From the NCBI GenBank assembly GCA_903929315.1, contig CAIYUC010000185.1, positions 1 to 46,423 on the forward strand: DNA of 46,423 nucleotides, given 5' to 3'. Position 1 is the stretch's first letter. Each line of letters starts with the position of its first letter. This document shows, in pieces, positions 1 through 46,423 of this stretch. A program made the translations under genes and the position numbers. Below the pieces are notes generated by a model, which saw nothing but the letters and a program-made list of their open reading frames with translations, ran no database searches and had not been told where the DNA came from. The DNA is from an uncultured Bacteroidales bacterium (GTDB lineage Bacteria > Bacteroidota > Bacteroidia > Bacteroidales > FEN-979).

Positions 1-22
1 TAATATTAAAAGGAGAAATCAT

Positions 23-1408
23 TTGAAGATCAGCAAAGTTTTATTGTTTGTGGTTTTTACTTTTGCCATATCTGCCGCAAAGCCACAACAGCTTGTATTC
101 AAATCGAACGGAAAGGTTAATTATCCTTTAACACCCAACGAAGAGACAATGCTCGATTCAATTCAGCATAAAACTTTTCTTTTCTTTTTAAATGAATATC
201 ATCCTGAAAAGGGAATTGTAAAAGACCGCACGGCAAGTTGGGCTCCTGCCAGTATTGCATCAACAGGTTTTGGAATTCCATCATTCGCAATCGGTGCTGA
301 AAGAAACTGGATGACACGTGAACAAGCGGCGGAGATAACGCTTAAAATTCTTAACTTCTTTATCCATTCAATTCAGAGCACTGCTCCGGATGTAACAGGA
401 TACAAAGGATTTTATTATCATTTCCTGAAAATGGATTCCGGTACACGTGAATGGAATTGTGAACTATCTTCCATAGATACAGGGATACTGATGATGGGTA
501 TCATCTTTGCCCGGAACTATTACAACCTGGACAATGAAGTTGAAAACCAAATCCGTTTACTTGCAGCAATATTACTTGACAGAATTGACTGGAATTTTAT
601 GTTATTGCCGGCTTCGAGTAAATATGCTTATACGATTTCCATGGCCTGGTCTCCCGAAAAAGGATTGCTGGATTATGGCTGGAGCGGATATAACGAGGCC
701 TTGTTCCTTTATGTTCTAGCTGCAGGCAGTGGAATGGAAAATGCTGAACAAAGTTACAAGTCGTGGTTAAAATCCTATAAATGGCAAACTCCATACAAAG
801 GATTTTCGCACGTAGCTTTTCCTCCTTTATTTGGTCATCAATTTTCACAGGCATTTATAGATTATCGCGGCATAGTTGATGAATACATGAAGGAAAAAGG
901 AATTGATTACTTTGAAAACTCACGCCGTGCAACGTATGTTCAACGACAATACGCAACAGATAATCCTAAAGGTTGGATTGGGTATGATTCGCTTTGCTGG
1001 GGTGTTACTGCAAGTGATGGACCTACAGAGAAGTATAATTTTGATCATAAAAAATTTTTGGGTTATGCAGGTAGAGGAACAAGCGGACCCGATTACAATT
1101 ATTTTGATGATGGAACAATTGCACCTTACGCATCGCTTTCATCAATCCCTTTTACTCCTGAAATAATTCTGCCAACCATTAAATCAATCAATGCCAGGTA
1201 TAGTAAAAAACTATGGGGTAAATACGGTTATTATGATGCTTTCAATCTTACAGCCAAATGGGTGGATGATGATTTTTTAGGAATTGATGAAGGTCCCATG
1301 CTGATGATGATAGAAAATTTCAGAACAGGCTTCGTTTGGAATTATGTAATGAAAGATCCGATAATCCAAAAAGGTTTAAACAAACTCGGCTACGAATATT
1401 TGAAATAG
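23..1408 (+). CDS. GH144-type endo-beta-1,2-glucanase (glycoamylase-like domain)
   Basis: Predicted secreted glycoside hydrolase of 461 residues. Residues 1 to about 21 form a signal peptide. The rest reads as the (alpha/alpha)6 glycoamylase-like domain (PF10091) found in GH144, whose characterised members cleave beta-1,2-glucan to sophorooligosaccharides or sophorose. Landmarks are ELSSIDTG (Asp152) and SGYNEAL (Glu225); their spacing fits my recollection of the acidic residues essential in the Chitinophaga enzyme. Length is normal for the family. The start is TTG, supported by a strong Shine-Dalgarno AAAAGGAG at 8-15 and by the signal peptide it gives. It is the first gene of a same-strand run with a GPH symporter, a GH35 and a GH94 phosphorylase, which favours beta-1,2-glucan as substrate. 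Endo versus exo action cannot be told by eye. Confidence 0.82.
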   Translation: MKISKVLLFVVFTFAISAAKPQQLVFKSNGKVNYPLTPNEETMLDSIQHKTFLFFLNEYHPEKGIVKDRTASWAPASIASTGFGIPSFAIGAERNWMTREQAAEITLKILNFFIHSIQSTAPDVTGYKGFYYHFLKMDSGTREWNCELSSIDTGILMMGIIFARNYYNLDNEVENQIRLLAAILLDRIDWNFMLLPASSKYAYTISMAWSPEKGLLDYGWSGYNEALFLYVLAAGSGMENAEQSYKSWLKSYKWQTPYKGFSHVAFPPLFGHQFSQAFIDYRGIVDEYMKEKGIDYFENSRRATYVQRQYATDNPKGWIGYDSLCWGVTASDGPTEKYNFDHKKFLGYAGRGTSGPDYNYFDDGTIAPYASLSSIPFTPEIILPTIKSINARYSKKLWGKYGYYDAFNLTAKWVDDDFLGIDEGPMLMMIENFRTGFVWNYVMKDPIIQKGLNKLGYEYLK

Positions 1409-1440
1409 AATTTAATTAGCCAAGGACATATCATAAATGT

Positions 1441-1550
1441 TTAACCACAAAGTACACCAAGGAATTCATAAAGGTGCACAAAGGTTTGTTATCTGTTAAT
1501 CAATTACTTTGTGCACCTTTGTGATGAACTTTGTGCGCCTTAGTGGTTAA
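1441..1550. repeat. Palindromic intergenic repeat, TTAACCAC...GTGGTTAA type (copy 1)
   Basis: An imperfect inverted repeat of about 43 bp per arm fills most of the gap between the first two genes. It opens with TTAACCACAAAG and closes with GTGGTTAA; both arms carry AAAGGTGCACAAAG or its complement. Related palindromes with the same outer ends lie at 36877-36963 and 41403-41490. As RNA it would fold into a long hairpin and could attenuate transcription inside the cluster, which is inference. Confidence 0.8.
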
Positions 1551-1603
1551 TAAAAGCTTTTTAGAAAACTTCAGTAGTTTAGCTTTAAAGCAATATCATC
1601 ATT

Positions 1604-4600
1604 ATGAAGCGTCTTTTTATAAAGAAAAATGTATTATCAGTCTTATTGGTTCTTACAACCACTATTATCAGTGCTCAAATCAAAACGCTTGATGAATTTG
1701 AAAACAAAAATGGCTGGACTTTCATCAAATCCGATGGCGTTAATCTTTACTTAACTAATGAAAAAGGATTAACAGGCAATGCGGTCCGTTTCGATTATGA
1801 TTTCACCAAAGGCACCGGTTATGGCGGAATACAGAAACTGTTTCCAATAGATCTCCCGGATAATTATGAATTTACATTTTATGTTAAAGCCGAATCTCCT
1901 GCCAATAATTTTGAAATAAAATTTATTGACAGCACGGGGAACAATGTTTGGTGGGTTAATAACCGCAACTATGATTTCCCAATTGAATGGGAAAAAATAC
2001 GTATAAAGAAAAGACATATCAATTTTGCCTGGGGACCAACAACTGATCAAAGCTTAAAGCGAATTGACAGAATTGAATTTACAATTTCATCGTTTGTTGG
2101 TGGTAAAGGTACAATCTGGATTGATGATCTGAAGTTTGAACCGCTCCAGCCCGAAACGCAATCTTATCCGATACCCTCAATCACAGCTTCGTCATTTATG
2201 AAAAATCATTCACCGGATTTTATTGTTGATAATTCAAATGAAACATACTGGCAAAGCATCGGAGTGAAAGATCAGGATATTATAATTGATTTTAAAACAC
2301 ACAGAGAATTCGGCGGCTTACAAATCAGTTGGCTTAAAAATAATTCCGCCAAAAGTTTTGATATTCTCGTATCGGACGACGGTAAGAATTGGGAGAAAGT
2401 TTATTCTGTTCAATCAAATCAGAGTGATGTTAGTTTTATCAGGCTACCCGAAGCAGAAGCAAAATATGTTAAGATTAATCTTACAAAAAGCAATTCTGAA
2501 AAAGGGTTCGGTATATGTGAAGTAAAATTTTTAGATATTAAAAGTTCTTTAACTCTGAACGATTTTTTGATTTACACAGCTAAAAATTCACCAGAAGGAA
2601 ATTATCCGAGGTACTTTTTAGAGCAAGCTTCCTATTGGACAATTACAGGTGTTAACAATGATGTTAAGGAAGCACTGATAAACGAAGATGGAATGGTTGA
2701 AGTTGATAAAGCCCGGTTTTCAATCGAGCCGATGATAAAAATCGGTGATTCGCTTTATAACTGGAGCAATGTCAAATCCATTCAATCATTGGGCTCTTCT
2801 GAAGATAAAAGTGAATTTAATTTTGTGCCGTCTGTCAACTGGCAATGTAACGATCTGAAATTTGTAACCGGAATAATGGCAAGCGGAGAGGCAAATAAAA
2901 ATTCCATGCTTGATATCTGCTATTCGTTTAACAATCTTTCAGACCGGCCGAAAAATTTTGAGTTTTATTTGTTGATTCGCCCGTACCAGGTTAATCCATA
3001 TTACCAGTTTCTGAATCTTACCGGCGGTGTTGGAAAAATAAATTCAATCAAAGAAGAAGATGGTAGATTTTTAGGTGTCGATGATAAAGTAGTACTGTCT
3101 CAAAAAAAATTTGATTCCTTCGGGGCAAGTATTTTTGATGAAGGAAATATTGTGGATCTTTTGCGTAAAGGAAATATTCCTAAAAATAATATCGCTATTG
3201 ATCAAAACGGGCTGGTAAATGGTGTAATAAAATATTCATTTCACTTAAATTCTGGTGAACATACCGGATTCTTTGTGGTAGTTCCGTTTTATGGTAAAAA
3301 ATCAATTGACGAAAAACCAAGCACTGAATATGTCATAGAAGAATCTAATCAAGCAACTGACTTCTGGAAAACGAAAGTTGGTCATATCAAATTTAACTTA
3401 CCTGAATCAGCAAACCGGATTGTAAATACTTACAAATCAAATCTCGCATACATATTAATCAACAGGGATAAGGCAGGAATTCAACCCGGCTCGCGTTCGT
3501 ATGAACGAAGCTGGATACGCGACGGTGCATTAACGTCATCTGCACTTCTGAAATCCGGTATCGTAAAAGAAGTTAAAGATTTCATTGATTGGTACGCAGG
3601 TTATCAATACGAAAACGGTAAAGTTCCCTGCGTTGTGGATATCAGGGGTCCCGATCCGGTTCCCGAAAACGACAGCCAAGGGGAAATGATTTATTTAATA
3701 CGCGAATATTTTAACTTCACAAAGGATACAACTTTTCTCAGGTCAAAAAATAAAAATGTATTAAAAGCTGTAAAATACATCGAATCGCTGATTGCGGAAA
3801 GATCAACGGACCATTTTAAATATGGAAATGACAGTGTACGTGCCTACTATGGCCTGGTTACGGAATCAATTAGTCACGAAGGTTATTCCGCAAAACCGAT
3901 GCACTCCTACTGGGATAATTTCTTTACCATGAAAGGTTTGAAAGATGCTGCGGAGATCCAAAAAATACTTGGTGAAAATGAATCTTATGAAAGAATAAAA
4001 AAAGTTCGCGATACATTTAAGGAAAATCTTTACAATTCATTGCAACTTGCAATGAAAACGAGAAAGATAGATTACATTCCCGGTTGCGTTGAGCTTGGTG
4101 ATTTTGATGCAACATCGACAACAATCGCTTTAACACCCTGCAACGAATTGAACAACCTACCCAAGCCGCAAGTATATAACACTTTTGAGAAATACTATGA
4201 ATTTTTCAAAAACCGGAGAGACGGGAAAATTGATTGGATTAATTACACACCGTATGAAAATCGTTTAATAGGTTCATTTATACTTTTAGATCAACCGGAA
4301 AGAGCGCACGAGTTAATAGCATTTTTCTTAAATGATCAACGCCCGCAGGGATGGAATCACTGGGCTGAAGTTGTTTGGAAAGATTACCGAATTCCGCGTT
4401 TTATAGGTGATATGCCCCACACTTGGGTTGGCAGCGATTTTATCAATGCAATCCGGGCTATGTTTGTTTATGAAAATGAGTATGATCAATCGCTTGTTTT
4501 AGCTTCTGCACTTTATCAGGATTGGATCGATTCGCCTGGAGGAATGTCTGTTGAAAATCTGCCAACATATTACGGCGAGATTTCATATTCAATAAAAAAA

Positions 4601-4789
4601 GATAAAGATAAATATGTCTTTTCAATTTTTGGTGATGTAAAACTTCCTTCCAATGGAATTAAAATCAAAAACTTTAACGGATCGAAACCTCCGGCCAAAG
4701 TGACCGTTAACGGAGAAGAGCGAAAAGATTTTACTGAAAAGGAAATATCAGTTAATGAGTTTCCTGCAGAAGTGGTGATTTACTATTAA
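1604..4789 (+). CDS. Large secreted multidomain protein: carbohydrate-binding-like and F5/8C domains plus (alpha/alpha)6-barrel, probable glycosidase
   Basis: A 1061-residue exported protein that I cannot assign to a named glycosidase family. Order of parts: signal peptide (1-25, ending in ISAQ); a beta-sandwich resembling carbohydrate-binding modules (about 28-185, ending GTIWIDDLKFEPL); an F5/8 type C (discoidin) domain (about 190-310); a second beta-rich region (about 320-600); and an alpha-helical barrel (about 605-985) with SYERSWIRDGAL, GKVPCVVDIRGPD and NDSQGEM, recalling GH15/GH63/debranching-type (alpha/alpha)6 enzymes. Acidic residues in WIRDGA and NDSQGE are candidate catalytic or substrate-binding positions. 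A small beta domain closes the protein. It lies between the GH144 gene and the sugar symporter on the same strand, so a role in extracellular attack on the same glucan is likely but inferred. Base composition matches the GH144 gene. Confidence 0.7.
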   Translation: MKRLFIKKNVLSVLLVLTTTIISAQIKTLDEFENKNGWTFIKSDGVNLYLTNEKGLTGNAVRFDYDFTKGTGYGGIQKLFPIDLPDNYEFTFYVKAESPANNFEIKFIDSTGNNVWWVNNRNYDFPIEWEKIRIKKRHINFAWGPTTDQSLKRIDRIEFTISSFVGGKGTIWIDDLKFEPLQPETQSYPIPSITASSFMKNHSPDFIVDNSNETYWQSIGVKDQDIIIDFKTHREFGGLQISWLKNNSAKSFDILVSDDGKNWEKVYSVQSNQSDVSFIRLPEAEAKYVKINLTKSNSEKGFGICEVKFLDIKSSLTLNDFLIYTAKNSPEGNYPRYFLEQASYWTITGVNNDVKEALINEDGMVEVDKARFSIEPMIKIGDSLYNWSNVKSIQSLGSSEDKSEFNFVPSVNWQCNDLKFVTGIMASGEANKNSMLDICYSFNNLSDRPKNFEFYLLIRPYQVNPYYQFLNLTGGVGKINSIKEEDGRFLGVDDKVVLSQKKFDSFGASIFDEGNIVDLLRKGNIPKNNIAIDQNGLVNGVIKYSFHLNSGEHTGFFVVVPFYGKKSIDEKPSTEYVIEESNQATDFWKTKVGHIKFNLPESANRIVNTYKSNLAYILINRDKAGIQPGSRSYERSWIRDGALTSSALLKSGIVKEVKDFIDWYAGYQYENGKVPCVVDIRGPDPVPENDSQGEMIYLIREYFNFTKDTTFLRSKNKNVLKAVKYIESLIAERSTDHFKYGNDSVRAYYGLVTESISHEGYSAKPMHSYWDNFFTMKGLKDAAEIQKILGENESYERIKKVRDTFKENLYNSLQLAMKTRKIDYIPGCVELGDFDATSTTIALTPCNELNNLPKPQVYNTFEKYYEFFKNRRDGKIDWINYTPYENRLIGSFILLDQPERAHELIAFFLNDQRPQGWNHWAEVVWKDYRIPRFIGDMPHTWVGSDFINAIRAMFVYENEYDQSLVLASALYQDWIDSPGGMSVENLPTYYGEISYSIKKDKDKYVFSIFGDVKLPSNGIKIKNFNGSKPPAKVTVNGEERKDFTEKEISVNEFPAEVVIYY

Positions 4790-4838
4790 TTAAAGTTGTT
4801 GCATAGTATTGAAATAGATTTTATTCAAAGGGATCTCT

Positions 4839-6623
4839 ATGAAGGAACAAGAAACTGGCACGGATCACCCTACAAAGCCTGAAGACCGGATTCGCTTATC
4901 ACAGTTAACCGCATATGGGGCCGGGGGTATTATTCCCATTGCCCTCTTCAACATAGCCGGAATACTCGTTGGGTTGATGGGCAATATAAGTTTGGGGCTA
5001 AGCGCCTTCTGGCTGGGAGCCATTTTGATTGTTCCCCGCTTGTGGGATGCTCTTTCTGATCCTGTTATTGGTCATCTTTCTGATAATACCCGGACCCGCT
5101 GGGGACGCCGGCGTCCATATCTGCTGATAGGCGGAATAGCCGTTGCTGTTTCTTTTGTCCTCATCTGGTGGATCCCTAAAGGGGAAATGGTACATAGCTG
5201 GTTCCCGACAGAAGCGGGTTACCATTGGTTTCAACTCTCCTATATTCTTTTTTCCCTCCTGATCTTCTTCACTGCGGTAAATATTTTCGAGATCCCTCAC
5301 GGTGCCCTCGGGATGGAGATGACTACGGATTACCATGAACGTACGCGTCTTTTCAGCGCCAAAAGTTTTGTCGGTAATCTTTTTGCAATGAGCACCCCCT
5401 GGCTTTTTGCTCTTGCAAGCCTGGAAATTTTTAAAGGCACAGGGGGTAATGAAGCCGATGGTATGCGATACGTTTCTTTGATGATTGCTGCCTTCCTGAT
5501 CCCGCTTTCTGTATGGTGGTTTACCGTATTACGTGAACCGGGATTTGTAAAAGCTGCAAAGCATAAAAAAACGCCCTTCTGGGAAGACATGAAACGCTCG
5601 GCCGGCAACCGGAATTTTATCATGCTGACGTTGACTATTTTCACCCTGGCCATGGGTTTTAATTTCGTTCAGTTACTCGGGTCATACATTCCTATTTTTT
5701 ACGTTTTCGGAGGTGATAAAGTTTTAGGTGCCAGGCTGCTCGGAATTAACGGCACCATCTGGGCAATCACCGGACTGCTTGCTGTTTTCCCTCTTAATTG
5801 GATAAGCCCGAAATTGGGTAAACGGAATACCCTCACGGTTGCCATTTTACTCATGTGCGTTGCGCAACTTTCCAAGATTGTCTGTTACAACCCATCATAT
5901 CCATACCTGATCATTATTCCAACTGTTTTGCTTTCTATGGGCATGTTGTTTTTCTTTACCCTGGGATCTTCCATGGTGGGCGATATCTGTGATGAGGACG
6001 AATTAAAGACGGGTTACCGAGCGGAGGGAAGCTTTTACTCAATATTCTGGTGGTTTATTAAAATGGGAACTGCACTTGCCAGCTTTGTGGCTGGTTCGCT
6101 GATCGTATTAACCATGTTTGATGAAGCTCAGGTTACAAAAGTCGATAGCTTACAAGGGAGTATCCGGGAGTTGCACAGCGAGGTGATATCCCGGAAAGAT
6201 GGCAAACCGGCAGGAAACCTTGAGGAGTTGATCATTAAGGCCAGGAAACGCTCAGATGAGCTAATGTCGCGCCTGGAACTTAAATCCCGGGAAGACAAAA
6301 ACAGCAAAGAACATTATAAAATGCTCATCCGGAATATCAAAGGGGTGAATTACCAGCTGGCAAAGATGAACACCACATCTTCTCTGGATTTCCTCGATAA
6401 AAGACTTTCAGCTATTGAAAGAGAAATCGTGTCTCTCAAAAGGCAGACACCTTACACGCTTTTAATGATGCGCGTCTTTGAGATAGGATTGCCGCTGCTG
6501 TTAAGCATTTTTTCAATTTTCTTTGTGCTCCGTTACTCATTGACTGAAAAACGAAGCCATGAAATTAAAGATCTTCTGAAGCAAAGAAACCTGGAACGCG
6601 AAAGGTATCGGGTCAGGATATGA
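4839..6623 (+). CDS. GPH-family (MelB-like) sugar:cation symporter with a coiled-coil insertion
   Basis: Inner-membrane MFS transporter of the glycoside-pentoside-hexuronide type, 594 residues. The family signature is clear in the first half: PRLWDALSDPVIGHLSDNT followed by RTRWGRRRPYLLIGG. About twelve hydrophobic helices are present. Unusual is a charged segment of roughly 110 residues (about 428-540, rich in K, E, R and L with heptad-like spacing) inserted before the last helix, plus a basic C-terminal tail. Typical GPH proteins have 450-500 residues, and the insertion explains the extra length. It starts 49 bp after the preceding gene and is followed 40 bp later by the GH35 gene. I infer that it imports beta-1,2-glucooligosaccharides; the substrate is not proven by sequence. 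Confidence 0.85.
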   Translation: MKEQETGTDHPTKPEDRIRLSQLTAYGAGGIIPIALFNIAGILVGLMGNISLGLSAFWLGAILIVPRLWDALSDPVIGHLSDNTRTRWGRRRPYLLIGGIAVAVSFVLIWWIPKGEMVHSWFPTEAGYHWFQLSYILFSLLIFFTAVNIFEIPHGALGMEMTTDYHERTRLFSAKSFVGNLFAMSTPWLFALASLEIFKGTGGNEADGMRYVSLMIAAFLIPLSVWWFTVLREPGFVKAAKHKKTPFWEDMKRSAGNRNFIMLTLTIFTLAMGFNFVQLLGSYIPIFYVFGGDKVLGARLLGINGTIWAITGLLAVFPLNWISPKLGKRNTLTVAILLMCVAQLSKIVCYNPSYPYLIIIPTVLLSMGMLFFFTLGSSMVGDICDEDELKTGYRAEGSFYSIFWWFIKMGTALASFVAGSLIVLTMFDEAQVTKVDSLQGSIRELHSEVISRKDGKPAGNLEELIIKARKRSDELMSRLELKSREDKNSKEHYKMLIRNIKGVNYQLAKMNTTSSLDFLDKRLSAIEREIVSLKRQTPYTLLMMRVFEIGLPLLLSIFSIFFVLRYSLTEKRSHEIKDLLKQRNLERERYRVRI

Positions 6624-6663
6624 ACAAAGAACCAGCGATCGTTTAAATTGAAAAACCCTTAAA

Positions 6664-9096
6664 ATGACATTTAGTATTAAAGGAGATAGTTTTTATCTCA
6701 ACGACAAAAAGGTATTTCTCAATTCGGGAGAGATCCATTATTTCAGAATTAAGCGCGATCTGTGGAACAAGCATCTGGAAGCAGCTAAAGAAGCCGGTTT
6801 AACTACCGTCAGTACTTACGTTCCATGGGCATGGCACGAATCAGAGGAATCTGTTTTTGATTTTGATGGCACATCATGTCCGGAACGCGATCTCAAAGGG
6901 TGGCTTCAGCGATGCCAGGCTCATGGATTGAATTGTATTGTAAAACCAGGACCATTTATTCTGGCAGAGTTTCGGGGAGCCGGATTGCCAGACTGGTTTA
7001 TGGATCGGTATCGTGACGAAGTTAAAATGCGTAACCGCGAGGGTGAAATATTTCCGAGTGACGGAGTCAGCCTGTTTAATCAGAGATATCTGGAAAAGGT
7101 AGCTCTGTGGTATGATCATATCATGCCCTTAATCAGTGAACGTGAAATTTCAGTCGGTGGTCCGGTTATTATGATGCAGATCTGCAATGAGATCGGCGTT
7201 TTCTCATGGTTGGCGAAACAAGGAGATTATGGTAACGCTGTGAAGGATCGTTTCATCTCATACTTATCAGATAAATTTTCCGGTATTGCTGAAGTGAATA
7301 GCTTGTGGGGAACAGATTATCAGGATTTTGCTCATATTGAACTTCCTCCTGACGGGAAGCTTCCTTATGCATCAAAGGGTGATCGCAGCCGTGATTTTGA
7401 ATGGCACTGTTTCTGGAGAACCTATTATGGTGACTATTTAAGATTGCTGACCACTATGGCCAGGGAAAGAGGTATAAGTGTTCCTTTATATCACAATATT
7501 CCCGGTTGGATCTTTGGACATGGCTATGAATTTCCGGTCAATATCACAATGTACGAAGATCTGTTTGGTGATAAAAGTGAGATCATATTCGGAATCGATC
7601 ATATACCGGAATTCTTATCATATCGCAATATGCAAGATGACAGGATCATCAATGATATAACTTTTGCAATGCAGGGGGATAAACCATTGTTTGCTGCTGA
7701 GTTCCAGAGCGGTTCCCGTGAATATCATGTGGTAACGAATCCACGTGAAATGGAACTCTTCTGCAAAGCAAGTGTTGCCAACGGTCTGGCCGGCTGGAAC
7801 TACTATATGTTCTCACAGGGACGCAACTTAAGCCGCAAGGGCTATTCCGGAGAAATATTTTACTGGTTCACCCCCCTCACAGCGGAAGGTGAGCGAACCA
7901 GTACCTTCCCATTGGTCAAACGAATGAGTAAAGTTGTAAAAACTTCCGGAAGCCTTATAGTTAATGCAAAACGTAAAGCCGAAGTATGCGTCCTTTTCTA
8001 TCCCCCATATTACGCCACAGAATTGGAAAGACCTGTTGAAGGGGGGTGTGAACTTCAATTCACGGCTTCTGCAATCCGCAGACCGGCATATTTCGACGGA
8101 TTGCTGAAAGTGTTTCAGGTACTTAATATCGATTATGATATGATCGATCTGAGTAAGGCATCTGCTGACACACTGAGTAAATACAAACAGGTATGGGCAT
8201 TCAGCACTGATGAGATGAATGCCAGGGATCAGCAAACTATTGTTGATTATACCAAAGCTGGTGGCAATTGTGTTCTTTTTCCATACCTGCCAGACCGTGA
8301 GACGTCACAGAGACCATGTACGATAATTCGCGATGCCCTGTCGGTATCACCATCCGGAATAGAAACCATTGATTCACCATTGATCGATATATATGACCTG
8401 AAGGATATCAAATGCGCCAATCCTCAGATCACCTATTCTGAAGAATCGCTCTCCGGTGCAGAAGTTATCGCCCGGACTATTAATGGCACTGCATGTGGAT
8501 TCGCAAAAGTTCTGGGAAGCGGATCCCTGATTCACCTGGGAACATGGATCGGATTCGACACGGAAGATCATAAACTGGTCTATGAAGCAATTCTGAAGAG
8601 ATCAGTTGCAAAGCTCAGGCAGGCATCCGCCACTAATGAAAATATTATTGTGAGAGAACGGTTCACTGGTGACAATTCTGCAGTCCTTTTCGTGGGGAAT
8701 TACTATAATGAAGAACAGAATAGCAAAGTTACCTATACTCATCCTGAAAGCGGTGAAGTTGTAAGTATTCCTTACTTTCAGGATGAGATGTTATGGCCGG
8801 CATTATACGGTGTATTAACTCCTGTTTGCCTGGAAGTTTCTGACGGATTAAAGATACTGTACAGCACCTCTGATATTCTGAGTGTTGAAGAGGTAAATGG
8901 TCAGCTTGCTATCACGATATATGGAGATCGTGATCTGGCGGGGGAGATCGTATTTGAAGGAGAGAATGTCAATAAAATTAAATTTGCTGCCATAGGTGGT
9001 AAAGCTGTAAAAATGCTCAGTGATAATAAACGAATTGCCTTTAATTACAGTCACAAACATAAGAGTGAAATGATTCTTCAAATTAAAATAAACTGA
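6664..9096 (+). CDS. GH35-family protein, possibly a cytosolic beta-1,2-glucosyltransglycosylase
   Basis: An 810-residue protein with a GH35 (beta-galactosidase) TIM barrel at the N-terminus. SGEIHYFRI and TYVPWAWHE lie in the first 60 residues, the acid/base Glu176 in MMQICNEIG, and the probable nucleophile Glu346 in LFAAEFQSGSRE. A Rossmann-like central domain and a beta-rich C-terminal part follow. There is no signal peptide, so it should be cytosolic, unlike many Bacteroidetes GH35 beta-galactosidases. A GH35 enzyme from Ignavibacterium album acts as a 1,2-beta-oligoglucan glucosyltransferase (established), and the placement here between a sugar symporter and an oligoglucan phosphorylase makes that activity a better guess than beta-galactosidase. 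The GH35 assignment is firm; the substrate is inferred from context. Confidence 0.82.
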   Translation: MTFSIKGDSFYLNDKKVFLNSGEIHYFRIKRDLWNKHLEAAKEAGLTTVSTYVPWAWHESEESVFDFDGTSCPERDLKGWLQRCQAHGLNCIVKPGPFILAEFRGAGLPDWFMDRYRDEVKMRNREGEIFPSDGVSLFNQRYLEKVALWYDHIMPLISEREISVGGPVIMMQICNEIGVFSWLAKQGDYGNAVKDRFISYLSDKFSGIAEVNSLWGTDYQDFAHIELPPDGKLPYASKGDRSRDFEWHCFWRTYYGDYLRLLTTMARERGISVPLYHNIPGWIFGHGYEFPVNITMYEDLFGDKSEIIFGIDHIPEFLSYRNMQDDRIINDITFAMQGDKPLFAAEFQSGSREYHVVTNPREMELFCKASVANGLAGWNYYMFSQGRNLSRKGYSGEIFYWFTPLTAEGERTSTFPLVKRMSKVVKTSGSLIVNAKRKAEVCVLFYPPYYATELERPVEGGCELQFTASAIRRPAYFDGLLKVFQVLNIDYDMIDLSKASADTLSKYKQVWAFSTDEMNARDQQTIVDYTKAGGNCVLFPYLPDRETSQRPCTIIRDALSVSPSGIETIDSPLIDIYDLKDIKCANPQITYSEESLSGAEVIARTINGTACGFAKVLGSGSLIHLGTWIGFDTEDHKLVYEAILKRSVAKLRQASATNENIIVRERFTGDNSAVLFVGNYYNEEQNSKVTYTHPESGEVVSIPYFQDEMLWPALYGVLTPVCLEVSDGLKILYSTSDILSVEEVNGQLAITIYGDRDLAGEIVFEGENVNKIKFAAIGGKAVKMLSDNKRIAFNYSHKHKSEMILQIKIN

Positions 9097-9120
9097 ACTT
9101 CACCCCCGGGACTAACTTAA

Positions 9121-9243
9121 AAGGATTCCGAAGGAATCCCATGTTTGTAGCAAAAATGGAACATCTCATCATCTGCGACCCCATACGGGGTCGAACAATG
9201 CAACCGTGTAATACCTATAAACATGCAATCCCTGCGGGATTGT
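9121..9243. repeat. Three-hairpin intergenic repeat unit
   Basis: Three perfect short hairpins occur within 120 bp: GGATTCC/GGAATCC with loop GAA at 9123-9139, GACCCC/GGGGTC with loop ATAC at 9177-9192, and CAATCCC/GGGATTG with loop TGC at 9226-9242. The even layout and similar stem lengths look like a repeat element rather than ordinary leader sequence. It separates the GH35 and GH94 genes, and the last hairpin ends 35 bp before the GH94 start codon, so it may influence expression. Confidence 0.75.
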
Positions 9244-9276
9244 GGATGTGGTTTTCGCAAAAAAATAATTTTAACA

Positions 9277-12200
9277 ATGAATATTAAAAATTCCCTGGGT
9301 CTTTCCTTCGATTTTCTGGAAAATGGTTCACTAAAGAGTATTGAAGCTGATCCGATCAGAATTAGCCTCAAAGCTGCCACACCTTTTTCAAAATCAGGAG
9401 CAAACCTGTATTTGAGGAAAAGAACAAAACCCTTTGAATACAAAGCTCTTTTAGGTCCGGAAAGTAATAGTCGTTTTAAAGTTAGAGAAGATGCGTTTAT
9501 TGCCAAAGGAAGTTGGGCTGATCTTGATTATGTATGTGTATTGCAACTTTCAAAAAAAAGTTTGAGTTGGCAGTGGCGTATTGATATTAACAACATATCT
9601 GACGATCTTGTCGAACTTGATTTAATTTATCTGCAGGATGCTGGGCTTAAGCCAGTAACTGATGGATTAATCAACGAATATTATGTAAGCCAATATCTTG
9701 AACGGCGTATTCTTGAAGATAAAAACTATGGTTCTGTCATTTGCTGTCGTCAAAATATGAAAGAATCCATTGGTAATCCATGGTTAATGATTTCATGTAA
9801 AAATACAGCGATGACAGCAAGTGTTGATGGCATGCAGTTTTATGGTAAAACATTCCGGGAAACAGGTATTGCAGAAGGTCTGCTTGCAGACAGGCTGGGG
9901 GGCGAATATTCCGGAGAATCGTCTGTTCTTGCCTTGCAGGAAAAACCATTTAAATTGGCCGCCAGGGATAATCATAAAAGTGTTTTTGTTGCAACCTATT
10001 TACCAGATCACTCTCAAGCAACGTCAGATGATGATTTGAATCAATTAGCTGACCTTATGCTTGAATTTGGTGATGAAGTTCCGTCTCAAAATTCTCATGA
10101 GTTGTTTACTCCGGATAAAAATATATTCAATACATCTGTTTTTTTACCGGTTGATGATTTGAGTGATAAAGAGCTTAAGCGGTTTTTTGATAAAGACAGG
10201 CGTCATTGTGAAGTAGAAAATGGTCAGTTGTTATCATTTTTCTGCCAACAAAACAACCATGTTATGCTGCGTGCGAAAGAAATTCTTGCTGACCGCCCGC
10301 ATGGACATATTATGCAAGCTAAAGCAGGATACGCTCCGGATGAAAATATTATATCAACTACCTCATATGCATATGGTGTTTTCAATTCGCATCTTACGCA
10401 GGGTAATACTAATTTTAATGTTCTGCTTTCAATTTGTTCCAGCCAGTTTGATCTCGCACCGGAAACAGGGCAACGAATCTTTGTTGAGATCAATGGCCGG
10501 CAATATTTACTTGGAGTTCCTTCTGCTTTTGAGATCGGTTTAAATCATTGCCGATGGATATATAAACAGGACGATTATTGCTTTCAGGTTCGCAGCTGGA
10601 CGTCTAAATCAGCCCCACTGGTTAATATGGACTTCAAAGTTGTTAGTGGTAAAGATGTAAACTTGTTAATTACTCATCATTTTGATGATAATAACGGCTG
10701 GAATATTATCCCTGGGAGTACAAGCGGTGAGTATGTGGCTAAACCAAAAGCGGATAGTATGATTGCAGGTAAATTTCCGCATGCACAATTCAGGATAATA
10801 GTTAATAGTGTTAATTCTGATTATAAGGCTTGCGGCGATGAAGTGCTGTATTGCAATAATAAAGGTCATGGGGGCTCTTTTTTTATTCTCAATGTGCGGG
10901 AAACATCTCATTTCTGTATGAGTTTTATAGGTGAGGTATGTTCTCCTGCCAAAACAGCTAAAATTGAAGATTCAGATGATCAGTGGTTTTCAGATTGTCA
11001 GGATGCCCAATTTGTTTGGCAGGACTTGTGTTTAAATCTGTCTCTGAAAGGTGACCAGGAAGACACCGCAGCTATTCAGGAAATCCTGCCATGGTATGGC
11101 ATGAATGCACTTACCCATTTTTTAACACCTTATGGTTTGGAACAATTTAGCGGAGCTGCATGGGGTACGCGCGATATAGCTCAGGGACCGTTTGACTTAC
11201 TATTGTGTATGGAAAGATATGATGAAGCTAAACAAGTTCTTCGCATCATTTTCTCAAATCAGAATACAGATGGTGGATGGCCACAATGGTGGATGTTCGA
11301 CAGCTACTCAAATATCCGGGCTGACAACTCTCATGGAGATGTTTTTTATTGGTGTATAATTGCTCTTAGTAACTATGTCCAAGTTACTGGCGATTTGAAA
11401 CTTCTCGACGAGATTTTACCTTACTATCATGAAAATGGTGTTACCAATGCTGAAATAACCCCACTTGGCGAACACGTTGACAGGCTTATTAATATGATAG
11501 TTAATTCATTTATTCCAGGCACTGCATTAGTTCCCTTTGGTGGCGGTGATTGGAATGATTCCCTTCAACCGTTAAGTAGGGAACTGGCGCAACGCATGAT
11601 TTCAAGTTGGACAGTTGAAATGAATTATCAGGCCTTTACTCAATATCTGGCGGTGTATGAACAGATCGGTAATACAGGAAAAGCTAAAGAATTGAAAGAA
11701 ATCTGTGAGCAGATTAAAGCAGATTTTAACAAATATCTGATAAGGGATGGAGTAGTTGCAGGGTACGGCCTGGTTGAAGAAGATCGCAGTATCAGTTTGC
11801 TCCTTCATCCAAGTGATAATAAAACCAATATCCAGTATAGTATATTGCCGATGAATCGCGGCATTATCAGTGAAATTTTTACAAAAGAACAGGCTTATCA
11901 CCACCAGGATCTTATTGAACAGCACCTGAAAGGTCCTGATGGCGCTCGTTTGATGAACCGTCCTCTCAAATACAAAGGTGGTATTCAAACACTTTTTCAG
12001 AGAGCCGAAAGCAGTACTTTCTTTGGTCGCGAGATTGGCCTTATGTACGTGCATGAACATATTCGTTATGCAGAATCACAAGCTCGTACAGGAAGGGCAG
12101 ATGCTTTTCTGAAAGCGCTTCGTCAGGCAAATCCGGTTGCGTACAGAGATATTGTCCCCTGTGGCGATATTCGCCAATCAAATTGTTATTACAGTAGTTC

Positions 12201-12621
12201 AGATGTCACATTTAAGAATCGTTATGAAGCGGATGAACGATACGAAGAAATAAAAACAGGAAAAATTACTCTTAAAGGAGGATGGCGGGTTTATTCCAGC
12301 GGGCCGGGTATTTATATTGGCCTGATTGTTTCACGATTGCTTGGTTTGCGTCCTGAATTTGGAAATATAATTGTCGATCCGGTAATTCCACATTCTTTGG
12401 ATGGTTTATCTGCTTCAATGGATTTCATAGGTCATTCGGTGACATTCATATATGCAGTAAAGGAAAGTTGTTTTGGTCCCAAAGTTATTTTTATTAACGG
12501 TAAACCTGTTAAGTTCACCTATGAACATAACAAATATCGCCAGGGTGGGGCCGTTATTCCAACTGATCAATTTTTAGCAAGGTTGAATCAGCATGATAAT
12601 ACTATTGAGATACAGCTGTAG
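9277..12621 (+). CDS. GH94 phosphorylase of the 1,2-beta-oligoglucan (sophorooligosaccharide) phosphorylase type
   Basis: Cytosolic phosphorylase predicted to convert beta-1,2-glucooligosaccharides plus phosphate into shortened oligomers and alpha-glucose 1-phosphate. From the ATG at 9277 the protein has 1114 residues, almost the length I recall for the Listeria 1,2-beta-oligoglucan phosphorylase. An upstream ATG at 9223 lies inside a hairpin repeat and gives an unlikely N-terminus, so I reject it. Large N-terminal beta domains precede an (alpha/alpha)6 barrel with GTRDIAQGPFDLLLCMERY, QNTDGGWPQWW and FGGGDWNDSLQPL; the GDWND motif (Asp758, Asp761) carries the family's general acid. There is no signal peptide. 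Together with GH144, the symporter and GH35 it completes a beta-1,2-glucan route. Other GH94 specificities are shorter (about 800 residues). Confidence 0.85.
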   Translation: MNIKNSLGLSFDFLENGSLKSIEADPIRISLKAATPFSKSGANLYLRKRTKPFEYKALLGPESNSRFKVREDAFIAKGSWADLDYVCVLQLSKKSLSWQWRIDINNISDDLVELDLIYLQDAGLKPVTDGLINEYYVSQYLERRILEDKNYGSVICCRQNMKESIGNPWLMISCKNTAMTASVDGMQFYGKTFRETGIAEGLLADRLGGEYSGESSVLALQEKPFKLAARDNHKSVFVATYLPDHSQATSDDDLNQLADLMLEFGDEVPSQNSHELFTPDKNIFNTSVFLPVDDLSDKELKRFFDKDRRHCEVENGQLLSFFCQQNNHVMLRAKEILADRPHGHIMQAKAGYAPDENIISTTSYAYGVFNSHLTQGNTNFNVLLSICSSQFDLAPETGQRIFVEINGRQYLLGVPSAFEIGLNHCRWIYKQDDYCFQVRSWTSKSAPLVNMDFKVVSGKDVNLLITHHFDDNNGWNIIPGSTSGEYVAKPKADSMIAGKFPHAQFRIIVNSVNSDYKACGDEVLYCNNKGHGGSFFILNVRETSHFCMSFIGEVCSPAKTAKIEDSDDQWFSDCQDAQFVWQDLCLNLSLKGDQEDTAAIQEILPWYGMNALTHFLTPYGLEQFSGAAWGTRDIAQGPFDLLLCMERYDEAKQVLRIIFSNQNTDGGWPQWWMFDSYSNIRADNSHGDVFYWCIIALSNYVQVTGDLKLLDEILPYYHENGVTNAEITPLGEHVDRLINMIVNSFIPGTALVPFGGGDWNDSLQPLSRELAQRMISSWTVEMNYQAFTQYLAVYEQIGNTGKAKELKEICEQIKADFNKYLIRDGVVAGYGLVEEDRSISLLLHPSDNKTNIQYSILPMNRGIISEIFTKEQAYHHQDLIEQHLKGPDGARLMNRPLKYKGGIQTLFQRAESSTFFGREIGLMYVHEHIRYAESQARTGRADAFLKALRQANPVAYRDIVPCGDIRQSNCYYSSSDVTFKNRYEADERYEEIKTGKITLKGGWRVYSSGPGIYIGLIVSRLLGLRPEFGNIIVDPVIPHSLDGLSASMDFIGHSVTFIYAVKESCFGPKVIFINGKPVKFTYEHNKYRQGGAVIPTDQFLARLNQHDNTIEIQL

Positions 12622-13133
12622 TGCAGCTCTCAGGCATAATATTTTATTGATTGCCATCTATATTAAGTTAAAAGGCAAAATGCAAAATGAAAATGTATTT
12701 ATCAATCATTGACTTTTGACTTTTAAATTTGAGCCTACTCCGAAAAGTCATTTTCTTAAATTTACCGTAAAGTTGCTCAGGTGTAAAGAACGCAAAATCA
12801 ATAATTTATATTTTAATGTCTTCGTGTCTTGTCGGTGAAAGAACTTTTTCGGAGAGGACTCAAATTTTGAATTTAACTTTCTTTCCTTATTCACTTTTTA
12901 ATTCTGTCTCGTCCGGTTTAGAATACTTAATCAGGTTAAGGAGGAAAAGGTCATACAAAAAATTTGACTTTTTTTACCTTTCTGACTGACTTCCTGCCTG
13001 CCTTCAGCAGGTAAACCTTCGGCAGTTAAACCGTCAGGCAGGCGTTCAATCGTAAATCAAACTGATTATTGATCACCTTAAAAAAAGATATAACCTTGTT
13101 AAGTTGTCTTTAGTTGAATTTCAGAATATTATT
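12622..13133. other. Gene-free spacer with two palindromic repeats
   Basis: No coding potential seen. It holds an inverted repeat (12731-12861) and a GC-rich palindromic tract around 12991-13044 built from CCTGCCTGCC, CAGCAGG and GGCAGGCG pieces, then AT-rich sequence leading to the promoter of the symporter gene. Confidence 0.6.
12731..12861. repeat. Inverted repeat with GAGCCTACTCCGAAAAGT / ACTTTTTCGGAGAGGACTC ends
   Basis: The terminal arms (12731-12748 and 12843-12861) are complementary with a few mismatches. The interior contains ACCGTAAAGTTGC...AAAGAACGC and GTCTTCGTGTCTTGTCGGTGAAAG, which also partly pair. It resembles a dispersed intergenic palindrome; it contains no ORF. Confidence 0.6.
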
Positions 13134-13141
13134 TAAGTTTG
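13134..13141 (+). promoter_or_regulatory. Bacteroidetes -7 promoter box TAAGTTTG
   Basis: TAAGTTTG matches the phylum consensus TAxxTTTG. It places the transcript start near 13148, 22 nt before the ATG at 13170. This rules out a start codon at 13139, which lies inside the box. Confidence 0.55.
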
Positions 13142-13169
13142 TACAACAAAATAAATCAAAAAAACCGCT

Positions 13170-14899
13170 ATGAATTCAGGTTTTACTTTGAGTTGGATCG
13201 ACTATACGATCATGATCGTTTATTTCGTTTTTGTTCTTGGGATTGGCTGGGCGCTAAAACGTTATATGAAAACGGCAAATGCCTTCCTGGAAGCCGGTCG
13301 TGCCATGCCGGCCTGGTAGCAGGCCTGGCCTTTATTTCCACGAATCTGGGCGCTCTTGAAGTGATGGGGATGACCGGATCCGGTGCAAAATATGGCATGC
13401 TGACCACCCATTTTTACTGGGTAGGAGCCATTCCGGCCATGGTTTTTCTGGCTTTGTTTATGATGCCATTTTACTATGGATCCAAAGCACGGTCCGTACC
13501 GGAATACCTGAAATTACGGTTCGATGAAAAAACCCGCGGCCTGAATGCCATTCTTTTCGCAGTGATGACGATCCTTGCCTCCGGGATATCCATGTACGCA
13601 CTGGCCATCCTGATGGAAAAAGTATTAGGGTGGAACTTCCATCTGAGTCTGGTCCTGTCCGCGGCTATCGTTCTTGGATATACTTACCTGGGGGGACTTT
13701 CCTCCGCGATATACAACGAAGTATTACAGTTCTTCATCATTGTTATCGGATTATTGCCCATTGTTATTCTTAGTCTCCAGGATTTGGGTGGCTGGTCAGG
13801 GTTGAAAGAACAACTGGCGCCGATTGTGACCGCTAAAGGTTTTGCTCCGGATACATGGACCACCACCTGGAAATATACCGGATCGGCCACGGCCAATCCC
13901 CTGGGTGTTGAATGGTATGGGATTTTTGCCGGCCTTGGTTTTGTTCTTTCCTTTGGATACTGGTGTACTAACTTTCTGATCGTACAACGGGCCATGTCGG
14001 CCGAATCCCAAACAGCTGCACGGAATACCCCGTTAATCGGGGCGCTTCCGAAGATGTTCATCCCTTTTCTTATTATCGTTCCGGGAATTGCCGCACTGGT
14101 CCTGCTCAATAAAGAAGGATCCGGATTTTCATTACCTGAAATTTCACCAGGCCATTATAACTATGACTATACCATTATCGCCTTGTTAAAACAATACCTC
14201 CCGGCAGGGGTGCTTGGTCTGGGGATCACCGCACTATTGGCCTCCTTTATGTCGGGAATGGCGGGCAACGTTTCGGCCTTCAATACGGTATGGACCTACG
14301 ACATCTATCAAAGCTATATCCGTCCGGTTACCGGTAATAAAGAAGCTGACGAAAAGCATTATCTGACCGTTGGCCGGATGGCAACGATCTTCGGCGTGGC
14401 AGTGAGTATAGCCGCTGCTTACTTAGCCAGTCTATTCGGGAATATCATGGACTTCCTCCAAACTATTTTCTCGATGGTCAACGCTCCCTTGTTTGCCGTG
14501 ATCTTTTTGGGCATGTTTTGGAAACGGACAACGGGCCATGCAGCATTTTCCGGACTTCTGGCCGGATTCTTTATCGCATTGCTGCATCATGGTCTCACCG
14601 CTCCTATGGGTGCTGCGACCCTTGTTAAAGGAGGCTGGATATGTAATTTGCACACCTACCCGGTGGAGATGGCACAGAATTTCTGGACTGCCATCTTTGC
14701 CTTTTCAACCAGTGCACTGGTGACTGTAGTACTCTCCATGATAACAAAACAGCAAAAAACCACGGAAGAGCTCACGGGATTGGTCTATTCGCTGACCCCG
14801 AGAAGAAATGAAACCGGGGTACCCTGGTACTCGCGATCCATAACCCTTGCCATCGTGGTACTGGTAATTGCAACGGTATTGACAATTTTATTCTGGTAA
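13170..14899 (+). CDS. Sodium:solute symporter (SSS family), interrupted by a one-base frameshift near codon 49
   Basis: Inner-membrane Na+-coupled solute (probably sugar) transporter with about 13-14 helices. Reading from the ATG at 13170 gives a typical SSS N-terminus (SWIDYTIMIVYFVFVLGIGW, then AFLEAGRAMPAW) that stops at TAG 13317-13319. One frame over, the protein continues at once with VAGLAFISTNLGALEVMGM, the expected next segment, and runs open to 14899. Restoring one G in the TGGTA at 13314-13318 joins the halves into about 577 residues. Either the gene is a recent pseudogene or the sequence has a G-run error; the intact remainder favours error or a very recent mutation. It follows the phosphorylase gene at 548 bp and may import sugar for the same pathway. 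Its GC content is higher than that of the GH94 gene. Confidence 0.8.
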
Positions 14900-14937
14900 A
14901 ATATTTTTTATCCACTCATCACTAAATAATTTCATCC

Positions 14938-15150
14938 ATGGGCATAGATATCAAATTTCCAATTGGTCTGATGTTTTTTATTTTCGGTCTCCTCCTTACC
15001 ACTTGGGGCATTTTTACAAACAATGATATCCTGCTTTATCAGCGATCATTGGGAGTGAATATTAACCTTTGGTCCGGCTTGGGGATGCTGGTTTTCGGAT
15101 CCATAATGTTACTATTGGCTTTCCGCACCTTTAAATCAAAAAAATCATGA
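14938..15150 (+). CDS. Small two-helix membrane protein downstream of the SSS transporter
   Basis: Protein of 70 residues with two hydrophobic helices (about 7-25 and 44-63), a short polar loop and a basic tail ending FKSKKS. It begins 38 bp after the symporter on the same strand, so it is probably co-transcribed with it. I do not recognise a named family; a role as a transporter accessory subunit is only a guess from position. No signal peptide or enzyme motif is visible. Confidence 0.6.
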   Translation: MGIDIKFPIGLMFFIFGLLLTTWGIFTNNDILLYQRSLGVNINLWSGLGMLVFGSIMLLLAFRTFKSKKS

Positions 15151-15637
15151 TATAAGCTCCCTTCAACATGATCCCGATAGCTAAAAGAATGACGAATTCA
15201 TGAATTTCATCCGGTATCTGTTTTTTCACCATTTCCCAGTCGGCAGTCTGCTGTTCCCTTACCCACTACTCACATATATCTGTGATGTTACAGGGATGGT
15301 TTTGTCAAAATAGAGCATTAGGAATAAATTAGGCACAATTGCAGTTGCTATTGGAATTTTGCTTTAATTTTATTGATTGAAGACCTGGTAAGAAGCAAAA
15401 GCTAATAGTTTGTAAAAGAAAAGAACTATATTTATCTCGTTGAATAAATTTACCCAAGATATCGGTCAATGGCAAACATTCTTTCAATACGCAAATTATC
15501 AATATTTTTGAAATTTACACGAGTTATAACTAATGCAGAAATAACCACAATCTTAGGTTTATCCAGTTAGGCCACATGGCAAGAATACATTTTAGGCAAC
15601 TTACACAGTAAAATTTATCGAATCTGTGATTATTTTG
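15151..15637. other. Gene-free spacer upstream of the DUF4160/DUF2442 pair
   Basis: AT-rich sequence without a convincing ORF, tRNA or terminator. It contains GTTAGGCCACATGGC at 15566-15580, whose near-exact inverted copy sits at the end of the DUF2442 gene. Confidence 0.5.
15566..15580. repeat. Left copy of inverted repeat GTTAGGCCACATGGC flanking the DUF4160/DUF2442 pair
   Basis: The 15-mer is the reverse complement, with one mismatch, of GCCACGTGGCCTAAC at 16142-16156. GTTAGGC fits the GTTRRRY core used at integron recombination sites. Confidence 0.6.
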
Positions 15638-15645
15638 TAATTTTG
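15638..15645 (+). promoter_or_regulatory. Bacteroidetes -7 promoter box TAATTTTG
   Basis: TAATTTTG fits TAxxTTTG and lies 9 bp before the ATG at 15655, implying a very short leader for the DUF4160 transcript. No clear -33 TTTG is visible. Confidence 0.4.
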
Positions 15646-15654
15646 AAATAAAAA

Positions 15655-15906
15655 ATGCCAACAATACTTGTGATCGCGGGTTGGAGAATATTTTTTTACT
15701 CAAATGAGAGACAGGAACCCATTCATGTCCATGCTGAAAAAGCCGAAATGGAAATAAAATTTTGGATTGATATTGAAAATTTTGAAATAACGGAAGCATT
15801 TGCATTTAACCTTACACCACAAGCCAAAAGGGAAATAAAAAAGATAATATACGAGCATTTTGATTATATCATTTCGGAGTGGAATAAGTATTTTAAATCG
15901 AATTGA
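15655..15906 (+). CDS. DUF4160 family protein
   Basis: An 83-residue protein with the DUF4160 pattern: MPTILVIAGWRIFFYSNE near the N-terminus and the family's HVHAEK motif (PIHVHAEKAEMEI), then a helical C-terminus. DUF4160 genes usually precede a DUF2442 gene, as here with a 4-bp gap, and the pair is widely suspected to be a toxin-antitoxin module, though the biochemistry is unsettled. The ATG start is preceded by a -7 box. Confidence 0.8.
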   Translation: MPTILVIAGWRIFFYSNERQEPIHVHAEKAEMEIKFWIDIENFEITEAFAFNLTPQAKREIKKIIYEHFDYIISEWNKYFKSN

Positions 15907-15910
15907 AGCC

Positions 15911-16156
15911 ATGGAAAAAGTATTCAACATATCACAGATTTTATTTGACAGAGAATATTTGGTGATCAAGATTAATGACCAGGAATATCGGTTTCGGATT
16001 AATACTATTTCTGAAAAATTGGCAAAGGCAGATGACAAAGAACGGAATGATTATATTGTTTCACCCTCAGGGTATGGAATTCATTGGCCTACTCTAGATG
16101 AAGACCTTTCGATTAATGGACTTTTAACTCTTCTTCAAAATCGCCACGTGGCCTAA
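15911..16156 (+). CDS. DUF2442 family protein, partner of the DUF4160 gene
   Basis: An 81-residue protein from the ATG at 15911; a longer reading from 15860 would overlap the upstream gene and lacks support. It ends with the DUF2442 hallmark GYGIHWPTLDEDLSINGLL. It is translationally adjacent to DUF4160. Its last codons and stop (CACGTGGCCTAA) form part of the right copy of the flanking inverted repeat, an arrangement seen in integron gene cassettes, where the stop falls inside the recombination site. Confidence 0.82.
   Translation: MEKVFNISQILFDREYLVIKINDQEYRFRINTISEKLAKADDKERNDYIVSPSGYGIHWPTLDEDLSINGLLTLLQNRHVA
16142..16156. repeat. Right copy of inverted repeat, GCCACGTGGCCTAAC
   Basis: Pairs with 15566-15580 (14 of 15 positions) and overlaps the stop codon of the DUF2442 gene. 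GCCTAAC matches the RYYYAAC core of integron attC sites. Confidence 0.6.
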
Positions 16157-16159
16157 CAA

Positions 16160-16273
16160 GCAGCTAAATTCAAAACGGGCGTCTCCCAAGATAATAAGCT
16201 AAATAGCACTCTGCATATATACTTCAGGAAAATTACAAAATAACGGTTCAGATCCCGTTCTATATTTAGCTGC
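16160..16273. repeat. Imperfect 20-bp inverted repeat, attC-like arm arrangement
   Basis: GCAGCTAAATTCAAAACGGG (16160-16179) pairs with the complement of CCCGTTCTATATTTAGCTGC (16254-16273) with 3 mismatches and a 74-bp loop. It begins 2 bp after GCCTAAC, as L'' follows R'' in an integron attC, but no GTTRRRY follows the right arm. Confidence 0.55.
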
Positions 16274-16782
16274 CAAACGGTAGCAATTGCAGTTTAAAGG
16301 ATCGCTTTTTTCTTTCAAATCCCGGTCAAAGAAAAAAGCTCAGCAAAAAAGAAATCCTTTCCGGGCAGCTTTTTGAAGGAAAAAGCAAGTAAAAAACCAA
16401 CTTATATCTTTACCATTTGTTCTCAATTAGTTGGCTTGGCCTTATCGTATTCAACTTTAAGAAAATTGCAAGTATATTGTCAAGAGGTTAATGAACTACC
16501 CCTTAACAAGTATGGGATACCCTGGGAAATTATTTCCCATAAGCTGCTGATAGCGCAGAACTAATTCCTTGAGAGATTAAATTTATTTTTAGTAATTATT
16601 GACTTTTGAAAATTAGCGATATATATTTGCATATTATCATTACCATAACAATATATAAATTAACAAAAGAATGGATAATCCGGGATAAAGTCTCAATATT
16701 CCTTCAATAGTTTTCAATTTAATTTTACCAAGCGTTTGCAAATACATGTTTGAATTGATGGTCATTTAGTGTTTTTTATTGC

Positions 16783-16812
16783 TTTGTAATTATATAAATC
16801 TTAATAACTTTG
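16783..16812 (+). promoter_or_regulatory. Bacteroidetes promoter TTTG-N18-TAACTTTG
   Basis: A -33 TTTG (16783-16786) and -7 TAACTTTG (16805-16812) with an 18-bp gap fit the phylum consensus. The transcript start would be near 16819, leaving a leader of about 65 nt to the ATG at 16885. Confidence 0.6.
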
Positions 16813-16884
16813 AAATAGTTTACAAAGGATAGGTATGTGGTTAAAACAATATTCCTTGTATTTATATCACTAAAACCAATCGAT

Positions 16885-18108
16885 ATGAGAACAATTTTAT
16901 TAACAGTGTGTCTGGTAATCTTCAGTTTATTGACTTACGGACAGATAACTCCCTTCCGGTATAATACAGAAAAAATAATCGATACTAAGTATTTATATGA
17001 TAACCAGGCTAAACTACAGGTTAAAACTGCTTTACAAAAAGTTGTAAACGATTCTATTAAGTCTTTTCTTGATAATAAGGTGAAAAAGGGTCACATAAAA
17101 TTTAAGGACGCTCTTAATTATTTATCAGGGTACTTTTTTCAACGTGATATTTTGTATAAGGCCCTTTCAGATACCCTTAAGAATTACGCCCAAAGGCATG
17201 AAAAAACAATCATAGAGACATCTTCTGCAAGTGAAAAACAGATCCTTGATGAATTTACAACGAATCCTTACGATATTGATGAATTGAAAGTCAAACTGCA
17301 AGGTATTGAGAACAAAAAGAAAGATGACTTGCAAAACTGTTATCGAATCAGAAATTTATCCAAAGAATTTATCTATAAATACAGAACTTCTAGTAAACTT
17401 GTGCCATTTCCTGTATGGAACTCAGTTGATGCACAACTATTCTATAATTCAAGGGTGAATGACAAAAAGGCACAATTTTTAAAGAACACCTATCTGGCAA
17501 TTAGCACTGACTCAATAATACCTTCTTTATATAGTGAAATTTATTCAGATTATTGGGGTCCAATTAGAGCAGGAGTTGGACTTTTAATTAGTACCGGCAC
17601 TGGAAAAAAATTGGTTGATTCCTTAGGAAATATTATCAAGGATTCCACATTAATGCAAAAAAATGCAATACAAAGACTAGAAAATAATGGTGGGAATATA
17701 TCTTTTAATTTAAGCTATCCAATTTTAGGATTCCTATCAAGAGATGAGTCCTTTGGGTCAAATGTCACCATAGTACCAAGAGTTGCTATGGATGTTCCAT
17801 ATCTTGGGACAGACAAGAAGGACTATTCAATAAATGCAAATGTAGGAGGAGAATTAACAGCTTACTATACGGGTGCACTAAAAGTGATGACATTTTATAC
17901 CGCTGCCAGGGTTGGTTTTGTTTTTGGAAATAGTAAGTTCTATGATTACATTAATAAATTAGATGGAAAACCATTTTGGTTTAATCAAGTTACTCTTGGG
18001 TGCGCAATTAATTCGAGCCTTAGAATTGCATGGAATTATTTTTGGGGAGACAAATTTGTAACAGTAAATTTCCCATCCACAGTTTCTTTGAGTCTGGTTC
18101 TCAATTAA
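16885..18108 (+). CDS. Secreted protein of unknown function
   Basis: I do not recognise the family. From the ATG at 16885 the 407-residue protein starts with a clear signal peptide (MRTILLTVCLVIFSLLTYGQ). A longer reading from 16837 would bury that signal. A helical, lysine-rich region (about 20-190) with repeated short coiled-coil-like stretches is followed by a C-terminal half of alternating hydrophobic and polar strands with glycines and aromatics (GVGLLISTG, NISFNLSYPI, VTIVPRVAMDVPY, NVGGELTAYYTG), ending LSLVLN, which looks like outer-membrane beta-barrel strands. It stands alone, with a promoter upstream and a strong terminator downstream. Confidence 0.7.
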   Translation: MRTILLTVCLVIFSLLTYGQITPFRYNTEKIIDTKYLYDNQAKLQVKTALQKVVNDSIKSFLDNKVKKGHIKFKDALNYLSGYFFQRDILYKALSDTLKNYAQRHEKTIIETSSASEKQILDEFTTNPYDIDELKVKLQGIENKKKDDLQNCYRIRNLSKEFIYKYRTSSKLVPFPVWNSVDAQLFYNSRVNDKKAQFLKNTYLAISTDSIIPSLYSEIYSDYWGPIRAGVGLLISTGTGKKLVDSLGNIIKDSTLMQKNAIQRLENNGGNISFNLSYPILGFLSRDESFGSNVTIVPRVAMDVPYLGTDKKDYSINANVGGELTAYYTGALKVMTFYTAARVGFVFGNSKFYDYINKLDGKPFWFNQVTLGCAINSSLRIAWNYFWGDKFVTVNFPSTVSLSLVLN

Positions 18109-18147
18109 TACCACTTACTCAATTTTTTTTGCATGGTCAAATAATAT

Positions 18148-18177
18148 AAAGTCCCGGAAAACCGGGACTTTTTTTAT
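18148..18177 (+). terminator. Rho-independent terminator
   Basis: AAAGTCCCGG-AAAA-CCGGGACTTTTTTT forms a 10-bp stem with a T-run 40 bp after the stop of the secreted protein gene. Confidence 0.85.
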
Positions 18178-18351
18178 GTTCGTCTGTGGCCAGTGAATTT
18201 CCCATGTTTCTTTGGACCCGCAAAAACAAAGAAAGCCCGGCAATAAAAGAAATCCTTTGGCCAGCAAACGGTTTAGCTCGAAATTCCTGCAAAATTACCT
18301 GCGAAAAATTCGCTTGACGATTTAAAACTGTAAAGGGCGACCCCCATGGAG

Positions 18352-18389
18352 GTGTGGGTTTGAGTGTGGAGGTAGTGTGGGTGTGAAAT
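18352..18389 (+). repeat. 38-bp GT-rich direct repeat, copy 1
   Basis: A GTGTGGGTTTGAGTGTGGAG-type sequence, identical over 38 bp to 24897-24934. A 15-bp partial copy (GTGTGGGTGTGAAAT) is at 20452-20466. This copy abuts the ATG of the small ORF at 18390. Confidence 0.8.
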
Positions 18390-18524
18390 ATGGTAGAAGT
18401 CTTCACCGAAGAATTGGATCAGATCTACTACCCAGGTTACACAGAAGAACTCATCGCTTCAGAACCTGACAAGTTCGAATGGGAACTTTCAGAGTTCAGG
18501 GGTCAGTTCTCAACAAGAAATTGA
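18390..18524 (+). CDS. Small acidic ORF (44 residues) with its own terminator
   Basis: The reading MVEVFTEELDQIYYPGY continues to SEFRGQFSTRN and stops at TGA 18522-18524. It is acidic and rich in E, D and aromatic residues, without a membrane segment. A rho-independent terminator begins 17 bp downstream, suggesting a real short transcription unit. The sequence just upstream is a dispersed GT-rich repeat rather than a recognisable promoter. I do not know the family; it could also be a remnant of a longer gene. Confidence 0.45.
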   Translation: MVEVFTEELDQIYYPGYTEELIASEPDKFEWELSEFRGQFSTRN

Positions 18525-18540
18525 TTCTACAAAGAGAGGG

Positions 18541-18576
18541 GTCAGTCCCGAAAATCGGGGCTGACTGCTTTTTTTT
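18541..18576 (+). terminator. Rho-independent terminator
   Basis: GTCAGTCCCGA-AAA-TCGGGGCTGAC followed by TGCTTTTTTTT: an approximately 11-bp stem with one mismatch and a T-run, 17 bp after the small ORF. Confidence 0.85.
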
Positions 18577-18930
18577 ATGCTCGCAATTGCTCATAAAGGA
18601 GATCCTCAGTATAACTCCGGGAGTTTTCTATACTGTTTTAGGATCATAGATTATTAAACGAATCTTTCATCTGCTACCTTCTCAAATCACAATCTTCATC
18701 CGCTGACTGGTTGTACCTGAGGAAATAATATTTACTCAATATACTGAGTAAAATATCTCAATACATTGAGTAATTCATAGATAGTCATATGGTCAAAAAG
18801 CAACAAAGTGCTAAAGTAACAAAGTACCAAAGTGACAAAGTCACCAATCACTAGTCTCTACTTACACATCGAGCATCTGTTATCCGGCACCTGGTTCCGT
18901 AATTCGTAATATGAATTCGTAATTGATTTT
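18577..18930. other. Gene-free spacer with tandem palindromes and short repeats
   Basis: No ORF is supported. It holds two operator-like palindromes (18731-18770) and a run of irregular CAAAGT-containing short repeats at about 18800-18847. Confidence 0.5.
18731..18770. promoter_or_regulatory. Two tandem operator-like palindromes, ACTCAATAYAYTGAGT type
   Basis: TTTACTCA-ATATAC-TGAGTAAA (18731-18752) and CTCAAT-AC-ATTGAG (18757-18770) share a core and have centres 22 bp apart, about two DNA turns, as for cooperative dimer binding. No gene starts close by. Confidence 0.45.
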
Positions 18931-18978
18931 GTTATATTTCCAATAATCCGTATTTTTGTGGATTATTAGAAATATAAC
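18931..18978 (+). promoter_or_regulatory. AbiEi-type promoter with embedded inverted-repeat operator
   Basis: GTTATATTTCCAATAATCC (18931-18949) and GGATTATTAGAAATATAAC (18960-18978) are inverted copies with a single mismatch. The 10-bp spacer holds the -7 box TATTTTTG (18951-18958). A protein bound here would block the promoter. The inferred transcript start near 18965 supports the ATG at 18983 as the gene start. Confidence 0.75.
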
Positions 18979-18982
18979 GAAT

Positions 18983-19615
18983 ATGTCTGTCAGCTATCTC
19001 GAATTCAGGGAATCCTTGTATCCGCAGGGACTTTTTTCCATAAGCCAGGTGCGATTGTACTTCCCGGATTTCAATAGAGATAACCTCCTTTCATGGCAAA
19101 AGAAGGGTTATATCATCCGGTTAAGACGGGGATGGTATTGCTTCCGGGAATTTATGAAGGTGCCAGAGTACAATTTCCTAGTCGCTAACAACATCTATGC
19201 TCCCTCCTATGTCAGTCACCAGGAAGCATTGCTGTTTTATGGTCTGATTCCGGAGCATATCGTTGATTCGACTTCCATAACCACCAAAAAGACCGCTGTT
19301 TTTCCGGTAAAGGGAAAGGTTTTCAAATATTATTCAGTACACCCCAGGTTTTTTTTCGGTTATGAACTGAAAGAGATGACAGCAAATGGTTTCAAAAGAA
19401 ATTTTATGATTGCGGACAGGGAAAAAGCAATACTGGATCTTCTTTACATTTTTGACTTCTATAAGACTGAACAGGACATTGCAGATATCCGGTTTAATGA
19501 AGAAACCCTAGAGAACGACATAAACTGGAACCGCATGGAAGAATATCTCAAGAGGTTCGATATAAAGATCCTTGAAAAGAAAGTCCGGCTGATACAGAAA
19601 ATTCACCAATTATGA
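18983..19615 (+). CDS. AbiEi-family antitoxin / transcriptional autorepressor
   Basis: Protein of 210 residues from the ATG at 18983; a TTG at 18956 would lie inside the -7 promoter box and is rejected. An N-terminal winged-helix-like part (FSISQVRLYFPDFNRDNLLSW, then GYIIRLRRGWYCF) matches the AbiEi pattern, followed by YVSHQEALLFYGLIPE and a C-terminal region with DREKAILDLLYI, as in type IV antitoxins of the AbiE family. These proteins repress their own operon by binding inverted repeats, and such a repeat overlaps this promoter. The stop overlaps the start of the AbiEii gene by 4 bp (ATGA). Role: neutralises or counteracts the partner nucleotidyltransferase. Confidence 0.88.
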   Translation: MSVSYLEFRESLYPQGLFSISQVRLYFPDFNRDNLLSWQKKGYIIRLRRGWYCFREFMKVPEYNFLVANNIYAPSYVSHQEALLFYGLIPEHIVDSTSITTKKTAVFPVKGKVFKYYSVHPRFFFGYELKEMTANGFKRNFMIADREKAILDLLYIFDFYKTEQDIADIRFNEETLENDINWNRMEEYLKRFDIKILEKKVRLIQKIHQL

Positions 19616-20418
19616 TAGCCCTGCACGAGATTGTCAGGCAATATCCGAAAGATCTTCAAAAGCCTGAATTCTATGATCCGATGGTCAAGGAGTACATTCA
19701 CCATCACATGCTGAAAGTCCTCTTTAATGACAAAAATGCAAACCGTATCTCATTTCTGGGTGGAACTGCACTCAGATATTTCTATGATCTGAAGCGATTC
19801 TCGGAAGATCTTGACCTGGATTGTTTTGACCTTTCAAGACCGCAATTTCTGGCAATGACCGATCATCTCCTGAAAGAAATGCAAGCCATGGGTTTTGATG
19901 TCGTAATTGAGGACAAGAAAAGATATGAGGAGTTGAAGGCATTTCGACGGGTATTTGTATTCCCCGAATTGAAATACATTATGGGAATGAGCCAGCAGAA
20001 AGAGGCGAAATTCTTTATCAAAATTGAAGCTGAACCACAGCATTTTGATTATCAGCCTGAGGTAAAAAGGATCAGTGGTTTTGGTGTGACTGCTCCGGTA
20101 AGAACTATGCCATTGGGGATACTGTTTTCCTCAAAGATTGCGGCCGCGTTAAGTCGTATGAAAGACCGTGATTTTTATGATGTGGTATACCTGATCAATT
20201 TTGCATCTCCTGATTTTGCTTTTCTTTCAATAAAATGTGGGATCGAGACACCTGGACAACTAAAAGAAGCGCTGCTTAAGGCTTCAGACGAACGAAAACT
20301 TAAAACCCGGTGTCTCTACGATTGTGAGCATATGCTGTTCAACAAGCAAGACATTATGATGATCCGGTCCTTTTCGGATTATATTGAGCATTTTGATTTT
20401 AGCAGGTTCAGTGCGTGA
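19612..20418 (+). CDS. AbiEii-family nucleotidyltransferase toxin
   Basis: A 268-residue protein of the AbiEii/DUF1814 family (PF08843). The nucleotidyltransferase core is plain: FLGGTALRYFYDLKRFSEDLDLD at residues 48-70 gives the GG[ST] loop and the metal-binding acidic pair. A further conserved stretch is LGILFSSKIAAALSRMKDRDFYDVVYL, which contains the KxxA...RxKDRDxxD element. AbiE toxins transfer nucleotides to targets such as tRNA in related systems and can give phage defence (established for the family). Translationally coupled to the AbiEi gene. Length is normal and all visible motifs are intact, so the pair looks functional. Confidence 0.9.
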   Translation: MIALHEIVRQYPKDLQKPEFYDPMVKEYIHHHMLKVLFNDKNANRISFLGGTALRYFYDLKRFSEDLDLDCFDLSRPQFLAMTDHLLKEMQAMGFDVVIEDKKRYEELKAFRRVFVFPELKYIMGMSQQKEAKFFIKIEAEPQHFDYQPEVKRISGFGVTAPVRTMPLGILFSSKIAAALSRMKDRDFYDVVYLINFASPDFAFLSIKCGIETPGQLKEALLKASDERKLKTRCLYDCEHMLFNKQDIMMIRSFSDYIEHFDFSRFSA

Positions 20419-20493
20419 GGGATAAGTAAGCAGTCAGCAGTCAACAGTCGGGTGTGGGTGTGAAATTTCGTAAGAAGTAACGAGAATTCATTG

Positions 20494-20501
20494 TAAATTT
20501 G
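20494..20501 (+). promoter_or_regulatory. Bacteroidetes -7 promoter box TAAATTTG
   Basis: TAAATTTG, 23 bp before the ATG at 20525, with an inferred transcript start near 20508. Confidence 0.5.
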
Positions 20502-20524
20502 AGCCGTATAAATAAGTATGTTAA

Positions 20525-20722
20525 ATGGAAACTTTGATTCTTACCGGGGATAAAAAGTCTGAAATGAGATTAATAGCAGGAATTGCCCGGAAATTTGGCC
20601 TTAAAACACGGAAACTCACAATTGCGGAGATTGAGGATATTGCATTGCTGAAAGCCATCAAAAATGGTGAAACAGAAGAGTTTGTTGACACCGACCAGTT
20701 TGTTAAATCTCTCAAGCCCTAA
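20525..20722 (+). CDS. Small orphan antitoxin-like protein
   Basis: A 65-residue protein: METLILTGDKKSEMRLIAGI, then ARKFGLKTRKLTIAEIEDIALLKAI. This resembles small Bacteroidetes proteins usually encoded just before a RelE/ParE-type toxin (short N-terminal strand, two helices, then an acidic KNGETEEF tail). No toxin gene follows; a hairpin terminator lies downstream. The assignment is by general resemblance only, so read it as hypothetical, possibly an orphan antitoxin next to the AbiE pair. Confidence 0.6.
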   Translation: METLILTGDKKSEMRLIAGIARKFGLKTRKLTIAEIEDIALLKAIKNGETEEFVDTDQFVKSLKP

Positions 20723-20863
20723 TCGCTCACTCACACATCCGGTATCCGGTATCTGTTTTTAACTTACCAGTTTACCAATTCACCAGTTTATATCATCACA
20801 ATGCTATTATAGAACCCCGGTTATCTTTGGATTGGAACGACCGGTGGCTTAAAGGATAAAAAA

Positions 20864-20907
20864 CCGGATAATATTCATTTTGCAAATGAAAATTATCGGA
20901 TATTTTT
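20864..20907 (+). terminator. Hairpin terminator candidate
   Basis: CCGGATAATATTCATTT and AAATGAAAATTATCGG form a long stem with a few mismatches and a TGC loop, followed by a short T-run (TATTTTTT). Confidence 0.65.
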
Positions 20908-20942
20908 TACTTTCGAAGTTATATTTATCTCCCCTAACCAAT

Positions 20943-21066
20943 ACTCACACATCGAGTATCCAGCATCCAACATCTGTTTTCCGGCATCCGGTATCCGGCA
21001 TCCGGTATCTTTTTTTCACTCACCAGTTCACCAGTTTATCCGGCATCCGGCATCTGGCATCCGGTA
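20943..21066. repeat. Interrupted CCGGCAT/CCGGTAT heptamer tandem repeat
   Basis: The unit CCGGCAT or CCGGTAT recurs in two short runs (about 20980-21010 and 21039-21066), with single degenerate units nearby. Similar runs occur at 20738-20754 and 26899-26950. Confidence 0.75.
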
Positions 21067-21288
21067 CCTCCTCCCCCACCCATAAATCGAAATTCACAAA
21101 GTCATGCTCGTGAAAATGTTTTTCACTAAACACGACCTCTTGACAGATCTGTCGCCTTCCAGGTTCATTCACCCCGAGTACTCGGAATGACCTGAATGTT
21201 TGCTTAAAATTTTCTACTCCGCATGTTCAATCCGGCAAATTTCATTTACTCACCGTGGCTATCAAGGCTGCTTAAAACTAATCAGACT

Positions 21289-21840
21289 ATGAAAAAATCG
21301 ATCATGAAACCGGAACTTGCCCTGGAAAACGGCGAAACCTACGAAAACAGAATCCCGATGCGTCTCTGGGCAGAAGATGACCTGCCAAGTCAGAAACTGC
21401 TGTTAAAAGGTAATGACAGCCTTTCCGATGCAGAATTGTTGAGTATTATCATCAGCACCGGTGTTTCAGGAGAAAACTCACTTGACATTGCAAAGAAAAT
21501 GCTATCAGTTTGCGGAAACAGCCTGTGCGAATTCTGGAAATTCGGAGTCTCAGACCTTCAGAAGATCAAAGGTATCGGCGAAAAGCGAGCCGTTAAGATC
21601 TCTGCCATATTTGCTCTGGCCCGCAGGAGAAACGAATCCGAAGTGATCCTCAAAGACAAGATCACCAGCAGCTGTGATGCCTTCGAAATCTTTAAATCAC
21701 TGATGGGCGACCTGCCTTTTGAAGAATTCTGGGTCCTCATGCTGAACAAAGCCAACCGGGTCCTTAAAAAAGTGAAGATCTCCCAAGGCGGCATTTCCGG
21801 GACTGTCGTGGATCCGAAGAAGATCTTCCAGATTGGATAA
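21289..21840 (+). pseudogene. radC: Truncated radC (UPF0758) lacking the JAMM catalytic region
   Basis: From the ATG at 21289 the protein has 183 residues. It shows the RadC N-terminus (MRLWAEDDLPSQKLLLKG, then LSDAELLSIIISTG), the helix-hairpin-helix-like LQKIKGIGEKRAVKISAIF, and the first half of the MPN/JAB domain up to SQGGISGTVVDPKKIF. It then stops within four residues. Normal RadC continues with an HxHPSG...D JAMM metal site, which is absent here and not visible in any frame immediately downstream. It is probably a broken gene; the break lies about 35 bp before an ATGACCACC motif that may mark a mobile-element end. Confidence 0.8.
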
Positions 21841-22020
21841 ACCGCCACCTCTGATCTCCTTGTGCCGGTTAAGAATGACCACCGTATTAGTCTGATTATT
21901 ATTTATTTAAGATAGTCTACTTCCTTCGTTCAAGTGTGGTCAATCTTACAGTTCTGTCCATGAATTTCTGCAACGGGCCTCTTGCTGCGTGAAGATCAGT
22001 TTTCTTCCTATTTTTGTGAT

Positions 22021-24009
22021 ATGAGATACATCAAAATTATCCTGGCGGTCCTGCTGTGCGGACTGCTGGCGGCTGGCTGCGTCAGGGCCGGGAAGTGTAA
22101 GACTCATTATGCTTCATCAAAACCGCTGACCCGTTGGTGGTGGTTTGCAAGACTCATAAAGGAGGAGGACGTCAGGTATAACCTTGACTGGGTGAAGAAG
22201 AACGGCTTCGGGGGTGTAGAGATCGCCTGGGTCTATCCTCTGAACAGGAAACGGTTTTACAGCGAACCCCTTGATACCAATTACCTTCCCAGGCAGGAAT
22301 GGCTTAGCCCTGAGTGGTCTGCCATTGTTGCTTATGCAAAGCACTATGCCGATAGTCTTGGCCTGAGCTGCGATTTTACTTTTGGCACCGGGTGGCCTTT
22401 CGGAGATACGAAAGTAAAAAGGGAAGATGCCACCCAGACCTGGCATGAAAAGAATGACAGCCTGAAATGGACGTATGCAGTGGTTTCCTGGGAATACCCC
22501 AAAAAGGGTTATATAATCAACCATATGGACCAGGGGGCCTTCGGCAGGTACGCGCGACGGATGGGAAGCGCCCTGGCCCCAGCGCTGAAAGGGTCTGTTT
22601 CGGGCCTTTTCTGCGATTCGTGGGAAGTTGAGACCACGAGGATCTGGACAACGGGTTTCGGCGAGGCCTTCAAAAGGTCATACGGGTATGACATCTATCC
22701 GTACATGGACAGTATTTACTCCAGGGCAAACTTCGATGAACGTTACGATTACATGAAGCTGGTCTCGGATTACGTGGTTGACATGTTCTACAGGCCCTTC
22801 GCCGCGGAATGCCGCAGTCTGGGCGCTTTTTCGCGGGTACAGTGCGCCGGCGCCCCTGTCGATCTTATCTCGGCCTATGCCTCGGTGGATGTACCCGAGA
22901 CTGAAGCAATGCTTTACGAACCACCCTATTCAAGGATAGTGGCTTCAGCAGCCTGTCTGGCGTCGAAGAAGGAGGTTTCTTCCGAAACCTTCACATGCAC
23001 ATACGGGTTCCCTAAGTATGATGAGGAGAAGAAGATGATGGATTTCAGGCTCAGGGGGAAGGAGCAGGTTGCCGATCTTAAGCTTGTGGCCGATGCACTT
23101 TTCGCCAACGGAGTGAATCAGATCATCTGGCATGGCATGCCCTTCAACCCGGTGGGGATCGACACAATTATGTTCTATGCCTCAGTGCATGTAGGGAGAA
23201 AGGGCAACCTGGCAAAGGATATTCCTGCGTTCAACAGCTATATGACGAAGGTCTGCGGATATATGAAACAAGGAGTCACCTTTTCGGATGTCGCCGTTTA
23301 CCTACCCGTGGAAGACAGCTGGGAAACTGGAATGATGAAAGAACCCGATACACAGCAGCCCTGGGCATGGGGAGAGTATGAGATGAGAAGGACTGTGCCT
23401 CCTGCTGAACTCAGGGGATACAACCCCATCTGGATCAGCGGAAATTTCCTGAGGAATGCCTCTGTTAAGGATAAAAAGCTGGTTTGCGGGGATGAAACTT
23501 TTTCAGTCCTTTACATAGATGCCTCGTATATCGACCTCGATGCCCTTAAAACGGTCGTAAGGTTTGCCGGGAACGGAATGCAGGTTTGCCTCAGGCAGAT
23601 TCCGCGACAACCGGGGAAGAATAAATCACCAGAATTCGGCAAACTTCTTGCGGAACTGACAGGCATGAAGAACGTAAGCCGCGAATTCCCGGGTAAGACC
23701 GGCATAAGGCCATTGGTGAAGGGGGACAGCCTTCCTGATTTCTGGTGCAGGAAGGACGGGGATGAGTATTATTTTTTCATTGCCAACCCGCACTCGATGG
23801 ACCTGCATCTTCCCCTAAAATATGGGCAGTCATTGTCTTCGGATACGGTTCGCAGGGACCTGACATTTAATTTAAGCGGCCGGGAACTGAAACTCCCGGT
23901 TGAATTCAGACCCTACCAGTCGATCATCCTGAAGATAGGAAGTCAGGGGGATCCTGAATACCTGGATATCTCATATGATCCGCTTGTTCCTATGACAATA
24001 CCGTTCTAA
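22021..24009 (+). CDS. GH106-like (alpha-L-rhamnosidase-type) glycoside hydrolase lipoprotein, short form
   Basis: A 662-residue exported protein from the ATG at 22021. The signal peptide ends in a lipobox LLAAGC, so it should be lipid-anchored. The N-terminal PLTRWWWFARLIKEEDVRYN and GFGGVEIAWVYPL, followed by FGTGWPFGD, are typical of the GH106-like (PF17132) barrel; later SWEVETTRIWTTGF and WHGMPFNPVG lie in the barrel. Classical GH106 enzymes exceed 1000 residues; this one lacks their C-terminal beta domains, and I see no catalytic proof of rhamnosidase activity. Sampled lines run at about 50-62 % GC against roughly 35-48 % in the island's first genes, suggesting a different origin. A TATTTTTG box at 22009-22016 leaves almost no leader before the ATG. 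Confidence 0.72.
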   Translation: MRYIKIILAVLLCGLLAAGCVRAGKCKTHYASSKPLTRWWWFARLIKEEDVRYNLDWVKKNGFGGVEIAWVYPLNRKRFYSEPLDTNYLPRQEWLSPEWSAIVAYAKHYADSLGLSCDFTFGTGWPFGDTKVKREDATQTWHEKNDSLKWTYAVVSWEYPKKGYIINHMDQGAFGRYARRMGSALAPALKGSVSGLFCDSWEVETTRIWTTGFGEAFKRSYGYDIYPYMDSIYSRANFDERYDYMKLVSDYVVDMFYRPFAAECRSLGAFSRVQCAGAPVDLISAYASVDVPETEAMLYEPPYSRIVASAACLASKKEVSSETFTCTYGFPKYDEEKKMMDFRLRGKEQVADLKLVADALFANGVNQIIWHGMPFNPVGIDTIMFYASVHVGRKGNLAKDIPAFNSYMTKVCGYMKQGVTFSDVAVYLPVEDSWETGMMKEPDTQQPWAWGEYEMRRTVPPAELRGYNPIWISGNFLRNASVKDKKLVCGDETFSVLYIDASYIDLDALKTVVRFAGNGMQVCLRQIPRQPGKNKSPEFGKLLAELTGMKNVSREFPGKTGIRPLVKGDSLPDFWCRKDGDEYYFFIANPHSMDLHLPLKYGQSLSSDTVRRDLTFNLSGRELKLPVEFRPYQSIILKIGSQGDPEYLDISYDPLVPMTIPF

Positions 24010-24357
24010 CGCTGCTTAGGCTCATAATGAAAATGCTGAAGATCCCGGGAGGGTGGGAACGCCGGTATTATTTGAAAAAAAACGCTCGCTTTGATCAATC
24101 TTTGCCAGAGCAATCTGGCCACCTCACTTGGTTGATTTTTAAGTAGATATCGTGGTCAACAAAAATCGGCAGAAGGTGGTCATGAGCTTCGGTTTTTCCA
24201 GATTATCAAACTCGCTTTCATACCCAGTTTAATTATAGTCAAATTGTCTGAAAGATCAAACTTTTTTTTGCTGTTCAAGTGTGTGCTGAAATCTTAATCC
24301 TAGTGCTTGAGATAATCGAATTTTACCATGTAAAATAATGCAAATTTTGTGCAAATG

Positions 24358-24393
24358 AAAAAGGGTCCCAGAAGCTGACCTTCTGAAACCCTT
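24358..24393 (-). terminator. Minus-strand terminator following a tRNA-Pro 3'-end copy
   Basis: Read on the minus strand, AGGGTTTCAGAAG-GTCAG-CTTCTGGGACCCT forms a stem with a TTTT run. It lies directly after the inverted copy of the tRNA-Pro 3' end, as a terminator would follow a tRNA gene. Confidence 0.55.
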
Positions 24394-24402
24394 GATTTTG
24401 CT

Positions 24403-24496
24403 GTCGGGGTAGCAGGATTACCTTCGGTGATCCTGAATTGGGGGGGATTCAACAAAAAAGGCCTGATTCGCTACGCTCATCTGGTCTTTTTTATTT
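24403..24496 (-). repeat. 94-bp inverted repeat, left copy (contains tRNA-Pro 3'-end sequence)
   Basis: It is the reverse complement of 25598-25691 with 3 mismatches by eye (91 of 94). It contains the tRNA-Pro 3' sequence AATCCTGCTACCCCGA in reverse orientation. Together the two copies enclose two tRNA genes and one protein gene. Confidence 0.88.
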
Positions 24497-24531
24497 AAAA
24501 TAAAACTTGAGTAAGCAATGAAATATATTCT

Positions 24532-24551
24532 CCCTCCCCAAATGGGGAGGG
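24532..24551. repeat. Perfect GC-rich hairpin CCCTCCCC-AAAT-GGGGAGGG
   Basis: An 8-bp perfect stem with a four-base loop, followed by a GGCCGGGGAGGGG tail. This is a dispersed intergenic hairpin type with no T-run, so it is not a clear terminator. Confidence 0.7.
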
Positions 24552-24801
24552 CCGGGGAGGGGCTGGGAGGCAGTGTGAGTGTGATCATAGACGATTTGCA
24601 AACAAACTTGGGAAAGTAAAATGGATTTCATACTTTTGCAGCCCTTTTTAGAAAGTGTCATACCGATCACCAATCACCAGGTTTTGGAGAGTTGGGCGAT
24701 TAAAACAATGAACAATGAAGATTGAACAATGATCAATAAAAAATAAAAAGTGAGCAAGAAGTAATTCTTCACTGTTCACTCTTCACTGTTCACTGACTAC
24801 T

Positions 24802-24889
<88 letters not shown>

Positions 24890-24896
24890 GAATAAA

Positions 24897-24934
24897 GTGT
24901 GGGTTTGAGTGTGGAGGTAGTGTGGGTGTGAAAT
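24897..24934 (+). repeat. 38-bp GT-rich direct repeat, copy 2
   Basis: Identical over 38 bp to 18352-18389. It continues into further GTGTGGGTTTGGGTGTGATGG sequence; a complementary AC-rich tract lies at about 25366-25444 on the other side of the four-helix-bundle gene. Confidence 0.8.
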
Positions 24935-25005
24935 GGTGTGGGTTTGGGTGTGATGGAAGTGTGAGCGTGCGGAATTCGGAATTGGAAATTTAAAAATTAT
25001 GAATA

Positions 25006-25356
25006 ATGTTTGATTTTGAAAAGTTGGATGTTTACCAGTTGGTGAAGGCACAAAGTGCGAGAGTGATCTTTTTCCTGAGAAAAAATACGAGCATTGATCC
25101 ATATATTGTGGACCAATGGAAGAGAGCAAGTCTGAGTATTTTTTTAAACCTTGCCGAGGGAACCGGCAGGATGACTGACTCCGATAAGAAGCATTTTCTT
25201 ACGATATCCCGTGGCAGTGTTTATGAGTGCACGGCTATTATTGACCTTCTTAAAACCACAAAAGATATTGATGAAGAGACTTTCACAGAATTATATGGAT
25301 ACTACGAACAAATTTCGAAAATGCTCTTAGGAATGTATCGTAGCTATTCCAAATAA
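25006..25356 (+). CDS. Four-helix-bundle protein (23S rRNA intervening-sequence / S23 family)
   Basis: A 116-residue protein with the family pattern FDFEKLDVYQLVKAQ at the start, QWKRASLSIFLNLAEGTGR in the middle and YECTAIIDLL near the end; all alpha-helical. Related proteins (PF05635) are encoded within 23S rRNA intervening sequences or as free-standing genes; their function is not settled. It sits between tRNA-Ser and tRNA-Pro, flanked by GT-rich tracts on one side and AC-rich tracts on the other, and the block is enclosed by the 94-bp inverted repeats, so it may travel with the repeats. Confidence 0.88.
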   Translation: MFDFEKLDVYQLVKAQSARVIFFLRKNTSIDPYIVDQWKRASLSIFLNLAEGTGRMTDSDKKHFLTISRGSVYECTAIIDLLKTTKDIDEETFTELYGYYEQISKMLLGMYRSYSK

Positions 25357-25365
25357 TCTATCAAA

Positions 25366-25444
25366 TCCGCACACCCACATTACATCCAAACCCAACCTCA
25401 CACCTTTTCACACTCACACTTCCATCACACCCAAACCCACACCC
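25366..25444 (-). repeat. AC-rich tract, inverted relative to the GT-rich tract before the four-helix-bundle gene
   Basis: ACACCCACATTACATCC and CACACTTCCATCACACCC read as the reverse complement of the GTGTGATGGAAGTGTGAG-type sequence at about 24935-24965, so the four-helix-bundle gene is framed by an inner inverted repeat. Confidence 0.65.
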
Positions 25445-25448
25445 TACT

Positions 25449-25524
25449 CGGGGTATAGCGTAGCCCGGTTCATCGCGCCTGCTTTGGGAGCAGGAGGTCG
25501 CAGGTTCGAATCCTGCTACCCCGA
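25449..25524 (+). tRNA. tRNA-Pro (UGG)
   Basis: A 76-nt tRNA. Acceptor CGGGGTA (25449-25455) pairs with TACCCCG (25517-25523), discriminator A25524. The anticodon stem CCTGC/GCAGG encloses TTTGGGA with anticodon TGG at 25485-25487. T arm GCAGGTTCGAATCCTGC. No encoded CCA. Its 3' 16 nt recur at 25675-25690 and, inverted, at 24404-24419. Confidence 0.95.
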
Positions 25525-25565
25525 CAACAGAAAAGTCCTGGACGAAGTCCGGGATTTTTTATTTT
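25509..25565 (+). repeat. 57-bp direct repeat, copy 1 (tRNA-Pro 3' end plus terminator)
   Basis: From AATCCTGC within the tRNA T arm through the terminator to ATTTT, this matches 25675-25731 at all 57 positions. Confidence 0.9.
25534..25560 (+). terminator. tRNA-Pro terminator
   Basis: GTCCTGGAC-GAA-GTCCGGGA followed by TTTTTT, 10 bp after the tRNA end. Confidence 0.75.
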
Positions 25566-25597
25566 CAGGAAAACCAAGCTTGCTTGGGTTTTCAGGA

Positions 25598-25691
25598 AAA
25601 TAAAAAAGACCAGATGAGCGTAGTGAATCAGGACTTTTTTGTTGAATCCCCCCCAATTCAGGATCACCGCAGGTAATCCTGCTACCCCGAC
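25598..25691 (+). repeat. 94-bp inverted repeat, right copy
   Basis: Pairs with 24403-24496 in reverse orientation. It ends in a degenerate T arm (GCAGGT-AATCCTGC, three bases shorter than the intact tRNA) plus TACCCCGAC. Confidence 0.88.
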
Positions 25692-25731
25692 AACAGAAAA
25701 GTCCTGGACGAAGTCCGGGATTTTTTATTTT
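25675..25731 (+). repeat. 57-bp direct repeat, copy 2 (tRNA-Pro 3' end plus terminator)
   Basis: Exact copy of 25509-25565. The 109 bp between the copies carries no gene; the arrangement looks like a small insertion that duplicated the tRNA 3' end. Confidence 0.9.
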
Positions 25732-25965
25732 AAATTTTGTATTTAAGATTGGCGTGTATTACAGCAACAACAATGATACGGCGTTATCTCCAATACCGTC
25801 CTGTACTTATCAAACTGGTAATGACAATAATTCATTAGCATGTCCTTCAGCAATTTCCGGGCTCTGAATGCGCGTATTTTTGCCGCAGTGTATGAAATAC
25901 CAGTTCTGAAGTGATCCACAATAAGATTGTGTATGATCCGGTATAGTTGAAGAATATTATTTTTT

Positions 25966-26667
25966 TTATACAAACAAGGTAACAGTAATATCAAAACTAT
26001 CTCCGTTGATCGTACGGGTACCTATAAACTCGAATTTCCAGTGTCCGGTAATCCACTCATATGGTTTACCCGTATCCTGCAGCGCAAATTCCTGATTCTT
26101 TATATACGTTGTTCCGTTCAGCTCATATGTCCAGGTCGAAACACCTTCAGGATCGGTGATCATTACCTTTGTCATTTTGACGTCGTCATTCGTGCACTTT
26201 GCAAAGAACTGTAAAGTAAATGAAGTCGCGTTTATAACGGAACGTACAGAGAAGACAGGATGAGAGAAGGGGAGTGTGGTGAAACTTTTCTGATCTCCAT
26301 AGGCTGTTCCTGATGAATTGGCCGCATAGGCTCTTACATAGTATAAAGTGTTCACATTCAACCCGGTCATTCCACATGTAAAATTACTTGTTGACGCCCC
26401 ACCCCCGCATGTGGGATCTGAAACCGTCGGATTAGGAGAAGTACTCCAGCATATACCCCAGTCCGTCACAATAGATCCGCCGGTCGATGTAACATTTCCA
26501 CCACTGTTTGCCGTTGTCATTGTAATAGCCGTTACGGCGGTTGTTGTCAGTACCGGCGCTGTGTTAGCCGGCGGTGTGTCACTTTTCTTGCCGCAGCTTA
26601 CTGTCACCATTAATAGAATACCTGAAAATAGTACGTTGTAAAGCCAGAATTTAGTTGATTTTTTCAT
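25966..26667 (-). CDS. Lipoprotein with fibronectin-type-III-like domain
   Basis: From the ATG at 26667 the protein has 233 residues; a longer reading upstream would hide the signal peptide. The sequence MKKSTKFWLYNVLFSGILLM, then VTVSC, is a lipoprotein signal. Residues about 35-135 form a beta-rich domain with the FN3-like ending LNVNTLYYVRAYAANSSGTAYG followed by KSFTT, preceded by a T/G-rich stretch. The C-terminal part (about 140-233) is another beta-sandwich with no family I recognise. Probably surface-exposed or periplasmic; no enzyme motifs. It stands alone on the minus strand. Confidence 0.75.
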   Translation of the reverse strand: MKKSTKFWLYNVLFSGILLMVTVSCGKKSDTPPANTAPVLTTTAVTAITMTTANSGGNVTSTGGSIVTDWGICWSTSPNPTVSDPTCGGGASTSNFTCGMTGLNVNTLYYVRAYAANSSGTAYGDQKSFTTLPFSHPVFSVRSVINATSFTLQFFAKCTNDDVKMTKVMITDPEGVSTWTYELNGTTYIKNQEFALQDTGKPYEWITGHWKFEFIGTRTINGDSFDITVTLFV

Positions 26668-27013
26668 GTCTGTGATTTTTATAGGTTTATAATAGATAAT
26701 TTGAAGGATTCTTATTAAAACTAACACTACACAGGTATCAGTGGTTACATTAACCCTGTCTGCATATGGGGATGACACTTAATCAGCGAAAATACGTAAA
26801 AGTTAGATAAAATCAACAGGTGTTTTGTTATGGATTTAAGTATTTTTGCAATAATTTACTGGCATCGGCAATTACGCACGCGTCACAAACGCGCGCGAAG
26901 CATCCGGTATCTGGCATCCGGCATCTGGCATCCGGCATCCGTCATCTGGTAGCATGTTAAATAATTGTACCTTTAGAATATACTTAGTAGAAATGTTGAT
27001 TAATTAGAAAATC
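26668..27013. other. Divergent gene-free spacer
   Basis: Lies between the lipoprotein gene (-) and the hydro-lyase gene (+). It contains a TATTTTTG box at 26841-26848 and a CCGGCATCTGG heptamer-type repeat tract (26899-26950), but no gene. Confidence 0.5.
26899..26950. repeat. CCGGCAT/CTGGCAT heptamer repeat tract
   Basis: Seven consecutive, slightly degenerate heptamer units (CCGGTAT, CTGGCAT, CCGGCAT and so on), of the same type as the tract at 20943-21066. Confidence 0.75.
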
Positions 27014-28789
27014 ATGTCCGGAAAAACATTCGCTGAAAAAATCCTGGGTGCAGAACGAGGCAGCATCGTCTTTGCACGACCTGATATTATTCTTTCCCAT
27101 GACAATACATCCAGCATTTACACTACTTTTAAGAAAATGGGAGGTGACAGGGTTGCAAATCCTGATTCTCTTCTTATTACCTTAGACCATAACGCTCCTC
27201 CAACAAACTCAAAACTCGCCAATGATTACCAGATCATCCGCAATATTGCCGAACAATTTGGCATTAAAAAGTTTCATGATGTCGGGGATGGCATCTGCCA
27301 TCAGTTAATGGCCTTATATGCCAAACCAAAGATGATCATTGTCGGCAGTGACAGTCATACAAGCACCGCAGGAGCTTTTAATGCCTTTGCTGCCGGTATC
27401 GACCGTACCGAGACTGCAGGACTCTGGAAACAGGGAGAAACCTGGTTCCGGGTTCCGGAAACCATTAAAATAACATTGAAGGGTAAACTTGGCAAAGGGG
27501 TTTATGCAAAAGACCTGGCTCTTTGGATTATCGGTATGATCGGGAGCAGCGGAGCCGATTATATGTCCATAGAATATCATGGAGAAGGAGTCACTTCCCT
27601 GACCGTTTCCGACAGAATGGTCCTTGCGAATCTTGCCTCTGAAATGGGTGCGAAAAATGCTGTCTTCCCGTCCGATCCGATACTTGATTGTTATTTAGGA
27701 CAAGTATCGGAAGGATGCTGGGCAGATCCGGATGCCCAATACCTCCGCGAAATTGAGATCAACCTGGATGAGGTTTTCCCGGTTGTTGCAGCGCCGCATC
27801 ATGTCGACAATGTAAAAGCCGTTTCGGAAGTCAGAGGAACAAAGATCAATGAAGCATTGATAGGTACATGCACGAATGGCCGCATGGATGATCTCCGGGA
27901 AGCTGCTGCAGTGCTTAAAGGCCGGAAGCTTCCGAAATATATGCAAATGCTGATCATCCCGGCCTCAAAAGAGATCTATCTGGAAGCCATGAAGGAAGGT
28001 TTGATCGGGATATTCGTGGAAACCGGGGCAAATGTCCTTTCCTCTTCATGCGGTCCATGTCTGGGGACAGGCCAGGGTATACCTGCTGATGGCTATAACG
28101 TCATCTCCACTGCCAACCGGAATTTCAAAGGCAGAATGGGGAATAATATGGCCAATATCTATCTTGCTTCTCCTGCTACCGTTGCTATTTCTGCTTTAAA
28201 GGGTGAGATCACAGATCCGAGGGGTATTATTGCAAATGATATCTTCCCTTATAAATCAAGGCAAAGCGCCACTATCGATATTAAAGAAGGCGATGACCGA
28301 TATTCAAATGGCGTATGGAACTATTCCGATGTCGATAACCTCAACACCGACCAGATGTTCGCCGGTAATCTCACCTATAACATCAACAGTTCCGAAGGGG
28401 AAAAGATCCTCCCCTATCTTTTCAAGGGGTTTGATAATAGCTTTTCTGACAGGGTGAAACCCTGTGATATCATTATAGCAGGAGCAAATTTCGGTTGCGG
28501 AAGCTCGCGTGAGCATCCTTCTGTCGGACTTGCTTACGCCGGGATAAAAGCTGTGATCTGCAAATCCGTTAACAGGATATTCTACCGGTCTTCTGTTAAC
28601 CAGGGATTGCCGATTATTATTGTCCCGGAAGCGGTTGATGCATTTAAACAAGGTGACAGCATGGATATAACCTTCGGGAAAGGGCTCATAACAGTTGGAA
28701 CAAAAACATTCAATTTTGCGCCCCTGCCTTCCAAATTAATGGATATTTTCCAGGCCAAAGGACTCGTGAACTATGTAAAGAATAAATGA
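27014..28789 (+). CDS. Aconitase-superfamily hydro-lyase, fused LeuC-LeuD type
   Basis: A 591-residue cytosolic [4Fe-4S] hydro-lyase. The N-terminal 410 or so residues match LeuC/homoaconitase large subunits: LITLDHNAPP, VGSDSHTSTAGAFNAFAAGI and the cluster ligands Cys286 (IGTCTNGR), Cys346 and Cys349 (SSSCGPCLGTG). The C-terminal 120 or so residues match the LeuD swivel domain, with GANFGCGSSREHPSV holding the catalytic serine and substrate arginine. So large and small subunits are fused, in LeuC-LeuD order. The substrate cannot be read: 3-isopropylmalate, citramalate-type acids, homoaconitate or aconitate are all possible. The stop overlaps the start of the metallophosphoesterase gene by 4 bp. 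Confidence 0.88.
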   Translation: MSGKTFAEKILGAERGSIVFARPDIILSHDNTSSIYTTFKKMGGDRVANPDSLLITLDHNAPPTNSKLANDYQIIRNIAEQFGIKKFHDVGDGICHQLMALYAKPKMIIVGSDSHTSTAGAFNAFAAGIDRTETAGLWKQGETWFRVPETIKITLKGKLGKGVYAKDLALWIIGMIGSSGADYMSIEYHGEGVTSLTVSDRMVLANLASEMGAKNAVFPSDPILDCYLGQVSEGCWADPDAQYLREIEINLDEVFPVVAAPHHVDNVKAVSEVRGTKINEALIGTCTNGRMDDLREAAAVLKGRKLPKYMQMLIIPASKEIYLEAMKEGLIGIFVETGANVLSSSCGPCLGTGQGIPADGYNVISTANRNFKGRMGNNMANIYLASPATVAISALKGEITDPRGIIANDIFPYKSRQSATIDIKEGDDRYSNGVWNYSDVDNLNTDQMFAGNLTYNINSSEGEKILPYLFKGFDNSFSDRVKPCDIIIAGANFGCGSSREHPSVGLAYAGIKAVICKSVNRIFYRSSVNQGLPIIIVPEAVDAFKQGDSMDITFGKGLITVGTKTFNFAPLPSKLMDIFQAKGLVNYVKNK

Positions 28790-30129
28790 GAAAAACAATC
28801 CTTTTTCTCCTGTCGGGAGGAGTTCTTGTTGCTATTTACATCGTATTGCTGGTCGCGTTCCCCAAAAACGCAGCGCTGCTTCCTTTCCTTTTTATTTTAT
28901 TGCTTCTTGACGGTTACCTGTGGTTTTCGGTAGAAAAGAAAGTATTTTCTTTAGCGCCCGGATTAAAATACCTGATCCTGGGGCTTTACTGGCTTCCGTT
29001 TATGTTAATGGTGTCTTCCATCATCACCGGAATGGTTATTCCTTATGTCGATTGGAATATAGCATTCCGGACTTATCTGACAGGATTTATTTTAGTTTTT
29101 TATGTAGCCCGGTTTTTCCCTGCGTTGTTTCTTCTGATAGCAGATGTCATACGGCTTTTACAACTCGGTATTGCTTCTTTTCAGTATGGAAAGGAGGTAA
29201 GTTTTGCTTATTACAGACGGAACAAAGCCCTTTTGATCTCCGGATGGACTCTGGGTACAGTTCTGTTCATCCTGTTGCTCTATGGAATGGTTATAGGGAA
29301 TTATGATTTCCGGGTAAAACGGGTTGAAATCAACTTGCCGGAATTACCTTCTTCCTTTAATAATTTACGGATTGTCCAGCTTTCAGATATTCATTTAGGA
29401 AGCTGGACGTCCGCTGAAAAATTGAAGGAAGCGGTTGATATTGTTAATTCCCTGAAGCCCGATCTGATCTTTTTTACCGGTGATCTGCTTGATTACTGTA
29501 CGAAAGATGTGGATGGTTTTAAGCCCATCCTTGCAGAGCTGAGTGCACCGGATGGAATCTTTGCCATCCTCGGTAACCATGATTACGGCGATTATGTAAG
29601 ATGGGCATCAGCTGAAGAAAAGAGAATGGACCACCTGGAGCTTTTCAATTATTACAATAGTCTGGGTTGGAAACTTCTTCTGAACGAAAACTCAATCCTT
29701 GTCAGAGGAAAGGATTCAATTGCCATCATTGGTGTTGAAAACTGGGGTTCAACCAGGCGGTTTCAAAGATTTGCCAATATGGACAAAGCCCTGCGAGGCG
29801 TCGGAAACGGTAAAGTTCAGTTATTATTATCTCATGACCCTTCCTATTGGGATAAAGTTATCAGAAAAAATTATAAGAACATAGATATCACTTTCTCCGG
29901 TCATACTCATGGATTTCAGTTTGGATTTGAGTGTTTTGGGATCCGGTGGAGCCCCGCACAATACATGTATAAGGAATGGGCCGGACTTTATTCCAACCCT
30001 GTTAAAGATTCTCATCCACAATACCTGTATGTCAACCGGGGGTTAGGATCAATAGGATATCCGGGGAGAGTCGGGATCTTTCCTGAGATCACATTGATTA
30101 TTCTTCACGGTTCCATTTCCAGATCATAG
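28786..30129 (+). CDS. Membrane-anchored metallophosphoesterase (YaeI-like)
   Basis: A 447-residue protein with four or five N-terminal transmembrane helices (about 4-170) and a calcineurin-like phosphoesterase domain. Metal-site motifs are in order: LSDIHLG (Asp201, His203), TGDLLDY (Asp233), LGNHDYG (Asn264, His265), LLSHDPSYW and [11 protein letters not shown]. This matches YaeI-type enzymes, some of which act on UDP-diacylglucosamine or other phosphoesters; the substrate here is unknown. It is translationally coupled (ATGA) to the hydro-lyase gene. Its 3' end overlaps the convergent cysteine-synthase-family gene by 25 bp. Confidence 0.88.
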
Positions 30130-31178
30130 TTATCGCGACAAGTTTCACACACCCGCTTGTAAACCTGGAAGTCAACCAATTCTATATGTTGTGTGAGGTA
30201 ATCTTCCCTGACAGGTTCCTCCCTCATCAGGTCAGTGCTTAAATACTTTTTATTGCAGTCGGCAAATACAGTTGCAACGGATGCTTCACTACCCATTTCA
30301 TTCTGGATCTGCAGTGCACCCAAAAAGTTAGCGCCGGAGGATATTCCCACAGCCAAACCAATCTGGCTTGCAAGTTTCTGAGCCATTAAAATGGCATCTC
30401 CATCCGGTACTGCAACAACCCTGTCAAGTTCATCCAGTTTCACAAGCGAAGGAATAAATTCATCAGAGATCCCCTGGATACGATGTGTACCCACTTTATA
30501 ACCTGTAGAAAGTGTAGGGGATTCAGCAGGTTCCAGGGGATGTATTTTAATTTCAGGCTTTTTGCAATGAAAATAACGTCCCACGCCCATTACAGTTCCT
30601 CCTGTCCCGACACCGGCAATGAAAGCATCGGGTTCGGTCCCATGGTATTTCATCTGGGACCAGATCTCAGGGCCTGTGGTTCGTTCATGTGCTTCTGCAT
30701 TGGCTTCATTGGAAAATTGCCGTGGAAGAAAGATGTTGGGTTCACGGACTGCGATTTCCTCAGACAGCCGGATGCTTCCCAGAAATCCTCCCTGTTGCCT
30801 GGATACCGGAATGATTGTGGCGCCAAGACTTTTAATAATCTCAACACGTTCACGGCTCATCCAATCCGGCATAATGATCCTGACCGGATGCCCCAATGAC
30901 CGCCCGATGGCTGCAAATGCTATGCCTGTGTTGCCACTGGTCGCCTCGACAATAGTATCCCCGGGTTTAATTTTCCCTTCCTCATATGCTTTCTCCAATA
31001 TGTAAAGAGCCATTCTGTCCTTGATGCTTCCTGTAATGTTATAGTGCTCGGATTTGGCATAAATAACCCGCTTCTTTCCCTTGTATTTGAAATTTATTAC
31101 AAGTAACGGAGAATTGCCGATCAGCCGCCAGATATCAATAAAACGAAACTTAGAACCAGGATCAACGGCTACTTTCAT
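30105..31178 (-). CDS. PLP-dependent cysteine synthase family protein with a Cys-rich C-terminal tail
   Basis: A 357-residue fold-type II PLP enzyme. The Schiff-base lysine is Lys53 in [11 protein letters not shown]. The substrate loop TSGNTG is at 80-85, the phosphate-binding GTGGT at 191-195, and a serine near the pyridine nitrogen lies in GISSGANF. These match O-acetylserine sulfhydrylase or cystathionine beta-synthase-like enzymes. About 40 residues beyond the usual core end in [13 protein letters not shown], a CxxC-type tail not found in standard CysK/CysM. Likely role: cysteine or a related amino acid synthesis in the cytosol; the exact substrate is uncertain. A TACATTTG -7 box lies upstream. 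Confidence 0.85.
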
Positions 31179-31231
31179 GGTTGAATAAAAAAATTATAAG
31201 TACAAGAACTGACTATTGAAATGCCCAGATG

Positions 31232-31239
31232 CAAATGTA
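31232..31239 (-). promoter_or_regulatory. Bacteroidetes -7 promoter box TACATTTG (minus strand)
   Basis: Reads TACATTTG on the minus strand, 53 bp before the start of the cysteine-synthase-family gene; it indicates separate transcription from the upstream repeat-protein gene. Confidence 0.5.
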
Positions 31240-31258
31240 GGATTTTTTTTATCCCCTT

Positions 31259-34200
31259 TTATTGAGCACGTGAAATCTGGATGAAAGTAATTTCAACATC
31301 GCCGATCTGCGGATAAACGCTGATCCAGTTATTATCCTCACGATACCAAGGATCCTGATCACGGACGCTGATTAACCGGTCATTTATTTTACCGTCTGCT
31401 GCAAGATTTTTAATCACAGCGCCTCCATTGGTTTGCTTGTCTTTACCATACCTGAGGAGAACATTAAAAGGCTTATCGCTTAAATTCTTGATCTTTACAT
31501 AAAAATAGTTATTTTTCCTGGAAGCCATATTCACAGGAGTAAATGAAAACTGTTTTTCAGTACCACCGGGAGTAACGAAGGAGGTTTTAATCACATCAAC
31601 AATCGCATTTTCTGCGATGATCTTCTTGATTTTATTGATCATCTCTTTGGGGTAGGATTCCATGGGTAAAAAAGATAATGCGTCCGAATAGGCATCGATA
31701 GCTTTATCAAAAATAAAGGTATTATAGTACTTATCCCCTTCTCCAACCGCCTTATCATAAAAGCCTTTGTTTGCCCGGTAAAGACTATCAATAGAAACAT
31801 TGATCCTGCTAATCCTTTGTTTGGGATAGGCTTCATCCGGAAATATTGTTAATGATTGCTGATACTGGTCTTTGGCTTGATAGAGGTCTTTCCGGGCATA
31901 TAACTCATCTCCTTTTTGCACAAGATCATCAAAGAGTTTTTTCTTCCCTAAAAGTTCTGTCAGGGTTTTGTTTATCTCGGCGATCTTATCCTTTGGATAG
32001 GATTCCGATGGCTTTATCGCAATTGCATTCTGGTATTCCGTTTTTGCTTCGTCGTACGATTTTTTTAATAATAATTGATCCGCTTTTACAATGGACGCTT
32101 TGTAAGATTCATCCCTGGCTTTTAATTCAGCAAAAAGGGTTTCGATCTCATTTATCTTATCTTTTGGATATTGTTTAGTTGGTTTGACAGCGCCGGCATT
32201 TGTGTATTCGGTCTTTGCATGTTCATATGATTTTTCCTCAAAGAGCTTATCTGCTTGTGTTATGATGGATTTATACTGATCCTCTATCGCTTTTTGCTTT
32301 GCAAGCTCAGCAAGGGTTTTGTCAATTTCCGCAATTTTATCCTTTGGATATTGTTCACCGGGCTTCATTCTGCCTGCTGACAGGTATTCAGTTTTAGCAA
32401 GGTCATAGGATTTATCGCCCAGTAATTTATCGGCTTTAGCGATGGAAGCATTATATTGCTCATCTAATGCTCTCAGATCGGCAAATAGCTTCTCAATTTC
32501 CGCTATTTTCGTTTTAGGATATTGCTCATTTGGTTTGAGCATACCGGCATTAATATATTCCGTTTTTGCCTGGTCATAGGATTTGGAAGAAAAAAGTTGA
32601 TCCGCTTTTAAAACGGAAGTCCTGTATTGTTCACCGATCTCTTTCTGATGTGCGATGTCAGCCAGAATTTTCTCAATTTCCGCTATTTTATCTTTAGGAT
32701 ATTGCTCAGACGGTTTAAGATTCACAGCATTTGTGTACTCCGTTTTGGCCTGATCATAGGTTTTCGCGACCATCAACTTATCTGCATTTACGAGGATTGA
32801 TTTATATTTCTCATCAATAGCCTTGTTTGCGGCAATTTCAGCAAGAGTTTTATCGATCTCTGCAATTTTATCCTTTGGATATTGTTCAGAGGGTTTTATC
32901 TTAGATGCATTGGTATATTCCACTTTTGCCGGTTCGTATGATTTTTCAGCCAGCAGCCGGTCAGCTTTGTCAATTGATGATCTGAACTGATCATCCAGCG
33001 CCTTTTGTTTTGCAATCTCTGCAAGCGCTAAATCGATTTCGGTGATTTTATCTTTCGGATACTTTTCCGTGGGTTTAAGAGTTAACGCAGCCTGGTATTG
33101 GGTTTTTGCCTGATCATAAGATTTTTCTTCAAGAAGTTTATCAGCATTTGCAATTGTTCCTGCATATTGATCATCAAGCGCTTTTTGTTTTGCAATATCA
33201 GCAAGGATATTATCGATCTCTGAAATCTTTTGCTTTGGATACTGTTCTGCGGGTTTTATTGTACCTGCTGACTGATATTCCGATCTGGCCTGATCGAAAG
33301 TTTTATTTGCAAGCAATTTATCCGCCTTATCGATGCTTGCTTTGTACTGATCGTCTTTGGCTTTTTGATCTGCGATGGATGCGAAAATTTTATCAATTTC
33401 CGTGATCTTATCTTTGGGATACTGCTCTGCTGGCTTCAGTGAGGATGCATTCATATATTCTGCCCGGGACTGGTCGTAAGATTTTGCTACCAGAAGCTTA
33501 TCGGCATTTGCAATAATGTTCTGGTATTTTTCATCAAGCGCTTTCTGTTGTGCTATACCTTCCAGGATTTTATCGATCTCAGCAATTTTATCCTTTGGAT
33601 ATTGTTCTGAAGGTTTCAGATTTCCGGCGTCGGAATATTTCGCACGGGCCTGATCATAAACTTTGGTCGCCAATAAATTATCAGCCGTCTTTATAATATT
33701 GAGGTACTGGTCATCCAGTGATTTCTGCTTTGCAATATCAGCCAGAGCCAGATCTATCTCGGCGATCTTATCCACCGGGTATTTCTCTGCAGGTTTAAGC
33801 TTCAGGGCAGACTGATACTGAACTTTCGCTTCTCCGTAAGATTTATCGGATAAAAGCTTATCAGCATTTGCTATCGTTGATTTATACTGATCTTCCAAAG
33901 ATTTTTGAAGGGCAATTTCTTCAAGGATCTTATCGATCCCGGCAATTTTCTGCTTTGGATATTGTTCATCTGGTTTTATTGAGCCGGCATTCTGATATTC
34001 ATTTTTAGCCTGTTCATAGGATTTATCTGCAAGGAGCTTATCCGCTTTTCCGATGCTTGCTTTATACTGATCGTCCTTTGCCATCATGTCGGCGAGTGCT
34101 GCAAGAGTCTTGTCAATTTCGGCAATTTTATCTTTAGGGTATTGTTCTTTGGGTTTTAAATTACCGGCGATGGTATATTCGGATCTCGCGGCTTCATAAG

Positions 34201-36013
34201 TTTTTTCATTAAATAGTTTGTCTGCTTTGGTGATGGAGGCCTGGTACTGATCATCAAGCGCTTTAAGTACCGCCAGATCTCCAAGGGCTTTATCGATCTC
34301 GGTCAATTTATTTTTGGGATATTGCTCTTCAGGTTTTATCTGCAGCGCCTGGCTATATTGAATTTTCGCCTGCTCGTAGTGTTGCCCGGAAAGGAGTTTA
34401 TCCCCGTTGGCAATAAGGTCATTATATTGCGTTTCCAGCGCTTTTAACTTTTCCTTTTCTCCGATTATTTTATCGATCTCCCCTATTTTATTTTTTGGAT
34501 ATTCTTCGGAAGGCATTAGTGATAATGCATCCTGATAGCCGGTTTTTGCCTGTTCGTAAGATTTGTCGGCAAAAAGTTTATCGGCATTCGTAATCGCTGA
34601 TTGGTATTTTTCCTGCAGGACCTTTTGTTTCTCTGCCGATGCGAAAATCGATTCAATCGCCGCGATCTTATCCTTTGGATATTGCTCTGACGGTTTGATA
34701 TTCAAAGCATTTTGATATTCCGATTTGGCCCGGTCGTAAGACTTGTCGGTAAAAAGTTTATCCGCATTGGCAATTGCAGATTTATAAGCTTCATCAATGG
34801 ATTTGGCATTTGCTTCCTGACCGGCAAGCAGGTTATCCGCCTTACCGATCATTTCTTTCGGATAAGATTCACCGGGTTTTACTGCGAGGGCTTGCTGGTA
34901 GTTTGCTTTTGCCCTGATAAAATTTTTCTCAATATAGAAACTGTCAGCGACAGAAATAAGGCGCTGGTATTCATTTTCTGTCATGCTCTGATGCGCCAGA
35001 AGATCATCAATTTCTTTGATCCTGTTTTTAGGATAAACCTGTTCAGGTTCTATTTTGCTCGCATTTTGATATTCGGCACGTGAATTTAACCAGGAAGTCT
35101 CCTTGAAAAGTTTATCCCCGTTTGCGATCGCTTTATTATAAGCATCATCTTTTTCTTTTTGTGCTTTTAATAAAACGGTTAATTCAGCGATCCTGTCTTT
35201 AGGATATTTTTCCTCAGGCTTGATCGAGGAAGCATCCTTATAATCCAGCAAAGCTCCCTGGAAATTATGGGCTCCATAAAATTTATCAGCAGAAGCAATG
35301 GATTTTGCATACATTTCCTCCCTTGTCTGCTGATCGATCATGATCTTAATACATTCATTGATCCGGTCTTTTGCATAGACGTCGGTGGGAAGAACTTTGC
35401 TTGCCTTTTCATACTCGATCCTGGCTTTTTCATATTCTTTCGCACGGAATAGTTGCTCGGCGCTTTCGATAGCTACATCATAGAGTATGTTTGTGGCTTT
35501 TTGGGAACGGAGGAATTCCATCGTTTCTTTCAGCTTATCCTTTGCATATTGATCCTCCGGTTTCAGATTGATAGCCAATTGGTATGCTGCTTTTGCATTG
35601 AGATAATCCTTTGCATTGAAGTAATTATCAGCTGAAACGATCGTTTTCTGATAATCTTCAATTGCCTTCTTCTGATCTGCCATCAAACTTTTGATCTTGC
35701 TGATGCGCTCCTTAATAACAGGATCATTGGGGACAAGTTTCTGGGCTTTCTCATATTCCGTTAATGCCAGGTCATATTTTTTCTGTGTGAAAAGATTGTC
35801 TGCATTCCTTAGGGTGGATTTGAATAACGTATCGACCTTGGGTCTTTTCTTTGTGAAATTACTGTCAGGAGAATCATTGACCGGTGCGTAGACCTTCAGT
35901 ATATGATTTGGCGCGGAGAGAAAAGAAGCTACTCCAAGGATCGAAAAGGACAAAAATAAAAACAAGAAAAGCCTCTTAAAGGAGTTTTTCTGCCTTTGGG
36001 ATACTAACTTCAT
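31259..36013 (-). CDS. Giant TPR-like repeat protein (24 units of 57-60 residues)
   Basis: From the ATG at 36013 the protein has 1584 residues. A TTG seven codons upstream lies within the promoter's -7 box and is rejected. The N-terminus has a basic patch and one hydrophobic segment (LFLFLFLSFSILGVASFLSA), so it is exported or membrane-anchored. Then come 24 tandem units, each beginning ADKLL..KSYDQAK.EY..A and continuing KP.EQYPKDKIAEID, 57 or 60 residues long. Each resembles a TPR hairpin plus a long linking helix. The middle units (about 7-21) are most alike. A beta-rich C-terminal domain of about 100 residues (FSFTPVNMASRKNNYFYVKI onward) closes the protein. Likely a long periplasmic or surface scaffold; no enzyme motif and no known named protein. 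Confidence 0.85.
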   Translation of the reverse strand: MKLVSQRQKNSFKRLFLFLFLSFSILGVASFLSAPNHILKVYAPVNDSPDSNFTKKRPKVDTLFKSTLRNADNLFTQKKYDLALTEYEKAQKLVPNDPVIKERISKIKSLMADQKKAIEDYQKTIVSADNYFNAKDYLNAKAAYQLAINLKPEDQYAKDKLKETMEFLRSQKATNILYDVAIESAEQLFRAKEYEKARIEYEKASKVLPTDVYAKDRINECIKIMIDQQTREEMYAKSIASADKFYGAHNFQGALLDYKDASSIKPEEKYPKDRIAELTVLLKAQKEKDDAYNKAIANGDKLFKETSWLNSRAEYQNASKIEPEQVYPKNRIKEIDDLLAHQSMTENEYQRLISVADSFYIEKNFIRAKANYQQALAVKPGESYPKEMIGKADNLLAGQEANAKSIDEAYKSAIANADKLFTDKSYDRAKSEYQNALNIKPSEQYPKDKIAAIESIFASAEKQKVLQEKYQSAITNADKLFADKSYEQAKTGYQDALSLMPSEEYPKNKIGEIDKIIGEKEKLKALETQYNDLIANGDKLLSGQHYEQAKIQYSQALQIKPEEQYPKNKLTEIDKALGDLAVLKALDDQYQASITKADKLFNEKTYEAARSEYTIAGNLKPKEQYPKDKIAEIDKTLAALADMMAKDDQYKASIGKADKLLADKSYEQAKNEYQNAGSIKPDEQYPKQKIAGIDKILEEIALQKSLEDQYKSTIANADKLLSDKSYGEAKVQYQSALKLKPAEKYPVDKIAEIDLALADIAKQKSLDDQYLNIIKTADNLLATKVYDQARAKYSDAGNLKPSEQYPKDKIAEIDKILEGIAQQKALDEKYQNIIANADKLLVAKSYDQSRAEYMNASSLKPAEQYPKDKITEIDKIFASIADQKAKDDQYKASIDKADKLLANKTFDQARSEYQSAGTIKPAEQYPKQKISEIDNILADIAKQKALDDQYAGTIANADKLLEEKSYDQAKTQYQAALTLKPTEKYPKDKITEIDLALAEIAKQKALDDQFRSSIDKADRLLAEKSYEPAKVEYTNASKIKPSEQYPKDKIAEIDKTLAEIAANKAIDEKYKSILVNADKLMVAKTYDQAKTEYTNAVNLKPSEQYPKDKIAEIEKILADIAHQKEIGEQYRTSVLKADQLFSSKSYDQAKTEYINAGMLKPNEQYPKTKIAEIEKLFADLRALDEQYNASIAKADKLLGDKSYDLAKTEYLSAGRMKPGEQYPKDKIAEIDKTLAELAKQKAIEDQYKSIITQADKLFEEKSYEHAKTEYTNAGAVKPTKQYPKDKINEIETLFAELKARDESYKASIVKADQLLLKKSYDEAKTEYQNAIAIKPSESYPKDKIAEINKTLTELLGKKKLFDDLVQKGDELYARKDLYQAKDQYQQSLTIFPDEAYPKQRISRINVSIDSLYRANKGFYDKAVGEGDKYYNTFIFDKAIDAYSDALSFLPMESYPKEMINKIKKIIAENAIVDVIKTSFVTPGGTEKQFSFTPVNMASRKNNYFYVKIKNLSDKPFNVLLRYGKDKQTNGGAVIKNLAADGKINDRLISVRDQDPWYREDNNWISVYPQIGDVEITFIQISRAQ

Positions 36014-36031
36014 GCCGTGGAGATATCTTTT

Positions 36032-36039
36032 CAAATTTA
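36032..36039 (-). promoter_or_regulatory. Bacteroidetes -7 promoter box TAAATTTG (minus strand)
   Basis: TAAATTTG on the minus strand, with an inferred transcript start near 36025, 12 nt before the ATG at 36013. It gives the repeat protein its own promoter behind the ABC ATPase gene. Confidence 0.55.
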
Positions 36040-36086
36040 TTGATAGGAATTGATAACGTAAGAAGATGAAAATAATTTTATCGCCG

Positions 36087-36740
36087 TTACTTTTGGATAA
36101 CTCCGTCTTTGATCGTAAGCTTACGGTCAGCCATATTTGCCAGTTCTATGTTATGAGTAACGATGATGTAGGCCTGGTTATAGGTATCCCTTAAACGGAA
36201 AAATAAGTGATGAAGATCTATTGCGGAAGCCGAATCAAGATTTCCCGATGGTTCGTCAGCCAAGATGATATCCGGGTTATTGATCAGTGCCCTGGCCACT
36301 GCTACACGTTGCTGCTCACCGCCTGAAAGTTCCGATGGTTTATGATGCGAACGGTCTTTTATACTCAAAAACTCCAGTAATTCCATTGCTTTTTGTTCAG
36401 TTTCCCTTCTGTTCTTCCTGGCAATAAAAGCAGGAATACATACATTTTCAAGAGCTGTAAACTCAGGAAGCAAATGATGGAATTGAAAAACAAATCCGAT
36501 ATGTTTATTCCTGAATTCCGAAAGCTTCCGCTCAGAAAATTTCCGGATCATCGTTCCATTAAATTCTACCGTTCCTGAATCCGCTTTATCCAGGGTACCC
36601 ACGATATGCAAAAGGGTTGATTTTCCTGCACCGGAGGCGCCAACTACCGAAATGATCTCCCCCTGGTTCAATTCAAAGCTGATACCTTTCAGCACCTTAA
36701 GATTACCATAGGATTTATGTATGTCATTCGCTATTATCAT
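36087..36740 (-). CDS. LolD/MacB-type ABC transporter ATP-binding protein
   Basis: A 217-residue ABC ATPase with Walker A GASGAGKSTL (about 33-42), Q-loop in VFQFHHLLPEFTALENV, signature LSGGEQQR, Walker B IILADEPSGNLD and the H-loop IIVTHN. The SGNLD after Walker B and the short length are typical of the LolD/FtsE/MacB group, which act in lipoprotein release or mechanical transmission in the envelope. No permease gene is adjacent; the next gene on the strand, 73 bp on, is the giant repeat protein. A -7 box lies upstream. Confidence 0.9.
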   Translation of the reverse strand: MIIANDIHKSYGNLKVLKGISFELNQGEIISVVGASGAGKSTLLHIVGTLDKADSGTVEFNGTMIRKFSERKLSEFRNKHIGFVFQFHHLLPEFTALENVCIPAFIARKNRRETEQKAMELLEFLSIKDRSHHKPSELSGGEQQRVAVARALINNPDIILADEPSGNLDSASAIDLHHLFFRLRDTYNQAYIIVTHNIELANMADRKLTIKDGVIQK

Positions 36741-36759
36741 TGATCATTGCTTGAAAGCG

Positions 36760-36767
36760 CAAAGGTA
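36760..36767 (-). promoter_or_regulatory. Bacteroidetes -7 promoter box TACCTTTG (minus strand)
   Basis: TACCTTTG on the minus strand, 19 bp before the ABC ATPase start. Confidence 0.5.
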
Positions 36768-36876
36768 GTAAAAGTATTGCAAGGGAAGAATGATAGCTGA
36801 ATCAGGTTAAATCATATTTTGATATTTGGTATATAATTGTTCCTCACAGAAAAGCTAAAGCTGTTAACTAGTTATT

Positions 36877-36963
36877 TTAACCACGATGAACACAATGGAA
36901 GCACAATGGTCACAAAAATAATTATAGTGAACTTTGTGTAAATCGTTGTGATCATTGTGGTTA
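36877..36963. repeat. Palindromic intergenic repeat, TTAACCAC...GTGGTTA type (copy 2)
   Basis: Opens TTAACCACGATGAACACAAT and closes ATTGTGGTTA; the arms are partly complementary around a central ATAATTAT. Same family as 1441-1550 and 41403-41490. Confidence 0.75.
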
Positions 36964-36994
36964 TTTGTTTTAGCAGGATATGTTTACAAATCTT

Positions 36995-37002
36995 TAAATT
37001 TG
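36995..37002 (+). promoter_or_regulatory. Bacteroidetes -7 promoter box TAAATTTG
   Basis: TAAATTTG, 58 bp before the ATG at 37061. Confidence 0.5.
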
Positions 37003-37060
37003 GCCTTTTTTATTTCGAAGATCTATGAATATTTAATATTTTTATAAGAAATTTCCAGGT

Positions 37061-38704
37061 ATGAGATCAAAACTTTTCTTCTTTCTTTTTATTCCGGGAT
37101 TTGTACTGTTCCTATCCCTGTCTTCAATATCCCAGACTCCCCAGATCAAATGGCATTATGATCTTAAAGCCCCGTCATTTGGCCAGGCTGCAATGGCTGA
37201 TATCGACAATGACGGGAAACCTGAAATCGTATTCAGCACTTATATGGGTGATGGAACTGTTTATGCCCTGAACGCTGAAGATGGAAGTCTCTGCTGGAAA
37301 TATTACACCGGTAGTTGCAATGATGCTGCACCACTTATTTATGATGTCGATGGCGACGGGAATCCTGAAGTGATCGTCGCAAGTTCATGCATCACTTATA
37401 CCTATTGCTTTAATGGGGCTACCGGTGCAGTGAAATGGAAGACACCTACCGGGGGAACAGATTCTCCTCCTTCCGTCGGGGATGTCGACAATGATGGCAA
37501 ACCGGAGATATTGCAAGGGGAATTTAATGGCAAAGTGCTTTGTTTGAATGGAGAAGATGGCTCCATAAAATGGGAAAAGGTTGTCGATCCGAATGCTTCA
37601 ATCCAGACCTCCCCTGCTCTCCTCGATATAAACAATGACGGCCAGCTTGATTTTGTCGTTGCCACCTGGGGAGGATATTACCCAAATTACTACTCCAATG
37701 TTTATGCATTCCGGGGTGATACCCGCATGAAGATATGGGAGAGTGATACGTTGTCGGATGATATTTACCATGGCGCTGCTTTTGGGGATATCGACGGAGA
37801 TGGAAAACCGGAACTGGTATTCGGTTGCTATAATGATACTGTTTATGTTTTTAATGCAGAAAACGGATCCGTAAAATGGAAATTTGATATGGGACCCTAT
37901 TGCTATATAGGGGCGCCTGCCGTTCTGGCGGATGTTAACGGAGACAATAAATACGAGATCCTTGCAACGGGCTGGTATGAGATGAAAGCCATCAGCGACA
38001 CAGGAACAGAGGTCTGGAACTATGACATTCCCGGTTATGCTTCCTGTTTCAGGGGCCCTGCTTTATCGGATATTAATCACGACGGTTCTCTGGACCTGGT
38101 TTTCGGAACGGACGACGGCAAGATAATCGCATTGAATGGTTTTGACGGGAGTGAGATCTGGACCCTCGACCTTGCCGCTGAATACGGCAATACTCTTGAT
38201 ATCGATCACGCCCCGATAATAGGTGATTTTGACGGTGACGGCAAGCTCGAAGGATTCGTTGTCGGAGGATTTACAGCATATCCTGATACGATTAATAGTT
38301 ATGGTCGTGCATACGCTTTTACGTTAGGCGATGGAACAGGTCCAGAATGGACGATGTTCCAGCACGATTCGGTCCGGAGCAATTGCGTCCCCTTAAACTG
38401 GTATGAGGGAATCCCCAGGCATATCGATCATGCTGATGATTTGATTGTCAGGGTGACGCCAAATCCTTTCCGGGATGTATTAAGAATAAGTATCACCCTG
38501 AAATCTCCCGGACCCCTGACAATCGAGCTATTCGATTCTACAGGAAGATTTATCACAACGATAAAAAAAATAAGCTCTCTTCAGGGTGATGCAGTGTATG
38601 AATGGGACTGCAAAAACAAAGGCCTTGTTCCGGGAATGTACCTGTTGAAAGTAACAAGTGGAAATTGTACGAGTAAAGTTCAGGTAATTTACAATGAACA
38701 ATGA
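37061..38704 (+). CDS. FG-GAP/VCBS repeat protein with T9SS C-terminal sorting domain
   Basis: A 547-residue exported protein with a signal peptide ending near SLSSIS. Eight repeats carry a calcium-binding-like D.D.DG.PE motif (such as MADIDNDGKPEIVFSTY and GDIDGDGKPELVFG), each followed by ALN.EDGS-type strands, forming a beta-propeller; the layout also resembles PQQ-type propellers. The last 85 or so residues (VTPNPFRDVLRISITL to the end) are a type A T9SS sorting domain, so the protein should be secreted by the type IX system and attached to or released from the cell surface. Probably adhesive or structural; no catalytic motif. Transcribed from its own promoter and convergent with the DUF5686 gene. 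Confidence 0.88.
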   Translation: MRSKLFFFLFIPGFVLFLSLSSISQTPQIKWHYDLKAPSFGQAAMADIDNDGKPEIVFSTYMGDGTVYALNAEDGSLCWKYYTGSCNDAAPLIYDVDGDGNPEVIVASSCITYTYCFNGATGAVKWKTPTGGTDSPPSVGDVDNDGKPEILQGEFNGKVLCLNGEDGSIKWEKVVDPNASIQTSPALLDINNDGQLDFVVATWGGYYPNYYSNVYAFRGDTRMKIWESDTLSDDIYHGAAFGDIDGDGKPELVFGCYNDTVYVFNAENGSVKWKFDMGPYCYIGAPAVLADVNGDNKYEILATGWYEMKAISDTGTEVWNYDIPGYASCFRGPALSDINHDGSLDLVFGTDDGKIIALNGFDGSEIWTLDLAAEYGNTLDIDHAPIIGDFDGDGKLEGFVVGGFTAYPDTINSYGRAYAFTLGDGTGPEWTMFQHDSVRSNCVPLNWYEGIPRHIDHADDLIVRVTPNPFRDVLRISITLKSPGPLTIELFDSTGRFITTIKKISSLQGDAVYEWDCKNKGLVPGMYLLKVTSGNCTSKVQVIYNEQ

Positions 38705-38778
38705 TCAGATTTCAGTAAACAGTTATCAGACAATTATTACTGAAATCTGAAAACTGGTGTCTGTTCATTGATCATTGT
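38698..38778. terminator. Nested inverted repeat between convergent genes, possible bidirectional terminator
   Basis: Inner arms CAGATTTCAGTAA (38706-38718) and TTACTGAAATCTG (38737-38749) are perfect. Outer arms ACAATGATCA (38698-38707) and TGATCATTGT (38769-38778) are also perfect. An A-run follows on the plus strand and no strong T-run is present, so terminator function is only likely by position. Confidence 0.5.
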
Positions 38779-38829
38779 AAAAAAACAGGAAGATTTGTCG
38801 TAAATCGTCCATTGTAAATCGTAATTGAA

Positions 38830-41304
38830 CTATGGTTGTATTTCAACACTGTTGTAACTTATAATTGGGATCCTTATCACAACCCCGTTTCTCATCAGCT
38901 TATCCCCTTCAAATCCAACATTGAAATCCACTCTGACAATCTTGAAGATATTGTCGATTCCAAAACCTGCTTCCCAGTAATGTCTTATCACATCATCAGT
39001 CAGGTATCGAAGAGAAAGGATTTCCCTGAGCTTCGTCTTTTTCAGGATCGGAATTTTATTGATCAGCCAACCGTTAAAGTGATGTTCCAGAAAGCCATCC
39101 ACCCAGTATTTGCCTGCACTGTTCGTATAGTAATCCATTAATTGAAAAGCGTAGTTGGAAGGAGTTGAGAATAGTGTGCGATTGCCATTGAAATGCTTGT
39201 AATCAATAAAATAAGTTGGATATCTGTCAACAAAAGCTCCTCCCTGGACAAGAAAATTGGTATTCCCGAAAAGTCCGGTCCTGAAATGATATCTGATTCC
39301 CCCCTGAAGTTGGATAAAGTTTGTTTTACTACCAAGAATATCCGGTATTCCTTCTTTAATCGAGAAAGTAATCGTCGGATAATCTGATCCAAGAATCCTT
39401 TTATAGGGCAGATAAGCAATTTTTTGTCCGAAGGTATATGATAAATATAATCCAAGGATCAATGCATTATGAGTAGTGAATGAAAGTTCATTGTTATCGG
39501 CATTTCGGGGATCATTGCTGGTGAACTGTCTGCCTGTAATATCAGTGACAGGATTAATGAAATGGTTGATCAATGGCATCCGCCTGGAAAATTCCAGGTT
39601 CCCGGTAAACATCAATCCCCTGCCAATAGATGTCGAAAGGTTCAGCTTAATGTAATTTCTTGAATAAAGTTTCATATAATTAAGCTCCCCGATTACACTG
39701 TAAAGCGAATTAATCAGAGGAGTAATGGGTTCGTCACCATTAAACTGGCGAATGTTCATGCCCCCCCCATCAATTGTGAGGTTTCCAAAACTATTCCTGT
39801 TATAACTCCAGGAGATTAGAGCATTACCGCGGTATGTCTTATCTGAGAATCCATAAGCAACTTGCGGCCGAAAAGAAATGGATGTCCGATCACTAAAAGA
39901 TTTATTCAGGTTATAATAGATATTCAGGTTCCAGCCCTGAACGGTATTAAATTGAACTGCAAACAAAGGAGAAGAAATAAACTGCGTAATGCTATCCTTC
40001 CGGTTGTCATGGCTATACCCGCTCAATAGAATTCCCCATTTTAATTTATTGCCCCTTTTATCGAGTGAATCGAGGTACTCTTTAGACGTGGTTTTTTTGA
40101 TCAGACTGTCGCGTTTGACATAGTTCTTTTGCTCCTCTTCAGTAAGAGGAATATGACGATTTTCCGCCCAATAAGCGGAATCTTTTTTGTTTGCGTCTTT
40201 ATTTATACGAATCACTTCCTGCCGGAAATAATCTTTTGGATAATGAACATCGAGCTTATATTCCGTGTTATGTGAAAGGAAAACTCCGTTTCCACCGAAT
40301 TTCTTGCCAAAGAAATCGAGTGAAAAGAAGAAATGCATTTGCTGTGAAAAGACCATCCAGGTGGTATCATTGACAGGAAGATATTGCTGGCTGATCTTCA
40401 TCGAGTCTACGAAATTGATCCTGGCCCCTTTACCAAGCATCAGGTCGATACTATGAATGCGGTAATCATTGTCCTGGATGTAGAGATCACCGCTGAAGAC
40501 CGGATCGGTTTCCCGCTTCGGAATCACTTTGATCTTATAAATCTTTTTATTCCCTTCCGTGAAAGAGCCTTCCATCCTGAACTTATAGTAAAAGAAAGCA
40601 TTATCAGATAACGGGGATACATATCCACGGGGGTTTCCAAGGGGAGGCGTGATAAGATTTTTATAAAAACTGAGGATAAAGAAAGAATAAAAATTAAAGC
40701 TGAAGCCCTTATTATCGCCACTTACTTTGGATGATACCATCACCTCCCTCACTTTGTCAGGCTGCTCAAAGCTGATCTTGGATTCGGCTTCCGAAAGGTA
40801 AAAGATCCCGCCAAGACTATCACCTTTATCGAGGATTGTGTTGCCAAATAATTTTTCAGGTGCATTCGTCAGCCTGAAGATGCTTTTTGTAAAAACACGG
40901 CACTGGTAACTTTGCACCTGTTTCAGATAATAATCTTTCTTAGCAATGGCCTGCCGGATAATAGGATAGGCAGGGTCTTCCGCTTTTACTACCACCTCAT
41001 TTAAAGTGATCTCTTCGGGGACCATTTTAACATTGATGATAACCGGTTTCGAGGAAACAGTAATCGTTTCTATATGTTTTTTATAACCGATAAACTGAAA
41101 GACAATACTATAAGAGCCGGGTTCAAGGTTAAGCTGGTAATATCCTTTTCCATTTGTTGCTGTACCTATGGTCGTACCTTTGATATATACTGCTGTATAA
41201 GGTAAGGGTTGATTTCTTTCGTCAACGACTGTTCCGCTTACGATAATTGCGAAGGCAGGAGAAATATTGGTTAAAAGAATAAAAAAAAATAAAAGCAGCC
41301 TCAC
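38830..41304 (-). CDS. DUF5686 outer-membrane protein with carboxypeptidase-regulatory-like N-terminal domain
   Basis: I prefer the GTG start at 41304, giving 824 residues and the signal peptide RLLLFFFILLTNISPAFA. A longer TTG reading (41346) would begin at the inferred transcript start. Residues about 20-110 are a CarboxypepD_reg-like beta domain (SGTVVDERNQPLPYTAVYIKG, ending LNEVVVKA). The rest is DUF5686: a conserved helical start (AYPIIRQAIAKKDYYLKQV, then YQCRVFTKS) and a long beta-barrel-like region with alternating aromatic strands, ending SYNSVEIQP. TonB-dependent-receptor-like in its N-terminal domain but without a plug. Function unknown; outer-membrane location likely. Confidence 0.82.
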   Translation of the reverse strand: MRLLLFFFILLTNISPAFAIIVSGTVVDERNQPLPYTAVYIKGTTIGTATNGKGYYQLNLEPGSYSIVFQFIGYKKHIETITVSSKPVIINVKMVPEEITLNEVVVKAEDPAYPIIRQAIAKKDYYLKQVQSYQCRVFTKSIFRLTNAPEKLFGNTILDKGDSLGGIFYLSEAESKISFEQPDKVREVMVSSKVSGDNKGFSFNFYSFFILSFYKNLITPPLGNPRGYVSPLSDNAFFYYKFRMEGSFTEGNKKIYKIKVIPKRETDPVFSGDLYIQDNDYRIHSIDLMLGKGARINFVDSMKISQQYLPVNDTTWMVFSQQMHFFFSLDFFGKKFGGNGVFLSHNTEYKLDVHYPKDYFRQEVIRINKDANKKDSAYWAENRHIPLTEEEQKNYVKRDSLIKKTTSKEYLDSLDKRGNKLKWGILLSGYSHDNRKDSITQFISSPLFAVQFNTVQGWNLNIYYNLNKSFSDRTSISFRPQVAYGFSDKTYRGNALISWSYNRNSFGNLTIDGGGMNIRQFNGDEPITPLINSLYSVIGELNYMKLYSRNYIKLNLSTSIGRGLMFTGNLEFSRRMPLINHFINPVTDITGRQFTSNDPRNADNNELSFTTHNALILGLYLSYTFGQKIAYLPYKRILGSDYPTITFSIKEGIPDILGSKTNFIQLQGGIRYHFRTGLFGNTNFLVQGGAFVDRYPTYFIDYKHFNGNRTLFSTPSNYAFQLMDYYTNSAGKYWVDGFLEHHFNGWLINKIPILKKTKLREILSLRYLTDDVIRHYWEAGFGIDNIFKIVRVDFNVGFEGDKLMRNGVVIRIPIISYNSVEIQP

Positions 41305-41350
41305 TTTATGAGAGAATATAGAAGTATACGGAAGTATTATATGCAACAGT

Positions 41351-41358
41351 CAAAGATA
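41351..41358 (-). promoter_or_regulatory. Bacteroidetes -7 promoter box TATCTTTG (minus strand)
   Basis: TATCTTTG on the minus strand; the inferred transcript start near 41344 supports a translation start downstream at 41304 for the DUF5686 gene. Confidence 0.5.
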
Positions 41359-41402
41359 TAATATTTGTCCTGACTAAGAGCTAAAAGACACAAACGATTT
41401 AT

Positions 41403-41490
41403 TTAACCACAATTCACAATGAAATCACAATGTTCACTAAGAAAATTTTCCTTGTGGACTTTGTGCAAAACATTGTGGCCATTGTGGTTA
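41403..41490. repeat. Palindromic intergenic repeat, TTAACCAC...GTGGTTA type (copy 3)
   Basis: Opens TTAACCACAATTCACAATG and closes CCATTGTGGTTA. It ends 2 bp before the -33 element of the sucC promoter. Confidence 0.75.
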
Positions 41491-41492
41491 TT

Positions 41493-41524
41493 TTTGTTTT
41501 TATAAGATAATTCATCTACTTTTG
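41493..41524 (+). promoter_or_regulatory. sucC promoter TTTG-N20-TACTTTTG
   Basis: -33 TTTG (41493-41496) and -7 TACTTTTG (41517-41524) with a 20-bp gap; the ATG follows at 41545. Confidence 0.65.
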
Positions 41525-41544
41525 AGCTCCAAAATGATCAAGAT

Positions 41545-42735
41545 ATGAACCTCCATGAATATCAAAGTAAGTCTATTCTGAAGCAATATGGTGTGGCTGT
41601 TCCGGAGGGAATTCTGGCACAGACTCCGGAAGAAGCTGTTAAAGCGGCAGAAATAATACAGAATAGCACGGGAACCGATAAATGGGTAATCAAGGCTCAG
41701 GTGCATGCAGGGGGAAGAGGCAAAGCAGGCGGGGTAAAAATTGCTAAAAATATCGACGACGTCAGGAATATGGCTGAGCAGATCATCGGAATGACATTGA
41801 TCAGTCCGCAAACCGGTCCGCAAGGGAAAAAAGTCAGGAAAGTCCTGGTAGAGCAGAATATCTTTTACCAGGGTCCCTCAGAACCTTTGGAGATTTATCT
41901 GAGCGTTCTGTTGAACCGTCAGAAAGGACATATCATCCTGATGTATTCGCCAAGAGGCGGTATGGATATTGAAAAAGTAGCAGAAGAAACACCCGGACAG
42001 ATCTTTTCCGAGGAAATTGACACGAAAGTGGGTATACAGCCTTTCCAGGCCAGGAAAGTGGCTTTCAACCTGGGTCTGGCAGGAGAAGCCAACAAGAATA
42101 TGGTAAAATTCGTAACCGGTATCTTTGCTGCTTATGATGGTACGGATGCATCATTGATTGAAATCAATCCTGTTTTTAAAACTTCCGACAATAAAGTACT
42201 GGCTGCCGATGCAAAGGTGGTTATCGATAATAATGCCCTGTTCCGGCATCCTGATATTGCTGCGATGCGCGATCTTGATGAAGAAGATCCGATTGAAGTG
42301 GAAGCAACACGGAGCGATCTGAATTATGTAAAACTTTCCGGAAATGTCGGCTGCATGGTAAATGGCGCCGGACTTGCAATGGCTACCATGGATATCATCA
42401 AATTATCCGGCGGCGATCCTGCAAATTTTCTCGACGTTGGTGGTTCGGCAAGCGCTAAGCGCGTGGAAGAAGGTTTCAGGATCATCCTCAAAGATCCGAA
42501 TGTCAAAGCCATATTGGTGAACATCTTTGGAGGGATTGTCCGTTGTGACCGTGTCGCCCAGGGTATCGTGGATGCTTATAAAAATATTGGTGAAATTAAG
42601 GTTCCTATTATTGTCAGGTTGCAGGGGACAAATGCCATTGAGGCAAAGAAAATAATCGATCAATCAGGCTTACATGTTCTGTCAGCCATCACCCTTCGCG
42701 AAGCTGCCGACCTCGTTACAAAAGTCTTGAGCTAA
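41545..42735 (+). CDS. sucC: Succinyl-CoA synthetase (ADP-forming) beta subunit
   Basis: A 396-residue protein, normal for SucC. It makes succinate plus ATP from succinyl-CoA, ADP and phosphate in the TCA cycle, as a complex with SucD. Visible motifs: MNLHEYQSKSILKQYGVAVP at the start, the ATP-grasp loop VKAQVHAGGRGKAGGVK, LIEINPVF, GNVGCMVNGAGLAMATMDI and NIFGGIVRCDRVAQGI near the C-terminus. No sucD is adjacent; the downstream gene is convergent and overlaps the 3' end by 20 bp, so SucD must be encoded elsewhere. Confidence 0.96.
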   Translation: MNLHEYQSKSILKQYGVAVPEGILAQTPEEAVKAAEIIQNSTGTDKWVIKAQVHAGGRGKAGGVKIAKNIDDVRNMAEQIIGMTLISPQTGPQGKKVRKVLVEQNIFYQGPSEPLEIYLSVLLNRQKGHIILMYSPRGGMDIEKVAEETPGQIFSEEIDTKVGIQPFQARKVAFNLGLAGEANKNMVKFVTGIFAAYDGTDASLIEINPVFKTSDNKVLAADAKVVIDNNALFRHPDIAAMRDLDEEDPIEVEATRSDLNYVKLSGNVGCMVNGAGLAMATMDIIKLSGGDPANFLDVGGSASAKRVEEGFRIILKDPNVKAILVNIFGGIVRCDRVAQGIVDAYKNIGEIKVPIIVRLQGTNAIEAKKIIDQSGLHVLSAITLREAADLVTKVLS

Positions 42736-43924
42736 ACTGGTATTCTTCTTCTTTTTTAACAAGAAATGATCTTATCTTTTCTAACCCTTCAACAGTTCCA
42801 TGCTTGAAGTCCAGATGATCAAGAGTTTTCTTTAATTGCTCCAGATCCGGTGAATAATATTTTATAAGAAAATTTCTCAAACTAACCTCATCTTTTTCAG
42901 GTTGCTGGTTCTGCCTCATTCTGAGGTATTGCAGGATACGTAACCCATCGAATTTTTCATGGCAGGCCCGGATGAATCGTTGTGGATCCCTGGTATTTTC
43001 CCGTAATAATTTGAATGGATCATCCTCCTTTAATAAGCTACTTAAAAATTCTGTTACCCTTGTCTGTTGTGTCCTTTTGTAAAACGAATCAAATAAAAGG
43101 CAGGTTTCACCGATCTCATCAAAAAACTCTGAGGAATAAACAGGATAACCTGACCAGTCACCTGCATTCCCTCTGATCATTGCCGGTCCCGTACCAAAAT
43201 AAACCCTGTCGGAAAATCGTGCTGCCGGATAGACTTTTTCTTCATTCCAAATTAAAATCTGTCCATATTTCCTTAATTTCTGAAGGAAATAAAAATCCTC
43301 CCCGCTCATCTTTGGTGTCATTCCTCCAATAACACGATAAGCGCTGACAGGACATGCCATAGCAGACCCAAGAGCGGTAAATGAATAGGGGCTTTTTATC
43401 CTCCAAAGATTAATGGAATAATAACGCATATAGATCTCATACCTGAGGATCGCCCGGTATGCTTCCGGATCCTGAACAGGATCATGAAAATAGGGAACTG
43501 CGAGCGCTACTGCATCCGGATTCTTCCGGAAATTTTCTACAATCGTTGAAAAATACTTTTCCCGGAAAGTGGTGTCGGCATCCAGACTAAGGATAATATC
43601 ATCTGTCCTGGCCATCTCATTGATGGCATCCATTACCGTTTTACGTGCCCATCCAACGCCGTGTCGCCGTCCTTTCCATCCATTCCCACGGGTACTTTTA
43701 TCGATGACCACAACATCGAATTCCCTGATCGATTTTAACTTTTCAAGAGTCCTGACATTGTCTTGGCAAATTTTTCTTTTTGCCAGATCATCCCACCATT
43801 CATCGGGCTGATTTACACAAATAAAAATCTTAAACTTTTTATATGTCTGGAAAGAAATACAATTGATAAAGCGGTCAAGGAGTTCCGTTTCATTGAGAAT
43901 GGGAACAGCAACATATAACATCAC
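42716..43924 (-). CDS. Family 2 glycosyltransferase
   Basis: A 402-residue protein with a GT-A fold of the GT2 type: MLYVAVPILNETELLDRFINC and FQTYKKFKIFICVNQPDEW at the start, the donor-binding DAD in LSLDADTTFREKYF, and GGMTPKMSGEDFYFLQKL carrying the acceptor-side ED motif. No transmembrane helices are evident, so it is probably cytosolic or peripheral. The sugar and acceptor are unknown. It begins 10 bp after the stop of the CtpA-type protease and is probably co-transcribed with it; its 3' end overlaps sucC. Confidence 0.85.
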   Translation of the reverse strand: MMLYVAVPILNETELLDRFINCISFQTYKKFKIFICVNQPDEWWDDLAKRKICQDNVRTLEKLKSIREFDVVVIDKSTRGNGWKGRRHGVGWARKTVMDAINEMARTDDIILSLDADTTFREKYFSTIVENFRKNPDAVALAVPYFHDPVQDPEAYRAILRYEIYMRYYSINLWRIKSPYSFTALGSAMACPVSAYRVIGGMTPKMSGEDFYFLQKLRKYGQILIWNEEKVYPAARFSDRVYFGTGPAMIRGNAGDWSGYPVYSSEFFDEIGETCLLFDSFYKRTQQTRVTEFLSSLLKEDDPFKLLRENTRDPQRFIRACHEKFDGLRILQYLRMRQNQQPEKDEVSLRNFLIKYYSPDLEQLKKTLDHLDFKHGTVEGLEKIRSFLVKKEEEYQFSSRLL

Positions 43925-43934
43925 GAACTTCTGT

Positions 43935-45557
43935 TTACTCCTGGATCTTCAACTTTTTGAAAATAGCATCATCCTTGATGATGTTAACTGCTTTCAGCAC
44001 CTCATTATCATATTGATTGATCACCTCATAAAAAGCATTTAAATCCCAAAGCTTTTGAGCAATCAGGGCTTTAAGCTGGTTTTTAATGAGCGTTTCAGCG
44101 GCAGCATATCCCTTTTCATCTTTTTTAACCCCGGCTTTCTCTGCTGCTTCAAAGAAATGCTTCATAAATTCATCGTCGATTTTAAATTTTTTATCAAATG
44201 TTTTGAAGTCAGGATAGTTTTTTTGCAAGGTTGGACGCTTATCATCAACATAATCGCTGATGAAAAGATTTATGACATTTTTTCTCCGCAAATCAAGGAA
44301 ATAGTCGCTAACACTACTGGTGTCCAAAGGGATGAAAACATCCGGCATAATACCCCCGGCTCCGTATACAACTCTCTTATGAGAAGTATAATATTTCAGT
44401 GAATCGGGAAATTTAATGCTATCGGAACTCACGGATTCGCCATGTTTAAACCGTTTCCCGAAAGCTTCATAATACTTGTCAGCGCCTTCGGCGTAAGACA
44501 TCTGTATACACCTTCCCGAGGGAGTGTGATAACGTGCGGTGGTCAGACGTACCTGAGAGCTATCAGGTAATTCGAATGGCCGCTGGACAAGTCCTTTTCC
44601 AAATGACCTTCTTCCTACAATAATTCCCCGGTCCCAATCCTGGATAGCGCCCGATACAATTTCACTCGCAGATGCAGAATTTTCATTGATCATCACAACC
44701 ACCCTGCCTTCTTCCAGTTCTCCTTTATCGGTCGCCTTAAAATCTGCTCTCGGGCTTCTCAGACCTTCCGTGTAAACGATCAGATCGCCGGCAGGAAGAA
44801 ATTCATCGGACAGCTCAATGGCTGTATTCATGTAGCCACCGGAATTGTTACGAAGGTCAAGGACAAGATCTTTTAATCCCTGCTCTTTGAGTGTTTTAAT
44901 AGCTGTGTGGAATTCATCCATTGACGTTCCCGAAAAACGGTTAAGATTGATATACCCCGTGGAGGGTGCGATCATATAAGCGGCATCGATGCTATTGATT
45001 GGAATCTTGTCACGGACAATGGTATAATCGATCAGATCCTTTTTCCCTTTCCTGAAAATGGAAATCGTCACCTTTGTTCCCCTCTTCCCTCTCAGCCTGT
45101 CGAATACAAACTGATTGTTGATCTTTTTCCCTACGACATTTTCTCCTTCAATACGGATGATCTTGTCACCCGACATGATTCCAAGTTTCTCGGAAGGACC
45201 GCCAGGAATCGGATGAACAATGGTAATTGTATCTTTCAAAATTTCAAACTGAACCCCGATCCCTTCAAAATTTCCCACAAGTGGTTCATTGGCCTTCTCA
45301 ATATCTTTTTTAGAAATATATGTCGAGTGGGGATCTAATTCCTTCAATGTCTCAATAATAGCCTTATCAACAAGTTTGGGCACATTGACACTGTCAACAT
45401 AATAATAATCGATGATTTGCATGAGTGTATTGTATTTCTTGATCCCGTCATTTTCCAACCATTGTTGATTCTGCCCTGAAACAGTAAGACTTGCATAAGA
45501 GATCAGAAGAATGGAAATAAGAAGCGCCCACAGGCGCCTGGTAAAGTTTGTCCGCAT
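43935..45557 (-). CDS. S41 family C-terminal processing protease (CtpA type)
   Basis: A 540-residue periplasmic serine protease. The signal peptide spans residues 1 to about 29. An N-terminal helical region (IDYYYVDSVN) is followed by a PDZ domain (about 96-175, with NFEGIGVQFEILKDTI). The S41 core has LVLDLRNNSGGYMNTA, the catalytic serine region SASASE (294-299) and the lysine in SFGKGLVQ (Lys321). A helical C-terminal extension of about 130 residues follows, as in Bacteroidetes homologues. It processes or degrades proteins at their C-termini. First of a two-gene run with the glycosyltransferase; a TACCTTTG box lies upstream. Confidence 0.93.
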   Translation of the reverse strand: MRTNFTRRLWALLISILLISYASLTVSGQNQQWLENDGIKKYNTLMQIIDYYYVDSVNVPKLVDKAIIETLKELDPHSTYISKKDIEKANEPLVGNFEGIGVQFEILKDTITIVHPIPGGPSEKLGIMSGDKIIRIEGENVVGKKINNQFVFDRLRGKRGTKVTISIFRKGKKDLIDYTIVRDKIPINSIDAAYMIAPSTGYINLNRFSGTSMDEFHTAIKTLKEQGLKDLVLDLRNNSGGYMNTAIELSDEFLPAGDLIVYTEGLRSPRADFKATDKGELEEGRVVVMINENSASASEIVSGAIQDWDRGIIVGRRSFGKGLVQRPFELPDSSQVRLTTARYHTPSGRCIQMSYAEGADKYYEAFGKRFKHGESVSSDSIKFPDSLKYYTSHKRVVYGAGGIMPDVFIPLDTSSVSDYFLDLRRKNVINLFISDYVDDKRPTLQKNYPDFKTFDKKFKIDDEFMKHFFEAAEKAGVKKDEKGYAAAETLIKNQLKALIAQKLWDLNAFYEVINQYDNEVLKAVNIIKDDAIFKKLKIQE

Positions 45558-45592
45558 ATTAATTGGCTTATTTATTAATGGTTTTGGAAGGT

Positions 45593-45600
45593 CAAAGGTA
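45593..45600 (-). promoter_or_regulatory. Bacteroidetes -7 promoter box TACCTTTG (minus strand)
   Basis: TACCTTTG on the minus strand, 35 bp before the protease start codon, in the divergent gap with the rhomboid gene. Confidence 0.5.
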
Positions 45601-45698
45601 CTTTATTTTTATCTACTTAGTATGAATGACTTATATTTTATTTATTTTTAACGGGGTATTTCTGCAGATTATTATGGCACTCATAAAACATCCTGAAC

Positions 45699-46391
45699 AT
45701 GAATGAAGACCACAGGAAGATAAGCCGAAGCCTTATTTTCCCTGCTATTTTTGTTATCGTTATCTGGTTTGTCAAATTTGTGGAAATAATCTTTAAAATT
45801 GATCTTGGCGTTTACGGACTTCAACCGCTTCACGCAAAAGGATTGATTGGGATCATTACAGCGCCTTTACTTCATGTTAGTTTTTCACATCTTTTTGCAA
45901 ACACAATTCCCCTGTTTATTTTATCCGGCTTACTCTTCTTTTTTTACCGTGTTATCGCCTGGCGTATCTTTATCCTGATATGGCTTCTCACGGGCCTTTG
46001 GGTATGGTTTCTTGCAAGGGAAGATTCGATTCATATCGGCGCCAGCGGAATCGTTTATGGATTGGCTTCTTTCCTGTTTTTCAGCGGAATCATTCGCAGG
46101 GATGCAAAGTTGATGGCCATTACCCTGCTTATTGCATTTCTGTATGGAGGAATGGTTTGGGGTGTTTTCCCCCAGTTTTTTCCCCGTGAAAGGATTTCGT
46201 GGGAATCACACCTCATGGGATTGCTTGCAGGACTCATCCTTGCCATTTATTACCGGAAGGCAGGGCCACAAAGAATAATTTTTGAATGGGAGGATGAAGA
46301 AGACGAAAATGATGATCATGATCCGGAAGATACTATGGATAATCATTTCCCTAATGATAATCCGGAAATAAACTACTTTTATCAGGAGTAG
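45699..46391 (+). CDS. Rhomboid family intramembrane serine protease
   Basis: A 230-residue membrane protein with about six helices. The catalytic serine is Ser116 in HIGASGIVYG, and the catalytic histidine is His171 in SWESHLMGLLAG. HVSFSHLFANTIPL supplies the conserved His and Asn of the oxyanion region. It cleaves transmembrane substrates within the inner membrane; the target is unknown. The C-terminal tail of about 40 residues is strikingly acidic (EWEDEEDENDDHDPED). It is divergent from the CtpA-type protease. Confidence 0.9.
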   Translation: MNEDHRKISRSLIFPAIFVIVIWFVKFVEIIFKIDLGVYGLQPLHAKGLIGIITAPLLHVSFSHLFANTIPLFILSGLLFFFYRVIAWRIFILIWLLTGLWVWFLAREDSIHIGASGIVYGLASFLFFSGIIRRDAKLMAITLLIAFLYGGMVWGVFPQFFPRERISWESHLMGLLAGLILAIYYRKAGPQRIIFEWEDEEDENDDHDPEDTMDNHFPNDNPEINYFYQE

Positions 46392-46423
46392 AATTCAGAT
46401 GCCAGATTAACAATGAAGAATGA

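Follow-up and report, generated by a model that had tools for sequence, protein, structure and literature searches.

Many bacteria produce beta-1,2-glucans, linear as well as cyclic, and these polymers are important in symbiosis and infection. Few enzymes recycle them, and many of those came to light through the reading of loci like this one. Bacteroides has SusCD-type beta-1,2-glucan loci. In the portion of text available on IaSGT, the GH35 beta-1,2-glucosyltransferase of Ignavibacterium album, an SGL gene cluster of B. thetaiotaomicron is mentioned, and IaSGT is described as disproportionating Sop2-5, with a Km of 120 mM for Sop2 and a preference for aryl- and alkyl-glucoside acceptors (PMC8861115).

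The window used in this study, the whole 46,423-nucleotide stretch of DNA analysed from an uncultured Bacteroidales bacterium, opens with five consecutive genes on the forward strand that encode a GH144 enzyme (GH144a), a protein we call P2, a GPH-family symporter, a GH35 enzyme and a GH94 enzyme (SOGP). An earlier note had read them as a candidate beta-1,2-glucan utilisation locus without SusC and SusD. Its open reading frames, gene order and strand were confirmed, its families GH144, GPH, GH35 and GH94-SOGP were borne out by profile searches and nearest solved relatives, and the substrate and route it proposed are well supported, but the absence of SusC and SusD is disproved by an adjoining contig of the same genome (C47). 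We regard it as very probable that the locus as a whole encodes a SusCD-type beta-1,2-glucan utilisation pathway. Gene content and order, families, active-site residues and the SusC/SusD genes upstream were all computed here, and enzymes were placed in their families by score gaps and residues rather than by trees. Judged by sequence, each of the three key enzymes has a characterised beta-1,2-glucan enzyme as its nearest solved relative, with a wide margin to the next. A Na+/solute symporter gene at 13139-14899 was seen in only one of 76 loci (L077), most long loci reaching only about 2 kb past SOGP, and was left out of the locus.

The gene order is conserved far beyond chance. GH144a adjoins P2 in 48 of the 49 close loci that could be tested for it. 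Where the sequence of a close relative continues for at least 8 kb downstream of P2, which is so for 33 of them, the GPH symporter follows in 32, GH35 in all 33 and SOGP in 31. GH144a and P2 are fused in two loci (L094 and L051), and GH3 is fused to GH144a in L063. P2 occurs close to GH144 in Bacteroidota and Ignavibacteria, and also in one genome each labelled Eisenbacteria, Phycisphaerales, Opitutaceae and Cyanobacteria. A comparison of a stretch of IaSGT with 197 genomes of the class of genome G041 gave matches in two of them, neither of which is I. album. The first holds a relative of the I. album cluster (L145), whose GH35 shares 74% identity with IaSGT over 208 aa and has the C-terminus of a P2 directly upstream of it. 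The second matches at 66% identity (L143 and L144), and in the 31 kb read of it no P2 was found.

GH144a (23-1408, 461 aa) begins with a signal peptide, recognised by eye, and matches PF10091 with an E-value of 4e-72 in a profile search. Its nearest solved relative is 8xul (E 2e-104; next 4gl3, 2e-63), which is XcSGL (XCC2207), a GH144 endo-beta-1,2-glucanase of Xanthomonas campestris, and in an alignment read by hand the SGL-clan residues given in the available part of that work (PMC12102758) are kept as E225 (XcSGL E239), F270 (F286) and Y348 (Y367). Chain positions of XcSGL were obtained by subtracting 14 from the native numbers, an offset consistent with all three residues, and the crystal chain shows Q at E239. 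D152 has acidic counterparts in both structures, Glu in 4gl3 and Asp in XcSGL, and, through the 4gl3 row, probably occupies the candidate base position of CpSGL, E142. Neither the score gap nor the residues group the protein outside the beta-1,2-glucanases, and it is predicted to be exported and to act as an endo-beta-1,2-glucanase like XcSGL.

P2 (1604-4789, 1061 aa) is a new part of the locus, an exported, distantly GH15-like protein that is without an assigned family in the libraries searched and that its domains, model and neighbourhood describe as an (alpha/alpha)6 glycosidase-like protein. It consists of a jelly-roll or CBM11-like domain (about residues 27-180), an F5/8 type C (CBM32-like) domain (192-305), a beta-sandwich (about 340-560), a helical barrel (about 575-955) and a C-terminal beta domain. 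The AlphaFold2 model (mean pLDDT 88.1, pTM 0.84) and fold comparison confirm the large (alpha/alpha)6 protein of the earlier note. Its best fold match is the dextran dextrinase 9ju0 (Z 27.9, rmsd 3.9 over 557 residues), and in the Foldseek and VIA comparison GH15, GH65, GH116, GH78, GH125, GH94, GH95 and other families lie within a few Z units, so that the fold singles out no one family for P2. P2 has no catalytic Pfam match of its own and no match to PF00723 (GH15) at E-values up to 1, a threshold at which 7 of 36 P2 members match Pfam GH15 (best 0.0027). The NCBIfam oligosaccharide amylase model, which is of GH15 type, matches all 36 members (best 2e-12), and the score of P2 against it, 27.6 bits, is far under the curated 820.7.

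GH15, whose members include glucoamylase, glucodextranase, trehalase and dextran dextrinase, is marked by a WxRD motif and by two glutamates, the acid and, towards the C-terminal end of the barrel, the base. W637, R639, D640 and E922 of P2 align with their GH15 counterparts, while the proposed acid, E759, is not cleanly aligned; the model is least certain, with pLDDT below 50, in the loops that hold E759 and, next to E922, at residues 916-918 and 936-939. P2 is like GH15 in its fold, which many families share, and in a distant profile similarity, and unlike it in the Pfam result above, in its two N-terminal binding modules and in strict motifs of its own, with 18 acidic positions, D640, E759 and E922 included, invariant among its members.

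The GH15 enzymes that we know of cleave alpha-glucosides, and it is quite possible, as a tentative reading, that P2 acts on an alpha-glucosidic link or cap, our best guess at an example being the single alpha-1,6 link of alpha-1,6-cyclised beta-1,2-glucans. It could instead cleave beta-1,2 bonds, for instance as an exo-acting enzyme on sophorooligosaccharides, which would leave the remaining pathway the same. P2 has fold ties with the beta-acting GH94 and GH116 as well, its N-terminal modules are like modules of glucanases, and it accompanies GH144 across lineages; however, the known specificity of GH15 speaks against a beta-1,2-cleaving P2, as does its profile, which favours 15 GH15 proteins (probability 95, E 5e-8) over SOGP (probability 11, E 3e-3; for the barrel alone, probability 26, E 7e-4) and yields nothing for GH144, and we consider such an activity somewhat unlikely. 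A profile probability of 100 first obtained between P2 and GH144 arose because fused GH144-P2 ORFs were present in the GH144 set; with these removed (ORFs below 760 aa kept, 56 sequences) it was 0.9, and P2 was rejected as a GH144 relative. No P2-like protein is named in the sections available of the beta-1,2-glucan, GH144 and SOGP literature searched, where one may be drawn in a supplement.

SOGP (9223-12621, 1132 aa as an ORF) has its nearest solved relative in 5h3z, LpSOGP (E 3e-177); the alignment begins at residue 21 and therefore the start is probably the ATG near 9277. The next match, a cellobiose phosphorylase, reaches just 1e-8, and the grouping with cellobiose or chitobiose phosphorylases was rejected in favour of the 1,2-beta-oligoglucan phosphorylase type that had been proposed. 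SOGP_N (E 2e-50), SOGP_2nd (5e-52) and SOGP_4th (7e-11), the models for the extra N-terminal domain and the supersandwich, all score above their cut-offs, and the match to LpSOGP is full-length, with its extra N-terminal domain included. All 12 mapped contacts of LpSOGP in subsites -1, +1 and +2 and in catalysis are identical, and so is A626, with Y1004, S1005 and S1006 lying outside the mapped set. The residues kept are N151 (LpSOGP N138), Y154 (Y141), Q641 (Q621), A646 (A626), R650 (R630), D651 (D631), W777 (W758), D779 (D760, the catalytic acid), R927 (R907), R936 (R916), E937 (E917), Y942 (Y922) and H944 (H924). Measured against the available text on LpSOGP (PMC5309861), one mapped residue differs, G623 being a serine here (S643).

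GH35 (6664-9096, 810 aa) is nearest to the solved beta-1,2-glucosyltransferase entries 7vkw/7vkx (E 7e-148), which are those of IaSGT; the next match, 5gsl, stands at 1e-61, and on this gap an ordinary beta-galactosidase was rejected. The catalytic pair and -1 site of IaSGT (Y52, E102, N175, E176, N275, E343 and Y378) align in full (7/7). Kept residues comprise Y52, L100, E102, N175, E176 (acid/base), V179, F180, L183, N278 (IaSGT N275), E346 (E343, the nucleophile), R352 (R349) and Y381 (Y378), and the subsite +2 residue Q106 is replaced by A. As had been stated earlier, no signal peptide is seen by eye, and the protein is probably a cytosolic beta-1,2-glucosyltransferase of the IaSGT type. 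It is very improbable that the locus targets a different glycan with beta-1,2 links. The precedent for this comes from Bacteroides xylanisolvens, for which the part of the report available describes a SusCD locus pairing GH144 with a GH35 beta-1,2-galactosidase (PMC11739564). Against it, the GH35 here is nearest to IaSGT with the glucose-site residues kept, the B. xylanisolvens GH35 is described in the same text as phylogenetically far from SGT, and SOGP keeps the LpSOGP contacts.

GPH symporters are inner-membrane carriers. The one encoded here (4839-6623, 594 aa) matches MFS_2 (E 6e-66) and TIGR00792 gph (E 6e-48, below the curated score), has a variable stretch at about residues 440-560 ahead of its last helices, and is probably an inner-membrane importer of beta-1,2-glucooligosaccharides. 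The earlier note had this symporter taking the place of a SusCD pair, which proves to be an artefact of the contig edge: SusC and SusD appear to be absent because the assembled contig ends there. The window begins at contig base 1, with the start codon of GH144a 22 bases further (TTG at 23 in the window, ATG in C47), and its first 98 bases (1-98, forward strand) match the end of C47, where the locus continues upstream; 92 of them are identical to the final 98 bases of C47 once that contig is reverse-complemented, so that the overlap is not perfect. C47 (L109 among the loci) carries SusC, SusD, a SusE/F-like protein, a LamG-like protein, a second GH144 and a GH3. The susC and susD genes are adjacent and, through C47, stand together with degradation genes as in a PUL. 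In the nearest relative (G001:C22), SusC/SusD and the block are contiguous in the same order as C47 plus the window. Of 39 related loci that reach 9 kb or more upstream, 32 have SusC or SusD on that side, and six of the seven remaining genomes carry a SusC homologue close to a different GH144 gene. The second GH144 is nearest to 4gl3 (2e-164), followed by 5gzk/5gzh, named endo-beta-1,2-glucanase (5e-150). The GH3 has its best solved match in JMB19063 (3u48, E 2e-258), with further matches that include the periplasmic beta-glucosidase 5xxl (E 2e-232), which we take to be a B. thetaiotaomicron enzyme linked to beta-1,2-glucan, and Lin1840 of Listeria innocua (1e-177). Since the symporter and SusCD occur in the same locus of relatives, the symporter is most likely the carrier of the inner membrane, with SusCD acting at the outer one. 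A self-standing SusCD-free system is extremely improbable, for although the GH144a-to-SOGP block adjoins ORFs that look unrelated by eye in L034, L042, L049, L050, L053 and L094 (in L053 with a separate GH3 upstream on the opposite strand), SusC and SusD sit on C47 in this genome, and a SusC search found, in each of the six exception genomes, a homologue no more than 7 kb from a further PF10091 gene of the same contig; in four of the six this contig also carries the block. This corrects the attractive but mistaken idea of a symporter doing the work of SusCD here.

From these data we infer the activities and localisation of all the enzymes, the target of P2 and a GH35-SOGP cycle. The genes in the window would be the inner half of a locus with which a Bacteroidales-type bacterium uses beta-1,2-glucan. 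SusC and SusD would bring this glucan, or fragments of it, through the outer membrane, the CpSGL-like GH144 lipoprotein and the GH3 of C47 would work outside the cell or in the periplasm, and periplasmic GH144a would cut the chain to sophorooligosaccharides, with P2 removing what the GH144 and GH3 enzymes cannot, by our best guess an alpha-glucosidic link or cap. The symporter would then import the oligosaccharides, and in the cytosol SOGP would phosphorolyse chains of at least three glucoses to glucose 1-phosphate and sophorose. This succession of exported depolymerisation, symport and cytosolic phosphorolysis, already proposed in the earlier note, is well supported. GH35 could convert two Sop2 to Sop3 and glucose and so feed SOGP, much as MalQ works with maltodextrin phosphorylase. 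Such a cycle is possible but doubtful; the Km and acceptor preference of IaSGT argue against it, unless this clade differs, and it may be of lesser weight if GH3 trims the oligosaccharides in the periplasm. The combination of both proposals, with P2 as a new, distantly GH15-like family dedicated to beta-1,2-glucan that opens the alpha-1,6 closure or alpha-cap in the periplasm and GH35 and SOGP forming a MalQ-MalP-like cycle, is distinctly unlikely. If true, it would mean that the whole alpha-1,6-cyclised ring can be consumed, and that sophorose yields glucose and glucose 1-phosphate with no cytosolic beta-glucosidase involved.

Two known systems invite comparison with the locus. The cluster of IaSGT (IALB_1185) in I. 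album, according to the portion of its description available (PMC8861115), likewise holds GH144 enzymes, a GH35 glucosyltransferase and a GH94 SOGP homologue, and TonB-dependent uptake across the outer membrane is proposed for it. It has an ABC transporter where our locus has a GPH symporter, and its GH94 (IALB_1177) is described as homologous to the C-terminal domain of cyclic glucan synthase, whereas the SOGP described here is of the full LpSOGP type (PMC8861115). The GH35s of the Ignavibacterium-type clade and of the clade of this locus are about 37-39% identical. With the SusCD beta-1,2-glucan loci of Bacteroides, our locus shares the SusC, SusD, GH144 and GH3 encoded on C47, to which it adds the cytosolic SOGP-GH35 pair, the GPH symporter and P2.

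The five consecutive one-strand genes described in the earlier note are present at 23-12621 (+) and encode a GH144 protein (GH144a, 23-1408), an exported protein of 1061 residues (P2, 1604-4789), a GPH symporter (4839-6623), a GH35 protein (6664-9096) and a GH94 protein, SOGP (9223-12621), the signal peptides of the locus proteins being judged by eye. The placement of the GH144, GH35 and GH94 proteins with beta-1,2-glucan enzymes also held, their closest solved structures being XCC2207 (8xul, E 2e-104), the beta-1,2-glucosyltransferase entries 7vkw/7vkx (E 7e-148) and LpSOGP (5h3z, E 3e-177), respectively, with the next families much weaker in each case. XCC2207, or XcSGL, is described as active on beta-1,2-glucan and inactive on the other glucans tested (PMC12102758, in excerpt). 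Residue correspondences were hand-mapped from alignments. GH144a E225, F270 and Y348 align with the three residues that define the SGL clan (clan residues from the same excerpt of PMC12102758), and D152 probably occupies the base-candidate column. The window SOGP agrees with LpSOGP at all 12 of the contact or catalytic positions that were mapped, and also at A626, whereas G623 is replaced by serine; this comparison covers the mapped positions, three LpSOGP residues near 1004 lying outside them. The window GH35 shares Y52, L100, E102, N175, E176, V179, F180, L183, N278, E346, R352 and Y381 with the Ignavibacterium album beta-1,2-glucosyltransferase (IaSGT), and the IaSGT subsite +2 residue Q106 is replaced by alanine. 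It retains R349, which is described as not conserved in many IaSGT homologues (PMC8861115, in excerpt).

The earlier claim that the locus lacks SusC/SusD, with an MFS symporter in their place, was wrong. The window is its contig from base 1, with the GH144a start at base 23, and a PF10091 search of the same genome gave a single further match, on contig C47 (L109; 12,784 bases), which carries in reverse-strand order SusC and SusD, then one LamG-like and one SusE/F-like protein (the latter bearing a CBM20-type domain and a type IX sorting tail), followed by a second GH144, a GH3 and the start of the window's GH144a, inside which C47 terminates. Aligned to bases 1-98 of the window, the final 98 bases of C47 (reverse strand) are identical at 92 positions, and strain variation may account for the six differences; the GH144a start codon on C47 is ATG. 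In G001, a genome of the window's genus, the entire SusC-to-SOGP order lies on one contig, C22, apparently the same record as locus L063, with extra DNA at the P2/GPH and GH35/SOGP junctions. L063 also contains a GH3-GH144a fusion in one ORF of 1192 aa (6405-9983), a foreign-looking 219-aa ORF in the P2-GPH interval (13269-13928) and, by eye, a restriction-modification-like pair of ORFs in the GH35-SOGP interval (19910-23182).

A single scan with P2 as query gave 76 loci, with P2 at least 59% identical in 60 and below 59% in 16. Among the 39 of these 60 with at least 9 kb upstream, SusC was found in 29, SusD in 32, either one in 32 and a second GH144 in 32; among the 33 with 8 kb or more downstream, 32 had GPH, 33 had GH35 and 31 had SOGP. 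Of the 60, 49 loci had 1.3 kb or more upstream, and in 48 of them GH144a was the next upstream gene match, at most 700 bp from P2; the sole exception (L040) has the other GH144 type in that place. Neither SusC nor SusD was found in seven of the 39: the Ignavibacterial L078, and L034, L042, L049, L050, L053 and L094. In the latter six, apparently unrelated ORFs (by eye) border the start of the block, and each of the six genomes encodes a SusC homologue no more than 7 kb from a further PF10091 gene on the same contig. One of these homologues is 73% identical to the C47 SusC and the other five just 37-39%, so that in those five the link rests on the adjoining GH144. The locus thus seems to be built of two blocks, SusCD with the second GH144, and GH144a with P2, GPH, GH35 and SOGP. 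Of the 16 more diverged loci (P2 below 59%), among which are genomes with the labels Ignavibacteria, Eisenbacteria, Phycisphaerales, Opitutaceae and Cyanobacteria, 11 gave a GH144 match, and L087, L096, L099, L105 and L107 gave none within the DNA examined; six of the 16 were searched as whole genomes, and all six had PF10091. Residues ~440-560 of the GPH symporter form a charged, coiled-coil-like stretch (by eye) preceding the last helices, with about 44-69% identity between loci against about 67-87% elsewhere (BLAST-split matches, diverged L103 excluded).

Beyond the locus, the window encodes a Na+/solute symporter (13139-14899, +) whose natural N-terminus, judged by eye, is encoded in a different frame from 13170 to ~13317 before the reading passes into the ORF frame, so that either the gene or its assembly contains a frameshift. 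An AbiEii-type nucleotidyltransferase (PF08843; 19612-20418), a candidate type IV system toxin, directly follows a 219-aa ORF with no Pfam match. A 675-aa ORF (21982-24009) matches positions 287-685 of 743 of a GH106 alpha-L-rhamnosidase model and is possibly incomplete, and a 1591-aa protein (31259-36034, -) has TPR-type matches.

P2 is rare. Of 41 genomes of the window's relatives, 9, including its own, hold a full or nearly full match; this count leaves out weak partial matches of 17-32% identity, with which the tally would be 22. Among 295 genomes sampled from the class it was found only in the window's own; PF10091 was found in 43, some with ~2,900-codon ORFs resembling cyclic glucan synthases, not GH144. 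All 36 P2 members analyzed carry an F5/8 type C domain, and the window P2 has a weakly matching CBM11-like region (E 1.5e-4) and no catalytic Pfam match. Sub-threshold or weak matches among the members were to GH78 (17/36), GH15 (7/36), GDE_C (6/36) and GH95 (6/36); an archaeal trehalase model matched 19, and the NCBIfam oligosaccharide amylase model all 36, far below its curated score (window 1e-6, best 2e-12). The P2 profile matched 15 GH15 proteins of the class with probability 94.8 (E 4.9e-8 for one comparison), against 11.2 for SOGP, 2.7 for GH35 and 0.9 for GH144 with fused ORFs taken out; the yardstick, SOGP versus GH15, gave 77.4. GH144a-P2 fusions occur as single open frames in L094 (8585-13132, 1516 codons) and L051 (8609-13057, 1483 codons).

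The P2 structure model from 36 sequences (pLDDT 88.1, pTM 0.84) has a beta-sandwich and an (alpha/alpha)6 barrel. Its best match was dextran dextrinase 9ju0 (Z 27.9), followed by a GH65 alpha-1,2-glucosidase (26.8), GH116 (26.4), glucoamylase (26.1), glucodextranase (25.7) and SOGP (24.6), scores too close across families for the fold to assign P2 to one of them. The same 18 acidic positions are conserved in all 36 members, including D640, E759 and E922; we propose by inference E759 as the acid and E922 as the base, the model being least certain at 759-763, 916-918 and 936-939.

Known GH15 enzymes have alpha-glucosides as substrates. Because P2 is GH15-like in sequence and tied to beta-1,2-glucanases, and because alpha-1,6-cyclised beta-1,2-glucans exist (PMC11228985, in excerpt), P2 could act on the alpha-1,6 link of such glucans. 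Since IaSGT disproportionates sophorooligosaccharides of 2-5 glucoses (PMC8861115) and SOGP acts on three or more units (PMC5309861, both in excerpt), the GH35 might disproportionate sophorose, with SOGP using the resulting chains of at least three units; however, a Km of 120 mM for Sop2 and a preference for glucosides in IaSGT are a strong caveat. That IaSGT is fed by sophorose had been suggested before by the I. album authors (PMC8861115).

That the window carries a beta-1,2-glucan locus of known kind is well supported, in a variant combining GPH, SOGP, an IaSGT-type GH35 and one unclassified enzyme, P2, that is worth testing. Among loci with an IaSGT-like GH35, P2 was not seen in the DNA examined of L143 and L144 (GH35 66% identical to IaSGT). 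In L145, where GH35 and IaSGT share 74% identity over 208 aa, a P2 C-terminus (42%, at the contig start) lies directly upstream of GH35, followed by GH144 and, by eye, a likely ABC transporter.
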